A stretch of 64,000 bases of DNA from Buttiauxella agrestis (GTDB lineage: Bacteria; Pseudomonadota; Gammaproteobacteria; Enterobacterales; Enterobacteriaceae): NCBI RefSeq assembly GCF_900446255.1, contig NZ_UIGI01000001.1:2940763-3004762 (forward strand). Direction: 5' to 3'. The notes under the pieces were generated by a model that searched no databases, had not been told where the DNA came from, and worked only from the letters and a program-made list of their open reading frames with translations. Positions within the stretch are counted from its first letter, which is position 1. Every line of letters starts with the position of its first letter. Position numbers and translations under genes: made by a program. Shown here piece after piece: positions 1-64,000 of this stretch.

Positions 1-2254
1 CAAACTCGCCCGGTTCCACCACACGTTCACCATTACGGCGAGTGAAATTGAGCATATCGGTTGGGATGCTGAACGTGAGTCGAGCGCTGGCACCAGGTTC
101 AAGGTGAATACGCTGGAAGGATTTCAACTCTTGCACCGGGCGCACCATTGACGCCACTTTATCGTGAACATAAAGCTGCACCACTTCGCTACCCGCGACG
201 GTCCCGCTGTTGCGAACGATGACGCTAACCGTCACCACGCCACTGTCGCTGGGGACACTATCGCTTTCAATTTGTAGCGGGCTGTAGTCGAATTCCGTCC
301 AGGTTTTACCGAAACCAAACGGATAGCGTGAACCAAAATGGAACGCGAACGGTGTACCGCCGCTTTTGAGTTTATGGTTGTAGTAATACGGCACGGCTCC
401 GGCACTTTTCGGGATGGACACCACCAGTCGCCCACCGGGTTCTGCGCGCCCGGTAAGCACATCGGCGATCGCGTATCCGCCCTCTTGCCCCGGCGCCCAG
501 GCCATCAGCAATGCTGCAACGTTATCTTCCTGGCCACCTAAATTATACGGACGCCCACCGGTCATCACGACGACGACCGGTTTGCCTGTCGCGATGAGTT
601 GATCGAGTAATTGTTGCTGTACGCCAGGCAGCGCCAGGCTATCGGTATCGGAGCCTTCGCCAACGGTGCCGCTCTGGAACAAACCGGATAAATCCCCCAC
701 GCATAACACCACTACATCACTTTGTTCGGCTGTTTTCACCGCGTCTGGAATCAAAGAAATATCGTGTGAAACGGGTGATGACTGCATCGGTTTTCCGCCA
801 CTGTCGCCAGGAAATACCGGAGCGCCAGCCATGCGTTTTTCGATAATATGGCAGCCTTTGCTGTAGTGAACATTGTCGTTGCCCAGTTGCTCGCGCAACG
901 CTTGCAATGGCGTGGTCACTTGCGACGTTTGCTCAAGCATATCGCTGATGATCAGATGCACCGGGAAGCTATAACCGCTCAGCAATGCCAGCGGGTCATC
1001 AGCCGTCGGGCCAATAACTGCCACGCGGGGTTTGCCGTGCAAAGGTAAAACGCCGTTGTTTTCCAGCATAGTCATGGAACGCGTTGCTACGTCGCGGGCA
1101 ATTTTTCGGGTCGATTCCGTTTGCAGCGCAACGCCATTTTCATCACGGTAAGGCTGCTCAAACAAGCCAAGGCGGAATTTCTCTTTCAGTACACGGCTAA
1201 CAATTTCATCAATCTTTTCCATGGTTATCAGGCCACGTTCCACCGCTTGCGCGAGGTGGCGGGCACAGTCGTCTTTCGGCAACTCCACATCCAGACCAGC
1301 GTTAAACGCCAGCGCCGCGGATTCCGCCGCATCGTGCGAAATCCCATGATGCTGGTGTAATAAACTCACCCCGCCGTAATCCGCCACTATCAGCCCGTCA
1401 AAGCCCCACTGCTCACGCAAAACGGTGGTCATCAGGAATTCATCAGAATGCCCCGGCTGGTTATCAATATCGTGATAGGCTGGCATGACCGACCCGGCAT
1501 TTGCCAGCTTCACAGCCATTTCAAACGGCAGCAAGAAGATGTCATTCAGCTCGCAAAAACCCAGATGCACCGGGGCATGATTACGTGCGCCCTCGCTAAA
1601 TGAATGGCCAACGTAATGTTTGAGCGTCGCCAGCAGGTCACGTTTTTTGCCCTGCAAACCTTTGACATAATGCGTCGCCATCATGCCCACCAGCCATGGG
1701 TCTTCACCGAAAGTCTCTTCGGTACGTCCCCAGCGTACATCGCGCGAAACATCAAGCACGGGCGCAAGCCCCTGGTGGCAACCCGTTGAACGGGCTTCCT
1801 CACCAATCGCGGCAGCGGCACGCTCAACAAGGTCTAAATCCCAGGTCGAACCATAATTCAGCGAGGAAGGAAATAACGTTGCGTCTTTGCACAATAAACC
1901 GACTAAACACTCTTCATGAAACAACGCCGGAATACCCAGGCGAGTCTCTTCCACCAGCGTTTTCTGTAAGCGGTTGGCCGCACGCACGCCCTCTTTCGCC
2001 TCCACAATATGCGTGCCTAACGGCCTGGTGATTTGCCCGACGCCAAGCTTAAGGCGCTCAGTCAGTGCCGCTTGTTCTGTGACACCGGAAAACTCATCGC
2101 TCAAATCGGTACGTTCTCGATGATTACCGTCGCTTTGTAAAATCAGCCAGTACGCATGCATTTGCGCAAATTTTTCTTCCGGCGTCATACGCGACAGCAA
2201 ATCGCTGACTCGTTCATTTATCGTGCGGTGAGCGTCCTTATAAATGGCTGGCAT
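1..2254 (-). CDS. Glycoside hydrolase family 3 beta-glycosidase (C-terminus beyond window edge)
   Basis: Family 3 enzymes remove terminal beta-linked glucose or xylose by a retaining mechanism. The reading frame is open from the ATG at 2254 to the window edge, about 751 codons, so the end is missing. The nucleophile motif IVADYGGV is present, with Asp at about residue 292, after an N-terminal TIM barrel; the sandwich domain and the start of a fibronectin III-like domain (VASMVRPVQELKSF) follow. An ATG one codon upstream (2257) is also possible, but the AAGGGG ribosome site spaces better to 2254. There is no signal peptide, unlike periplasmic BglX, so the enzyme should act in the cytoplasm on a sugar imported by the divergent GPH transporter. 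The exact substrate cannot be read from sequence. Confidence 0.9.
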   Translation of the reverse strand, partial: MPAIYKDAHRTINERVSDLLSRMTPEEKFAQMHAYWLILQSDGNHRERTDLSDEFSGVTEQAALTERLKLGVGQITRPLGTHIVEAKEGVRAANRLQKTLVEETRLGIPALFHEECLVGLLCKDATLFPSSLNYGSTWDLDLVERAAAAIGEEARSTGCHQGLAPVLDVSRDVRWGRTEETFGEDPWLVGMMATHYVKGLQGKKRDLLATLKHYVGHSFSEGARNHAPVHLGFCELNDIFLLPFEMAVKLANAGSVMPAYHDIDNQPGHSDEFLMTTVLREQWGFDGLIVADYGGVSLLHQHHGISHDAAESAALAFNAGLDVELPKDDCARHLAQAVERGLITMEKIDEIVSRVLKEKFRLGLFEQPYRDENGVALQTESTRKIARDVATRSMTMLENNGVLPLHGKPRVAVIGPTADDPLALLSGYSFPVHLIISDMLEQTSQVTTPLQALREQLGNDNVHYSKGCHIIEKRMAGAPVFPGDSGGKPMQSSPVSHDISLIPDAVKTAEQSDVVVLCVGDLSGLFQSGTVGEGSDTDSLALPGVQQQLLDQLIATGKPVVVVMTGGRPYNLGGQEDNVAALLMAWAPGQEGGYAIADVLTGRAEPGGRLVVSIPKSAGAVPYYYNHKLKSGGTPFAFHFGSRYPFGFGKTWTEFDYSPLQIESDSVPSDSGVVTVSVIVRNSGTVAGSEVVQLYVHDKVASMVRPVQELKSFQRIHLEPGASARLTFSIPTDMLNFTRRNGERVVEPGEF

Positions 2255-2575
2255 CATATTCCCCTTTCAAGTTCGGTCATCCGCGCGACTGTCACGGATA
2301 TGATATCTAATCATCAATATGAGTGATGAATAGCACGGGGAACAATTGCCAGAATAACCAGCCAGATTACGTTTTTTAGTTTTTAGCCATAACTGTGACG
2401 GGATTCAAAAATATAGTGAGTACAAATCTATTTCAGTGCAAAGCGAGAGGGATAAGAGATAACTCCGTCACATTTGATAAGAAACATAAAACACAAATGA
2501 AAAATTACAATACTCCTGGCAACATTCACAACATATAACTACTGGCATATTCGGAATTTTAATAAAGGTGAATGT
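2255..2575. promoter_or_regulatory. Divergent promoter region between the GH3 gene and the sugar transporter
   Basis: This 321-bp A/T-rich stretch has no gene. It must hold both promoters. A perfect inverted repeat, TCATCA and TGATGA separated by 7 bp, lies at 2311-2329 and is a candidate operator for a local regulator. A CRP-like half site (TGTGACGGG) lies near 2393 and a TCACA half site near 2468, but neither is a good full CRP dyad. No regulator gene is adjacent within the window. Confidence 0.45.
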
Positions 2576-3976
2576 ATGTCGGTACTGGCAGAAAAGATTA
2601 CCAACAAAGAAAAACTGGGGTTTGGCCTTGGCGATGCGGCAAGTCACATCGTTTTTGATTCCTCCGTCGCCATCCTGGCTTATTTTTATACCAATATTTA
2701 TGGTTTGCCCCCGGCAGTAATGGGGACATTGTTTTTAGTGGTCAGAGTCCTGGATGCGATTACCGATCCTATTATGGGCGCCATTGCCGATCAAACCAAA
2801 AGCCGTTGGGGGCGTTTCCGCCCATGGTTATTGATTATCTGCGTACCTTTCGCTGTCAGTTGCGTGCTGGTTTATTCAACACCGGACTTTGAGCAAACCG
2901 GTAAAATTGTTTATGCCGTCCTCGCTTATATATTTATGACGCTAATGTACACTGCGATTAATATTCCCTATTGCTCGCTGGGTGCCGCCATTACTTCTGA
3001 CCCACAAGAGAACCTCTCTTTGCAGTCCTGGCGTTTCGCTATCGCGCCAATCGGCGGTGCGATGGGTACTGCACTGATTCTTCCGTTGGCTGATTTTCTT
3101 TCTCCGACTGACAGAGCGGCGGGGATGCAGTGGGCAATGGGTATCTTTGGCGTGATTGGCTGCATAATGTTCCTGGTTTGCTTCTTGACGACCCGCGAGC
3201 GTATTACGCCAGTCAAAGAAGAAAACCTGAATATTATGCGCGACGTGAAAGTTTTATTGAAAAACGATCAGTGGCGTATTTTGTCGGTCTATAACCTTGC
3301 AATGCTTTGCGGTGTTGTCGTACGTGGTAGCCTGTTAGTTTACTTCGTGCAATATATCCTCAACCAGGGTAGTGGCATTATTTCTATGTTTATGCTTGCC
3401 ACAACTATTGCCGCTGTATTTGGTAGCTTATTTGCCAAACACCTCGGCGGCTGGATGTGTAAAATCCGGGCATCTATATGGATTAACGTCCTTAGCGCAT
3501 TAGTAGGGTTATTATTCCTCGTATTACCGACTAACTACTGGATCCCAGCCTTCCTGGTACATATTTTCCTTAATATTTTGCAAGGCATTAACGCCCCTCT
3601 GCAATGGTCAATGATTACCGATGCCAATAACTACGGAGAATGGAAAACCCAACGCCGTATTACAGGCATGAACGTCGCCGCGAATATCTTCATTATCAAA
3701 TTAGGGGTGGCAATTGGTGGGGCATTAACCGGTTGGGGTCTGGCGGCGTTTGGTTATCAGGCGGGCGTAGAACAGCAATCTGCTGAAGCCGTACAGGGCG
3801 TATTGATTCTGTTTACGGTGTTACCGGCTATTTTCTACTTAATTACCGCAATCTCGATTCGTTATTATAAATTAACCGAAGAGAGAATGAACATTGTGGT
3901 CAGCGATCTGCGTGAAGGGAAATTCCAGACCGAAAGTGAAATTCCTGTGATGATGAACCCAAAAGCTTCTGTATAA
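2576..3976 (+). CDS. GPH-family (MFS) sugar:cation symporter
   Basis: The 466-residue protein is a 12-helix inner-membrane permease of the glycoside-pentoside-hexuronide:cation symporter family (relatives: MelB, XylP, YicJ, UidB). The family N-terminus is visible (GFGLGDAASHIVFD), with the conserved loop RPWLL after helix 3 and long hydrophobic segments throughout. The start follows AAAGGTG with 7-nt spacing. It is divergent from the cytoplasmic GH3 glycosidase, so the two probably form a beta-glucoside or xyloside uptake and hydrolysis unit. Substrate and coupling ion are inferred from family and neighbour only. It ends close to a hairpin repeat and a terminator shared with ppsA. Confidence 0.9.
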   Translation: MSVLAEKITNKEKLGFGLGDAASHIVFDSSVAILAYFYTNIYGLPPAVMGTLFLVVRVLDAITDPIMGAIADQTKSRWGRFRPWLLIICVPFAVSCVLVYSTPDFEQTGKIVYAVLAYIFMTLMYTAINIPYCSLGAAITSDPQENLSLQSWRFAIAPIGGAMGTALILPLADFLSPTDRAAGMQWAMGIFGVIGCIMFLVCFLTTRERITPVKEENLNIMRDVKVLLKNDQWRILSVYNLAMLCGVVVRGSLLVYFVQYILNQGSGIISMFMLATTIAAVFGSLFAKHLGGWMCKIRASIWINVLSALVGLLFLVLPTNYWIPAFLVHIFLNILQGINAPLQWSMITDANNYGEWKTQRRITGMNVAANIFIIKLGVAIGGALTGWGLAAFGYQAGVEQQSAEAVQGVLILFTVLPAIFYLITAISIRYYKLTEERMNIVVSDLREGKFQTESEIPVMMNPKASV

Positions 3977-3981
3977 GGTGA

Positions 3982-4018
3982 TGTAGGGTGGATAAGCGAT
4001 AGCGTCATCCCCCCTACA
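3982..4018. repeat. REP-like palindromic element
   Basis: Outer arms TGTAGGG and CCCTACA enclose an inner REP-like core (GGATAAGCGATAGCGTCATCC). It sits between the transporter stop codon and the shared terminator, a typical position for extragenic palindromes in enterobacteria. Confidence 0.6.
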
Positions 4019-4025
4019 AATATTA

Positions 4026-4054
4026 AAGGCTCCTCATTGTTGAGGAGCCTTTTT
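4026..4054. terminator. Bidirectional intrinsic terminator (transporter / ppsA)
   Basis: A perfect 10-bp stem (AGGCTCCTCA with TGAGGAGCCT, loop TTGT) is followed by a T run on the plus strand and preceded by A residues that serve the minus strand. It lies between the convergent ends of the sugar transporter and ppsA. Confidence 0.9.
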
Positions 4055-4055
4055 A

Positions 4056-6428
4056 TTACTTATTCGCTTCCGCCAGACTCAGCCAGGTTTGCACCACGGT
4101 ATCCGGGTTCAGAGAAAGACTATCAATCCCCTCCTCCATCAGCCACACGGCAAAATCTTCATGGTCGGATGGACCCTGACCACAAATCCCAACGTATTTA
4201 CCCTGTTTCTTCGCCGCTTTGATCGCCATCGACAGCAGCGCTTTCACCGCGTCGTTACGCTCATCAAACAGCCCGGAAACCACGCCGGAGTCGCGATCCA
4301 GACCGAGAGCCAACTGAGTCATGTCGTTTGAACCGATTGAGAAACCATCGAAGTATTGCAAGAACTCATCAGCCAACAAGGCGTTCGATGGGATCTCACA
4401 CATCATGATGATTTTCAGTCCGTTTTCGCCACGTTTCAGTCCCTGACGCTCCAGCTCTTCAACCACGGCTTTGGCCTGCGCTACGGTGCGCACGAACGGC
4501 ACCATCACTTCAACGTTAGTCAGGCCCATTTCGTTGCGTACGCGTTTCATCGCCGCACATTCCAGCGCGAAACACTCACGGAAACTGTCGGCAATATAAC
4601 GGCCTGCGCCACGGAAACCGAGCATTGGGTTCTCTTCTTCCGGCTCATAACGCTCGCCGCCGACCAGGTTGGCGTATTCGTTAGATTTGAAATCAGAAAG
4701 ACGAACAATCACGCGCTTCGGCCAGAAGGCCGCGCCCAATGTGGCAATCCCTTCGGTCAGACGACCGACATAAAACTCAACCGGATCGTCATAGCCTTTC
4801 ATCATTTCACGGATTTCGTTTTGCAAAGCAGGTTCTTGCTGATCAAATTCCAGCAACGCACGCGGATGCACGCCGATCATACGGTTGATGATGAACTCCA
4901 GACGCGCAAGACCCACGCCTTCGTTCGGCAGGCAGGCAAAATCAAATGCACGGTCAGGGTTGCCGACGTTCATCATGATTTTCAACGGCAGGTCCGGCAT
5001 GGTATCGACGGTGGAACTTTTGATGCTGAAATCCAGCAATTCCTGGTAAACATAGCCGGTGTCGCCCTCGGCGCAGGAAACGGTCACATTCTGGTCGTCG
5101 GTCATGCGTTCTGTCGCGTCGCCGCAACCCACTACCGCTGGGATCCCCAGTTCACGGGCAATAATCGCCGCATGGCAGGTACGCCCGCCCCGGTTGGTGA
5201 CAATCGCGGCGGCTTTTTTCATGATAGGTTCCCAGTCAGGGTCAGTCATGTCGGTGACTAAAACGTCGCCTGGCTGGATGCGGTTCATCTCGCTGATGTC
5301 GTGAATGACTTTCACCGGACCCGCACCAATGCGATGGCCGATGGCACGTCCTTCAGCAATGATTTTGCCTTGAGAATGAAGCTGATACCGCTCCATCACC
5401 TGGCCCTGAGAACGCACGGTTTCCGGACGAGCCTGGACGATAAACAGCTTGCCAGTATGCCCATCTTTAGCCCACTCGATATCCATCGGGCGGCCGTAGT
5501 GCTTCTCGATTTGCACCGCTTGCTTCGCCAGTTCCTGCACTTCTTCCGGTGTGATAGAGAACTTATCGCGATCGGCCTGCGGCACATCTTCGATACGCAC
5601 CTGCTTACCATGCTCCTGACTTGGCGCGTACACCATACGGATTTTTTTAGAACCCATATTACGACGGACAATCGACGGTTTACCCGCCGCAAGCGTCGGT
5701 TTGTGAACGTAGAATTCGTCCGGGTTGACTGCGCCCTGCACCACCATTTCACCCAGGCCATAAGCGGAGGTGATAAACACCACCTGGTCGAAACCAGATT
5801 CAGTATCGATGGAGAACAGCACGCCGGAAGAGGCAAGATCTGAACGCACCATGCGTTGCACACCAGCGGAAAGCGCCACACCACGGTGGTCATATCCCTG
5901 GTGAACGCGATAAGAGATAGCGCGGTCGTTAAACAGCGAAGCAAAGACGTGTTTCACAGCAATCAATACCGCGTCATACCCTTGCACATTGAGGAAAGTT
6001 TCTTGTTGTCCGGCAAACGATGCATCCGGCATATCTTCGGCTGTAGCAGAGGAACGCACAGCGAAAGAAGCATCAGCATCGTCAGAGGAAAGTTGTTCGT
6101 AGGCATCGTGAATGGCTTTTTCCAGCTCAGGCTGGAAAGGCGTGTCGATTATCCATTGGCGGATTTGCGCACCTGCTTTTGCAAGCTCAGTGACATCGTC
6201 AATATTCGTTTTATCCAGCAGCTCATAAATACGCTGGTTCACCCCACTTTGGTCAAGAAACAAGTTAAACGCTTCGGCCGTGGTGGCAAAACCATTCGGC
6301 ACGGAAACACCCATACCAGAAAGGTTAGTAATCATTTCACCCAGAGAGGCATTTTTGCCCCCGACCCTGTCTACATCATTCATGCCGAGTTGGTTGTACC
6401 AAAGCACCAGCGGTGACGAGTTGGACAT
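4056..6428 (-). CDS. ppsA: Phosphoenolpyruvate synthase
   Basis: PpsA converts pyruvate plus ATP to phosphoenolpyruvate, AMP and phosphate, the gluconeogenic bypass of pyruvate kinase. The 790-residue product is nearly collinear with the 792-residue E. coli enzyme. It shows the N-terminal ATP-binding domain, the phosphohistidine swivelling domain ([15 protein letters not shown], His about 419) and the C-terminal PEP-binding domain ([16 protein letters not shown] with the catalytic Cys). A longer frame opens at 6467, but [10 protein letters not shown] at 6428, behind AAGGAT, matches the family start. A Cra site lies upstream, and its phosphorylation regulator PpsR is encoded divergently. Confidence 0.98.
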
Positions 6429-6513
6429 CGAAACAATCCTTTTGTGATATATGAATGAGAAATACATTACATCCTTTTTAGATTGGCATAATTAGATGAG
6501 GGAATAAAACAGG

Positions 6514-6524
6514 TGAATCGTTCA
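6514..6524. promoter_or_regulatory. Cra (FruR) operator upstream of ppsA
   Basis: TGAATCGTTCA is a perfect TGAA/TTCA dyad matching the Cra consensus core and lies 86-96 bp upstream of the ppsA start, as in E. coli, where Cra activates ppsA during gluconeogenic growth. It is the only operator recognised in the 328-bp A/T-rich gap between ppsA and ppsR (6429-6756); the remainder presumably holds the two divergent promoters. Confidence 0.8.
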
Positions 6525-6756
6525 AGCAAAATAAAAATTTGAATTTTTCAGATATATTTACATTTTGCATAACCCCTTGATTCTTAATTTAATCCCTATA
6601 TTAATAATGGTTTAAAGAAAGAGTAAAAATGAACCATGCATTTCATTAAAAATAAAAACTACGTTTCATTTTTAATTTTGAGATGAGTATGATCCCGAAG
6701 TGTGTTGTTTTAATTTATGCTTTAGAAAATTGACGAATAAATATCAGGGACAATAA

Positions 6757-7590
6757 ATGGATAACGCGGCAGACAGACAAGTTTTTTATATCTCCGATGG
6801 CACCGCCATTACCGCCGAAGTGCTCGGACATGCGGTGATGTCGCAGTTTCCGGTTGCGATTAACAGTATTACGCTGCCGTTTGTCGAAAACGAAAGCCGG
6901 GCGAATGCCGTGAAGGAGCAAATCAATGCCCTTTACGTAAAATCTGGTGTTCGTCCGCTGGTGTTTTACTCCATCGTTATCCCAGAAATTCGCGACATTA
7001 TTTTGCAAAGTGAAGGTTTTTGTCAGGATATCGTGCAAGCGTTAGTCGCCCCTTTGCAGCAAGAATTGAAGCTTGAACCGACGCCCATTGCCCACCGTAC
7101 ACACGGCCTGAATCCAGGCAACTTAATTAAATACGATGCGCGTATCGCTGCGATTGATTACACACTCGCGCATGATGACGGCATTTCGATGCGCAACCTC
7201 GACCAGGCGCAGGTGATCTTGCTCGGCGTTTCGCGCTGTGGCAAAACCCCGACCAGTTTGTACCTCGCGATGCAATTTGGTATCCGCGCGGCAAACTACC
7301 CGTTTATTGCCGATGATATGGATAATATTCAACTCCCTGCGGTGCTTAAGCCGCTGCAACATAAGCTTTTCGGCCTGACAATCAATCCTGAGCGCCTCGC
7401 GGCGATTCGCGAAGAACGCCGTGAAAACAGCCGTTACGCCTCCATGCGCCAGTGCCGTCTTGAAGTTGCCGAAGTTGAAGCGCTGTTTCGCAAGAACCAG
7501 ATTCGCTATCTCAACAGCACCAATTATTCGGTGGAAGAGATGGCAACTAAGATCCTCGATATCATGGGATTGAATCGCCGCATGTACTAA
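6757..7590 (+). CDS. ppsR: PEP synthase regulatory protein (bifunctional kinase/pyrophosphorylase)
   Basis: PpsR (formerly YdiA, DUF299 family) inactivates PEP synthase by ADP-dependent threonine phosphorylation and reactivates it by phosphate-dependent removal. The 277-residue product has the same length as E. coli PpsR. The P-loop GVSRCGKT lies at residues 157-164, and the N-terminal signature [11 protein letters not shown] is present. The start is preceded by AGGGA. It is divergent from its target gene ppsA. Its stop codon lies inside the TrpR operator that serves aroH. Confidence 0.97.
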
Positions 7591-7601
7591 CAAACTAGTT
7601 C
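7584..7601. promoter_or_regulatory. TrpR operator of aroH, overlapping the ppsR stop codon
   Basis: GTACTAACAAACTAGTTC matches the trp operator consensus (GTACTAGTT-AACTAGTAC) in both half sites. It covers the last two sense bases-plus-stop of ppsR and precedes aroH by about 150 bp. TrpR repression of aroH is established in E. coli. The promoter hexamers downstream are not clear enough to assign. Confidence 0.75.
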
Positions 7602-7749
7602 AAAGGTGCAATTTTGTATGGTAGGGTGTACGCAATCTGGTGGTAACGATTCAGTTTTACGGTTGAATTCAACATAAATTGGTTTATCGTGACTGCCATC
7701 ACTTCCCGGTATTCCTGCCGAGCTGAAGACAAATTTTCTGAGACACCCA

Positions 7750-8796
7750 ATGAACAAAACAGATGAATTGCGCACCGCGCGCATCGACAGTCTGGTAACA
7801 CCTGCGGAACTGGCACAACGCCTGACGGTTTCCCAGGACGTTGCACAAAATGTGACTGCCGCGCGTCGTCGTATCGAAAAAATCCTCAATGGCGAAGACA
7901 ATCGCTTACTGGTGATTGTTGGCCCTTGCTCAATCCACGACCTGGATGCGGCGATGGATTACGCGCGCCGCCTGCAAACTTCGCGTGAAAAACACCAGCA
8001 TCGCCTTGAAATTGTCATGCGGACGTATTTCGAGAAGCCGCGCACCGTGGTTGGCTGGAAAGGTTTGATTTCCGATCCTGATTTAAACGGCAGCTATCGT
8101 GTGAATCACGGCATCGAGCAGGCTCGCCGTTTACTGCTGCAAGTGAACGAACTGGGCGTCCCGACCGCCACCGAATTCCTCGATATGGTCACAGGCCAAT
8201 ATATTGCCGATTTAATTAGCTGGGGCGCGATTGGTGCGCGAACCACTGAAAGCCAGATTCACCGCGAAATGGCCTCAGCCCTTTCCTGCCCGGTTGGCTT
8301 CAAAAATGGCACCGACGGGAATACGCGTATTGCTGTTGATGCCATTCGTGCTGCACGCGCCAGCCACATGTTCCTGTCGCCGGATAAAAACGGTCAGATG
8401 ACCATTTACCAGACCAGCGGTAATCCATACGGCCATATCATTATGCGCGGCGGCAAACAGCCAAACTACCACGCAGCCGATATTGCCGCCGCTTGCGATA
8501 GCCTGCATGAGTTTGATTTACCAGAACAGTTGGTCATTGATTTCAGCCACGGCAACTGCCAGAAACAGCACCGTCGCCAGCTAGAAGTGTGCGAAAACGT
8601 GTGTAACCAAATTCGCAACGGTTCCCGCGCGATTGCCGGTGTAATGGCCGAAAGTTTTATCCGCGAAGGCACACAGAAAATTGTTGCCGGGCAACCGTTG
8701 GTTTATGGTCAGTCAATTACCGACCCTTGTCTGAGCTGGGAAGATACTGAGACATTGCTCGATATGCTGGCTGACGCAACGGACAGCCGCTTCTGA
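7750..8796 (+). CDS. aroH: 3-deoxy-7-phosphoheptulonate synthase, tryptophan-sensitive isozyme
   Basis: AroH condenses PEP with erythrose 4-phosphate to DAHP, the first step of the shikimate pathway. The 348-residue product equals E. coli AroH in length and matches it throughout: MNKTDELRTARI start, VGPCSIHD loop, KPRTVVGWKGL phosphate-binding region, GARTTESQ, and SGNCQKQHRR-like metal site (DFSHGNCQKQH). The isozyme call rests on the AroH-specific N-terminus and on the TrpR operator upstream. Supplying PEP by ppsA next door and using it here is a sensible metabolic neighbourhood. A REP-like element follows. Confidence 0.96.
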   Translation: MNKTDELRTARIDSLVTPAELAQRLTVSQDVAQNVTAARRRIEKILNGEDNRLLVIVGPCSIHDLDAAMDYARRLQTSREKHQHRLEIVMRTYFEKPRTVVGWKGLISDPDLNGSYRVNHGIEQARRLLLQVNELGVPTATEFLDMVTGQYIADLISWGAIGARTTESQIHREMASALSCPVGFKNGTDGNTRIAVDAIRAARASHMFLSPDKNGQMTIYQTSGNPYGHIIMRGGKQPNYHAADIAAACDSLHEFDLPEQLVIDFSHGNCQKQHRRQLEVCENVCNQIRNGSRAIAGVMAESFIREGTQKIVAGQPLVYGQSITDPCLSWEDTETLLDMLADATDSRF

Positions 8797-8848
8797 TTTC
8801 TCGGTGGAGAGTGCTTGCACTTATCCACCCTGCATCTCCCTTCCATAG

Positions 8849-8875
8849 GTCGGATTAGCGTAAGCAACATCCGAC
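8849..8875. repeat. REP-like palindrome after aroH
   Basis: GTCGGAT and ATCCGAC form a perfect 7-bp stem around a 13-nt loop. The same GTCGGAT/ATCCGAC arms recur after nadE (58741). Confidence 0.65.
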
Positions 8876-8953
8876 ATTTTTCTCCCTCCGCTCAAAATTG
8901 ATCCATTCACAAATTTCTTACAAATAACACTTGATGATGAAACACAGTTTATT

Positions 8954-8972
8954 GATAATGATTATCATTGTT
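8954..8972. promoter_or_regulatory. Fur box of the heme uptake operon
   Basis: GATAATGATTATCATTGTT matches the 19-bp Fur consensus GATAATGATTATCATTATC at all but two positions. It lies 33 bp upstream of hemP, so iron-replete Fur should silence hemPRSTUV. Confidence 0.92.
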
Positions 8973-9004
8973 ACATTGATTGTCATTTGTATACAGAGTG
9001 AAAC

Positions 9005-9169
9005 ATGGATAAAACATTCGCCCCTACGAATTCGCAATCTGCGACCGTTCCCCGTCAGATAGACAGCAAAGCCTTACTCGGCCCTGACGGGCGCGTGGTA
9101 ATTGTCCACGAAGGCCAACAATATCAATTACGTCAGACCCAGGCAGGAAAGTTAATCCTGACCAAGTAA
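9005..9169 (+). CDS. hemP: Hemin uptake protein HemP
   Basis: This is a 54-residue protein with the HemP family core [20 protein letters not shown] followed by [13 protein letters not shown]. HemP is the usual first gene of enterobacterial heme operons; its role is not fully settled, with reports of a regulatory or accessory function. It begins 33 bp after the Fur box and ends 92 bp before hemR. Confidence 0.92.
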
Positions 9170-9261
9170 ACAAAAAATAGCCTTACAACTACGCAAGCCA
9201 CCCAGGTTTTTCACCATCCCCAGGCAGCCAGCGCTTTTAATTTTCTTATGGAGATTTGCGC

Positions 9262-11238
9262 ATGCCTGCTTTACACACAGTCGGATTCCGTCTGTCATTA
9301 CTGACTGTTGCGGTATTTTCTGCCCTGCCCGCCAGTGCAAAAGACGATCAAATGACCGTTGTCGCCACGGGAAACCAACGCAGCACGTTCGAAGCGCCGA
9401 TGATGGTTACCGTCATTGATGGCGATACTCCTGAAGGCCAGACCGCCTCATCTGCCGCTGATATGTTGCGTAAAGTCCCGGGGATTACCGTTTCCGGCTC
9501 CGGTCGCACCAACGGTCAGGACATCAATATGCGTGGTTATGACCGCCGTGGTGTGTTGATGCTGGTTGACGGCGTCCGCCAGGGGACTGACACCGGGCAC
9601 CTCAACAGCACGTTTATCGATCCGGCGTTGATCAAACGTATCGAAGTGGTGCGTGGCCCTTCTGCTCTGCTCTACGGCAGCGGCGCGTTAGGCGGGGTCA
9701 TCTCCTATGAAACCGCTGATGCCAGCGATTTGCTGTACGAAGGCCAAAACAGCGGATATCGCGTATTTGGTACAGGAGCCACCGGCGACCATAGCGTTGG
9801 CATGGGTGCCAGTGCTTTTGGCCGCACAGACAATCTTGACGGTCTGGTGGCCTGGTCAAGCCGCGATCGGGGTGATATTCGCCAGAGCGACGGTGAAACG
9901 GCTCCTAACGATGAAAGCATCAGCAACTTCCTGACCAAAGGCACGTGGTATATCGACCCGGCACAATCTCTGGGTGGCTCCCTGCGATACTACAATAACG
10001 CCGCTCGTGAACCCAAAAACCCGCAAACAACGACTGCTGACCCAAGCAATCCGATGGTTGATCGTTCGACCATTCAGCGTGACGCGCAGGTGAAATACCA
10101 TATCGGGCCGGAGCAGAGTGACTGGCTGAATGCTGATGCCACCGCTTACTGGTCTGAAGCGCGTATTAACGCCCAGGGTCAAACCGACGGATCTGAATTC
10201 CGCAAACAGACCACAACCGGCGGCAAACTTGAAAACCGCAGCCGCCTGTTTACCGACAGCTTTGCCGCACATTTGCTGACTTATGGTGGTGAATATTACC
10301 GCCAGGATCAAAAACCTGGCGGCAACGCAACCGGCTTCCCACAGGCCAATATCGACTTCGGCTCTGGCTGGTTGCAGGATGAAATCACCCTGCGCGACCT
10401 GCCTGTTTCTATTCTCGCGGGCACGCGTTATGACGATTACAGCGGCAGCAGCGACGGCTATCAGGATGTGAATGCTGACGAATGGTCATCTCGTGGCGCA
10501 CTGTCCATTACGCCAACCGACTGGCTGATGGTGTTCGGTTCTTACGCACAAGCCTTCCGCGCCCCGACGATGGGCGAAATGTATAACGATGCGAAACACT
10601 TCTCAATTGGTTCCCGTTACACCAACTATTGGGTACCGAACCCTAACCTGCGCCCGGAAACCAACGAAACTCAGGAATACGGTTTCGGCCTGCGCTTCGA
10701 CGATTTAATGCTGGCTGACGACGGCATTGAATTCAAAGCCAGCTACTTCGATACCAAAGCGAAAGACTATATTTCAACTACCGTCGATTTCGCCCGCGCG
10801 ACCACCATGTCTTACAACGTCCCTAACGCAAAAATTTGGGGCTGGGATATGACAGCGAAATACACCAGCGCCTGGTTCAGCCTGGATCTGGCTTATAACC
10901 GCACCCGCGGGAAAGACACCGACACCGGCGAGTGGATTTCAAGTCTGAATCCGGACACCGTCACCAGCATTCTTGACGTTCCCGTTGCACAAAGCGGCTT
11001 CTCCGTGGGCTGGGTTGGCACTTTTGCTGAAAGTTCCACGCATATCAGCAGCAGCTATAGCGCGCAGCCAGGCTATGGCGTGAATGATTTCTATATCAGT
11101 TATACCGGTCAGCAGCAGTTGCGCGGGCTAACCACTTCCCTGGTACTGGGTAACGCCTTTGATAAGGAATACTGGTCGCCACAGGGGCTCCCTCAAGATG
11201 GCCGTAACGGCAAAATCTTCGTTAGTTATCAATGGTAA
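9262..11238 (+). CDS. hemR: TonB-dependent heme/hemoglobin outer-membrane receptor
   Basis: The 658-residue receptor imports heme across the outer membrane using TonB energy. It has a signal peptide ending near PASA, a TonB box (QMTVVATG), a plug domain (DMLRKVPGITVSG, MRGYDRRGVLMLVDGVRQG) and a 22-strand barrel. The FRAP/NPNL heme-receptor motif is present (FRAPTMGEMY, then NPNLRPETNE), and the terminal residue pattern SYQW fits barrel assembly. The frame can be opened at a TTG at 9256, but the ATG at 9262 has a GGAGA ribosome site 7 nt away. It is followed after 9 bp by hemS. Closest in type to Yersinia HemR. Confidence 0.95.
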   Translation: MPALHTVGFRLSLLTVAVFSALPASAKDDQMTVVATGNQRSTFEAPMMVTVIDGDTPEGQTASSAADMLRKVPGITVSGSGRTNGQDINMRGYDRRGVLMLVDGVRQGTDTGHLNSTFIDPALIKRIEVVRGPSALLYGSGALGGVISYETADASDLLYEGQNSGYRVFGTGATGDHSVGMGASAFGRTDNLDGLVAWSSRDRGDIRQSDGETAPNDESISNFLTKGTWYIDPAQSLGGSLRYYNNAAREPKNPQTTTADPSNPMVDRSTIQRDAQVKYHIGPEQSDWLNADATAYWSEARINAQGQTDGSEFRKQTTTGGKLENRSRLFTDSFAAHLLTYGGEYYRQDQKPGGNATGFPQANIDFGSGWLQDEITLRDLPVSILAGTRYDDYSGSSDGYQDVNADEWSSRGALSITPTDWLMVFGSYAQAFRAPTMGEMYNDAKHFSIGSRYTNYWVPNPNLRPETNETQEYGFGLRFDDLMLADDGIEFKASYFDTKAKDYISTTVDFARATTMSYNVPNAKIWGWDMTAKYTSAWFSLDLAYNRTRGKDTDTGEWISSLNPDTVTSILDVPVAQSGFSVGWVGTFAESSTHISSSYSAQPGYGVNDFYISYTGQQQLRGLTTSLVLGNAFDKEYWSPQGLPQDGRNGKIFVSYQW

Positions 11239-11247
11239 GGAAGCAAT

Positions 11248-12279
11248 ATGACTCAGCGTTATGAAAACTGGTTGCAGCTAAAACAACAGAACCCTAAAAA
11301 ATATGCTCGCGACATCGCAAAACTGATGAATATCAGCGAAGCCGAATTAACTCATGCCCGCGTCGGGCATGATGCCTGGCGCCTGAAAGGAGAAGTGCGC
11401 GACATCCTCACCTCTCTGGAAAGCGTGGGTGAAATTAAGTCCATCTGCCGGAATGAATATGCGGTACATGAGCACATCGGGCGCTTCGAGAATCAGCAAT
11501 TGCACGGTCACGCCGGGCTGGTTCTTAACCCGCGTGCGCTGGACTTGCGCCTGTTCCTGAATCAGTGGGCTTTCGCCTTCCACGTTCGCGAGGAAACTGC
11601 ACGCGGTGAACGTCAAAGCATTCAATTCTTTGACCATCAGGGCGATGCCCTGCTGAAGGTTTACACCACTGACAACACGGATTTTGCGGCCTGGGGCCAG
11701 GTTCTCGCGACGTACATTTATGCCGATAACCCGGAACTTGAACTGCAAGCGGCGGAAGAAAATGTCATGACGCCAGCTGTTGATGGCCGACTTGTTGAAG
11801 ATGAATGGCGCGCCATGCGTGACGTGCATCAGTTCTTCGGGCTGCTCAAACGCCACCAGCTCACACGCCAACAAGCATTCCGACTGGTCGCAGAAGACCT
11901 GGCCTGCCAGGTTGATAACAGCGCACTGACACAACTGCTGGCGATGGCTAAACAAGACAAAAACGAAATCATGGTGTTTGTTGGCAACAAGGGTAGCGTG
12001 CAGATTTTCACCGGTGTCGTTGAAAAAGTCGTGCCGATGGACAACTGGATTAACATCTTTAACCCGCAATTCACGCTGCACTTGCTGGCTGACACCATCG
12101 CTGAAAGCTGGATCACACGTAAGCCAAGCGGTGACGGTTTTGTTACCAGCCTTGAATTGTTTGCCGCCGATGGCACGCAAATCGCTCAACTTTACGGCCA
12201 ACGTACTGAAGGCGAACCGGAGCAACAACAGTGGCGCACTCAGCTTGAGGCGCTGGTAAGCAAAGGGCTGGCCGCATGA
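11248..12279 (+). CDS. hemS: Cytoplasmic heme-degrading/carrier protein
   Basis: HemS family proteins bind imported heme in the cytoplasm and help release its iron. The 343-residue product contains the duplicated HemS fold, with the family features [14 protein letters not shown] and [10 protein letters not shown] and a conserved His near the N-terminal half (HEHIGRF). No signal peptide is present. AAGGAAG precedes the ATG. The last four bases overlap the hemT start (ATGA), showing translational coupling. Confidence 0.94.
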
Positions 12280-13091
12280 AACGCTGGCTAATTGCCCTGC
12301 TTGCAATGCCTGTGGTTGTCACCGCCAGTGAACGGGTGGTGGCAATTGGCGGCGACGTCACAGAAATTGCCTACGCATTAGGTGCGAGCGACCAGTTAGT
12401 CGCTCGTGACAGCACCAGTCTGCATCCGGCGGCGGCAACCAAACTGCCTGACGTTGGCTATATGCGTGAGCTTAATGCCGAGGGGATTCTGGCCATGCGC
12501 CCAACGTTGGTGCTGGCGAGCGCGCAGGCGAAACCCTCACTTGCGCTGGAGCAGGTTGCCAGCAGCCACGTCAAAGTCGTGACGATTCCCGCCACAAATT
12601 CGCTGGATGGGATTGATGACAAGATTGCTGCGGTAGCACAGGCCATGGGAAAAACGGCCCAGGGCGACGCTTTGCGCCAGCAAGTCCATACCAGGCTGGC
12701 GGCGATTCCTGAAAACCCACTGCCGGTAAAAGTGTTGTTTATCATGAGTCATGGCGGCATGACCGCGATGGCAGCCGGGCAAGAAACTGCGGCTGATGCC
12801 GCAATTCATGCCGCTGGTTTGCAAAATGCGATGCAAGGTTTCAAACGTTACCAGCCCATGTCGCAGGAAGGTGTGATTGCCAGCCAGCCACAACTGGTGC
12901 TGGTCACTGCCGACGGCGTGAAAACACTGGGCGGCGAAGATAACGTCTGGAAGTTACCGGGCCTTGCGCAAACCCCTGCCGGGAAAAACCGCCAGCTATT
13001 AGTGGTGGATGATATGGCTTTGCTGGGTTTTGGCCTGCAAACGCCGGATGCGATTCTTGCATTACGTCATAAAGCGGAGCAATTGCCTTGA
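12276..13091 (+). CDS. hemT: Periplasmic heme-binding protein
   Basis: HemT is the substrate-binding component of the heme ABC importer. The 271-residue protein starts with a signal peptide ([17 protein letters not shown]) and has the class III binding-protein fold: a [17 protein letters not shown] start, then [20 protein letters not shown]. The central region [15 protein letters not shown] and the C-terminal [15 protein letters not shown] fit heme and BtuF-type proteins. It overlaps hemS by 4 bp and hemU by 4 bp. Confidence 0.94.
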
Positions 13092-14089
13092 TACGCCGTC
13101 CCCTGCCTCAACGCGCCCTGTTCGCCATGGTTTTGGCGTTGTTAGTGCTGTCTTTAGTTGCCGCCAATTTAGGCGCCATGCGGCTTTCCATTGCCGTTTT
13201 GTGGCAAGCCCAGGACGACGCATTGCGCCATATCTGGCTCAATATTCGCCTGCCTCGCGTGCTGCTGGCGACGCTGGTAGGCGGCGCACTGGCGCTTTCA
13301 GGTTGCGTGATGCAGGGACTGTTTCGTAACCCGCTGGCTGATCCTGGCTTGCTCGGGATCAGCAGCGGCGCGGCACTGGCGGTCGGTTTTTCGGTCGTCA
13401 TGCCGTTCGCCTTGCCTGTTGTATTGGCGTTGTATGTTCCGATGCTTGCCGCATTTCTGGGCAGCCTCGCCGTCACGTTGGTGATTTTCTTCCTGAGCCG
13501 CCAGGGCAACAATAGCCTTTCGCGCCTGCTGTTAGTTGGTATCGCGATTAATGCGTTATGCGGTGCGGCGGTGGGAGTGCTTTCCTGGATAAGCAACGAT
13601 GCGCAGCTGCGCCAGTTGTCGCTTTGGGGGATGGGCAGTCTTGGACAGGCGCAGTGGTCAACGTTACTGGCCACCGCCTCGTTTATTCTTCCGGCTTCAG
13701 TGGCTATCGCGTTCCTGTCCAGACGCCTTAATCTTTTGCAACTGGGTGACGAAGAAGCCCATTACCTGGGCGTGGACGTCAAAAAAACGCAGCGTCAGTT
13801 GCTGATTCTAAGCGCATTGCTGGTGGCGGCGGCGGTTGCCGTGAGCGGTGTGATTGGTTTCGTGGGTCTGGTGGTTCCGCATCTGGTACGGATGTGGCTT
13901 GGGGCCGATCATCGCTGGCTGATCCCGGGATCTGTACTGGCAGGAGCGATGCTATTGCTGGTTGCGGACACCCTCGCCCGCACACTGGTTGCCCCTGCGG
14001 AAATGCCGGTAGGTTTGCTGACCAGCCTGCTCGGCGGCCCGTGGTTCCTGGCATTAATTTTCCGTCAACGGAGAGAAACGGATGGCTGA
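13088..14089 (+). CDS. hemU: Heme ABC transporter permease
   Basis: HemU is the FecCD-family inner-membrane permease that moves heme into the cytoplasm. The 333-residue product has about ten hydrophobic helices and the family motifs [37 protein letters not shown] and [12 protein letters not shown]. The start is unusual: TTG at 13088, overlapping the hemT TGA as TTGA; the next in-frame ATG is at codon 14 and would remove part of the cytoplasmic tail. Re-initiation after hemT would explain the weak start. It overlaps hemV by 8 bp. Confidence 0.93.
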
Positions 14090-14861
14090 TTTACTCCTGG
14101 CGCGAAACGTCACGCTACGCTCAGGCGCTCGAAAGCTGCTTGATGATATTAATCTGACGCTGGCGGCGGGCGAAGTGGTCGCGCTAATCGGCCCAAATGG
14201 TGCGGGAAAATCCACGCTACTCCGGGTGCTTACCGGTTTTCAGCAGCCAGAAAGTGGCTATATTTCCCTGGACGGACGCCCGTTACATGAATGGTCTGGC
14301 GAAGCGTTATCGCGCAAACGCGCGGTGATGCGCCAGCGCGGTGGCATGGCGTTTAGTTGGGCGGTCGAGGATGTCATCGCCATGGGACGTGCGCCGTGGC
14401 CGGAAAAAGAGACAATGGCGGTAGTTCAGGAAGTGATGGCGCTGACGGGATGCGATACGCTCGCCGGGCGCGATTTTTGCCAGCTTTCTGGCGGTGAACA
14501 ACAGCGCGTCCAGCTTGCACGCGCCCTGGCGCAATTGTGGCAGGACGGGCAACCCCACGGCTGGCTGTTTTTAGATGAACCGACTTCTGCACTCGATCTC
14601 TATCATCAGCAACACATCCTGCGTTTGCTGCGCCGGTTATCGTTGATGGGGACGTTATCTGTTTGCGTGGTGCTGCATGATTTGAACCTGGCCGCATTGT
14701 GGGCCGACCGGATTGTTTTGTTGCACGAAGGACGACTGGTTGCCAGTGGTTTGCCGCGAGAAGTGTTGAACGAGGCTATCTTACAACACTGGTATCAGGC
14801 TGATTTACGGGTGTTCAGTCATCCTGAACACCCGGTGCCGCAGGTTTGGTTGCAGCCGTGA
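14082..14861 (+). CDS. hemV: Heme ABC transporter ATP-binding protein
   Basis: HemV is the ATPase of the HemTUV importer. In 259 residues it has Walker A GPNGAGKS (37-44), the signature LSGGEQQRVQLARAL, Walker B WLFLDEPTSALD and the switch His in VVLHDLNLA. It is the last gene of the hem operon; the overlapping starts across hemS-T-U-V indicate one coupled translational unit under the Fur box at 8954. Confidence 0.95.
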   Translation: MADLLLARNVTLRSGARKLLDDINLTLAAGEVVALIGPNGAGKSTLLRVLTGFQQPESGYISLDGRPLHEWSGEALSRKRAVMRQRGGMAFSWAVEDVIAMGRAPWPEKETMAVVQEVMALTGCDTLAGRDFCQLSGGEQQRVQLARALAQLWQDGQPHGWLFLDEPTSALDLYHQQHILRLLRRLSLMGTLSVCVVLHDLNLAALWADRIVLLHEGRLVASGLPREVLNEAILQHWYQADLRVFSHPEHPVPQVWLQP

Positions 14862-14864
14862 TCG

Positions 14865-14899
14865 TTTTGTCGGATGACGCTGCTGTACGACCGACAAAA
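14865..14899. repeat. REP-like hairpin / possible terminator between hemV and selO
   Basis: TTTTGTCGG and CCGACAAAA form a 9-bp stem around a 17-nt loop beginning ATGACGCT, as in REP units. The flanking T and A runs would allow weak termination in both directions between the convergent hemV and selO. Confidence 0.55.
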
Positions 14900-14903
14900 A
14901 AGG

Positions 14904-16349
14904 TTAGCTCGAGCAACTCACTTCTAACCGCTTGCCCCAGTCCGGCGGGCGTTGGGTCAAATCAGTAGAATGTTCAGCAAATGGCTGGCGCAGCGCTTCA
15001 TGCAGTTGCGCCAGCACACTCACATCCCCTTTATCGGCGGCATCGATTGCCCGTTGTGCCAACCAGTTACGCAACACGATTGAAGGGTTTGCGGCTTTCA
15101 TCGCCTGTTGACGCTGTTCGTCGCTGACCTGTTCGGCCTGCAAACGGGTGCGATAACGAGTAAACCAGTTATCAAAACTTGCGCGGTCGATAAATTCATC
15201 ACGTAGCGGCGAGCTGGCAGCGTTTTGTTCGGTCAGGCTTAACATGCGGAATGTGCGCGTGTAATCACTCCCCTCTTTGGCCATCAGCCCGAATAGCTCG
15301 GTGAGAATTTCGTTATCCGCCGTTTGCTCGGTTAGCAGCCCCAGTTTCCCACGCATTAACTCACCGAAAGCTTTCATTAGCGCGAATTGATAATGATCGA
15401 GCAACTCGTTTAACCACTCCACAGAAATAAACGGTGACAGCGTTTGCGCGAGACGTTGCAGATTCCACAGCCCAACCGCAGGCTGATTATCAAAAGCGTA
15501 ACGCCCCTGATGGTCAGAATGGTTGCAGATAAAATCGGGCTGATAATCATCGAGGAAACCGTACGGGCCGTAATCCATCGTCAGCCCAAGAATCGACATA
15601 TTGTCGGTATTCATTACGCCATGGGCGAAACCAATAGTTTGCCAGTGGGCAATCATTTGCGCTGTACGTTCGACAACATCACGGAACCAAAGCGGGTATT
15701 TATCGGCTTCGTCGACCAGATGCGGCCAGTGATGGGCAATCACGTAATCCGCCAGTTGTTGGACTTTTTGCGGTTCCCGACGATAGTAGAAATGCTCAAA
15801 GTGGCCGAAGCGAGCATGACTTTGCGCCACGCGAATCATCATCGCACCGTGTTCGGTCGTTTCACGTTGTACCGGCGTTTCGCTGGTGACAATACTGAGC
15901 GCACGCGAGGTTGGAACGCCTAACCCGTGCATAGCTTCACTCGCAAGGAACTCGCGAACCGTTGAGCGGAGCACCGCGCGGCCATCGCCCATGCGTGAGT
16001 ATGGCGTTAATCCCGCCCCTTTAAGGTGCCAGTCGAATTTACGCCCGTCAGCTAACTGCTGTTCGCCGAGCAAAATACCACGTCCGTCGCCAAGCTGCCC
16101 CGCCCAGACGCCAAACTGGTGCCCGCTGTATACTTGCGCCAAAGGCTGCATTCCCGGCAACAGTGTTTCACCGCTCCAGATACCCGTGTGGACTGCATCA
16201 AACAATGAATCATCCAGACCCAGATCATCGGCCAGAGGGCGGTTATGGTAAAACAAACGCGCATTGTGCAGCGGTGTTGGCTTAAGAGCCGTATAGAAGC
16301 CGGGCAATTCATCGTGCCAGCTATTGTTGAATACAGGTTTATTGGTCAT
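14904..16349 (-). CDS. selO: Protein adenylyltransferase SelO (YdiU)
   Basis: SelO is a pseudokinase-fold enzyme that transfers AMP to Ser, Thr or Tyr of target proteins and is linked to the oxidative stress response. The 481-residue product matches E. coli YdiU (478). It shows [10 protein letters not shown], the ATP-binding [21 protein letters not shown]-like segment, and [20 protein letters not shown] with the catalytic residues. It ends in CSS; the Cys stands where eukaryotic homologues have selenocysteine. The start at 16349 is fixed by AGGAGG; a longer frame from 16400 lacks such a site. In K-12 selO adjoins aroH; here the hem operon separates them. Confidence 0.96.
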
Positions 16350-16418
16350 GGAACCTCCTGCCGATAGTGTAGTGCTTGTGTGAAGTTTTAAACACGGCAC
16401 ATTGGCAGGGGTATTCTC

Positions 16419-17144
16419 TTAATGCAGAGAATAAGGATGGAGCCAGTCGATCAGCGCGTTTGAAGGAATAGCGGGCCAGTAATTACCCTGCATAGCAAAG
16501 TCCGATAATGAAAGCACTTTCTGGCGAGCAGTATCTTCATCAACACCGTTGATCACCAGAGTCTGGCAAAACGGCGAAAGCTGCGCCAGTAATGCCATCA
16601 TAAAAGGCTCAAAAGAACGTTGTTTAATTTGTTTATGAATAAACGCCTTATCCAAAAACACACGCTTAAATAAACCGTCGAAAATCGGTTTAGTGGTCGC
16701 AATTCCAGCACCAAAATTAGCCAACGCTAATGGAAAATGCTGCGTCATTGCCATTAGCCTGGCATTTTCATTGCCAAGATTTAACTCGGGAAAGTTCTCA
16801 TTGATAGAGAATTCAATGAATGAAAGCTGCATCAACCGGGAATGCAGCTCGGTACTGGCTAAAACCGCATCAACAATTACCACGCTTATATTCACCCAGA
16901 CAACTATATTTTGAGTCTTAAAGAATTCTTGATAGTTATCGAGTAATTCTATTTGTTCTTTGAATAATTGTAATTGCTGTTCTGGTGTAATTGTCGAGTT
17001 CACTAATTCAGTTGGAATACGCACCGGGGCGTCAACGCCAACAAAATTAAGTAATAATTCAATACCTAAAAGTTCATCATTAGGTAAGTAAACAGGCTGG
17101 AAATAAAAATCCGAGCGATATTGTACATCGAATGCGAGGATCAT
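16419..17144 (-). CDS. ydiV: Degenerate EAL-domain anti-FlhD4C2 factor
   Basis: YdiV (RflP) is a degenerate EAL protein that in Salmonella and E. coli binds FlhD and blocks or directs degradation of the flagellar master regulator. The 241-residue product aligns with YdiV along its length: PIxLPNDELLGIELLL replaces the catalytic EAL signature, and QRSFEPFMMALLAQLSPFC matches YdiV QITHRSFEPFIRAIQAQISPCC. Catalytic metal ligands of true phosphodiesterases are missing, as is normal for the family. The ATG overlaps the stop of a small upstream frame (ATGA). Confidence 0.88.
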   Translation of the reverse strand: MILAFDVQYRSDFYFQPVYLPNDELLGIELLLNFVGVDAPVRIPTELVNSTITPEQQLQLFKEQIELLDNYQEFFKTQNIVVWVNISVVIVDAVLASTELHSRLMQLSFIEFSINENFPELNLGNENARLMAMTQHFPLALANFGAGIATTKPIFDGLFKRVFLDKAFIHKQIKQRSFEPFMMALLAQLSPFCQTLVINGVDEDTARQKVLSLSDFAMQGNYWPAIPSNALIDWLHPYSLH

Positions 17145-17380
17145 GTTCCCAACCGCGTATCAAATGAGGTGGATGGTATCGTGACACGATGAGTATCCAG
17201 GATTAGCTGGATTGATTTTATTGTAATTAAATGCAAAATCGTCCCTGAATGCGTATCAGAATCTTCTTTAAGTATAATTAAATGCTTATTGGAATTCATG
17301 TTGCTGGAAGGCTGAAAAGAAAACAAACCCTGAGGAGCTGAGTAAACAAAGTGACAGGGGTATGTAAACGTCGCCAACAC
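17141..17380 (-). CDS. Possible small ORF translationally coupled to ydiV
   Basis: A frame of up to 79 codons (GTG at 17380; internal ATG MNSNKHLIILKEDS at about 17299) ends in TGA that overlaps the ydiV ATG as ATGA. I do not recognise the protein, and no strong ribosome site precedes either start. The overlap with ydiV, whose own ribosome site is poorly placed, is the only reason to list it. It may be a leader ORF or chance. Confidence 0.25.
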   Translation of the reverse strand: MLATFTYPCHFVYSAPQGLFSFQPSSNMNSNKHLIILKEDSDTHSGTILHLITIKSIQLILDTHRVTIPSTSFDTRLGT

Positions 17381-17437
17381 ATCAACAACTTGAAAGTCGA
17401 AAGATATATTATCCTGTTTAAGTCATTATCGCCAGTT

Positions 17438-18412
17438 TTAGCGAATAACACGAACTGAATCGCGATGGATTATCTCGGGTGAAAAAGATTCATTCTCGCA
17501 ATGAGAGTCCAATAATTTACGGATAGCGAAGCGGGCCATTTCAGTTATCGGAAAATGGACGCTGGTAATTGCGGGGCGGACAAATGCGGCTCGTTCCCCA
17601 CTGTCATAACATATAAGTGAGATATCCTGGGGAATTCGCAACCCGCGTTCGGTGATAGCCAGCATTGCGCCAATGGCCAGTTCTTCGTTACAACAATAAA
17701 TTGCCGTCGGCTGCGTATTTTCAAGCAGTTGCGCGGCCAGTTGATAGCCGCTGGGCATATCATACTCGCCCCCCAGAATCGCAACAGGTTCAATGTTTGC
17801 CCGGTCCACGGCATCGATAAAACCTTGCCTGCGCAGTAAACTTGAAGAACGGCTTACCGGCCCGTGCAGACAGGCAATTTTAGTATGCCCTGCATCAATA
17901 AATACCTGGGTGGCACACGCACTTGCGGAGCGGTGATCAAACACCACACAACGCGGTTCGAGGCCGGGAACGTCCCTATCTAATATGATAAATTTCTTTT
18001 CTTGTTCCGCCAGTTGATTCAGCGTTTCATCGCTGATGGCGCGAACGTGTAATACCAGCCCGTCGCAGCGCAGATTAAACAGCCGCTGAATGGCATTGAG
18101 TTCTTTCTCAGCCGTATCTCGCCCTTGCGTCACCAACAATTGCTTACCATTTAGTTCAGCTTCACTTTGTACGGTGTCCATTAAGGCACCAAAAAAACCG
18201 CCGCGATATGACGTGGTGACTAAACCGAGAGTATGACTTTGGCTCGAAGCTAACGCGCGAGCGGCGGGATTTGGGGAGTAACCCAATTCAACAATGGCGG
18301 CTTCAACTTTGATACGCGTCTGCGATTTAACTTTAGTATCGCCATTCACGACGCGTGAAACGGTTGCCCGGGATACACCTGCGCTGGCGGCAACATCTTC
18401 CAGAGTAACCAT
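17438..18412 (-). CDS. LacI/GalR-family transcriptional regulator, target unknown
   Basis: The 324-residue protein has an N-terminal LacI helix-turn-helix (TLEDVAASAGVSRATVSRVV), the hinge region NPAARALASSQ with the central Ala-Leu-Ala pattern, and a periplasmic-binding-like sugar domain (GLVTTSYRGGFFGALMD ... HTKIACLHGP). It is most like AscG/GalR proteins. No sugar gene is adjacent: ydiV and nlpC flank it, and in K-12 those two are neighbours, so the regulator is an insertion relative to that order. Its regulon cannot be inferred from this window, although the distant GH3/transporter pair is one possibility. Confidence 0.88.
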   Translation of the reverse strand: MVTLEDVAASAGVSRATVSRVVNGDTKVKSQTRIKVEAAIVELGYSPNPAARALASSQSHTLGLVTTSYRGGFFGALMDTVQSEAELNGKQLLVTQGRDTAEKELNAIQRLFNLRCDGLVLHVRAISDETLNQLAEQEKKFIILDRDVPGLEPRCVVFDHRSASACATQVFIDAGHTKIACLHGPVSRSSSLLRRQGFIDAVDRANIEPVAILGGEYDMPSGYQLAAQLLENTQPTAIYCCNEELAIGAMLAITERGLRIPQDISLICYDSGERAAFVRPAITSVHFPITEMARFAIRKLLDSHCENESFSPEIIHRDSVRVIR

Positions 18413-18540
18413 GAACTATCCTTTCAAGGGAACGAAATGCACCCAGATATTACCTGAAATTATCAATAGCGCCTGAGTTAACCATGGAATTGCGGAAGGG
18501 AGTCACGTTTAGGGCCATTTGCTGGCCCTGACGCGTAAAA

Positions 18541-19002
18541 CTAGATGCGGCGAGCCTGCCAGAATTTTTTGCTCCAGTAGACGTTATCAAGCGACGAGCG
18601 CATTACGCCACGGCTGGTCGAAGCATGAATAAACTGGTTATCCGTATCGTAAATACCGACGTGCAAACCGCTTTCACCAGAACCGGTTTTAAAGAAAACC
18701 AGATCGCCCGGCAGCAAATCGTCTTTGTCTATTTGCGTGCCGATCTTCGCCTGCTGCTTTGTTTCACGCGGGAGTTGTAACTCGAATCTGTCGCGGAAGG
18801 TAATAGAGACAAAGCCGGAACAGTCAACGCCACGGCGGCTCATTCCCCCATAACGGTAAGGCGTGCCATGCCAGCCACTGAGCTGATCGTTGAGTTTTGC
18901 GATGACCGTTATTGAGTCCGATAAACGAGAATTTGGCGGTGGCGCATGATGGCTACACCCTGCGAGAACCAGACATGCTACAAGAAGAATCCATACACGC
19001 AT
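18541..19002 (-). CDS. nlpC: Lipoprotein peptidase NlpC (NlpC/P60)
   Basis: NlpC is an outer- or periplasm-facing lipoprotein with a papain-like cell-wall peptidase domain. The 153-residue product has a lipobox (VLAGC, lipidated Cys at 16) and the catalytic set DCSGF (Cys), GLHVGIY (His) and IHAS. It closely matches E. coli NlpC (154 aa), which also lies beside btuD. A GC-rich hairpin AGGGCCA/TGGCCCT at 18511-18529 lies just downstream without a T run. Confidence 0.95.
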   Translation of the reverse strand: MRVWILLVACLVLAGCSHHAPPPNSRLSDSITVIAKLNDQLSGWHGTPYRYGGMSRRGVDCSGFVSITFRDRFELQLPRETKQQAKIGTQIDKDDLLPGDLVFFKTGSGESGLHVGIYDTDNQFIHASTSRGVMRSSLDNVYWSKKFWQARRI

Positions 19003-19081
19003 TTCAGGCTAATCCTCACCCGTTTATAATTTCCAGTAATTTAGCGCTTACCTATGATTTGGTGCAAGTTTTTACCATCAT

Positions 19082-19828
19082 CTAAAGCGGGGCTATTAGC
19101 ATACTGTGCCCTTCAATCTGCAATCGGCGGAAGTGCATGTTATAAGCTGTCGCTAAATGTTGCGGTGACAGCACTTCATCCCGATTTCCTTGCGCAATCA
19201 TTTTACCAGCCCGCAATAACCAGACGGTGTGCGCATGGCGCAAACTATGGTTTAAATCATGGCTGCTCATCACCACCGCAATACCCGCTTCACACAATGC
19301 CACCAGGATCCTGTCCAGCGCAGTTTGTTGCGCGACATCGAGGCTATTCATTGGCTCATCCAACAAGAGTAAACGCCCTTGCGGATTGATTTCAGGATGA
19401 ATTTGCAGAACGACAGCGGCCAGACGAACACGTTGCCATTCCCCACCCGAAAGCTGATTCACGCTGCGGGTGAGTTTGTCGGTCAGACCGAGCGTTTCCA
19501 CAAGGTCGAGCATAAGGGTGTCTGTAGGGCCGAGCGTTTGATGAAGCTGTAAATAGTGCCAGACGGGCATGGAAAATGGCGGCATCTGTTGTTGAGATAA
19601 ATAAGCCCGATGACGTGCCAGCTGTATCGGTTGCCAGTCATTCAGTTCACGTTCAACAAAAGTGATTTGCCCGCCACCGGAGCTTAAACCCGCAGCCCGT
19701 GTTAACAAGGTGCTTTTCCCGGCCCCGTTTGGCCCGACAAGGTGTATCAGTTCACCAGCATGAACCGTGGCGGAAATCGGCCCAAGCCGTTCCGCCACTG
19801 CGACATCATTAAGTTGCAACAACGGCAT
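19082..19828 (-). CDS. btuD: Vitamin B12 ABC importer ATPase
   Basis: BtuD powers the BtuC2D2F cobalamin importer. The 248-residue protein has Walker A GPNGAGKS (32-39), signature [13 protein letters not shown] and Walker [13 protein letters not shown], as in E. coli BtuD (249 aa). Its start codon overlaps the btuE stop (TAATG), so the two are coupled. The gene order btuC-btuE-btuD is as in E. coli. Confidence 0.96.
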
Positions 19829-20376
19829 TATTTTGCCAGTGCCGACTTAATTGCATCAACAATGATTGCGTCGTCAGGCGTCATGTCTGGTGAAAAGCGT
19901 TGAATTACCTGACCATCACGACCAATCAGGAATTTTTCGAAGTTCCAGAGAATATCGCCAGGATGAGCTGGAGCGCGGCCTTTGCTGCTCATGCGTTCCA
20001 GAAAACCGCTGCCTTCGGGCGCGACGGCATTCGGTGCGGCGGCGACCAGTTTTTCATATAGCGGGTGGCGATTTTCACCGTTCACGTCCAGCTTGCTGAA
20101 CATAGGGAAAGTGACGCCGTAAGTGGTGCTGCAGAAAGTTTTGATCTCTTCTTCGCTACCCGGCTCTTGCCCCAGGAATTGGTTGCACGGAAAACCGAGC
20201 ACTGAGAAGCCTTGCTGCTCATATTCTTTCTGTAGGTTTTCAAGTTGCTCGTATTGCACTGTCAGGCCGCATTTAGAGGCAACGTTCACCATCAGCAGCA
20301 CTTTGCCCTTCCACTTTTCGAGCGTTGTGGCTTCACCATCAATGGTAGTAACTTGAGTGTTCAGAATGTCTTGCAT
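19828..20376 (-). CDS. btuE: Thioredoxin/glutathione peroxidase BtuE
   Basis: BtuE is a periplasm- or cytosol-associated peroxidase of the glutathione peroxidase family, not needed for B12 transport despite its operon. The 182-residue product has the peroxidatic Cys at 36 ([13 protein letters not shown]), the second conserved motif [13 protein letters not shown] and the Trp motif ILWNFEKFL. Cys replaces the selenocysteine of animal enzymes, as usual in bacteria. It sits between btuC and btuD. Confidence 0.95.
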
Positions 20377-20405
20377 TATTTACCCCTGAATTGAATAGCG
20401 TTTGA

Positions 20406-21386
20406 TTATTTCCCAGCTTTTAATAATAGCCAGATAAATACAGGTGCGCCTAACGTTGCTGTCACGACGCCAATCGGTAATTCTGCGGAAGCCAAAGCCA
20501 GGCGAGCAATCACATCGGCCCCCAATAACACTGTGGCACCAGCCAACGCGCTCGCGGGCAGTAAAATACGATGATCGGTTAAACCTTTCAGACGTAACAT
20601 ATGAGGGATCACCAGGCCGATAAAACCAATTGCGCCAGCAAGCGCAACGCTCACGCCCACCAGCCAGCCTGTCGCTATCACCAGAATGTTGCGCCATACC
20701 CAGACAGGCAAACCGAGCTGACGTGCGGATATTTCGCCAAGCGCCATCAGATTCAATGGGGCGTAGTTGCGACATAACCACAGCATCACGGGCAATAACG
20801 TGACCATGAGCCACCATTGCCGCCAGTCCACGCCACCAAACCCGCCCATCATCCAGTACATTAACTGGCGCAGGTCGAGGCTGCTGCTGAAATAAATTGC
20901 CCAGGTCATCAGTGCGCTACAGATGATGCCCAGCGCCACACCGGCGAGCAGCAAGCGGCTATTCGAAAGATGACGACGTGAAAAACGCAGCAGGATGAAG
21001 GTGATAATCAGCGCACCAGCAATGGCACAGATACCCAAAACCCAACCCGGCAGCATGCCCTGTCCAAGTAAAACGGCCGCCACTAAGGCCACACCCGCGC
21101 CATTGGAAACGCCTAATAGACCCGGTTCCGCCAGCGGATTTTCAAAAAGCGCCTGCATGATAGTGCCAGAAATCGCCAGTGCCGCGCCAACCAGCAACAC
21201 CGCTAATGTACGTGGCAGGCGAATTTGCCAGATAAACAGCTGCGCATCCTCACGCATCCAGTGTTGTGGGGCAAACCATTGATCCCCTGCGCTCAGGCTC
21301 AACACCACCATGCCTAGCATTGTGGCGAACAGTGCTAACAACCAGCGGCGTTCGAGAAAGCGCTGTCGCGCAACAAAAGTGTGCAT
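20406..21386 (-). CDS. btuC: Vitamin B12 ABC importer permease
   Basis: BtuC is the FecCD-type inner-membrane permease for cobalamin. It has about ten helices and the family motifs [37 protein letters not shown] and [12 protein letters not shown], nearly identical to E. coli BtuC (326 aa). The start [10 protein letters not shown] at 21386 gives 326 residues; a longer frame begins at a TTG at 21404. No strong ribosome site is visible before either, so the start is the least certain part. Confidence 0.94.
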
Positions 21387-21465
21387 CTGGATAATAAGAT
21401 CCAATTAGTAACAATTCATAAATTTGATTTTACGGGGGATTTTCCGCGCAGGACAAGAAGAAAAG

Positions 21466-21492
21466 AAAAAGGCCGCTTCAGGCGGCCTTTTT
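21466..21492 (-). terminator. Intrinsic terminator of the pheST-ihfA operon
   Basis: AAAGGCCGC and GCGGCCTTT form a perfect stem around TTCAG, flanked by A and T runs, 12 bp after the ihfA stop codon. The symmetry would also stop plus-strand transcripts. Confidence 0.9.
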
Positions 21493-21504
21493 GGTTAATT
21501 CAGG

Positions 21505-21804
21505 TTACTCGTCTTTTGGCGACGCGTTTTCAACCCTACTTTTCAACTTCTGACCAGGTCGGAAAGTCACAACACGGCGAGCCGTGATAGGAATATCTTC
21601 ACCAGTCTTCGGGTTACGCCCGGGACGTTGGTTTTTATCGCGTAAGTCAAAATTACCAAAGCCTGATAGCTTAACCTGCTCGCCGTTCTCCAGAGCGCGA
21701 CGGATCTCTTCGAAAAACAGCTCTACCAACTCTTTAGCATCACGTTTGCTAAGCCCTAGCTTATCAAACAGATATTCTGACATTTCAGCTTTTGTAAGCG
21801 CCAT
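21505..21804 (-). CDS. ihfA: Integration host factor subunit alpha
   Basis: IHF bends DNA sharply at specific sites and supports phage integration, replication initiation and transcription. The 99-residue protein is essentially E. coli Ihf[21 protein letters not shown], the beta arm [18 protein letters not shown] with its DNA-intercalating Pro, and [11 protein letters not shown]. It lies 4 bp after pheT, as in E. coli. Confidence 0.98.
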
Positions 21805-21808
21805 ACGT

Positions 21809-24196
21809 TCAATCCCTCAATGATGCCTGGAATCGCTCTTTTAATGCCTCTACGCATTTTGCAACGGTAGCGGCCATCTCCTCTTCTTCGAGTGTACGGC
21901 CCGTATCCTGCAGGATAAGGCTTATGGCAAGGCTCTTATAGCCTTCGGCTACGCCTTTGCCACGGTACACATCAAATAAGTTTACGCCAACTACCTGATT
22001 TGCGCCAACTTTCTTACACTCGGCCAAAATATCTGCTGCGGGAACGTTTTCAGCGACCACAACAGCAATGTCACGGCGGTTCGCAGGATATCGAGAAATC
22101 TCTGCCGACTCAGGCACAGCGCGGTCTGCAAGCTTGCTCCACAGCACTTCGAACACCAGAGTACGGCCATTGAGTGACAGCTTGCGCTCGAGCTCTGGAT
22201 GCACAACACCAATGAAACCAACGTATTCCCCGCCTAAATAAATGGCAGCACTTTGGCCTGGATGCAAAGCTGGGTTGCTTGCAGCTTTGAATTCGATGTC
22301 AGAAAGTTTACCAGTAAGATCTAATACTGCTTCCAGATCGCCCTTCAAATCATAGAAGTCGACAGTGTTACGCGCCAGATCCCAATGCTCTTCGTAGCGA
22401 TTACCGCAGAGGGCAGCAGCCAGCATAAGATCCTGACGGATACCCAGGTCTGCCTGAGTATCAGGAACAAAGCGCAAACCTGACTCAAAGATACGCACGC
22501 GTGCCTGCTGGCGGTTCTGGTTATAAACCACGGTATTCAGCAGGCCAGGCAGCAGAGATAAACGCATCGCTGACATTTCGCTGGAAATTGGGCTTGGCAG
22601 AATCAGATTTTCTTCACCTGGGTGCAGCAATTGCTGAACTTTAGGATCAACAAAGCTGTAGGTGATGACTTCCTGGTAGCCTTTATCGACCAGCATGGTT
22701 TTCACACGCTTGAGCGATAAGTCTGCTTCGCGATGGCTGCCCATAATCAGACCCGCCTGAACAGGCTCATTCGGGATGCTGTTATAACCATAAACGCGTG
22801 CCACTTCTTCAACCAGATCTTCTTCAATCTGCATATCGAAGCGCCAGCTTGGTGCCACTGCCGTCCATTGGTTGTCGCCTTCAGTTACTTCACAGCCTAA
22901 GCGGCGCAGGATGTCGCTAACCTGTGCATCTTCAATGTGATGACCGATCAGGCGATCCAGTTTGCTGCGACGCAGAGTAATTGTGGCAGCTTTTGGCAGA
23001 TGTGCTTCATTAGTCACGTCAATAACCGGACCCACTTCGCCACCGCAGATATCAGTCAACAGGCGAGTTGCACGATCCATCGCTTTATATTGCAGAGCTG
23101 AATCCACACCACGCTCATAACGATGAGAAGCATCGGTATGCAGACCATGGCGACGAGCGCGGCCGGTAATAGACAGCGGATTGAAGAATGCGCACTCCAG
23201 CAGCACGTCCTGGGTTTCATCATTCACGCCAGAATGTTCGCCACCAAAGATACCGCCCATTGCCAGCGCTTTATTGTGGTCAGCGATAACCAGCGTGTCA
23301 GCTTTCAGCTTCACTTCGTTACCATCAAGCAGAGTCAGCGCTTCGCCCTCTTCTGCCATACGCACAACAATGCCACCGTCGATGCGACTCAGATCGAATG
23401 CATGCATCGGTTGGCCAAGTTCGAGAAGTACATAGTTGGTCACGTCAACGACTGCATCAATAGAACGAATACCACAACGACGCAGTTTCTCTTTCATCCA
23501 CAGCGGGGTTGGGGCTTTAACGTTGATGCCTTTAACCACACGGCCAAGGTAACGCGGGCACGCTTCAGGCGCATCCACACGAATGGGCAACGTGTCGGTG
23601 ATGGTCGCCGCTACTGCGGGCATTTCTGGTTCGTGCAATGGCAGTTGGTTCACAACAGCTACATCACGCGCAACACCGATGATACCAAGGCAATCGGCAC
23701 GGTTTGGCGTAACGCTGATTTCGATAGTATTGTCATCGAGCTTCAGGTATTCGCGGATATCAGTGCCAATTGGCGCATCCAGCGGCAACTCAATAATACC
23801 GTTATGATCGTCGGAAATACCCAGCTCGGAGAACGAGCACAGCATCCCTTCAGATGGCTCGCCACGCAGTTTGGCGGCTTTGATTTTGAAATCACCTGGC
23901 AGAACAGCACCGACGGTTGCCACAGCAACTTTCAGGCCCTGACGGCAATTTGGCGCACCACAAACGATGTCTAACAGGCGCTCGCCACCGACATTCACTT
24001 TCGTTACACGCAGTTTGTCAGCGTTTGGATGTTGGCCGCACTCAACCACTTCACCCACCACCACGCCATTGAATGCACCTGCAACGGCGTCAACGCCATC
24101 AACTTCCAGACCAGCCATAGTGATTTGGTTGGAAAGCTCCTCACTGCTGTTGGCTGGGTTTACCCATTCGCGTAACCAGAGTTCACTGAATTTCAT
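21809..24196 (-). CDS. pheT: Phenylalanyl-tRNA synthetase beta subunit
   Basis: PheT with PheS forms the alpha2-beta2 enzyme that charges tRNA-Phe; the beta subunit carries the editing site and tRNA-binding domains. The 795-residue product has the N-terminal EMAP-like tRNA-binding domain ([20 protein letters not shown]), the B3/B4 editing region, the B5 domain and the C-terminal anticodon-binding domain ([19 protein letters not shown]). It starts 14 bp after pheS, under the pheM attenuator. Confidence 0.98.
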
Positions 24197-24210
24197 TGGA
24201 TATCCCGCCC

Positions 24211-25302
<1,092 letters not shown>

Positions 25303-25323
25303 TTACGCGCAAAGCCCCCTGAT

Positions 25324-25368
25324 TCAGGTGCTAAAGTAAAAAAAGAAACGGAAAATAGCAGCATTCAT
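25324..25368 (-). CDS. pheM: pheST operon leader peptide
   Basis: The 14-residue peptide [14 protein letters not shown] is identical to E. coli PheM as I recall it. Five of its 14 residues are Phe (6, 8, 9, 10, 12), so translation of this peptide senses Phe-tRNA supply and controls the terminator at 25250-25278. It is too short to be found by ordinary gene callers. Confidence 0.95.
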
Positions 25369-25419
25369 GCTTGCAGTTACCTTATTGACCAGGGTTAAAA
25401 ATTACCGTTAGAAATTAAA

Positions 25420-25440
25420 AGAGGGAGACAAGCTCCCTCT
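25420..25440 (-). terminator. Intrinsic terminator after rplT
   Basis: AGAGGGAG and CTCCCTCT form a perfect 8-bp stem with loop ACAAG, followed on the minus strand by TTTTAATTT. It lies 10 bp beyond the rplT stop codon and ahead of the pheM leader. Confidence 0.85.
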
Positions 25441-25450
25441 AATAACCGGC

Positions 25451-25822
<372 letters not shown>

Positions 25823-25852
25823 CTATATTCTGAATTAATTAAAAAGTGCTAC

Positions 25853-26050
<198 letters not shown>

Positions 26051-26146
26051 TTAATAACTTTCCACTTCGCATTGTTAATAAAACGAACCAGAAGGCGAAC
26101 AAATCTCACGAGGCCGAAACCTCGCGAGAACTGTTACTTGATGGCC

Positions 26147-28622
<2,476 letters not shown>

Positions 28623-28643
28623 TATAAGTCCTTATTCGCAGTG

Positions 28644-28664
28644 GTGACCCACACGTAAGATCAC
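28644..28664 (-). promoter_or_regulatory. thrS translational operator: anticodon-arm-like hairpin
   Basis: On the thrS mRNA, GTGATC and GGTCAC pair (six pairs, one U-G) around the nine-base loop UUACGUGUG. The loop carries CGU at -33 to -31 from the ATG, the anticodon of a threonine tRNA. In E. coli the matching element (operator domain 2) has CGU at almost the same distance and is bound by ThrS to block ribosome entry. Most of its 5' arm and loop lie inside the prophage attachment repeat. Confidence 0.75.
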
Positions 28665-28671
28665 ATGCAAC
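28651..28671. repeat. Prophage attachment site, thrS-side copy
   Basis: This 21-bp sequence, beginning ACACGTAAGATC and ending CATGCAAC, recurs exactly at 44909-44929. The two copies bound all phage-like genes and nothing of the backbone. Seen from the mRNA it covers the 5' arm and loop of the thrS anticodon-like hairpin. Confidence 0.9.
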
Positions 28672-28673
28672 TT

Positions 28674-28702
28674 TATATAGTTTAATTAAATCAGCGGGTT
28701 AA
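28674..28702 (-). promoter_or_regulatory. Phage-borne promoter-like sequence driving thrS
   Basis: On the minus strand, TTAACC (28697-28702) and TATATA (28674-28679) are separated by exactly 17 bp; TATAAA also overlaps the second box. Transcription would start about at the attachment core and give a leader of some 45 nt that keeps the operator hairpin and ribosome site. This DNA belongs to the prophage side of the junction. Each hexamer matches the sigma-70 consensus at 4 of 6 positions, so the call is inference. Confidence 0.5.
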
Positions 28703-28731
28703 GAAGGGTTGAGTGCTTCACCTCGCAAACT

Positions 28732-28750
28732 GTGTACATCGTAGTGTACA
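28732..28750. repeat. GTGTACA repeats near the left prophage end (candidate integrase arm sites)
   Basis: Two direct GTGTACA copies start 12 bp apart (28732 and 28744), and a related inverted copy lies near 28798. The same heptamer occurs twice at the other prophage end (44751, 44769). Paired short repeats outside the core at both ends are typical of tyrosine-integrase arm sites. Nothing else is recognised in the 349-bp non-coding stretch 28672-29020. Confidence 0.5.
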
Positions 28751-29020
28751 AAATACTAAATGTACCCACTTCGACCTACTGATTAGACCGGACAATAGTA
28801 CACGGCATTGGGGTATGGATAAAGGTGGAACTTGATTGCAACGAAATGAACCACCTATGAATCACATCACCGGCACATCGTCGAACTCTCCACTCCTGGC
28901 ATCGTTCAGTATCGACTACACCAATGGTACTTATTAGATGGATTTTAACTCACTAACTTCCGCAGCCTGGTTATTGCCGATGCTCCCGCAGATGTTAGAA
29001 TCCACGGCAACCAAAAAATC

Positions 29021-30940
29021 ATGAACCCGATAATGTTAAAATATAGATCTGATATTGATGGCATCAGAGCCATAGTTGTAGTTCTTGTCGTTATCTATCA
29101 CGCTTTCCCGTCACTACTACCTGGCGGTTTTATTGGTGTGGATATTTTCTTTGTCATATCTGGATTTCTTATCACATCCATCTTAAAAACCGAGATAGTG
29201 TCCGGTAAGTATTCGGTTAAGGATTTTTACCGCAGACGAATCGACCGTCTGTTTCCTGCACTCTTAGTTGTGATGTTTTCGGTTTTCATCTTCGGATGGT
29301 TTACTCTCTTCGCTGATGAGTTCATGCAGTTGGGCAAACAACTAGCCGGCAGTGCAGGATTTATAGCCAATATCCTATTTTATAGTGAAGTTGGATATTT
29401 TAATGCTACGTCTGCAACCAAGCCACTTTTACACCTTTGGTCTCTCGGTATAGAAGAACAGTTTTATCTCGTGTTTCCCCTAGTTCTTTATTTTGCATAT
29501 AAAAGAAAGCTAAACCTTGTTTTGGTTGTGTCCTTGCTTGCTGGCGCATCCTTCCTATTAAATGTCATAAGCATCCGTGAAAATGTCGAGAGGACATTCT
29601 ATCTACCTCAATATCGGCACTGGGAGCTACTGCTGGGTTCCATCCTTGCACTTCTTATGCATGGTGAAAAGTCGAAACGTCCTTTAAAGTCAGTTGCATT
29701 CCCACTGGCTGCAATTTCTCTTTCAGTCATTATTGTCACCGCATTCACACTTCACTCTACTGTAGCATTCCCCGGCTGGTATGCCCTGCTCCCAGTTGTC
29801 GCGTCTGTATTGCTGATCTGGACCGCGCAAGATTCTGGCCCTATCAAATCAATTATCTCCTCGAAAATATTTGTATTTATTGGACTGATTAGCTATCCAC
29901 TTTACCTCTGGCACTGGCCTCTATTCTCCCTTGCGCACATCATAAACGGGAGCACCCCACCAGACTGGGTTTTGCTGGCATTGACGGCTCTGTCATTTGT
30001 ACTTGCGGCAATAACGTACTGCTTAATTGAAAGACCGCTAAAACATGTAAAATCTTGGAAGAAAAAGACTATCCCAATGTTGGTTCTGATGATGATAATT
30101 GGAATGGCAGGATATGTGACATACGCAATGAACGGCATTGATAGCCGGGCGAATATCAAAGTAAGCAAGGAAGTAAGCAGACAGCTTATCGGTACCATTT
30201 GGCAATACACGAAAAATGATAATTGCCTGGAAAGATTTAAAACAACGCTGGCAACGTCCTCACCATGGTGGTTCTGCACATTAAAGCGCAATGCAGACCC
30301 GGATGTTCTGCTATTGGGTAATAGCTATGCTAACCATTTATATCCTGGTATCGCAAACAACAGCCACTTGAAAGATCTAAATGTACTTTCTATCGGTACG
30401 GCTGATGTCACATCAGGGGTTCTGGTGAGTAAAAGTGCTAATCAGACGGAGCAAATGAAATTCGTCGATGACATTATGCTAAAAACAAAATCCATTAAGT
30501 ACATTATTATCAGTGGAATAGTTTCAAAGCCTGATGATTTGTATATCGCTGGTTTGATAAAAAGAATGTCAACTATCACTGCCAATGGCGCGAAGGTTGT
30601 TATCTTCTATCCACATGTAAGGTTGTCTGATGATATTAAAGCATGCTTCTCGAGACCACTTAAAACACCTAAAAAATCATGTGAATCAGACCTTACAGAG
30701 CTGAAAGATATCCAATCAAATTTAGCATATCTTAAAGAGAAGGTTATCGCAGCCTATCCGTCGACGCTATTCTTTGATCCTAATTCTGTATTCTGTGACA
30801 AGAAAAAATGCTCGTCAGTAAGAGATGGATTGCCTATGTACAGGGATGAATATAAGCACCTTTCCGAGTATGCGAGCATGTCAGTTGGCAATGATTTTAC
30901 TGTGTGGGCTAAAAGTAATCTCCCAGAGATACTTAAATAA
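29021..30940 (+). CDS. OafA-like O-acyltransferase with C-terminal SGNH domain
   Basis: The 639-residue membrane enzyme is of the acyltransferase-3 plus SGNH type that acetylates surface polysaccharide, such as O-antigen by Salmonella OafA. The N-terminal part has the signature DGIRAIVVVLVVIYHAFPS, GVDIFFVISGFLITSIL and DFYRRRIDRLFPALLV, and about ten helices to residue 375. The periplasmic SGNH part has LLLGNSYANHLYPG (block I with Asn for Asp) and EYKHLSEYAS (block V His). The ATG at 29021 or 29033 may be the start; ribosome sites are weak. It lies at the prophage edge, a usual place for serotype-converting cargo. Confidence 0.85.
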   Translation: MNPIMLKYRSDIDGIRAIVVVLVVIYHAFPSLLPGGFIGVDIFFVISGFLITSILKTEIVSGKYSVKDFYRRRIDRLFPALLVVMFSVFIFGWFTLFADEFMQLGKQLAGSAGFIANILFYSEVGYFNATSATKPLLHLWSLGIEEQFYLVFPLVLYFAYKRKLNLVLVVSLLAGASFLLNVISIRENVERTFYLPQYRHWELLLGSILALLMHGEKSKRPLKSVAFPLAAISLSVIIVTAFTLHSTVAFPGWYALLPVVASVLLIWTAQDSGPIKSIISSKIFVFIGLISYPLYLWHWPLFSLAHIINGSTPPDWVLLALTALSFVLAAITYCLIERPLKHVKSWKKKTIPMLVLMMIIGMAGYVTYAMNGIDSRANIKVSKEVSRQLIGTIWQYTKNDNCLERFKTTLATSSPWWFCTLKRNADPDVLLLGNSYANHLYPGIANNSHLKDLNVLSIGTADVTSGVLVSKSANQTEQMKFVDDIMLKTKSIKYIIISGIVSKPDDLYIAGLIKRMSTITANGAKVVIFYPHVRLSDDIKACFSRPLKTPKKSCESDLTELKDIQSNLAYLKEKVIAAYPSTLFFDPNSVFCDKKKCSSVRDGLPMYRDEYKHLSEYASMSVGNDFTVWAKSNLPEILK

Positions 30941-30950
30941 TCATCCTGTT

Positions 30951-30970
30951 GGCGGGCTATATTGCCCGCC
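30951..30970. terminator. Hairpin between acyltransferase and tail fibre assembly remnant
   Basis: GGCGGGC and GCCCGCC form a perfect 7-bp stem with a 6-nt loop immediately after the acyltransferase stop codon. No T run follows on either strand, so termination would be weak or Rho-assisted. Confidence 0.45.
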
Positions 30971-30979
30971 ATAGTGAGA

Positions 30980-31426
30980 TTACTTAGGTGCTACTGGCCA
31001 CTCTATGTCTGGTGCGCTTGATATATCGACAGCTTCAAGTTCATCGAGATAATCCAGCCATAAATTATATTGAGCAAGGTCGTCTCCTTTTAGGCGACCA
31101 ACGGCTGCTTTTCCGGGCCATTGCTTACTGTTTATAAAGTCATTGGCCTCTCAGATAAGCTTCTGCTTTTTCTCTTCAGCTTGCATCACCAACTCATCAT
31201 GCGTAGGTGGTGGAACATCGATCCAGACCGGATAACCATTATCATCAGCGCCGAGAGTTTTCCCTTCCGGGTAAACAAAGAATTGATTCCTAGTGTCCTC
31301 GTCAATATCAACGCCCTTTATTGGCCAAGTGCCTGCATTGATTTGACACAGAATCGGCGATGGCCTGCGCGGTTTGCTGCTCACCGCCGATTTGGGACTG
31401 AGTAGAAATTGGCATGTAAACTCCAT
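30980..31426 (-). pseudogene. Tail fibre assembly protein remnant (Tfa family), interrupted
   Basis: Tfa proteins are chaperones for phage tail fibres. The recognisable part runs AGTWPIKGVDIDEDT, then GADDNGYPVWIDVPPPT, then after an in-frame TGA (at about 31152) EANDFINSKQWPGKAA and ends SSAPDIEWPVAPK, the typical Tfa C-terminus. The upstream reading is also broken: the well-placed start (GGAG, ATG at 31415, MPISTQSQIGGEQQ) is in another frame and stops after 35 codons. So the gene carries at least one nonsense codon plus an altered N-terminus. Confidence 0.8.
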
Positions 31427-31430
31427 AAAA

Positions 31431-31448
31431 AACCCGCCGAAGCGGGTT
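31431..31448 (-). terminator. Intrinsic terminator between Rha-like gene and tail remnant
   Basis: AACCCGC and GCGGGTT (loop CGAA) are followed on the minus strand by a TTTTTT run. An identical hairpin core occurs at 43050-43067. Confidence 0.85.
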
Positions 31449-31468
31449 ATGTTGTAAGTATTTCTAAT

Positions 31469-32170
31469 TTAGAAAATTTTACGCAAATCTAATTCGTAAA
31501 CGGCAAGCCATGCGTCGCGCGGCCAAGACTTCACCATGCCAAAGCGCTTGTCCTCAACTTCCAAAGGCATCGCGTCATTTTCACGGCACCATTTACGCAA
31601 TCCCTGCCACTTATATTCATTTCCAGTTTTGTTCTCTACCGCAGTGATCGTCGCGTGCTTCCTGCATGCTCCAACTGTTTCAGCTAATTTGTTCTTCTCA
31701 CGAACAGCTGCCGAAGCGGTCGCCATCGCAGTAGCTTCACGCTTTTCACCAATCCACGCTTTTGTTTCAATGGCATGATCACGCTCAATACACAGCTTTT
31801 CCTTTTCTTCCTCAGCAACTACCAAAGCAAGCAACGCTTCTTTGTAGTTGGATGGAAGTAATGGTGTCAATGCTATTGATTCAAGCTCTTGCCAGCGATC
31901 AACCAATGCACCAGTAAATTCAGGGGATAGTTGAGCGACTACAACATAGCTATCTCGTTTATCAAGAAGATATGCTTTAACCCGAACAACCTTTCCTAAC
32001 CCATTGATATTCTCAAGAAACGCCATTGGCGCACTTGTGATAACACCCTTTAGCATTAGGCGCTCTATTGAACGACGCACATCAGTATGCCGGGACTTGA
32101 CCAGCTCAGATATCTCAAGGCTGGACATGGTGACAGGAACTGCTTTAACTGCTAAATTACCTGTAAGCAT
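31469..32170 (-). CDS. Rha-family phage regulatory protein / antirepressor
   Basis: The 233-residue protein (from the ATG at 32170) begins with a pRha domain (MSSLEISELVKSRHTDVRRSIERL), followed by a coiled segment rich in Glu and Lys and a C-terminal domain (TAVENKTGNEYKWQGLRKWC) seen in phage antirepressors. Such proteins inactivate repressors or regulate superinfecting phage. The ATG at 32170 has AAGG upstream; a longer frame from 32239 passes through a hairpin. It follows a BRO-N antirepressor, so the switch has two effector genes in a row. Confidence 0.8.
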   Translation of the reverse strand: MLTGNLAVKAVPVTMSSLEISELVKSRHTDVRRSIERLMLKGVITSAPMAFLENINGLGKVVRVKAYLLDKRDSYVVVAQLSPEFTGALVDRWQELESIALTPLLPSNYKEALLALVVAEEEKEKLCIERDHAIETKAWIGEKREATAMATASAAVREKNKLAETVGACRKHATITAVENKTGNEYKWQGLRKWCRENDAMPLEVEDKRFGMVKSWPRDAWLAVYELDLRKIF

Positions 32171-32201
32171 TGATTTATACCTTGTCGGTAGTTGATGTAA
32201 G

Positions 32202-32226
32202 CCGCCAGTCCTACCTGGCGGTTTTT
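32202..32226 (+). terminator. Plus-strand terminator antisense to the Rha gene leader
   Basis: CCGCCAG and CTGGCGG with a 6-nt loop are followed on the plus strand by TTTTTCTTTTT. No plus-strand gene precedes it; it lies opposite the leader of the Rha-like gene. A short antisense RNA ending here would cover the Rha gene start, recalling P22 sar RNA. A clear promoter was not found. Confidence 0.6.
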
Positions 32227-32251
32227 CTTTTTGCGCCATCCAATGCGCCTT

Positions 32252-32821
32252 TCAGTGATACTGCAATCCCTTCAAACCAGAAGCTCTTTCCATTCCCCCA
32301 CGAACGCCATTCACCTGAGCACATGCATCTAGACGATCAACCATCTTCACGGCAATAGGTGATCCAAGCGCTCTCAGTGCAGGGTCAAGTTCGTTGCGCC
32401 AGATATCACGCATAACTTCTAAGTGGATACATGCCACATTGATGTTGTGCACATGCATTTTAAAATCGAATGCTGGATTGACGTTTCCCTGCGCGACTTC
32501 ACGGTCGAGGATGTCCAGCACCCAGCGGCGAAATTCTTTGGCCTTCGGTGTGCGGGCAAACATATCTATCAAGTGAGCGCTACGCAGAGAGAACATACGT
32601 GCATCTTGCATTCCACCAGGGGTGGTTACCTTGACCACCCCTGTCATTTGCTGGGTGAATTCATCGGCATGTCGATTGAAAATGCGATGTATTGCCTTGT
32701 CGTCTGCATAACCCAGAGCTTGTCCTACTTCCGCGGCTAGTAGCCATGTCTGACCGCCCATCTCCATATACGCAAAATTAGTGTTCTGGAACTCAAGGCT
32801 GTTATTCGTTATACTTTTCAT
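32252..32821 (-). CDS. BRO-N domain phage antirepressor
   Basis: The 189-residue protein has an N-terminal BRO-N (Bro/KilA-N-like) domain: WLLAAEVGQALGYADDKAIHRIF, then MFSLRSAHLIDMFARTPKAKEFRRWVLDIL. Proteins of this kind, such as P22 Ant, bind and inactivate prophage repressors. AAGGAA precedes the ATG at 32821; a longer frame upstream overlaps the Arc-like gene. The arrangement Arc-like repressor then antirepressor on one strand, opposite an Mnt-like repressor, is that of the P22 immI region. Confidence 0.85.
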   Translation of the reverse strand: MKSITNNSLEFQNTNFAYMEMGGQTWLLAAEVGQALGYADDKAIHRIFNRHADEFTQQMTGVVKVTTPGGMQDARMFSLRSAHLIDMFARTPKAKEFRRWVLDILDREVAQGNVNPAFDFKMHVHNINVACIHLEVMRDIWRNELDPALRALGSPIAVKMVDRLDACAQVNGVRGGMERASGLKGLQYH

Positions 32822-32894
32822 GTCGATAATTCCTTTGCGGGTATTGTTCGATAAGAGGCACAGAGTGTTAGCGCACTTCTGGGCTTCGTCGTTC

Positions 32895-33074
32895 TTATGC
32901 TTGTGCACTTCTTTCACCAATTAGCCCGTACGCCTTTCTTAGTTGATAAATCAATTCTGTATTGAACTGACGACACTCGTCTTCCCCATTCTTTTCAATA
33001 GCTTTCCTAACATCCTCTGGAATGCGAACCTTGCGCTGGTACATCTCTTTTGCTTTTTCCACTGAAGCCTCCAT
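32895..33074 (-). CDS. Arc-like ribbon-helix-helix repressor
   Basis: The 59-residue protein shows a ribbon-helix-helix pattern: KVRIPEDVRKAIEKNGEDECRQFNTELIYQLRKAYGL. Arc of P22 limits expression of its own operon and of ant. The ATG at 33074 has GGGG upstream; a GTG four codons earlier is possible. It faces a second RHH gene across a 62-bp gap with a dyad operator, and the antirepressor follows downstream. Confidence 0.8.
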   Translation of the reverse strand: MEASVEKAKEMYQRKVRIPEDVRKAIEKNGEDECRQFNTELIYQLRKAYGLIGERSAQA

Positions 33075-33098
33075 TAGTTGCCCCACCGTGAGGCATAA

Positions 33099-33113
33099 TT
33101 TACATATTGTGAA
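33099..33113. promoter_or_regulatory. Candidate operator between the two RHH repressors
   Basis: TTTACATATTGTGAA is an inverted repeat TTnACA-TAT-TGTnAA in the 62-bp gap between the divergent Arc-like and Mnt-like genes. Its position fits control of both promoters. Confidence 0.5.
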
Positions 33114-33136
33114 TATTTGCAGAAAAAGAATTCAAA

Positions 33137-33568
33137 ATGAGCAGAGAAGACCCACAGTTAAGAATCAGACTTCCAGTTGAATTAAAAGAAAAAGTTGAAG
33201 AGGCCGCGAAAGCAAACGGACGGTCTATCAATGCTGAAATTGTTCATAGATTGGATGTGAGTTTTCTGAAAGACATTCCAACTGACCAGTTAATTTCAGC
33301 GAAAGAAGCCATTCAGATTGTAAACAAAGCGAAAGATGAGCTTTCTGGCATCATCTTCGAAAGAACTTTCACAGAGATAAACAAAAAAATCAGGCTGGGA
33401 CATACGAGCTTCTTCATTGATCTGGATGACCTTGAGCTTGACGGAATTTCTGAGGATGACTTTTCTTCACTATTTAGTCTGACATTTAATCGCCTAAATG
33501 AGCTTGGCTATGCTGTCTCTGATAGAACATGGGATGTGGGCGGATTTTTGGTGGAAATTCCAGAATAG
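33137..33568 (+). CDS. Mnt/Arc-like ribbon-helix-helix repressor with extended C-terminus
   Basis: The 143-residue protein begins with an RHH domain (EDPQLRIRLPVELKEKVEEAAKANGRSINAEIVHRL), the pattern of Mnt and Arc. The remaining 100 residues (INKKIRLGHTSFFIDLDDLELDG ...) are not in those short proteins and I do not recognise them; they may be an oligomerisation or effector domain. It is divergent from the Arc-like gene, as mnt is from arc-ant in P22. Confidence 0.8.
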   Translation: MSREDPQLRIRLPVELKEKVEEAAKANGRSINAEIVHRLDVSFLKDIPTDQLISAKEAIQIVNKAKDELSGIIFERTFTEINKKIRLGHTSFFIDLDDLELDGISEDDFSSLFSLTFNRLNELGYAVSDRTWDVGGFLVEIPE

Positions 33569-33581
33569 ACAGTTAACAAAA

Positions 33582-33599
33582 AGCCCACCTGAGTGGGCT
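33582..33599 (-). terminator. Intrinsic terminator after the umuD remnant
   Basis: AGCCCAC and GTGGGCT (loop CTGA) are followed on the minus strand by TTTTTG. It stands directly after the 13-codon umuD-like remnant and is convergent with the Mnt-like gene. Confidence 0.7.
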
Positions 33600-33603
33600 G
33601 CTA

Positions 33604-33645
33604 CTAGATGCAGGTGTGATTTGCCGCTGGAGATGGGAAGCCCAT
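33604..33645 (-). pseudogene. Remnant of a phage umuD-like gene behind an SOS promoter
   Basis: Read from ATG at 33645, with GAGGTG upstream, the frame gives MGFPSPAANHTCI then TAG. GFPSPAA is the conserved start of processed UmuD (after the Cys-Gly cleavage site) and of the phage-borne short UmuD proteins. Only this start survives; a terminator follows at once, so the body of umuD and any umuC were deleted. The LexA box upstream is intact. Confidence 0.6.
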
Positions 33646-33665
33646 GGTGATCACCTCAATTTACA

Positions 33666-33681
33666 CTGTGTTTATATACAG
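33666..33681. promoter_or_regulatory. LexA (SOS) box
   Basis: CTGTGTTTATATACAG fits the LexA consensus CTG-N10-CAG with an A/T-rich centre, and the flanks extend it toward the 20-bp consensus. It lies 21 bp upstream of the umuD-like remnant start. Confidence 0.8.
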
Positions 33682-33790
33682 TATTTCATGGATGGGTTTT
33701 GATCAAGCACGACGGCATCATAAAACTTGATGGTATGATGTAAATGTATAGAATATTAGGATTACTCTAAATTGATGGTTTTTTTAAATT

Positions 33791-34819
33791 ATGGCGCGAG
33801 ACTACTCTACCGACCTATTGCGGATAGTATGTTGTTTTCTAGTTGTAGGGATACATGTAACTCCTTATTATGATCAATATCTATTGCAAAATGTAACGCA
33901 ATCTCAAAAAATAATAGCATTGTTGATACAATCTTTAGTCCGCGTAGGACTGCCGGTGTTTTTTGTTATTAGTGGAATGTATATTTTAAGTTCCAACTTA
34001 AAATCTATTACAGATTTTTACAGAAAAAGAGTAAGTTCACTGATAATTCCTTTCATTATCTATGCCTTTCTGCATTCTGTTATTTATATGACAGTGGCAG
34101 GCACGCCCATTACACCTAAAACCGTTCTGGATATTATTGAGCAGATGAAATCAAGCACCGGAATATCGCCTCATTTCTGGTTTGTTTATTCAATGCTCGG
34201 AATATATTTGGTTTCACCAGCGTTCAATGTGTTCATTAAAGGTTTAAGCGAAATAGATTCGATTATAGCTTTAGTTGTAATTTTAACCTCCAGTGGTTAC
34301 ATGCAATATCTTGGCGGCGCTGTTCCAGGTTTTTCTTTGCCTACGCTTGGCGTTTGGATGTCATACTTCGTAATTGGTGGTTTGATATCTAAGATAGAAA
34401 ATTACAAAAGATCATTGATGCTATGCCTGCTAATTGCATCATTTGTTTTTACGGCATTTTGTATCTATCTTCAATTTAATGTCTTCAAATCATCAAACCT
34501 AGGACCATATGACGGAGGTTTGAATATGATGCTATTTACGATCTCGCTCTGCCTGTTTTTTAAAAAAATAAAAATCCAACCTGGAACGGTCATTTGTAAG
34601 ATCATCGAATTAGTTTCACCGAGAACATATGGTATATACTTAATTCACATTGCAATACTAACCACCTTAGCACATTACATTGATTTTAGTTGGTATATAG
34701 GAAACATACTTACCTACAGTGTCCTTATGTCAGCAACCACGTTCTTTATTTCGCTAATTATTTCCTACGCTGTAGACAAGCTTTTGTGTACCACAATTTT
34801 GAAATTGATAAATAGTTAA
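33791..34819 (+). CDS. Acyltransferase-3 family membrane protein (surface polysaccharide acylation)
   Basis: The 342-residue protein is a ten-helix acyltransferase 3: RDYSTDLLRIVCCFLVVGIHVTPYYD at the start (catalytic His in the first helix), LPVFFVISGMYIL, then ITDFYRKRVSSLIIPFIIYAF, resembling WecH/YiaH and phage serotype-conversion enzymes. It lacks the SGNH domain of the gene at 29021. Its DNA is strongly A/T-rich and no good ribosome site is visible. A perfect terminator separates it from the secreted SGNH hydrolase. Substrate is unknown; O-antigen or enterobacterial common antigen is likely from the family and prophage context. Confidence 0.82.
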   Translation: MARDYSTDLLRIVCCFLVVGIHVTPYYDQYLLQNVTQSQKIIALLIQSLVRVGLPVFFVISGMYILSSNLKSITDFYRKRVSSLIIPFIIYAFLHSVIYMTVAGTPITPKTVLDIIEQMKSSTGISPHFWFVYSMLGIYLVSPAFNVFIKGLSEIDSIIALVVILTSSGYMQYLGGAVPGFSLPTLGVWMSYFVIGGLISKIENYKRSLMLCLLIASFVFTAFCIYLQFNVFKSSNLGPYDGGLNMMLFTISLCLFFKKIKIQPGTVICKIIELVSPRTYGIYLIHIAILTTLAHYIDFSWYIGNILTYSVLMSATTFFISLIISYAVDKLLCTTILKLINS

Positions 34820-34826
34820 TCCAGTT

Positions 34827-34858
34827 CAGATGCCATTTTTTAGATGGCATCTGTTTTT
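34827..34858 (+). terminator. Intrinsic terminator after the acyltransferase
   Basis: CAGATGCCAT and ATGGCATCTG form a perfect 10-bp stem around a 7-nt loop, followed by five T residues. Confidence 0.9.
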
Positions 34859-34896
34859 AAAAAATTTACGACAAATAGTTTAAAAGGTATTTTGTA

Positions 34897-35595
34897 ATGA
34901 AGATTTTTTTAACAGCATTTTTATTAGCGACTGCATTTTCTGCTTCTGCAGACATAAAAACTGCATTTATTGGTGATGAATCTCGTCTTGGCACATTTGG
35001 TGTGGTTAATTTTACACATAAAATGAAATTATCGCAGATTGATAAAAAATCAGACACAATCTTGATGTTTGGTGATTCGATAATGCAAGGCTTAAATTAT
35101 AATGGATTGCATTTTGACCATGTTACACTGGGCATTGTAGGAGATACAGTTTATGGAATCAAAAAGCGAATTGAAGAAACCGACATAGAGAATTATAAAG
35201 CTGTATTTGTTGAAGCTGGAACTAATAACCTACTAATGGGAGAACTGGGCATTCCTTTGGGCATGGAAATGGCAGATTTGATTGACTATGCAGCCCCAAA
35301 AGCAAAAATTCTGTACGTTTCTGAAACCATTGTTTCTAATCGAGTGGCGTATAAACACATTGATGAATCCTTTAATAACGCAGATTATTTGATAAAAAAA
35401 CAATGCGCCAAGTATAAAAATTGTGTTGTCGTTCCTCTACCTTCTGAGTTTATTGGCAAGGATGGAATGGACCCCAAATATACATTAGATGACCATGTTC
35501 ATCTGAACGCAACGGGTTACTTGCTTTGGAAAAAACAACTAAATAAGGCTTTATCGCCTTTCCCTTATTCAATTTACTACAAGTACATAAATTAA
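34897..35595 (+). CDS. Secreted SGNH/GDSL hydrolase
   Basis: The 232-residue protein has a signal peptide (MKIFLTAFLLATAFSASA) and the SGNH blocks: FGDSIMQG (Ser nucleophile, about residue 61), GIVGDTV (Gly block II), EAGTNNLL (Asn block III) and DDHVHLNATGY (Asp-His block V). Such enzymes are periplasmic or secreted esterases or acetyl transferases. The A/T-rich composition and the acyltransferase just upstream suggest transfer as a cargo pair. It could add or remove acetyl groups from a surface glycan; sequence alone does not decide. Confidence 0.82.
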   Translation: MKIFLTAFLLATAFSASADIKTAFIGDESRLGTFGVVNFTHKMKLSQIDKKSDTILMFGDSIMQGLNYNGLHFDHVTLGIVGDTVYGIKKRIEETDIENYKAVFVEAGTNNLLMGELGIPLGMEMADLIDYAAPKAKILYVSETIVSNRVAYKHIDESFNNADYLIKKQCAKYKNCVVVPLPSEFIGKDGMDPKYTLDDHVHLNATGYLLWKKQLNKALSPFPYSIYYKYIN

Positions 35596-35626
35596 TCATG
35601 CTGCATTAGTTTTTTTGCAGTATATA

Positions 35627-35650
35627 AAGGCCACATAGTGGCCTTGTTTT
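35627..35650 (+). terminator. Bidirectional terminator between SGNH hydrolase and tail spike
   Basis: AAGGCCAC and GTGGCCTT (loop ATA) are followed by GTTTTT on the plus strand; the minus side is A/T-rich too. It lies between the convergent SGNH hydrolase and tail spike genes. Confidence 0.8.
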
Positions 35651-36395
35651 TACCTACCATTAAGATAACTGAATATCTAGATAAACCTTAACGTTCGGCG
35701 CTGTCATTCCTGAAAGATTCACCTGCCCAGAAGGGTTTACAGTGGCTAATCCCATAGAAAAACCTATATCATCTGACGTAAAAGCGACCGGGAAGCTTCT
35801 ATTTTTTGTTGGTCTGCACCAGCGTGGCTGTGTGAAAATAACTCCACCGTTTGCAAATCCCGTGAGCGTTAATTTTGCATTTATTGAGTTGTTTGAAACG
35901 GAGCTCGGCGTTGCCACTGATGCCGTGCTGGAGCACCAGAATTGTGGGAATGAGCGAGCTGAAATATCAATTTTTGAATACCAATCAATTATTGTTGAGG
36001 CTATGATTTCGGCGTACAGGCGGTAAGCTAGCGGGCTCTGGTGAATGGCATCACGATCAAGTGGGTCGATGCTTTTATTGAAGTACTCAGGCAAAGGAGC
36101 TGGCAGTTGATGTGTGGTTGTCACACAAATAGCACCATCACCATACTTCATCATCTGACGCTTACCCGCCTCACGCAATTCAGCAGCCCCATCATAATTG
36201 GCAGTTGCTTGTCCAGCCCCTCCAATTAACGCTGATGAATACCACATCCATGGCTCAACCCACACTGGCATACGGCCCAGCCCAGCACAGTAAACGACAA
36301 ACTCCTCGATCATCGCAGCGAATGAGTCAGGATCGCTATTGGCCTGACCTTCGTTTGTTCCTGCAACCATGATGATGATATAGGCGTCTCCCGGC

Positions 36396-36423
36396 CCTTC
36401 AGCCTTCAGCCTTCAGCCTTCAG
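36396..36423. repeat. Four tandem 7-bp repeats inside the tail spike gene
   Basis: CCTTCAG is present four times without gaps. With four copies the spike frame ends at TGA; two or five copies would keep it open through KAEGPGDAY. It is a simple slippage-prone repeat. Confidence 0.9.
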
Positions 36424-36540
36424 CATATCCAATGCTTGCCGCATAAATGTTCCCGCCACAGTGTAAGTATCCCTGTAATCCGTACCATTCACTTTTAGAG
36501 ATCTTCCGACATACTGATTATGTCACCTGTGGAGATCGCT

Positions 36541-36807
36541 ATGCGTAAGATCCGATTCACCGAGCACCAGATCATCGCCGTTCTGAAGTCTGTCGAAGCC
36601 GGGCGCACCGTCAAAGATGTGTGCCACGAGGCCGCAATTTCCGAAGCCAGCTACTACAACTGGAAGGCGAAATATGGCGGGATGGAGGCCGCTGATATCA
36701 AAAAAATCAAAGATCTTGAGGACGAGAATCGTCGTCTCAAACAGATGTTTGCCGATCTGAGTCTGGAATGCCGGGCGCTGAAAGACGTCATCGAAAAAAA
36801 GCTTTAA
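36541..36807 (+). CDS. IS3-family transposase OrfA
   Basis: The 88-residue OrfA has a helix-turn-helix (KIRFTEHQIIAVLKSVEAGR ... ISEASYYNWKAKYGG) for end binding and a leucine-zipper-like coil (DLEDENRRLKQMFADLSLE). It overlaps orfB. A slippery run AAAAAAAG lies at 36794-36801 near its stop, suited to programmed -1 frameshifting that yields the active OrfAB transposase. GGAG precedes the ATG. Confidence 0.92.
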   Translation: MRKIRFTEHQIIAVLKSVEAGRTVKDVCHEAAISEASYYNWKAKYGGMEAADIKKIKDLEDENRRLKQMFADLSLECRALKDVIEKKL

Positions 36808-37652
36808 AACCAGCGATAAAGCGTGAGCTCGTCAGCTATCTGACCGTACAGTTTACGATGAGCATACGCCAGGCATGCAGGATGTTATCGCTGAGCAGGA
36901 CGGTGTTTCGTTATCAACCGGATACACGACGTGATGAACCGGTGATCCTGACGTTGACTGAACTGGCAGAACGCTATCCGCGATACGGATTTAAGAAGCT
37001 TTTTCAGGTGCTTCACAGGCAAGGTAACGCCTGGAATCACAAGCGTGTACACCGGATTTACTGTCTGCTGAAACTGAACTTTCGTCGTAAAGGAAAGCAA
37101 CGTCTACCGGCGCGCAATCCGGCTCCACTTGCGACACCTGAGGCACTCAACCAAAGCTGGTCGATTGATTTTATGCACGACGCGCTAACATGTGGCCGAC
37201 GTTTTCGGACTTTCAACGTCGTGGATGATTTTAACCGAGAGGCTCTGGCCATCGAAATTGACCTGAATATCCCGGCGCAGCGGGTTGTGCGGGTACTGGA
37301 CAGAATAGTGGCAAACCGTGGATATCCGCTGAAGATGCGGATGGATAACGGGCCGGAACTGATATCACTGGCTCTGGCGCAATGGGCTGAAGACCATGGT
37401 GTGATGCTGGACTTTATCAAGCCGGGTAAGCCAACGCAGAACGCGTTTATCGAACGATTTAACCGAACATACCGGACCGAAATACTTGATTTTTATCCGT
37501 TCAGAGCGCTGAACGAAGCACGGGAAATAACGGAACGCTGGCTGAACGAATACAACAGTGAGCGGCCCCATGAATCCCTGAATAACCTGACGCCGGAAGA
37601 ATACCGGCTGATGGCTGAGAAACCGGAAATCTCAAAAAGTGCGTGGAACTAA
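36768..37652 (+). CDS. IS3-family transposase OrfB (DDE catalytic part)
   Basis: The 294-residue frame holds the integrase-type catalytic domain with DDE residues visible: WSIDFMHDAL (first D), MRMDNGPELIS (second D), and FIERFNRTYRTEILD (E), followed by the family C-terminus NEYNSERPHESLNNLTPEEY. Translation is expected mainly as an OrfAB fusion through the A7G slip; the listed start is only the frame opening. The frame is intact, so the element could still be active. Confidence 0.93.
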   Translation: MPGAERRHRKKALKPAIKRELVSYLTVQFTMSIRQACRMLSLSRTVFRYQPDTRRDEPVILTLTELAERYPRYGFKKLFQVLHRQGNAWNHKRVHRIYCLLKLNFRRKGKQRLPARNPAPLATPEALNQSWSIDFMHDALTCGRRFRTFNVVDDFNREALAIEIDLNIPAQRVVRVLDRIVANRGYPLKMRMDNGPELISLALAQWAEDHGVMLDFIKPGKPTQNAFIERFNRTYRTEILDFYPFRALNEAREITERWLNEYNSERPHESLNNLTPEEYRLMAEKPEISKSAWN

Positions 37653-39164
37653 AACGGGTGTGCTTACAACAGCTTTGTTGCGAATGTTTACGGAGCGCGC
37701 GCCATTGCTACCATCAATAAGCTGAGGCAGGTATTTGTCAAATGCCGAGATAAACCCTTCTGCTGTGCTATCACCATGTATCAAAATGTTTAATCCAGCC
37801 TTTCCCTGGATGCCGTTTTTAGTGGTATAACTACAAATTCCTGTCACTCGAGAAATAGCGCTCGCATCCGCACTAAGTGTGACAAATCCAACTTCATAAA
37901 TATCCCCTGCATTTCCTGAATTGTACGGCAGTCCGATTGAAACACCGTTCACAACAAAACTGAAAATTGTTTTTGATTGTAGAGCAATACCTATTGTTGC
38001 TTTCCCTGAGGAGTAAGAAAGAACATTTCCTCCAGGAATTGAGATTGCCGAGCCATCAACTGGAGATTGACCTATTTGCTTTACGCGATAGCTCCACGAT
38101 GTAGCACCTGGGGCGGCGTAAATCATAACCCAACCCTGCCCGCACCGTAGAATAATTCCGTGCTGGCTTCCAGTTCCTGTCTGCATTTTGATATGTGCTG
38201 ATATTGTTTCACCAATATCAATTGGTGCAAAAATGCCTGTGTATTTATTTTGAACAAGCCCGACCAATACAGCGGTCTCTGATGTGGTCCCAATTGCTCC
38301 GTCGCTGAATGTGTCTCCATCCACACTCCTGATTCTGCAATCAGTAAGCTCAACCTTTTTCATTCGAACAGGGTTTCTATTTAAAATCGCCTGTTTGGAG
38401 ATGTAGTCAACTTCACCGCCCGTTGTTTTGAATTGCTTACTCGGGAATAAAAATGTGCATTGACCGACAAAATCCAATGTTTTGATTAATGCGTAATGGT
38501 CCCAATCAAATGATAAAATTGCCCCATCATCAACAATGACTTTACTGTTTTTCAGCGCATCAGTTTCTGCAACAGTGTTCAGTATTGTGTATGTGATTTG
38601 TGACAGGCTGTGCCCAGGGAAATAAACATACCCATATTGAGCAATGCTATCTTTCCAAGCCTGTACAGCGTTCGCGCTGTTGTATGAAGGCATGGCTGTA
38701 ACTGGTATCAGCGGAGTCCCGCCAACCAACCTGATGCCACCTGCGGTAGCAAGTTCTTTGCGAAGAACGTCGCTCACATCGACCGGCTGCCATTTCCCCT
38801 CACCCGTGCCACCAGTTGAACCCGGCGTTGAATCAGCATCTACTGTTTTAGGGAGCGTCGCTAAATCATCCCAGCGGTACCATGTGTCATCAGTGGTGTC
38901 CTGAATAATATCACCAGGGTTAGCCACGGTTGCGCCACCCTGGAATGTACCGACAGGATTCCAGCCAAGATTATAGATTTGCTGCAGAGCAAGTTGCTTA
39001 AGCCCTTCAATGGTGTAGTGCTTGCCGCCAAAGCGATCGATATATTGCTGTGCCAATGACGTCACGAACTCGTCAATTTTACCTGCATTGAATTTCAGGT
39101 CTTGAGGCAATTCTGATGCAACTGGTTTCTGTGAAGGTGTAGTCGCCATAATTTTTCCATAAAA

Positions 39165-39186
39165 AACCCGGCGCATTGGCCGGGTT
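39165..39186 (-). terminator. Hairpin after the tail-tip gene
   Basis: AACCCGG and CCGGGTT enclose an 8-nt loop, followed on the minus strand by a TTTTTT run. It separates the tail-tip gene from the spike gene, implying separate expression or partial read-through. Confidence 0.8.
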
Positions 39187-39207
39187 CGTAGTTGTGGGAT
39201 GCTTTCG

Positions 39208-41688
39208 TTAGGGGTAAATCAGATCGCTGTATTCTCGAACTGTCAGCGCTGTGGTTCCGTCAGTGCCAGGGCTCTTGTCTGTAACTTCCCACTTGGTGGC
39301 ATCAAGCTCCTCAGTCGAGGCAATGAAGTAACGCGATGGTGATTGCACGTTCATTCCGTCATAGATATTGAGCTCGATATTTGGGATAGCAGCGCTGAAT
39401 CCGAACGCGGTATCTGCGAGGGGTTGAGCCTGGTAGCGCGCTGTCGGCGTGCCGTGATAGTCCGTAACCACCACGAACATTGAGCTGGCAAAGTTAATCC
39501 GCTCGCTTGTTTCGAAGACGTTACCGATGCGCGAAACGATATAGCCGGATTGCTGGTTGGTGTCGTATGTATCGACTATCTGCACCATATCACCAACATT
39601 GATCCACTCACCGTCAGCCATTGTTGTGATGCTCATTGCCATGCGGCAGTAGATCAAACGCTCGCACTCTCTCAGCGCTCGCTCATTGGCCTGGTAAGCA
39701 TCTCTGACATACATCATCTCGAACTTTCTCGCCTTCACTGGCGAGCCAGAAATGATGCTGTTTCCGTTTATCCGGTAGCGGATGAATGCCTGCTTGTTTG
39801 TGTTCGGGTCACGGTACTGCACCTCCACGCCATCGAATCCGCCTGGCAGCGTCATGTCATAGCTGAGTGAGTAACCCGCTTCGACCGTGTTATTGCGGTT
39901 GAATACCGTCGCCGGAGTAGTCCGTTTCGTGTCACGCACAAACGACATCACGCCGTCATCCCAGAACGCGGTTACACTGGCGGCATCGCAGATAGTTTCC
40001 AGCCGCGCGCCGAGCGACACATCCTCATCATCAAAGGTGAAATCGAAGCGTCCAAGTCGTGGGTCTATCGCGTCAATCTCAGCCTGAATCTGATAGAGGC
40101 CGTACAGGTCAGTATTGTTTTCAGGCTGCCCGCCCATGACCAGCCAGGTATGCGCTACGGCATCCGCAAACTTGCGGGACGGCCTCAGCGTGTAATCAAC
40201 TGACTGCGTGCTGAGTGAGTAGCTGATGGTGTGGCGGTTAATGAGTGCGTTATATTTCATTTCGCGCCCGGTGGAGCTCTCCGTGGCTCTGACCTTGATG
40301 ATGACCGTAGTGTCATCAGGATGAACAACATTCGTCCTGACGTTAACAGCGTGGATTTCCTCAACTTCCAGGATGCTCCTGTCATGGCTGTTGTTCGTCC
40401 TGGTCATCGTAATGGAGTAGCGCCCTTCGCCCGCCAGTGGCGTTATCTTGTCCGTTCTGTAGAAAGTATCGGACAGGTCGTCTCGCGGGTTTTGCACATG
40501 GAACGTCAGAGACTGATTTGTGCCGGGGATCTGGTTGTTATCATCGTCAACCTTCCAGATATCAACACGCCAGTCGGTGTAGTCATTCCCACCCAGTTTT
40601 GATTGAGTGTGAATCCACAATTGCGAAGATATGAGCGGAGAGAAGAACGGGCCAACTGAAACCCCTGAGTTCTGCATCAGCACAAACTTCGTGGTATTGA
40701 TGGTCGCCGTTTCAATCGGCACACCGGGGCCGTTTAGCTGATCGAATATGAACTCGTAATAATAAACAGGCGTGATTACTGAGCCATCATCACTTTCAAT
40801 GCAGTTGATCAGGTTGCCGGTTAGCGTGACATCCTGAGTAACCGACCCGGTAGTTGTGGGGTAAGTGATATTGATGATGAACTTAACCGGTGATGGCCGT
40901 GGCAGGTCTTTGAAGAAATCAAACTCACTCTGCCTGACAATTTTCATTGCCACTTGCCCGCTGGTATAGCTACCACTCACCACTGTATTAGCTGTGGCCG
41001 TCTCTACTGGAAGCTCACTGCTTTCATTCGGGCCGGGTAACTCCTGCCCGTCGACATCATCATGCTGATACCCCTCGATGACGGTCGGAATGACCTCTCC
41101 TGGCCCGTAAACGGTATAGGATGCGCCTGCCATTGAGCCGATGTTAGTTTCCGAATAGCGAACGGAACTGTAATCGTATTTACCCAGGCCAAAGTTCATG
41201 AACTGAGTCACTTCTTTGTTATTGCTCACGTACTCGAAAATAAGCTGCTGAATCATGTCCGGGAAAGCGCGAACAAGGCCGTAGTTATCCGGGCGCGCCT
41301 CGCCGTTACGGGCGATGTTAGTTTGCCCTTTCAGGCTATTGTTCGGTGAGGTCTTGGCTTGTCCCGCCGCGCCGACAGCATTAGGCTGCTTGATGAAGGC
41401 GCCCATTACCTTTTGCGTGAATTTTATTGGATTGAGATGTTCGAATGGGTTGAGCAGGGTTTTAACCAGGCCGCCACCCTTTGGCTGGTCGAAGATGATA
41501 ATGCGGTCGTCTGATTTGATGCAAAAATCGATGTCATCATCATCCTGCAACTCGCGGCCGTTAATGATGGCCCGCACATCAGAATGAACGCCCGCTGTTT
41601 CAAGCCACTCGCTGAACTTCACTCCCGCGCGCGCATGCATCCGTTGCTTTGGCAGCCCCGGCACTCTCTGTATTTCGATTACCGGCAT
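39208..41688 (-). CDS. Tail tip attachment protein, TipJ/host-specificity type
   Basis: The 826-residue protein (ATG at 41688) is the central tail-tip protein of siphophages, equivalent in position to lambda J. It starts with a ubiquitin-like region (MPVIEIQRVPGLPKQRMHA), a membrane-active hinge (FEHLNPIKFTQKVMG) and hub domains such as FTFDDEDVSLGARLETICDAASVTAFWDDG and GDMVQIVDTYDTNQQSGYIVSRI. It ends just before the separate spike gene. The frame is intact. The upstream peptidase gene overlaps its start by 89 bp. Confidence 0.85.
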   Translation of the reverse strand: MPVIEIQRVPGLPKQRMHARAGVKFSEWLETAGVHSDVRAIINGRELQDDDDIDFCIKSDDRIIIFDQPKGGGLVKTLLNPFEHLNPIKFTQKVMGAFIKQPNAVGAAGQAKTSPNNSLKGQTNIARNGEARPDNYGLVRAFPDMIQQLIFEYVSNNKEVTQFMNFGLGKYDYSSVRYSETNIGSMAGASYTVYGPGEVIPTVIEGYQHDDVDGQELPGPNESSELPVETATANTVVSGSYTSGQVAMKIVRQSEFDFFKDLPRPSPVKFIINITYPTTTGSVTQDVTLTGNLINCIESDDGSVITPVYYYEFIFDQLNGPGVPIETATINTTKFVLMQNSGVSVGPFFSPLISSQLWIHTQSKLGGNDYTDWRVDIWKVDDDNNQIPGTNQSLTFHVQNPRDDLSDTFYRTDKITPLAGEGRYSITMTRTNNSHDRSILEVEEIHAVNVRTNVVHPDDTTVIIKVRATESSTGREMKYNALINRHTISYSLSTQSVDYTLRPSRKFADAVAHTWLVMGGQPENNTDLYGLYQIQAEIDAIDPRLGRFDFTFDDEDVSLGARLETICDAASVTAFWDDGVMSFVRDTKRTTPATVFNRNNTVEAGYSLSYDMTLPGGFDGVEVQYRDPNTNKQAFIRYRINGNSIISGSPVKARKFEMMYVRDAYQANERALRECERLIYCRMAMSITTMADGEWINVGDMVQIVDTYDTNQQSGYIVSRIGNVFETSERINFASSMFVVVTDYHGTPTARYQAQPLADTAFGFSAAIPNIELNIYDGMNVQSPSRYFIASTEELDATKWEVTDKSPGTDGTTALTVREYSDLIYP

Positions 41689-42067
41689 ATCTGAGGAGCT
41701 CCGTTTTTGTGAATAATTTCTGGATGGTGCGGATCTGGTCGGAACGGACATTTCCATTCTCGCCGCGGCTGTGCAGCGCCCTGCCATCAACAATCAGCCC
41801 GACATGCACCGGCTGCGCGCCGTAATAGGCAATGAAGATATCGCCGTCGCTGAAGTGTTCTGCTGGCTGCCAGTACACAACCTCACTTTCAAAGCACGTC
41901 ATGAAGTCCTCACCCGCTTCGTAGTCAGGCGAGTGGTGCAGCTCAATGCCGAGAACGTGCCGGTAATAGAGAGTGACTAACCCCCAACAATCAGCCGCTT
42001 CAAACGTGCAGGCGCGGTTATGCCAGGGTATGCCAATCACCCTTTCAAGAAATTCAGACTTAAGCAT
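41600..42067 (-). CDS. NlpC/P60 tail peptidase (lambda K-like)
   Basis: The 155-residue protein has the NlpC/P60 triad: FEAADCWGLV (Cys), PVHVGLIVDGRALHS (His and following polar residue). It may act on peptidoglycan during DNA entry or in tail-tip assembly. The start MLKSEFLERV at 42067 overlaps the preceding gene by 8 bp. The last 25 residues overlap the tail-tip gene start in another frame, an unusually long overlap for this module. Confidence 0.85.
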   Translation of the reverse strand: MLKSEFLERVIGIPWHNRACTFEAADCWGLVTLYYRHVLGIELHHSPDYEAGEDFMTCFESEVVYWQPAEHFSDGDIFIAYYGAQPVHVGLIVDGRALHSRGENGNVRSDQIRTIQKLFTKTELLRYAGNRNTESAGAAKATDACARGSEVQRVA

Positions 42068-42530
42068 TTTGCAGTCCCGGAAACTCTTCGACGTTATAGA
42101 GCAGGCCAATGTTGGCGTTGAGGGGGTTCTTGATAGTCAGCGACACGGTGACATCACTTGCGTCCAGACTGATATCGCTCACAAATAGCGTCCACGGCTT
42201 CAGCGGCGTGTTCATATCTGAGGCGTCAAAGCGCTGGTATGTGAACTGAATTGGCACGATGCGATCAAATGCTTTCCACTGTTTTAGTTGCTGCTTGAAA
42301 TCCGTCGCCAGGCGGCTGAATTTCACTGTGGAGGTAATGACAGGCGTCGAACTCTGCGGGCTATCTGCAATTTCCATCCGGCACGGCTGATACTCCTGCC
42401 CGGCGAATGTCTTCGAAAATACCTGGTCTTTGACAAGCCTGATATAGCCGAAAGTTTCGCTGTAGATGGTGATTGTGTCGTAGAGGATGCGGTTCGGCCT
42501 GCGGCTCTTGTACTCTCTGAAAGTCGGCAT
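42060..42530 (-). CDS. DUF1833-like phage tail protein
   Basis: The 156-residue protein (MPTFREYKSRRPNRILYDTITIYS) matches the small tail-tip proteins placed between the tape-measure side and the NlpC/P60 gene in siphophages; the segment FGYIRLVKDQVFSKTFAGQEYQP and MEIADSPQSST fit DUF1833. It corresponds in position to lambda L. Its ATG overlaps the upstream stop codon as TAATG. Confidence 0.7.
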   Translation of the reverse strand: MPTFREYKSRRPNRILYDTITIYSETFGYIRLVKDQVFSKTFAGQEYQPCRMEIADSPQSSTPVITSTVKFSRLATDFKQQLKQWKAFDRIVPIQFTYQRFDASDMNTPLKPWTLFVSDISLDASDVTVSLTIKNPLNANIGLLYNVEEFPGLQNA

Positions 42531-43026
42531 TATGGAACCCTCGGGAGTGACTCTGGATCACGATTATCTGGATACCCGGTCACGACAATATCGAGGAAGC
42601 TTGCCCACGGAGGCGGCAGTTCAACAATAATGTCGGCGTAATCGTCATCGGAGTTTTTCAGCTGTCGGCAGATAACATCGCCTGACCAGGTGAAGACTGA
42701 TCCTGATTGGCTCCATGTCGGGTAAGCGGTAAAGTGAAGCTCCTGCATCTCAGGCTCACCATATGCACCCGATCCGATACCCACTGGCATGAGGAACCAT
42801 TGATTGCAGTTGTCCAGATAATTAGGGCTGCGCAACCACTGCATGAATGCCCGGTGCTGTGCCAGGGTGAATACCCATGTCAGCGAGAAGCCCGTTTTCA
42901 GGTCGTCGGTGAGTTTCTGAAATATTGGCGCGCCAACTTGCGGAAGTTCAGTGCGAAAGCCGGTATCTGGCTTGGGTGTTTTCGACTTCTGGGCCAGCGG
43001 AGCCAGTCCGGGTAAGCAATTGCCAT
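42530..43026 (-). pseudogene. Minor tail protein gene with a one-base deletion
   Basis: The start codon at 43026 gives MAIAYPDWL, then the frame turns to RWPRSRKHP and stops. One base later the expected protein continues: PLAQKSKTPKPDTGFRTEL, QKLTDDLKTGFSLTWVFTLAQ, WLRSPNYLDNCNQWF to SLPRVP at 42530. The continuing frame has no start codon of its own upstream except an ATG at 42844. A single missing base near 43000 explains both halves. It corresponds in position to lambda M-type genes. Confidence 0.75.
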
Positions 43027-43049
43027 TTACCGTTCTCCGGGCAATAAAA

Positions 43050-43067
43050 AACCCGCCGAAGCGGGTT
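43050..43067 (-). terminator. Intrinsic terminator after the lipoprotein gene
   Basis: AACCCGC and GCGGGTT (loop CGAA) with a minus-strand T run. The core is identical to the hairpin at 31431-31448. Confidence 0.85.
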
Positions 43068-43089
43068 AATGTTTATGTATCAGATTGAG

Positions 43090-43470
43090 TTAATCAGCCC
43101 ATCCTGACTTAGTGTTTATTGTCGACTCAGCCATTGTGTATTTCTCAACGGTGTCATCCTTGAAAAGAATGGTCAGCTCTTTCTTCGTTCCGCTAGTGCC
43201 GTTGTGGAACATCCCATAGAAAGGAATGAACGATTTACCATCAACCTTCACTTTGGCAAAAGCGTACTTCCAGATTTCTTTGCCGCCGTCCGTAAATGTG
43301 ACGTTATCAGGAGATCCAAACATACCTTTAACTTGCGTTTTGGTGGTCGTACCTTCTTTTATCTTCGACTGCATGCTGACTTCAGTTTCTTTCTGAAGGT
43401 GCTTATTTCCAGAAGACGCGCAGCCAGCAAGAAGCATTACAACCATTGATGCGACCAATAATTTCTTCAT
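43090..43470 (-). CDS. Phage-encoded BamE/SmpA-like lipoprotein
   Basis: The 126-residue protein has a lipoprotein signal (MKKLLVASMVVMLLAGC) and a small domain with the SmpA/OmlA pattern (GTTTKTQVKGMFGSPDNVTF ... KKELTILFKDDTVEKYTM). Small lipoproteins within tail modules are often superinfection-exclusion factors or cargo, but this one has no proven role. Its ATG overlaps the stop of the tape-measure frame (ATGA). It is intact and could be expressed from the prophage. Confidence 0.78.
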   Translation of the reverse strand: MKKLLVASMVVMLLAGCASSGNKHLQKETEVSMQSKIKEGTTTKTQVKGMFGSPDNVTFTDGGKEIWKYAFAKVKVDGKSFIPFYGMFHNGTSGTKKELTILFKDDTVEKYTMAESTINTKSGWAD

Positions 43471-44750
43471 ATCCCTATCCCAAAAGTAATAATTTTCCAC
43501 ATGATATCAGATGGATAGCGCAAGTTAACGCAACAATTACTCTCGCGCTTTTCTCGGTGCCTGGTGATACTGCTCAATAGCTTGGCTCGCTGGGCCGCGC
43601 CGTTGCTGATGTCGTAAACGAACGCATCAACTGTCCACCCGCCTTTACCATCAGGCGTGGCCTGCGCGTCCACAGTTGAACTGGTGTAGTTATTGATGTT
43701 TACAACAACACCGCCTCCTCCACCGCTCCCGCTCTGCATATCCTTGTTGCTGATAACCTTACCGTTATCGCCGGGGATCATGAATTGCTTACCGCTGCTG
43801 GCCTGGTAGATTTCAGGCATACCGCCCTCACCTACCTGGTACATTGAGCCAGCCGATACCGGGCCACCATTCTTGCGTTTCCCTGCAATTGAACTGGAAA
43901 GCGCCATTGCTGCTATTACTGCGCCAATACCAATTGCTGCTGCGCCACCGAATGAGCCGATATCCGGAACACGCCAAACCCTACCCTTCAGGTCAAACTC
44001 TGATTTCTTAGCCAGGCGAAGCTCTACGCCGCGACAACCGGTAAGCAAGAGAAGCTTCAGAAATAACTGGTTCTGATAAGTGATCGTTGACGCTTCAACC
44101 GCCTTCCAGAATGCATTAATTTCACCATCGCTAAAGTTCCGCTTCCCGCTTTTCGCTGGTTTACCCACATCGATTATGCGTAAGTCAGCTACAGGGTTTC
44201 TCTTGATCATCTCTGTACGGATGCAATATGAAAATATTGTCTTCATGCGAGACAGTACTTCCCCTGAAAAAGTCTCTGCACCATTCTCACGCATTCTCTT
44301 GAAAACTGGCTGCCAGTGAGAAATAGCCATGTCATCAACAATCATGTTACCGACATAAGAGCTAACGTGCCGTTTTAGCGCCCTATCCCAATGGTCTCGC
44401 TTGACAAGCCGACTTGCTGACGCACTTACCAGCCACGCATTAATACAGTCTTCAACAGTCGCGGCCTGAATGTTGGTTTCAATCTGCATATCTCGAACCG
44501 TGATAGGGTCACGCCCAACGGATACGAGCTTCCGATATTCAGCGACGAGTTCTCGCGCTTCCTTAAGCGATAATTCATCATACTGGCCCAGCGTCATTCG
44601 CCTTGGCTTGCCGTCAATTTTGTATCGGTATTGAAAAGCGATCACTCCAGTCGGGGTTACGCGAACTGAAAGCCCATTAGCATCAGATAGCTCAATACGC
44701 TTTTCTATAGGCTTCCCGTTTATCTTCCTGAGCTTTGCATCCGTTAACAT
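43467..44750 (-). pseudogene. Integrase N-terminus fused in frame to the tape-measure C-terminus
   Basis: Residues 1 to about 262 from MLTDAKLRK (44750) are a P4-type tyrosine integrase: arm-binding domain (DANGLSVRVTPTG ... LGQYDELSLKEAR), core-binding SAM-like region, and the first catalytic Arg in LLLTGCRGVELRL. After GRVWRVP (about 43966) the sequence changes to a Gly/Ser-rich tape-measure C-terminus (GSMYQVGEGGMPEIYQASSG, VVVNINNYTSST). The His-X-X-Arg and Tyr catalytic boxes are missing. A deletion from int into the tape-measure gene made the fusion; recombinase activity must be lost. Confidence 0.9.
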
Positions 44751-44775
44751 GTGTACACCCTGATAACTGTGTACA
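44751..44775. repeat. GTGTACA repeats upstream of the integrase
   Basis: GTGTACAC occurs at 44751 and 44769, 18 bp apart, directly before the integrase ATG. The same heptamer lies near the left prophage end (28732, 28744). They may be integrase arm sites or an autoregulatory operator. Confidence 0.5.
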
Positions 44776-44908
44776 CGATTTTTACGGCACGAACTGGAAT
44801 AAGATAAAACGGAGTGAAACACCTGAATGGTGCTTAGTCAATGATAGCAAGGCGTTAGATTGGGAAAGTGAAACGGGGAGTAACAAGGGGAAACACTAGA
44901 GGTGGTCT

Positions 44909-44929
44909 ACACGTAAGATCACATGCAAC
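44909..44929. repeat. Prophage attachment site, distal copy
   Basis: This is the exact second copy of the 21-bp sequence at 28651-28671. On its phage side GACCAC can pair with the GTGATC of the core at five of six positions, so an imperfect dyad around the CGU loop is kept here too. Confidence 0.9.
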
Positions 44930-45070
44930 GTTTATTTTGCTTTAGTTTCAAATAGTTGGGCAGCCATCTCGCCTACAATTGCAAGGCCGACTGCACAATT
45001 TATGCGCGCGCGTGAGGTTCACAGCTTCGCGACGGTTGGGAATACTATCACTTTCAGGAGGGAATGTCGC
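44930..45070 (-). promoter_or_regulatory. Orphaned native thrS promoter and upstream leader half
   Basis: On the minus strand GCGACA (45065-45070) and TAGTAT (45042-45047), 17 bp apart, form a promoter. A start near 45035 would give a leader of about 155 nt if the prophage were absent, close to the roughly 160-nt E. coli thrS leader. The leader half 44930-45035 can form hairpins that would correspond to the acceptor-arm-like operator domain. It now reads into the int fusion instead of thrS. The rest of the gap to 45350 has a GAGACC-AAAA-GGTCTC hairpin (45076-45091) and no gene that I recognise. Confidence 0.6.
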
Positions 45071-45251
45071 GCTTTGAGACCAAAAGGTCTCGTCTGACAA
45101 TAAGAATAACCACCTGTTTTATCTTCATTTTAGGGGCGTTCTCTATGGGGTCTTATTAATTTAAGGAAAGCCTGTTCATTACAATTAATAAATTTCTCTA
45201 ACGTTTTAAACTCAATCTATTCCGTGATACCGAAGTCGTGTGCCAGACATA

Positions 45252-45280
45252 AAAAAACCGGGCTTCATGCTCGGCTTTTT
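45252..45280. terminator. Intrinsic terminator, 76-aa gene side
   Basis: CCGGGC and GCTCGG (loop TTCAT, one G-U pair) are flanked by seven A and five T residues, allowing termination in both directions. It lies downstream of the 76-residue secreted protein gene. Confidence 0.75.
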
Positions 45281-45350
45281 ATTTCATGCGAAATTTAAAT
45301 GAAGTCATCAATTAAGAGTTCCGCACAAAGGGATAATAAAACTTAAATTG

Positions 45351-45581
45351 TTAAGACCACTCACCTGCAACCAGGGTATGAACATTAAAAGCATCATCCA
45401 TAGATTGCCCTGTAGATTGTGCGCCAGGTTGAATATTGGAACCAGCTTCAATATCGGTTGCATGCCATACGGCAGCAGGAGCGGTTTCTGTTGTTGTGGT
45501 CGTAGCAGGCGCTGCAGCAAATGCGCCAAATGAAAGCACCGAAAGTGCAATAGCTACAGTGGCATATTTAATATTTGTCAT
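45351..45581 (-). CDS. Small secreted protein of unknown function
   Basis: The 76-residue product has a clear signal peptide (MTNIKYATVAIALSVLSFGAFA) cleaved near Ala-Ala, a Thr-rich linker (PATTTTTETAPAA) and a mature part of about 50 residues with WHATDIEAGSNIQPG. I do not recognise the family. It sits between the thrS region and ydiY, where K-12 has arpB and yniD. The ribosome site is weak. The 271-bp gap upstream (45582-45852) includes a strong AAGGAGG plus a five-codon frame on the opposite strand. Confidence 0.6.
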   Translation of the reverse strand: MTNIKYATVAIALSVLSFGAFAAAPATTTTTETAPAAVWHATDIEAGSNIQPGAQSTGQSMDDAFNVHTLVAGEWS

Positions 45582-45824
45582 AGTCTTTATTCTCTTATTT
45601 ATTAGTGGGCCAGCAAGTTATTATCTCTCTACAAAATAAGAGTAGATCCAGATCACACTTTTGACAAGGCTAATGACTTATCAATTCGTGTCAAATATAT
45701 AGAAGATATGACTAAACAGAAGATTAAGGAGGAATTATGGAGAAAATTAGTTAGGTATCTTTTTTATTTAAAATAAAACCATGGACCAAAATAATATTAG
45801 CACATATTGATAATTTAAAACAAT

Positions 45825-45847
45825 AAAGCCGGGCATGACCCGGCTTT
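45825..45847 (-). terminator. Intrinsic terminator after ydiY
   Basis: AAAGCCGGG and CCCGGCTTT pair perfectly over 9 bp around CATGA; the minus strand continues TTTATTG. It lies 5 bp from the ydiY stop codon. Confidence 0.88.
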
Positions 45848-45852
45848 GCCAA

Positions 45853-46611
45853 TTACATCTTATAACCAAGCGTCACTGCAGTGCGGCGATCGGTGTGCTC
45901 AGGTGCAGAATCTGGCGGATTGGCGTTCCAGGTGACGTTATAACCCACCCGCAAACCGAAGTGCTCATTGATAGCAACTTCGAGCGCCGTTTCAGAGTTC
46001 ACCGTCGTATCTTCACTACCCAGCACAGAAACGCCCTGGATAAATTTAGCATTGTCGGTCAATTGCCAGTTATAGATACCGGACGCATAACCCAACGCCT
46101 GAGTCTTGTGATCGCCATCTGAGTATTCGTCGTAACGAACGCCAGGACCGAATTCCACACGCAGACTGTGCACAGGCCCACTAAGGAACTGACGACCATA
46201 ACCCGCGGTGAGGACATCCCTGGCTTGATAACCGTTGAATCGGTCCGTCAACCAGCTTCCCTGGCCAAACAAATAATCGCTGTCTGTCATGTTGTAACGG
46301 CTACGACCGCCCAGTGCATAAGTCTCAGAAGAGCGCTGATCGTTAGCAGAGGTATTGTTTGCGTTGCCCCACAGAGACCATGCGGTAGAGGTGTTGTACC
46401 AGGTCAGGTTGGAGTTCGCCGTCAATGAGGAGCTTGTTGTGTTACCTGATTGAGCAAGGTAGCCCGCGTTCAGATTACCTTCGAAAGGTTTTTTGGCGGT
46501 GGATGGGTCATCCATGACAGTGAAAACCGAATTATCTGCAATTGCAAAGTGACTCAATAGCGCACTTCCGGTCAGCAAAATAGCAGCCGGTACTGTCTTA
46601 ACAAAATTCAT
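45853..46611 (-). CDS. ydiY: DUF481 outer-membrane barrel protein YdiY
   Basis: The 252-residue protein has a signal peptide (MNFVKTVPAAILLTGSALLSHFAIA) and alternating beta strands of a DUF481 barrel, ending in GYKM. It aligns with E. coli YdiY along its length (VFTVMDDPSTAKKPFEGNLNAGYLAQSGNT). YdiY is described as acid-inducible; its function is unknown. It is divergent from pfkB across a 289-bp A/T-rich gap, as in E. coli. Confidence 0.93.
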   Translation of the reverse strand: MNFVKTVPAAILLTGSALLSHFAIADNSVFTVMDDPSTAKKPFEGNLNAGYLAQSGNTTSSSLTANSNLTWYNTSTAWSLWGNANNTSANDQRSSETYALGGRSRYNMTDSDYLFGQGSWLTDRFNGYQARDVLTAGYGRQFLSGPVHSLRVEFGPGVRYDEYSDGDHKTQALGYASGIYNWQLTDNAKFIQGVSVLGSEDTTVNSETALEVAINEHFGLRVGYNVTWNANPPDSAPEHTDRRTAVTLGYKM

Positions 46612-46900
46612 TTAATCGTCCGTACAACATAAAAAGAAACCATCAAGGTTCCGGAATCTTTTCTGTGGATCAAATATTTATGAGCCAAGAAAGGTTACAA
46701 ATTATAAAAAAGCCCGAATAACATAGCAATGAATTCTTCTTTCATTTTTTGAATAAGAGAGCTCTTAAAACATGTTTACTTTCATAAACATAGAGATCGG
46801 TTGCTTTTTACAAATCATTTGATAAATCATGATGTTAATCGACATTCAACATCCTGAAACAGTGCTACGCTTTATCCCAATGCTAAATTAAGGAGGATAT

Positions 46901-47830
46901 ATGACACGCATTTACACTTTGACTCTCGCCCCTTCTCTCGACAGCGCAACACTCACCGCACAAATTTATCCCGAAGGGAAACTACGTTGTACCGCACCCG
47001 TTTTTGAACCAGGCGGTGGTGGCATTAACGTTGCGCGAGCGATTGCTCATCTTGGCGGGCAGGCAACCGCCATTTTCCCGTCAGGAGGTGCCACCGGAGA
47101 ACACCTTTGCAACCTGCTTTTAGATGAACACGTTGCTATTGATACCGTTGAGGCACAGAACTGGACGCGGCAAAACCTGCATGTTCACGCGCAATCCACA
47201 GGCGAACAATATCGTTTCGTCATGCCGGGTGCCGCACTGAGCGCTGACGAATTTCGCCTTCTTGAAGAAAAAGTGCTGACCATACAATCCGGTTCCATTC
47301 TGGTCATTAGCGGCAGCCTGCCGCCGGGCATAGATGTCGCTGAACTCTGCGCATTAGTCAAAGCCGCGCAAAAATCCGGAATACGCTGCATTGTCGATAG
47401 CTCTGGTGAGGCGTTAAAAGCCACGCTTGAAATAGGAGGTATCGAACTGGTTAAACCCAATCAAAAAGAGCTGAGTGCGCTGGTGAATCGCGACCTGACG
47501 CAACCTGACGATGTCCGCAAAGCAGCACAAGAAATTGTTGATAGTGGCAAAGCCAAATGTGTCGTGGTCTCACTTGGCCCGCAAGGTGCGCTGGGCGTTG
47601 ACGCCAGCGGATGTGTGCAGGTCGTTCCGCCGCCGGTGAAAAGCCAAAGTACCGTTGGCGCGGGTGACAGCATGGTTGGAGCGATGACCCTGAAACTTGC
47701 CGAAAGCGCGCCGCTATTAGATATGGTTCGTTTTGGCGTCGCCGCCGGTAGTGCCGCAACGCTTAACCAGGGTACGCGTTTGTGCTCACTGGAAAACACG
47801 CAAAAAATCTACGACTACTTGCGAAGTTAA
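46901..47830 (+). CDS. pfkB: 6-phosphofructokinase II
   Basis: PfkB phosphorylates fructose 6-phosphate with ATP; it is the minor, ribokinase-family isozyme. The 309-residue product equals E. coli PfkB in length: MTRIYTLTLAPSLDSAT, the substrate loop FEPGGGGINVARAIAHLGG, and the C-terminal ATP site TVGAGDSMVGAM with the catalytic Asp. AAGGAGG precedes the ATG. Confidence 0.97.
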   Translation: MTRIYTLTLAPSLDSATLTAQIYPEGKLRCTAPVFEPGGGGINVARAIAHLGGQATAIFPSGGATGEHLCNLLLDEHVAIDTVEAQNWTRQNLHVHAQSTGEQYRFVMPGAALSADEFRLLEEKVLTIQSGSILVISGSLPPGIDVAELCALVKAAQKSGIRCIVDSSGEALKATLEIGGIELVKPNQKELSALVNRDLTQPDDVRKAAQEIVDSGKAKCVVVSLGPQGALGVDASGCVQVVPPPVKSQSTVGAGDSMVGAMTLKLAESAPLLDMVRFGVAAGSAATLNQGTRLCSLENTQKIYDYLRS

Positions 47831-47930
47831 CGAGTCGGGTACGCGCTGGGCGACTTGTCGTTTCGTCAAAAGTCGCCATTTTGCGCAGAAAGGCTATGCT
47901 AAAACCTTCGGGATAACAACGAGGTGAATC

Positions 47931-48221
47931 ATGAGTAACGGAGACATCGAGCGGTATGTCATCACATTAAAATTTCAGGAACATAATCTCACCGACCTTA
48001 ACGAGTTAAATAACCATCTGACGCGCGGCGGTTTTTTGCTCACACTGTCTGATGACGAAGGGAAAGTACACGAATTAGGTATCAACACCTTCGGTTTAAT
48101 TAGCCCTTTAAGCCCGAAAGAAGTGGAAGAACTTGCCCGTGGTCTTGGCAAACTGGCATTAGGCGTGGAGCCAGAAGTTTCAGTCACAACCTGGGAGGCC
48201 TGGCAGCAAGAGAGTAAATAG
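47931..48221 (+). CDS. ydiZ: Conserved protein YdiZ
   Basis: The 96-residue soluble protein (MSNGDIERYVITLKFQEHNLTD) matches E. coli YdiZ in length and position between pfkB and yniA. It has no known function, no signal peptide and no membrane segment. AACGAGGTG precedes the start. Confidence 0.9.
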   Translation: MSNGDIERYVITLKFQEHNLTDLNELNNHLTRGGFLLTLSDDEGKVHELGINTFGLISPLSPKEVEELARGLGKLALGVEPEVSVTTWEAWQQESK

Positions 48222-48324
48222 CTTTGTTTCAAATATCATGACCGGGGATGTGCGTTAGTTCGAAGTTTGACCCGGTTAACAGCGATAAGCTAATGATCTA
48301 CCAGAAAACCTGGGGAGAAGTATC

Positions 48325-49185
48325 ATGTGGCAAGCCATTAGTCGTCTGTTAAGTGAACAACTCGGCACCGCTGAAATCGAACATCGTACAGAATTACCCG
48401 GCGGAGAGATTCATGCCGCCTGGCGTATTCACTATGCCGGTCATGAGATCTTTGTCAAAAGCGACGCTCGCGAGATGTTACCCATTTTCACCGCCGAAGC
48501 CGATCAGCTTGAGTTACTGTCGCGCAGTAACACAGTGCGAGTCCCCAAAGTCTGGGCGCTCGGCAGCGATCGAGATTACAGCTTCCTGCTGCTCGAATAC
48601 ATGCCCGCTAAACCGCTGGATGCGCATAACGCCTTTTTGCTGGGGCAACAGCTGGCACGTTTGCATGAATGGAGTGACCAACCGCAGTTTGGGCTAGATT
48701 TTGATAACGATCTTTCTACCACGCCGCAGCCAAATGCCTGGCAACGACGCTGGTCCACATTCTTTGCCGAGCAACGTATCGGCTGGCAACTTGAACTCGC
48801 CGCAGAGAAAGGTATCCAGTTTGGTGATATCGACTTAATTGTCGAGTTTGTTCATCAAGCTCTTGCCTCCCACCAGCCGCAACCTTCTTTATTACACGGT
48901 GATTTGTGGTCGGGGAATTGCGCGATGGGCCCGGATGGGCCATTTATCTACGATCCGGCATGCTACTGGGGTGACAGAGAGTGCGATTTAGCCATGTTGC
49001 CTTTGCACCCGAATCAACCCCCACAAATTTATGATGGTTATCAGTCAGTTTGTCCCCTTCCTTCCGATTTCCTCTTACGCCAGCCGATTTACCAACTCTA
49101 CACCCTGCTCAACCGTGCAATTTTGTTCGGCGGTCAGCATTTAGTGGTCGCACAAAAAGCGCTTGATAGAGTTCTGGCCGCGTAA
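48325..49185 (+). CDS. yniA: Fructosamine/ketosamine kinase family protein YniA
   Basis: YniA is a fructosamine-3-kinase-like phosphotransferase that phosphorylates sugar adducts on amines and so helps deglycation. The 286-residue product shows the kinase fold: lysine strand HEIFVKSDA, hinge FLLLEYMPAKPL, catalytic loop LLHGDLWSGNCAMG and metal-binding DPACYWGDRECDLAM. GGGGAG precedes the ATG. Confidence 0.94.
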   Translation: MWQAISRLLSEQLGTAEIEHRTELPGGEIHAAWRIHYAGHEIFVKSDAREMLPIFTAEADQLELLSRSNTVRVPKVWALGSDRDYSFLLLEYMPAKPLDAHNAFLLGQQLARLHEWSDQPQFGLDFDNDLSTTPQPNAWQRRWSTFFAEQRIGWQLELAAEKGIQFGDIDLIVEFVHQALASHQPQPSLLHGDLWSGNCAMGPDGPFIYDPACYWGDRECDLAMLPLHPNQPPQIYDGYQSVCPLPSDFLLRQPIYQLYTLLNRAILFGGQHLVVAQKALDRVLAA

Positions 49186-49191
49186 AAAACT

Positions 49192-49223
49192 CGCCACTCC
49201 CGCGCATCAGGAGTGGCGTTTTT
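49192..49223. terminator. Bidirectional terminator between yniA and yniB
   Basis: CGCCACTCC and GGAGTGGCG form a perfect 9-bp stem with a 9-nt loop, with five T residues after it and six A residues before it. It sits between the convergent yniA and yniB. Confidence 0.9.
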
Positions 49224-49760
49224 CTAGATAAAGCCCAATAAAGAAAAGAAGAAGTAACCGATGACGATGATAATGACAGGTAAAATATAGAGCGGGAAAA
49301 TTTGCAGGAATATCGTGTGGCGTGGCACCACAATTTTGCTGTCGATTTGCTCTTTGGTTAATCCGTCCGGCCCTTTTGCCTGTTCCAGAATCAACTGATC
49401 CTGCACACCTTCGCGCAGAAACTTCGCCTGGCGGCTCATGCGCGCGCCCGATGCCTGTAACGCAAGACCCACAAATATCAGCGCGTAGATCACCCAAAAC
49501 AGCACATTGGCTTGTTGATGGAACTCCGGCTGGGGCGAGTTGTACCAGAAGAAATTCAAAAATGGCGTATTAAAACGCATCATCTCAATCATGACGTGCG
49601 CGAAATCCAGCATCACGGCATTAATGCCCGCCTGTTTTTCGCTATGTTCATACATAAACTTCAAAATTGAAATCAGTGTTGAAATCACTGCCGGGATGAA
49701 AATTACCCAGCCAGCCACACGTTTGAGTACGGCAATGCGTCCAGCTTGTTGATACGTCAT
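49224..49760 (-). CDS. yniB: Inner-membrane protein YniB
   Basis: The 178-residue protein (MTYQQAGRIAVLKRVAGWVIF) has hydrophobic segments at about residues 18-35, 85-105 and 150-175, consistent with a three- or four-helix inner-membrane protein of unknown function. The start at 49760 follows AGGGGA; the frame extends upstream to 49997 but lacks support there. Position and length match E. coli YniB. Confidence 0.92.
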   Translation of the reverse strand: MTYQQAGRIAVLKRVAGWVIFIPAVISTLISILKFMYEHSEKQAGINAVMLDFAHVMIEMMRFNTPFLNFFWYNSPQPEFHQQANVLFWVIYALIFVGLALQASGARMSRQAKFLREGVQDQLILEQAKGPDGLTKEQIDSKIVVPRHTIFLQIFPLYILPVIIIVIGYFFFSLLGFI

Positions 49761-49927
49761 TCGTTCCCCTTTGGTTAAGACGCAACTTGTACGCACAAAG
49801 TTTACCTCGTTTGGTGTGATTTCGCCTGAGCTTTGCGGGCGATTTTCACAAAGCGGTGGCATCAACGCGTAATTCCAGCTATTCATAAGGGATCTTATTG
49901 GTAATGCACAAAGACAGGAGTCGATAA

Positions 49928-50596
49928 ATGGCTGCAACGCGCCAGATTTTAGCTGCAATTTTTGATATGGACGGTTTGCTGATTGATTCAGAACCATTAT
50001 GGGACGAGGCGGAGCTGGAGGTCATGGCGAGCTTGGGTGTGGATATTTCGCGCCGTTGCGAACTGCCCGATACGCTCGGTCTGCGTATCGACCTGGTGGT
50101 TGATTTATGGTTTGCCCAACAACCCTGGAATGGCCCAGGTCGCGAAGAAGTCACCCAACGCGTTATTACGCGTGCGATTAGCCTGGTTGATGAAAAGCGC
50201 CCCATTTTACCCGGCGTTCGCGAAGCCATTGCGTTATGTAAAGCGCAGGGTCTGAAAGTCGGTCTGGCTTCAGCATCGCCGCTGCATATGCTCGAGCGCG
50301 TCCTCGAAATGTTTGACCTGCGTGACCAATTTGATGCCATTGCGTCCGCTGAACATCTACCGTACAGCAAGCCACATCCGCAAGTTTATCTCGATGCTGC
50401 CGCAAAACTGGGAGTTGATCCGCTGACGTGTGTCACGCTCGAAGATTCGGTTAACGGCATGATTGCCACCAAAGCGGCCCGCATGCGGTCGATTGTGGTT
50501 CCAGCCGAAGAAAACCGTAGTGATGATCGCTGGTGCCTGGCAAATGCCAAACTCTCCTCGCTGACAGAATTACGCGCCGAACATCTGCTGGGTTAA
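49928..50596 (+). CDS. hxpB: Hexitol/2-deoxyglucose-6-phosphate phosphatase
   Basis: HxpB (YniC) is a HAD-superfamily phosphatase that dephosphorylates 2-deoxyglucose 6-phosphate and hexitol phosphates. The 222-residue product has HAD motif I FDMDGLLIDSE (nucleophile Asp13, general acid Asp15), motif II GLASASP, and motif IV EDSVNGMIATKAA with a cap domain between. It starts behind AGGAG, divergent from yniB as in E. coli. Confidence 0.95.
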   Translation: MAATRQILAAIFDMDGLLIDSEPLWDEAELEVMASLGVDISRRCELPDTLGLRIDLVVDLWFAQQPWNGPGREEVTQRVITRAISLVDEKRPILPGVREAIALCKAQGLKVGLASASPLHMLERVLEMFDLRDQFDAIASAEHLPYSKPHPQVYLDAAAKLGVDPLTCVTLEDSVNGMIATKAARMRSIVVPAEENRSDDRWCLANAKLSSLTELRAEHLLG

Positions 50597-50654
50597 TCAT
50601 TTTAAGGTGCGGGGCTACCCCGCATCCTTCTCAAAACACTACCTGCGTCAAAAT

Positions 50655-50675
50655 TATTGAAACATCATTTCAATT
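50655..50675. promoter_or_regulatory. KdgR operator upstream of kduD
   Basis: TTGAAACATCATTTCAA (50657-50673) is a near-perfect dyad matching the KdgR box core (AATGAAACA-N-TGTTTCATT type). It lies about 80 bp upstream of kduD. KdgR represses pectate and hexuronate catabolic genes. Confidence 0.7.
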
Positions 50676-50752
50676 AAGTTTGAGTTTCTGCAATCCCCTA
50701 CCTATCCTTTATTTACACGCGCAAATGCGCATTTCCGGATACCGGGGTAACT

Positions 50753-51514
50753 ATGATTCTCGATGCTTTTAATCTGCAAGGTAAAGTCGCTATCGTCACG
50801 GGTTGTGATACCGGGCTTGGCCAGGGAATGGCGATTGGCCTTGCCGAGGCTGGCTGCGACATCGTCAGTGTGAACCGCAAAGTCCCGCAAGAGACAGCGC
50901 AAAAAGTTCAGGCGTTGGGCCGACGTTTTATGGCAATCCAGGCCGATTTAAGCCAGCAAGACGCCATTGCCAGTATCGTAGAACAAGCCGTCGCCGGTAT
51001 GGGGAAAATCGATATCCTGGTCAACAACGCCGGCACTATTCGCCGTGAGGATGCCCTTGAATTCAGCGAGAAGAATTGGGATGACGTGATGAACCTGAAT
51101 ATTAAATCGGTGTTCTTTCTCTCACAGGCGGTAGCAAAGCAGTTCATTAAGCAAGGAGGCGGCGGCAAAATTATTAACATCGCTTCCATGCTTTCGTTCC
51201 AGGGCGGTATCCGCGTCCCCTCTTATACGGCATCGAAAAGCGCAGTCCTGGGTGTCACGCGTCTGCTGGCAAACGAATGGGCGCAACACAACATTAATGT
51301 GAATGCCATCGCTCCGGGATACATGGTGACCAACAATACTCAACAGCTCCGCGAGGATGAACAACGCAGCCAGGAAATTCTCGACCGTATTCCCGCAGGC
51401 CGCTGGGGGCTTCCTGCCGACCTGCAAGGCCCGATTGTGTTTCTCGCATCCAGCGCTTCTGATTACGTCAATGGTTACACCGTTGCCGTCGATGGAGGCT
51501 GGCTAGCCCGCTAA
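50753..51514 (+). CDS. kduD: 2-dehydro-3-deoxy-D-gluconate 5-dehydrogenase
   Basis: KduD is a short-chain dehydrogenase that converts 2,5-diketo-3-deoxygluconate to 2-keto-3-deoxygluconate during pectin or hexuronate breakdown. The 253-residue product equals E. coli KduD and shares TGCDTGLGQGMA (NAD-binding), NNAG, catalytic SYTASKSA (Tyr-X3-Lys) and the C-terminus GYTVAVDGGWLAR. Its usual partner kduI is not adjacent: hxpB and ydjM flank it, which are neighbours in K-12, so this gene is an insertion there. A KdgR box precedes it. Confidence 0.93.
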   Translation: MILDAFNLQGKVAIVTGCDTGLGQGMAIGLAEAGCDIVSVNRKVPQETAQKVQALGRRFMAIQADLSQQDAIASIVEQAVAGMGKIDILVNNAGTIRREDALEFSEKNWDDVMNLNIKSVFFLSQAVAKQFIKQGGGGKIINIASMLSFQGGIRVPSYTASKSAVLGVTRLLANEWAQHNINVNAIAPGYMVTNNTQQLREDEQRSQEILDRIPAGRWGLPADLQGPIVFLASSASDYVNGYTVAVDGGWLAR

Positions 51515-51574
51515 ACATGCCGCCGCCGGGCAATCGGCGGTTGCAAAATGTTACGCCGTCACCTCTTCCGTCTA

Positions 51575-51608
51575 CTGTATAAAAACCCTATACTGTATGA
51601 ATCGACAG
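51575..51608. promoter_or_regulatory. LexA boxes upstream of ydjM
   Basis: CTGTATGAATCGACAG (51593-51608) is a full CTG-N10-CAG LexA site. A second, weaker copy begins at 51575 (CTGTATAAAAACCCTA). E. coli ydjM also has two adjacent LexA sites here. Confidence 0.85.
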
Positions 51609-51627
51609 TTTTCATCCAGGTAGCATC

Positions 51628-52218
51628 ATGACGGCGGAAGGCCACCTTCTTTTTTCCATTGCCTGTGCAGTATTTGCTAAAAATGCTGAACTCACGCCAG
51701 TGCTCGCTCAGGGCGACTGGTGGCATATCGTGCCGTCAGCAATTTTGACCTGTTTACTACCGGATATCGACCATCCCAAGTCATTCCTCGGCCAACGCTT
51801 ACCCTGGATTTCCAAACCGATTGCCCGCGCCTGCGGCCATCGTGGTTTTACACACAGTTTGTTCGCGGTGTTTGCAAGCCTTGCGTTGTTCTATCTCAAG
51901 GTGCCTGAAACCTGGCTCATCCCCGCCGATGCGCTGCAAGGCATGGTATTGGGCTATTTAAGCCATATTCTGGCGGACATGCTGACACCGGCTGGCGTTC
52001 CACTGCTCTGGCCGTGCCGCTGGCGCTTTCGTTTCCCGATAATCAGGCCGCAAAAAGGCAATCAGCTTGAACGCGCCTTATGCATGGTGTTATTCGGTCT
52101 GGCTGTGTGGATGCCGCAAAGCGTGCCCGATAACAGCGCAGTGCGCTGGTCATCACATATGATAATTTCGCTGCAAATGACCTTTAATAGTTTTTTAAAT
52201 AACCACCTGGAACAATAA
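51628..52218 (+). CDS. ydjM: SOS-induced inner-membrane protein YdjM
   Basis: YdjM belongs to the DUF457 family of membrane-bound metal-dependent hydrolases. The 196-residue product has conserved acidic and His motifs (PDIDHPKS, HRGFTHSLFA, LSHILADMLTPAG) that likely bind metal, and several hydrophobic helices. The LexA boxes upstream make it an SOS gene as in E. coli. AGGTAG precedes the ATG. Confidence 0.93.
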   Translation: MTAEGHLLFSIACAVFAKNAELTPVLAQGDWWHIVPSAILTCLLPDIDHPKSFLGQRLPWISKPIARACGHRGFTHSLFAVFASLALFYLKVPETWLIPADALQGMVLGYLSHILADMLTPAGVPLLWPCRWRFRFPIIRPQKGNQLERALCMVLFGLAVWMPQSVPDNSAVRWSSHMIISLQMTFNSFLNNHLEQ

Positions 52219-52350
52219 TTAGACGAAATAACTCAAAATGTAATAATCAATTCCTTTTGAATATAAGACTCGTTCTGAGCTTCTGGTACGATTTACCCAA
52301 TAAAGATGGCAAACAGTCCATCTATTGGTAAAACACTCAGGAGATACGGG

Positions 52351-53742
52351 ATGAACTTTCCACTTATAGCGAACGTTATCGTGTTCGTTATTCTGCTGCT
52401 GTTGTTGGCGCAAACTCGCCACAAACAGTGGAGTCTGGCGAAGAAAGTACTGCTTGGTTTAGTGATTGGTGTGGTCTTTGGCCTTGCACTGCACACCATT
52501 TATGGCGAAGACAGCCCAGTACTGAAGCAATCTATCCAATGGTTCAACATCGTCGGCAACGGCTATGTACAACTACTGCAAATGATCGTGATGCCATTAG
52601 TGTTCGCCTCAATTCTGAGCGCGGTTGCACGTCTGCATAACGCATCGTCTTTGGGAAAAATCAGTTTCCTGACCATCGGCACTTTGCTGTTTACCACGCT
52701 GATTTCAGCGCTGGTCGGTGTTTTAGTCACCAACCTGTTTGGTTTGACGGCTGAAGGCCTGGTACAAGGGACTGCGGAAACTGCGCGTCTGAGCGCCATC
52801 GAAACCACTTACGTGGGCAAAGTGGCCGACCTGAACGTGCCACAGCTGATTCTGTCCTTCGTACCGAAAAACCCGTTTGCTGACCTGACCGGTGCGAATC
52901 CAACTTCCATTATTAGCGTGGTAATTTTCGCCGCCTTCCTGGGTGTTGCTGCACTGAAATTGCTGAAAGATGATGCCCCGAAAGGTGAACGCGTCCTGGT
53001 GGCGATTGATACGCTGCAAAGCTGGGTGATGAAGCTGGTTCGTCTGGTCATGCAACTGACTCCGTACGGCGTGCTCGCCCTGATGACCAAAGTCGTTGCC
53101 GGTTCAAACTTGCAAGACATCATCAAACTTGGCAGCTTCGTGGTCGCGTCCTACCTCGGCCTGGCGATCATGTTCGGTGTGCATGCGATTCTGCTGGCGG
53201 TTAATGGCGTTAGCCCACTGAAATACTTCCGTAAAGTGTGGCCAGTGCTGACCTTTGCCTTCACCAGCCGCTCCAGTGCTGCAAGTATCCCATTAAACGT
53301 TGAAGCGCAAACGCGTCGTCTGGGTGTTCCTGAATCTATCGCAAGCTTTGCTGCATCCTTTGGTGCGACCATCGGTCAGAACGGTTGTGCGGGTCTGTAC
53401 CCGGCAATGTTGGCCGTAATGGTAGCGCCTACCGTGGGTATCAACCCGCTGGATCCGGTATGGATTGCAACGTTAGTCGGTATTGTGACCGTTAGCTCCG
53501 CAGGCGTGGCCGGTGTGGGCGGCGGTGCAACCTTCGCCGCACTGATTGTACTGCCAGCGATGGGCTTGCCGGTCACTTTGGTCGCATTGTTGATTTCTGT
53601 TGAACCGCTTATCGATATGGGCCGTACCGCCCTGAACGTCAGCGGCTCCATGACTGCCGGTACTATCACCAGCCAGTTGATGAAACAAACCGATAAAGAA
53701 GTCATGAATAGCGATGAAGAAGCAGAACTGGCGCATCGCTAA
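52351..53742 (+). CDS. tcyP: L-cystine:cation symporter TcyP
   Basis: TcyP (YdjN) is a DAACS-family inner-membrane importer of cystine. The 463-residue product equals E. coli TcyP in length and is nearly identical across [29 protein letters not shown] and the HP2/TM8 region [14 protein letters not shown]. The ATG at 52351 ([11 protein letters not shown]) has AGGAGA upstream; a longer frame from 52306 is not needed. Confidence 0.97.
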
Positions 53743-53780
53743 CCAGTAGCTAAATCACCGCAGAATCTGCGACAATAAAG

Positions 53781-53809
53781 CGGCTCCCAAAACAGGGGGC
53801 CGTTTTTTT
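53781..53809 (+). terminator. Intrinsic terminator after tcyP
   Basis: CGGCTCCC and GGGGGCCG (one G-U pair) enclose AAAACA and are followed by seven T residues. Confidence 0.9.
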
Positions 53810-53872
53810 ATTTATAACTTAGAGCGCCCGCATAGGGAGCCAAACCCGATTACCGCCTACGGAATTTCTTTC

Positions 53873-54559
53873 ATGAAACGATTGTGCATTCTGATGTTCT
53901 TTTGTTTATCAACCGCCTGGGCCGAAACGCCCGACAGCCCCTATTTAAAGCAGGCTAAGGCAGGCGACAGCCGCGCTCAGTTCTATCTTGCCGATACCCT
54001 TTTTAGCGCAGGCGAATACCAGCAGGCTGAAGACTGGGCTGCAAAATCTGCGGCGCAAGGTGATGCTGATGCACTCGCCCTTCTGGCGCAGTTAAAAATT
54101 CAGAACCCGGCAACGGCGGATTACCAACAGGCTAAATCATTAGCTGAACAGGCAGTACAACGGGGCAGCAAAACCGGCGAAGTCACGCTCGCACGCCTTC
54201 TGGTAAACACACAAACCGGTAAACCTGATTACCCTGCTGCCATAAAGCTGCTGGAAAGCGCATCGCAGGACCTTGAAAGTGACTCCGCGGTGGATGCGCA
54301 GATGTTCTTAGGTTTGCTTTATGCCAATGGCGTGGGCATTCCCCAGGACGATGAGCAAGCCACATTCTGGTTCAAGCGCAGCTCGGCACTCTCCCGCACC
54401 GGTTATGCCGAATACTGGGCGGGCATGCTGTTTTTAAACGGTGAGAAAGGGTTTATTGCGGCCAATAAGCAACGAGCGTTGCAGTGGTTAAACCTGAGCT
54501 GTATGGAAGGTTTTGATACCGGCTGTGAAGAGTTTGAGCAAATCAGTAACGGCGGGTAA
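53873..54559 (+). CDS. Secreted Sel1-repeat (TPR-like) protein
   Basis: The 228-residue protein has a signal peptide (MKRLCILMFFCLSTAWA) followed by Sel1-like repeats such as GDSRAQFYLADTLFSAGEY, DAQMFLGLLYANGVGIPQDDEQA and AEYWAGMLFLNGEKGF. Such periplasmic solenoids mediate protein contacts; no specific partner is evident. It lies between tcyP and cedA, where K-12 carries ydjO. Two Cys near the C-terminus (SCMEGFDTGCEEF) could form a disulfide. Confidence 0.85.
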   Translation: MKRLCILMFFCLSTAWAETPDSPYLKQAKAGDSRAQFYLADTLFSAGEYQQAEDWAAKSAAQGDADALALLAQLKIQNPATADYQQAKSLAEQAVQRGSKTGEVTLARLLVNTQTGKPDYPAAIKLLESASQDLESDSAVDAQMFLGLLYANGVGIPQDDEQATFWFKRSSALSRTGYAEYWAGMLFLNGEKGFIAANKQRALQWLNLSCMEGFDTGCEEFEQISNGG

Positions 54560-54595
54560 ACCCGCCATTACGGCAACACCAAATCCGATAATCCC

Positions 54596-54835
54596 TCAGG
54601 AAATCTCGTTTTCATGTCTGACTTGCATCGCCCAACGTTGAGCCGCCTCCGGTAACGTAAAGGGCGGTGACTGGCGGAACGCATTCCCCACCAGCACAAA
54701 TGCCACATAGCGATTGCGTAGCATCCACACATCCTTAAATCCTTCTACACGCCAGGCATGGGCTGGCGGCACGGGTTCAACACGCGGTTGATACGTAATA
54801 ACGGGGCGAGTATTCGGTTGGCGCAAAGGTTTCAT
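54596..54835 (-). CDS. cedA: Cell division activator CedA
   Basis: CedA was described in E. coli as restoring division after DnaA-driven over-replication and binds RNA polymerase and DNA. The 79-residue product aligns with E. coli CedA (80 aa): MKPLRQPNTRPVITYQPR and GFKDVWMLRNRYVAFVLVG ... FTLPEAAQRWAMQVR. The start at 54835 matches the family; the frame opens further upstream to 54958. It is divergent from katE as in E. coli. Confidence 0.92.
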   Translation of the reverse strand: MKPLRQPNTRPVITYQPRVEPVPPAHAWRVEGFKDVWMLRNRYVAFVLVGNAFRQSPPFTLPEAAQRWAMQVRHENEIS

Positions 54836-54992
54836 AGGCAATGGAATCAAAACTAAATTGATGAACAACTTCACTATGATAGCGGAGAACTGCCCTTCTC
54901 GTCTCGCGTTGAGATGACCTTGTCCTATAGTTAAAGATGTTTTGATCATACAAAGCATCTTTATAACAAGACTAAATCAGGAGAAGTGTTCA

Positions 54993-57251
54993 ATGTCGAC
55001 GAACGATAAACATCCGCTTAGCCACAATGCACCGATACATGACGCCAATGAATCAAAACCCGGAATGGATTCGCTGGCACCCGAAGACGGCTCACATCGC
55101 CCTTCCGCAGAACCCACGCCACCCGGCGCACAGCCCACCGCTGCGGGGAGTTTCAAAAGCCCGGACACTTCCAATGAAAAGCTGAAATCGCTCGATGTGC
55201 ATCGCAAAGACGGTGAAAACTTCCCGCTCACCACCAACCAGGGCGTGCGCATCGCCGACGACCAAAATTCACTGCGCGCAGGTACGCGTGGGCCTACGCT
55301 TCTGGAAGATTTTATCCTGCGGGAAAAAATCACCCATTTTGACCATGAGCGTATTCCCGAGCGTATCGTTCACGCCCGCGGTTCAGCCGCCCACGGCTAT
55401 TTCCAACCGTATAAAAATTTATCGGATGTCACCAAAGCCGATTTCTTATCCGACCCTGACAAAATCACCCCGGTATTCGTTCGATTTTCTACCGTCCAGG
55501 GCGGCGCTGGCTCCGCCGATACCGTGCGTGATATCCGTGGGTTTGCCACCAAGTTCTACACCGAAGAAGGGATTTTCGATTTAGTCGGCAACAACACGCC
55601 GGTGTTTTTCATTCAGGACGCGCATAAATTCCCGGATTTTGTCCATGCCGTTAAACCCGAGCCGCACTGGGCTATCCCGCAAGGCGGCAGCGCCCACGAC
55701 ACCTTCTGGGATTATGTTTCGCTGCAACCCGAAACATTGCACAACGTCATCTGGGCGATGTCTGACCGTGGCTTACCGCGCAGTTACCGCACCATGGAAG
55801 GTTTTGGGATCCATACCTTCCGCATGATAAACGCCGAGGGCAAAGCCACTTTCGTGCGCTTCCACTGGAAACCAACCGCCGGAAAAGCCTCTCTTATCTG
55901 GGATGAGTCGCAAAAACTGACGGGCCGTGACCCGGACTTCCACCGTCGCGACCTCTGGGAATCTATCGAGGCAGGCGATTTCCCGGAATACGAACTGGGA
56001 CTGCAATTAATTCCAGAAGAAGATGAATTTAAGTATGACTTTGACCTGCTGGACCCCACTAAACTGATCCCTGAAGAACTGGTTCCGGTTCACCTGGTGG
56101 GCAAAATGACGCTCAATCGCAACCCGGATAATTTCTTTGCCGAAAACGAACAGGCGGCGTTCCATCCGGGCCATATTGTTCCTGGACTCGATTTCAGTAA
56201 TGACCCGCTGTTGCAGGGGCGCTTGTTCTCCTACACCGATACGCAAATCAGCCGTCTGGGTGGGCCAAACTTCCACGAAATCCCGATTAACCGCCCAACC
56301 TGCCCGTATCACAACTTCCAGCGTGACGGCATGCACCGCATGGATATCGACAGTAATCCGGCAAACTACGAGCCGAATTCAATTAACGATAACTGGCCGC
56401 GTGAAACGCCTCCAGGCCCGAAACGCGGAGGTTTCGAAAGCTACCAGACGCGCGTTGAAGGGCATAAAATCCGTGAGCGCAGTCCATCGTTTGGCGAATA
56501 TTACTCACATCCGCGCCTGTTCTGGCAAAGCCAGACGCCTGTTGAACAACAGCATATTATCAGCGCGTTTAGCTTTGAATTATCCAAGGTCGCCAGACCC
56601 TATATTCGTGAACGCGTGCTCGATCACCTCACGCGTATCGATATTTCCCTCGCTCAGCCGGTTGCGGAAAACCTGGGCATCGAACTGTCACACGAGCAAA
56701 TGCACGTCGCACCACCGAAAGACGTCAACGGATTGAAGAAAGACCCGAGCCTTAGCCTGTATGCGGTGCCGAGTGGTTCCGTAAAGGGCCGCGTAGTGGC
56801 GATTTTGCTCAGTGAAAAAGCCAATGCAGCGGATGTGCTGGCGACCATGAAAGCATTAAAAAATGAAGGCGTGCACACCAAATTGCTGTTTGCCCGTATG
56901 GGTGAAGTGGCTGCTGATGACGGTTCCCTATTGCCCATCGGCGCAACCTTTGCGGGTTCACCTTCGGTCACAGTCGATGCGGTCATTGTGCCGGGAGGCG
57001 ACCTGAGTTCAATTCTCGATAATGGTGATGCGGCTTACTATTTACTGGAAGCCTATAAACACTTGAAAGTGATTGGTCTCGCAGGAGATGCCCGCCAGTT
57101 CAAATCTAAACTGGCGATTGATGCGCAGGGTGAAGAAGGTGTTGTAGAAGGTGACGCTGTCACAAAATCATTTACCGATGATTTCCTGAAATCTTTAGCC
57201 GCCCACCGCGTCTGGTCGCGGCATAACAAAATCGCTCATATCCCGGCATAA
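54993..57251 (+). CDS. katE: Catalase HPII
   Basis: KatE is the stationary-phase, heme d-type large-subunit catalase that splits hydrogen peroxide. The 752-residue product matches E. coli HPII (753): a long hydrophilic N-terminus ([20 protein letters not shown]), active-site His in [12 protein letters not shown], Asn in [11 protein letters not shown], heme-ligand Tyr in [14 protein letters not shown], and a C-terminal flavodoxin-like domain ([18 protein letters not shown]). AGGAGA precedes the ATG at 54993; the frame opens earlier at 54942. Confidence 0.98.
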
Positions 57252-57260
57252 GCCATAAAA

Positions 57261-57287
57261 AAAGCCGCCACATTAGTGACGGCTTTT
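57261..57287. terminator. Bidirectional terminator between katE and osmE
   Basis: AAAGCCG..CAC and GTG..CGGCTTT pair (one C-A mismatch) around ATTA, with A and T runs on both sides, between the convergent katE and osmE. Confidence 0.85.
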
Positions 57288-57303
57288 TCAGAAATAACGG
57301 GAA

Positions 57304-57642
57304 TTATTTCTTAGTCTGCGGATCGGTATCGTACTCAGCACAAGTCTGATAACCCGAATTCATCACATGCCCGGTGTCATCAAGGGCGACGAAATAAGTT
57401 TCTGTTTTGCCATCGCGCTGGCCAAGAATATAAGTCTGGCAAGTCCCACGCGCGTGAATCATGGTCACTTCAGAAGAAGGCTTGCCGGCCACCTGCTGCA
57501 CTTGCTCACGGCTCATGCCTTTTTTCACATCTTTCACGACTGGCGTCGTAACCTGATCTTTTGTGCGGTCATATGCCGTACAACCCGCAAGCATAGTCAT
57601 CACCGCTGCTGCACCTAAAATTCCTGCAAAAGTCTTGTTCAT
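57304..57642 (-). CDS. osmE: Osmotically inducible lipoprotein OsmE
   Basis: OsmE is a SmpA/OmlA-domain outer-membrane lipoprotein induced by osmotic stress and stationary phase. The 112-residue product equals E. coli OsmE, with lipobox MLAGC (Cys at 21) and [21 protein letters not shown]. It is divergent from nadE across a 256-bp gap that holds two direct GCGCCAAAT repeats (57769 and 57789). Confidence 0.96.
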
Positions 57643-57898
57643 ATTTTATCCTCGTTTTTCAGGGTATTGCTCATGCGTGTTAGATAAGCCTGGAATATAA
57701 AAGAGGTTTTATCAACTAAGCAGACCAAATGAACAAATTTTAGGATTATTATACAAAACACCATGTTAGCGCCAAATCGCTCTAAATCGCGCCAAATGGT
57801 TCCCATGCCCCCGCATGAGTCTTGTCGTTTTACCTACAAAAGGTTAGTTTTAATCAATCTACCTGCACGCGCAGGTGAATTTCAATCGGAGGGTTTAA

Positions 57899-58723
57899 AT
57901 GGCTCTGCAACAAGAGATTATCCAGGCACTAGGGGTTAAACCGCAGATCGATCCTGCACAAGAAATTCGTGTCAGCGTCGATTTTTTGAAAGCCTATCTG
58001 AAAAAGTATCCCTTTATTAAATCTCTGGTGCTGGGCATCAGCGGCGGTCAGGATTCAACCTTGACCGGCAAACTGTGCCAGACCGCCATCAGCGAACTGC
58101 GCGAAGAAACCGGTGACGAGAGCTACCAGTTCATCGCGGTGCGCTTGCCGTTTGGCGTGCAGGCCGATGAGCAAGACTGCCAGGACGCCATCACCTTTAT
58201 CCAGCCCGACCGCGTGTTAACCGTGAACATCAAAGGTGCCGTGCTGGCGAGCGAACAAGCGCTGCGCGAAGCCGGTATCGAACTGAGCGATTTTATTCGC
58301 GGCAACGAAAAAGCCCGCGAGCGTATGAAAGCGCAATACAGCATTGCCGGAATGACCAAAGGCGTGGTGGTTGGGACTGACCATGGCGCAGAAGCGGTAA
58401 CAGGTTTCTTCACCAAATACGGCGATGGTGGCACCGATATCAACCCAATCTTCCGTCTGAACAAACGTCAGGGCAAAGCGCTGCTTAAAACCCTGGGCTG
58501 CCCGGAGCATTTATATCAGAAAGCGCCAACGGCTGACCTCGAAGACGATCGCCCTTCTCTGCCTGACGAAGCCGCACTGGGTGTGACTTACGACCAGATT
58601 GATGATTACCTTGAAGGCAAAACGCTTGATGAAGGCACCAGCAAAATCATTGAAGGCTGGTATCTGAAAACCGAACACAAACGTCGCACGCCGATCACTG
58701 TGTTTGATGATTTCTGGAAATAA
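57899..58723 (+). CDS. nadE: NH3-dependent NAD+ synthetase
   Basis: NadE amidates nicotinic acid adenine dinucleotide to NAD using ammonia and ATP. The 274-residue product matches E. coli NadE (275): P-loop SGGQDST at residues 48-54, [17 protein letters not shown]-like segment, [20 protein letters not shown] and [20 protein letters not shown] precedes the ATG. It is divergent from osmE as in E. coli. Confidence 0.97.
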
Positions 58724-58740
58724 CTTTTTCTGTAAATAGC

Positions 58741-58766
58741 GTCGGATGGCGCTTCGCTTATCCGAC
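58741..58766. repeat. REP element after nadE
   Basis: GTCGGAT and ATCCGAC form a perfect 7-bp stem around GGCGCTTCGCTT, a typical REP sequence sharing its arms with the element after aroH. Confidence 0.75.
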
Positions 58767-58785
58767 AAGACTTATCTGGAAACCC

Positions 58786-59676
58786 ATGGATAGCGCTGCA
58801 AAACGCGCCACGGCCTTTGGCCTGCTGGCCATTCTCCTCTGGAGTACCTCGGTTGGTTTACTGCGAAGTATCAGCGAGCATTTTGGCCCCGTCGGCGGCG
58901 CGGCGCTGATTTATACCGTCAGCGCCCTTTGCCTGTGCCTGGCTCGCGGTTTACCCAAAGTCCGTGAAATCCCTCAGCGATATTTATGGATTGGCGGGGC
59001 ATTATTTGTCACTTATGAAATTTTCCTCGCCTTAGCGATTGGCCTTGCACACACCCGCACGCAGTCGTTAGAACTCGGGATGATTAATTACCTGTGGCCG
59101 AGCCTGACCATCTTACTGGCGCTATTTATCAACCAGCAACGTAGCAGCTTGTGGTTATGGCCGGGGCTTGCACTTTCGCTTGCGGGTATTGTGCAGGTGA
59201 TGAAAGGGGATGGAGTCTGGTCGCCGCTGCAAATGTGGCACAACATTCTCGATAACCCGCTGGCTTACGGCCTGGCGTTTGCCGCAGCACTCATTTGGGC
59301 GCTGTACTGCAATATTACGCGCCGCTGGAGTGACGGAAAGAACGGCGTTTCATTGTTTTTTTGCGCCACCGCTGCTGTGCTGTGGGTGAAATTCGCCTTC
59401 GTGAGCGAAGCGCCGATTCACTTTACGCTGCCTGCAACGCTGCAACTGTTGTTTATGGGAGCTTCCACGGCAATAGCCTATTCGGCCTGGAACCACGGCA
59501 TTCAACGCGGGAATATGACGTTACTGGCTACGGCATCGTATTTCACGCCAGTGCTTTCGGCGTTAATGGCGAGTTTGTGGTTGGGTCTGCATCCGGGTTG
59601 GGGGTTTTGGCAGGGTGTGGTTATGGTGGTGGCCGGATCGCTTCTGTGTTGGCTCGCGACCCGGCGTTACAGTTAA
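58786..59676 (+). CDS. yddG: YddG-like aromatic amino acid exporter (DMT family)
   Basis: The 296-residue protein is a ten-helix EamA/DMT permease. It follows E. coli YddG through LLAILLWSTSVGLLRSISE, FGPVGGAALIY, LELGMINYLWPSLTIL, and ends SFWQG/LLCWLATRR-like (GFWQGVVMVVAGSLLCWLATRR). YddG exports aromatic amino acids and some toxic analogues such as paraquat. Location next to nadE is not the K-12 location, so it may be a paralogue rather than the true orthologue. It is convergent with hutU, 4 bp apart, with no terminator between. Confidence 0.8.
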   Translation: MDSAAKRATAFGLLAILLWSTSVGLLRSISEHFGPVGGAALIYTVSALCLCLARGLPKVREIPQRYLWIGGALFVTYEIFLALAIGLAHTRTQSLELGMINYLWPSLTILLALFINQQRSSLWLWPGLALSLAGIVQVMKGDGVWSPLQMWHNILDNPLAYGLAFAAALIWALYCNITRRWSDGKNGVSLFFCATAAVLWVKFAFVSEAPIHFTLPATLQLLFMGASTAIAYSAWNHGIQRGNMTLLATASYFTPVLSALMASLWLGLHPGWGFWQGVVMVVAGSLLCWLATRRYS

Positions 59677-59680
59677 GGCG

Positions 59681-61366
59681 TTATTTCACCATCGGGAGTT
59701 TTAAATCATGCTCCCGCGCGCATTCAATGGCGCTCTCATAACCCGCATCGGCGTGGCGCATCACGCCGGTTGCCGGGTCATTCCACAGCACACGCCCCAA
59801 ACGCACCTCCGCTTCCGGGGTACCATCGGCCACAATCACCACTCCGGCATGTTGCGAGAAGCCCATCCCCACGCCGCCGCCGTGATGCAAACTCACCCAG
59901 GTTGCACCGCCCGCAGTATTTAACAACGCGTTGAGCAATGGCCAGTCCGAAACCGCATCAGAACCATCTTTCATGGATTCCGTTTCACGATTGGGCGAAG
60001 CCACTGAACCGCAGTCCAGATGGTCACGCCCGATAACCACTGGCGCTTTCAACTCGCCATTGCGTACCATTTCGTTAAACGCCAGCCCTGCGAGATGACG
60101 CTCTCCCAGACCCAGCCAGCAAATACGCGCCGGTAATCCCTGGAAAGCAATGCGTTCCTGCGCCATATCCAGCCAACGATGCAAGTTCTGGTTATCCGGG
60201 AATAGCTCTTTCAGTTTGGCGTCTGTTTTCGCAATATCTTCCGCATCGCCCGACAGCGCCACCCAGCGGAATGGCCCTTTGCCTTCGCAGAACAGCGGGC
60301 GAATATAGGCCGGAACGAAGCCCGGGAAATCAAAGGCATTTTCCACGCCTTCATCGAAAGCCACCTGGCGAATGTTATTGCCATAATCCACCGTCGGCAC
60401 GCCCATTTCCCAGAAATCGAGCATCGCACGAACGTGTACGGCCATTGACTCACGCGCCGCTTTTTCTACTGCTTTAGGTTGCGTGGATCTTTCGCTCTGC
60501 CAGCGATCCACTGTCCAGCCTAACGGCAAATACCCGTTGACCGGATCGTGCGCCGACGTTTGGTCGGTCACGATATCAGGCTTGATCCCACCCGCTTTGG
60601 CGCGTTTGACCAGTTCAGGCAAAATTTCTGCCGCGTTACCCAGCAGGCCCACAGAAATAGCTTTTTTCTCCGCATTGGCCTGCTCAATAATCGACAGGGC
60701 TTCATCCAGATTCGTCGCTTTATAATCCAGATAACGGGTACGCAGGCGGAAATCAATGCGAGACTCCTGGCACTCGATAGCTAATACCGAAGCGCCCGCC
60801 AGAACACCCGCCAGCGGCTGCGCACCGCCCATTCCGCCCAGCCCCGCAGTCAGAATCCATTTGCCGCGTAAATCACCGCCATAATGCTGGCGGCCTGCTT
60901 CGGCAAAGGTTTCAAACGTCCCCTGCACAATGCCCTGCGCACCGATATAAATCCACGAACCGGCGGTCATCTGGCCGTACATCATCAGCCCGGCTTTATC
61001 CAGCTCATGGAAATGATCCCAGTTAGCCCAATGCGGCACGAGGTTTGAGTTGGCAATTAACACTCGCGGCGCATCCGTGTGAGTGCGGAAAACACCCACC
61101 GGTTTGCCGGATTGCACCAGCAACGTTTCATCAGCTTTAAGCGTGCGCAGCGAGGCAAGGATCTGCTCGAAGCATTCCCAGTTGCGAGCCGCTTTGCCGA
61201 TCCCGCCGTACACCACCAGATCCTCCGGGCGCTCAGCGACATCCGGATCGAGGTTATTCTGGATCATGCGGTAAGCCGCTTCGATCAACCAGTTTTCGCA
61301 GTGCAGCGTGGTGCCATGTGGAGCGCGTACCGTGCGGGCTACCGCCTGTTTTACAGATTCAGTCAT
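59681..61366 (-). CDS. hutU: Urocanate hydratase
   Basis: HutU converts urocanate to imidazolonepropionate, the second step of histidine breakdown, using tightly bound NAD. The 561-residue product has the NAD-binding and catalytic segments [29 protein letters not shown], and the active-site Cys region [35 protein letters not shown] at 61366 follows GGGAG; an ATG at 61384 overlapping the hutH stop (TGATG) is the alternative. It is co-transcribed with hutH under the HutC operator. Confidence 0.96.
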
Positions 61367-61383
61367 TGGAGTGGCTCCCGGCA

Positions 61384-62928
61384 TCACGCCGATGTAGAAG
61401 GAAAGAGTTGAGTAATCACCGCAGGCAGTTCGCCGCTGGCACCCCACTGGCGCATGCTTTCAATATCGGGTGCCAGTAAACGGTCTTTATCGAGGAATGC
61501 CACGCGCTCACGCACGCCGCTGAATACCTGCTCCATGAGCGGTGAACTGCGCAGCGGGCGTGAAAATTCAATCCCCTGAGCTGCCGCCATCGCTTCAATT
61601 CCCACCACTGCGGAGGTGTTGAAGCACATATCACCGAGGCGGCGAGCCGCGTAGGTCGCCATCGAAACGTGATCTTCCTGGTTTGCCGACGTTGGCAGGC
61701 TGTCAACGCTGCCAGGATGCGCCAGCGATTTGTTTTCAGACGCCAGAGCGGCGGCAGTGACCTGAGCAATCATAAAGCCTGAGTTAATCCCGCCCTCTTT
61801 CACCAGGAATGGCGGCAGGCCAGAAAGCCCGGTATCCAACAACAACGCCAGGCGGCGTTCGGAAATCGCACCAATTTCTGCCACCGCCAGCGCGATAATG
61901 TCTGCGGCGAACGCAACGGGTTCAGCGTGGAAATTACCGCCAGAAATCACCTCACCCGTTTCGCTAAACACCAGCGGGTTATCGGATGCGGCGTTGGCTT
62001 CAATTTGCAGCACACGCGCCGCGTGGCGCAGGTTATCGAGACATGCGCCCATCACTTGTGGCACGCAGCGAATCGAATACGGGTCTTGCACGCGCCCACA
62101 ATGCTGATGGGAATCGACAATCTCACTGCCGTCCAGCAACGCTCTGACTGCGGCCGCGACGTCAATTTGCCCGGTTTGCCCGCGCGCTTCATGAATACGG
62201 GCATCGAACGGTTTCACCGAACCTTTGATGGCTTCGAGGGATAACGCGCCCGCCACCAGTCCGGCACCAAAGACTTTCTCGCCTTCAAACAAACCGCGCA
62301 GCGCCAGTGCTGTAGAAACCTGGGTGCCGTTGAGTAACGCCAGCCCTTCTTTTGGCCCGAGCACTAACGGCTCGACACCGGCAATTTTCAGCCCGGCAAT
62401 CGCAGGCAGTTCTTCGCCGTTGATACGAACGTTGCCTTCACCCAGTAGCATCAGGGAAAGATGCGCCAACGGTGCTAAATCACCCGAGGCACCCACTGAC
62501 CCTTTTTCAGGGATCACCGGCATCACGCCCGCGTTAAACAAGGTCAGCAAACTGTCGATAACCTTCATCCGCACGCCAGAATGACCACGGGCGAGACTGA
62601 TGATTTTGCTCGCCATCACCAGGCGCACAACATCATCAGGCAGAGGTTGCCCAAGGCCGACGCTGTGGGAAAGCACCAGATTGCGTTGCAACTCAGCGAG
62701 GTGCTCTTTTGCAATGGTGGTTTGCGCCAGTTTGCCAAAACCCGTGTTAATGCCGTAAACCACATCGCCGTGATTCACGATATCCTCAACGGTTTTTTGG
62801 GACTTTGCGACTGCCTCAACGGCCTGCGAATCAAGGCTCAGAGTGACGGTTCCATGGTAGATTTCACGCAGCGTGGCGAGCGTTACACGCCCTGGAGTGA
62901 GACAGCACAGCTTTTTTTGCAGGGACAT
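61384..62928 (-). CDS. hutH: Histidine ammonia-lyase
   Basis: HutH deaminates histidine to urocanate with its self-formed MIO cofactor. The 514-residue product carries the MIO-forming Ala-Ser-Gly in [15 protein letters not shown] (near residue 143), [27 protein letters not shown] and [10 protein letters not shown]. It ends in TGA overlapping a possible hutU start. The upstream region holds the HutC operator. Confidence 0.96.
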
Positions 62929-62968
62929 AGTGACATCCTGATGGCATCAATTCGTATGAACGTATAGA

Positions 62969-62982
62969 GTTGTATAGACAAC
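62969..62982. promoter_or_regulatory. HutC operator
   Basis: GTTGTATAGACAAC is a near-perfect dyad (GTTGT/ACAAC around ATAG) matching the hut operator core TGTATAGACA known in Klebsiella and Pseudomonas. It lies 41 bp upstream of hutH and about 107 bp before hutC. HutC releases it when urocanate accumulates. Confidence 0.8.
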
Positions 62983-63088
62983 CTAACTAATAAACCCAAA
63001 TGACCGCCAGCACGTCATAGGTAATTTTTATTGAACAGTGAGCGGGATCGCGCTTTCACCGCAAAATGAAATAATCAAGGAACCGCTA

Positions 63089-63835
63089 ATGTCTGAGACT
63101 CTCGCCCAATTACGCGCCGCCATCAGTGATTTACCCGCGCCCATTTATTTGCGGGTGAAGCAGGGAATTATCACTCAGATACGCAGCGGTAACTGGGTTG
63201 CCCACCAGCGAGTGCCTTCGGAAACTGAATTGGTTAATGCGCTTAATGTCAGCAGAATGACGATTAACCGCGCGTTGCGGGAACTGACGGGGGAAGGCTG
63301 GCTGGTGCGAATGCAGGGGGTCGGAACATTTGTCGCCGAGCAAAAAGGCCATACCGCTATGCTGGAAGTGGGCAGCATAGCCGAAGAAATTACCGCCCGT
63401 GGCCATCATTATCGCAACCAGGTGGTTGCCCTTGAGCAAGTCAACGCGGATGAAAAGCTGGCGCATGCTTTTTCAATTAACATCGGCGAACCGCTGTTTT
63501 ACTCGCAGCTGGTTCATTACGATAACGATATGGCGGTGCAACTGGAAACACGCTACGTCAATCCGGCGCTCGCCGCTGATTATCTACACCAGGATTTTCG
63601 CCTGTTCACGCCGCACCACTACCTGAGCAAAGTTGCGCCGTTAACCTCAGGTGAACATGTTGTGGAAGCGGTGCTCGCCGACGAAACGCAACAAGGCTTA
63701 CTTGAAGTGACCGCTAGCCAGCCTTGTCTGTTGATTCAACGCCGCACCTGGCATCATTCTCAGGTGGTGACGGTGGCCCGGCTGTTGTATCCAGGCTCAC
63801 GTTATCAGTTGGTAGGCAGTTTTACAGGTAAGTGA
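63089..63835 (+). CDS. hutC: Histidine utilisation repressor (GntR/HutC family)
   Basis: HutC represses the hut genes and is induced by urocanate. The 248-residue product has a GntR winged helix ([53 protein letters not shown]) and a UTRA ligand domain ([18 protein letters not shown] ... [30 protein letters not shown]). AAGGAA precedes the ATG at 63089; the frame opens earlier at 63038. Its end overlaps the end of hutD by 14 bp, convergently. Confidence 0.95.
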
Positions 63836-64000
63836 TTTCACTAAACAGCAGTTTCCCTTCCGATTTCAGCAAGCGCAAAGTGTGGCGGCCATCTTGCCAC
63901 CACGCGCCCTGCTCCGCCTTGAGCAGTTTGTCACCCAGTTGCCACTCGCCGCTTAATACGTACACAATCCCGCCGCGTGGTGCGAAGGTGGTAAACGAGC
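63822..64000 (-). CDS. hutD: HutD family protein (N-terminus beyond window edge)
   Basis: Only the last 58 codons are in the window: [18 protein letters not shown], then [15 protein letters not shown] and ITYL before TAA at 63822-63824. The cupin-like pattern and position next to hutC fit HutD, a hut-locus protein thought to modulate hut expression or bind a pathway intermediate. The gene is convergent with hutC and overlaps it by 14 bp. Identification rests on a short fragment and context. Confidence 0.7.

Follow-up and report, generated by a model that had tools for sequence, protein, structure and literature searches.

Temperate enterobacterial phages of one Arm-DNA-bind_3 integrase lineage probably use the operator hairpin of threonyl-tRNA synthetase (ThrRS) as their attB, and they probably carry a replacement leader that makes the insertion harmless. 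According to this model, in which we have good though not complete confidence, the integrase lineage would recombine attP with an attB located in the leader of the essential gene thrS. Of the ThrRS operator hairpin, which mimics the anticodon arm of tRNA-Thr, the core would comprise the 5′ arm and the 7-nt loop. Integration would leave thrS without its native promoter and the upstream half of the operator. The P′ arm of the phage would supply a −10-like promoter element, spaced as in native leaders, together with a domain 4-type hairpin upstream, a linker, and the 5′ arm and loop that begin the anticodon mimic, and after recombination the phage-supplied 5′ arm would pair with the 3′ arm of the host. 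At the level of sequence, the model is supported by the site, its junctions, a leader found both in lysogens and in free phages, its conserved position, and stems that covary in most of these leaders.

The window analysed here is a stretch of 64,000 nucleotides of Buttiauxella agrestis, in which thrS occupies 26694..28622 on the minus strand, as judged from its open reading frame and the protein of relatives, with its leader as the attachment site. The sequence ACACGTAAGATCACATGCAAC forms a perfect 21-bp repeat with copies at 28651-28671 and 44909-44929; no third copy was found in the window at up to three mismatches, and none in 100 shuffles. When the host halves of the two junctions were joined in a script, they aligned end to end with the uninterrupted thrS leader of a congener (L001; 557/571 positions, 527 identical), and each single junction aligned with that leader over its own host half only. 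Because the rejoined halves match an uninterrupted leader, the repeat serves as attachment core to a defective prophage of 16 kb. The initial annotation had proposed that a perfect 21-bp direct repeat bounds the prophage, and this stands, the repeat being exact and unique in the window. An uninterrupted leader in close relatives, which it had suggested looking for, is provided by the congener. The exact core is present in 7 of 12 same-genus genomes, with two mismatches in four and not within two mismatches in one; among the 12, G009 and G010 have phage-type leaders and are not clean empty sites. The repeat copy at 28651..28671 (minus strand) is the attL core, i.e. the thrS-proximal junction, as also found by attL/attR comparison, and that at 44909..44929 (minus strand) is the attR core. 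The native thrS promoter region and leader lie beyond the latter, from 44930 on, and are now severed from thrS. The end of the core lies 29 bp before the thrS ATG; the ThrRS protein is unaltered and has acquired no new N-terminus.

The operator hairpin (domain 2, the anticodon mimic) spans 28644..28664 on the minus strand, with its 5′ arm at 28664-28658, its loop at 28657-28651, CGU at 28655-28653 and its 3′ arm at 28650-28644. It folds into a 7-bp stem, GUGAUCU/GGGUCAC, closing the 7-nt loop UACGUGU, in which CGU takes positions 3-5. This triplet lies at −33 to −31 from the thrS ATG at 28622, matching the CGU in a loop of 7 nt, some 32 nt ahead of the ATG, that defines a ThrRS operator, and the fold agrees with the earlier claim that the repeat covers the 5′ arm and loop of such a hairpin. 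Taken singly, the fold of the window hairpin is unexceptional (z −1.06), and its support is comparative, from 124 leaders and 21 phage-type leaders. The 124 leaders represent 28 distinct hairpins and include two, L118 and L119, that probably do not belong to thrS. Across the set, stem pair 4 is A-U in 94, C-G in 25, G-U in 3, G-C in 1 and U-A in 1, and it is never unpaired. As the stem covaries across these leaders, we consider the anticodon-mimic hairpin to be real. A 3′ arm of GGGGCAC or GGGACAC goes with a 5′ arm of GTGCTC or GTGTTC, phage-type leaders included. The search pattern for leaders fixes CGTRTGG and CACCACTG, so that invariance at those positions is by construction and only the free positions are informative. 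L119, which lies inside another gene, was left out of the leader work after the 124-leader count, and both L118 and L119 were left out of the survey described below. The E. coli ThrRS binds two mimics of the tRNA-Thr anticodon arm in the thrS leader (PMC7373986). Its translational operator comprises two stem-loops before thrS that resemble tRNA-Thr anticodon arms and correspond in sequence and position to the hairpins described here, but in the excerpts of these papers it is described neither as an attachment site nor as phage-borne (PMC7373986, PMC3858243, PMC6542539).

The prophage lies between both cores, at 28651..44929, as delimited by open reading frames, the repeat, domains and the rejoined-halves alignment. 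We call it defective because its integrase lacks the catalytic domain. The remnant (43960..44750, minus strand), recognised by alignment with relatives and by Pfam, retains the arm-binding and central domains (PF13356, E 8.4e-21; PF22022, E 9.9e-9), which identify it as an Arm-DNA-bind_3 (P4/IntS-like) tyrosine integrase, and Pfam found no catalytic C-terminal domain in it. It is fused in frame to unrelated residues, with the ORF continuing to 43467; over 43467-44822, the residues into which the truncated integrase runs are partly tail-protein-like, indicating a deletion fusion. Its relatives have full-length frames of about 393-403 aa. An arm-site scan placed two GTGTACAC arm-type sites directly before int in the P arm (44751..44776, minus strand; GTGTAC at 44753 and 44771) and three GTAC-centred sites in the P′ arm, which adjoin thrS (28731..28767, minus strand; GTAC at 28734, 28746 and 28762). 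Counting the window, 12 of 14 relatives have at least two arm-type sites in the 75 bp preceding int, against a background of 0.026 per 75 bp, and the other two (phage Oslo and G282) have one such site and the variant GCGTACC. As for other genes, the prophage encodes two AT3 acyltransferases, one of them an SGNH fusion, and a GDSL lipase-like protein (29021-30940, 33791-34819 and 34897-35595; Pfam), which are probably cargo for the modification of surface polysaccharide (O-antigen). It also has IS3-like transposase genes at 36520-37652, within which the Rfam sRNA family isrN matches antisense at 36806-36948; isrN may be an IS-borne feature.

Integrase relatives came from IMG/VR (16 loci), from GTDB genomes (3 loci, in Klebsiella oxytoca, Raoultella and Serratia oryzae) and from 6 of 392 family genomes. 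No clade integrase was found at E 1e-75 in 369 genomes drawn from the class, and no match was obtained for the window integrase DNA against E. coli genomes in a distant search or for the Oslo integrase in a near search. All 12 relatives with at least 47% identity and enough upstream DNA have a thrS-type core 182-200 bp before int; the DNA upstream of int in L013, L014 and L027 is too short to show one. The corresponding distance is 174 bp in the window and 194 bp in Oslo. Listing the attachment sites of related integrases, as the initial annotation had advised, reveals that the integrase lineage at the thrS site is spread over several genera. The 39-43% identity range is mixed, with a thrS-type core in Oslo and none in mEp044 (43%) or MagusPhagus (41%); this core is also missing in phi80 and a Klebsiella phage. 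Salmonella phage Oslo (vB_SosS_Oslo, JQ806764) and Proteus phage Pm34 (vB_PvuS_Pm34, KY420199), whose integrases are 39.5% and 56.2% identical to that of the window over the fragment, have a thrS-type core and leader at attP, as in the clade of the window. Both are complete phage genomes, in whose records the features near int name no att site.

The lysogens mark the border between host and phage DNA. All nine integrase-bearing genomes have the ThrRS protein, with 85-92% identity, and in each of the nine genomes checked, an attL with at least two arm-type sites is followed directly by thrS. In G289 and G291, int and thrS are on one contig, 47-49 kb apart. In 10/10 comparisons of attL with attR, host and phage sequences diverge exactly where the 7-nt loop ends on its 3′ side, which bears out the earlier placement of the attachment core in the thrS leader hairpin that mimics the anticodon arm. 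The smallest core common to these comparisons is ATGTG[AC]TCTNNCGTGT. Two free loop bases vary by lineage (TT, TA, TG, GT), and in these two bases attL agrees with attR within each lineage. Strand exchange would then take place within the loop. As attL does not differ from attR anywhere in the 5′ arm, the phage origin of this arm in a given lysogen rests on that strand-exchange model. The integrase contig of G397 reads as attP, so that the left border of the core is uninformative there: at this locus, 45/45 bases to the left of the core equal attL, as in attP and not attR, which suggests that the prophage is circular, in tandem or misassembled. Among IMG/VR contigs whose operator hairpin is complete, a set selected in that IMG/VR covers viral contigs only, 24/24 show two or more arm-type sites upstream, and in 23/24 the thrS ATG is 16-17 nt downstream. 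A clade integrase is found 183-197 bp downstream of 11 of the 24 IMG/VR hits to the attP pattern, several of these being contigs already met; the other 13, without a clade integrase, were taken as chance hits.

How often the thrS site was adopted is less clear-cut. On the tree, the 14 thrS rows require two changes, with 0/500 shuffles as low, and a single change is obtained in only 10% of bootstrap trees because mEp044 and MagusPhagus fall in an open fork. The tree does not establish a single origin of thrS use. In a first tree, which gave five changes, L013, L014 and L027 were scored as non-thrS only because their contigs have no DNA upstream of int; the second tree omits these three as well as L177, L172 and L170.

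Upstream of the core, attL is phage DNA that resembles a thrS leader. It contains a −10-like element at the distance found in hosts, usually a second hairpin, and the 5′ half of the anticodon mimic. This phage-borne, putative replacement promoter and leader had been passed over in the initial annotation. Since the free phages Oslo and Pm34 also have a thrS leader, in the P′ arm at attP, it is not an artefact of prophage borders. We sorted 134 leaders by their upstream hairpin into type A (63), type B (47) and neither (24), and phage-borne leaders occur in both types. Native type A leaders have a short hairpin with a loop around GAGTGAA, and native type B leaders, the E. coli form, have a long hairpin, CCAATTTAGCAATTGTTGGTTAGATGG, with a lower stem. 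The phage-borne hairpin of the window, in the position of operator domain 4 (28711..28730, minus strand), was assigned to type A by leader typing and covariation, with a loop around GTGAA. This second stem-loop is clear in most phage-type relatives, and the window copy retains 4/6 stem pairs. In the 15 phage-type leaders of type A, 88.9% of cells are paired and there are 23 double-sided changes vs a shuffled mean of 6.1 (0/500 as high). The 10 phage-type leaders of type B, a set without L045, have 90.6% of cells paired and a covariation of 0.237 vs 0.175 (0/500 shuffles as high), but two of five measures are not above shuffles (pairs changed on both sides, 197/500; pair types, 497/500). The upstream stem of type B includes the arm-type site GTGTACC in its 5′ strand, opposite a mostly complementary 3′ strand. 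For 21 phage-type leaders less than 90% alike, one of which (L207) is a type B leader, RNAalifold predicted the upstream hairpin and the anticodon mimic and no others. Two near copies (L081 and L149) and L045, which has no type B fold, were omitted from the leader alignments.

The −10-like element of the window, TG-TACTAT, is phage-supplied and located at 28795..28802 (minus strand), approximately 173 bp before the thrS ATG. It was identified by positional conservation: such an element is found between −150 and −125 from CGT in 49/52 distinct phage-type and 61/69 native leaders, compared with 9.5% in shuffles. A generic sigma-70 promoter scan returned no minus-strand promoter in 28600-29020. 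Going by its position, TG-TACTAT would be the replacement promoter of thrS. We further infer that this promoter is active, that ThrRS binds the hybrid operator, and that there is selection for operator function. The phage thus probably brings its own promoter and RNA control elements, with which thrS would keep both its expression and its regulation after the insertion. Some observations go against this model. The window copy is worn, with its incomplete stem and no promoter in the scan, four phage-type leaders fit neither hairpin type well (L045 from lysogen G329, L071, L135 and L155), and the sites of mEp044 are not at thrS, though its integrase may nest in the group.

It is also conceivable, if unlikely, that the phage leader is host DNA captured without selection for operator function, the thrS upstream region having been taken by imprecise excision or homologous recombination, in which case its conservation would reflect recent capture only. 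The same two types are indeed found in phage and host leaders, and the Oslo attP leader resembles that of E. coli up to the promoter. However, the stems have diverged with compensatory changes, and the leader has arm-type sites inside it, which in type B occupy the 5′ strand of the upstream stem while most of the pairing persists. Furthermore, types are mixed within lysogens, with a type B phage leader and a type A host leader in G289 and the reverse in G287 and G291, so that the phage leader is not a simple copy of that of the present host. We give little credence to another explanation, that the P′ arm hairpin and the −10-like element serve the phage rather than thrS, as a transcript or as a recombination site for accessory proteins. 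This region does overlap the arm-type sites of the integrase, but thrS leaders that lack arm sites have the same hairpins, the combination of a constant loop and a covarying stem speaks for an RNA, and the position relative to thrS is kept.

A replacement leader that serves thrS remains our preferred reading. P4-type integrases often use tRNA anticodon loops, the 7-nt loop has CGU at the anticodon positions and the core ends at the loop border; nevertheless, the initial annotation's proposal that integrases once suited to the anticodon arms of tRNAs took up an mRNA mimic for its tRNA-likeness now appears most improbable, as the DNA similarity of core, attB and attP to tRNA-Thr(CGU) is not beyond that of shuffles (E. 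coli thrW alone compared; 10/21 core positions alike, with 89% of shuffles as good), the nearest placed outgroups sit at ogt/abgT (mEp044 type) and beside sbcB (Sf101/HK544 type), not in tRNA genes, and the relatives down to 47% identity are all at thrS, with no tRNA gene among their sites. An attB in a tRNA gene was likewise ruled out, by this chance-level similarity and by the absence of tRNA genes from the 64-kb window. In a simpler view, the stretch is a good site because it is conserved, invertedly repeated and located before an essential gene, and only a phage that restores the leader can use it.

Phage-type leaders that have two or more arm-type sites were found in 17/99 surveyed loci, compared with 0.36% of shuffled leaders; the survey combines 30 returned loci with at most about two listed places for each further genus and is not a random sample, and the 17 loci include the known lysogens G329 and G289, with some genomes counted twice. 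In 19 genomes with such leaders (G009 and G023 coming from outside the survey), no clade integrase was detected, the best matches having 28-35% identity in five and there being none in the rest. Searches by exact pattern, which a decayed copy could escape, yielded no second att site in these genomes. Their leaders are probably orphan (relic) attL sites, retained because thrS depends on the attL junction. The textbook E. coli leader itself contains a perfect arm-type site, followed after 12 bp by a degenerate one, both placed as in phage Oslo; in E. coli K-12, no second att relic was found beyond arpB. It is tempting to speculate that phages trade the thrS operator of Enterobacteriaceae as a module, overwriting it at integration, and that the phage promoter and operator are kept after the prophage has decayed, a proposal for and against which we see the balance as even. 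As the essential gene needs the attL junction while attR is free to vanish, the promoter and operator of the phage would stay as those of the host.

Insertions at this place have been described before. In V. cholerae, the prophage-like element Aux3 lies between gcvT and thrS, with its attB in the intergenic region before thrS, and its authors demonstrated integration into attB experimentally (PMC7721734). Each side of Aux3 has a pair of direct repeats spaced by about 40 bp; recombination takes place at repeat 2, and repeat 1 is constant (PMC7721734). The insertion just before thrS is shared with the window prophage, but the words 'threonine', 'threonyl' and 'tRNA' are absent from the main text on Aux3, and neither the operator nor a replacement promoter is discussed in its excerpts (PMC7721734). 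Going by this description, the Aux3 repeat pair would fit a copied operator with both hairpins. At the wzy locus of S. Typhimurium, cargo is flanked by direct repeats of 113 bp, of which one lies in the wzy-thrS intergenic region, and excision is reversible, the mechanism being unknown to the authors (PMC12074656). They suspect that deletion of the wzy-thrS repeat damaged the thrS promoter (PMC12074656). An O-antigen gene is the cargo there, as the acyltransferases suggest for the window, but in the excerpts of that paper, from whose description the comparison is made, neither a prophage nor the operator is recognised (PMC12074656). SXT in prfC and IMEVchUSA3 in dusA integrate at the 5′ end of a gene and give it a new promoter (PMC8409611). 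The window junction is also at a gene 5′ end, with a promoter suggested by position and not found by the scan. The prfC and dusA elements replace the N-terminus (PMC8409611), whereas the thrS-site phages would replace the promoter and RNA operator before the start codon. The initial annotation knew of no description of a tRNA-mimic mRNA operator as attB. This holds insofar as our searches of open-licence papers returned none that names the thrS operator as an attachment site, but insertion before thrS was already in print with Aux3 and wzy. What is new is the proposed replacement promoter and leader carried by the phage; insertion before thrS was known, as were elements by which the 5′ end of a disrupted gene is rebuilt.

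If our reading is correct, replacement of the autoregulatory RNA operator of an essential gene would represent a new form of accommodation between phage and host. Its distinctive features would be a recombination core that coincides with the loop of an RNA hairpin and integrase arm sites threaded through a second RNA stem. It would offer one explanation for the separately published thrS-side insertions, Aux3 and wzy, and it predicts that lysogeny can retune ThrRS levels. It also suggests that a textbook regulatory RNA has been exchanged by phages.

Elsewhere in the class, an anticodon-mimic hairpin precedes thrS-like starts in L227-L240, several of which have a tRNA-like 3′ end shortly upstream. 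In the window, an Rfam match to the phenylalanine leader of pheST at 25250-25373 represents a second synthetase leader in the same gene cluster.
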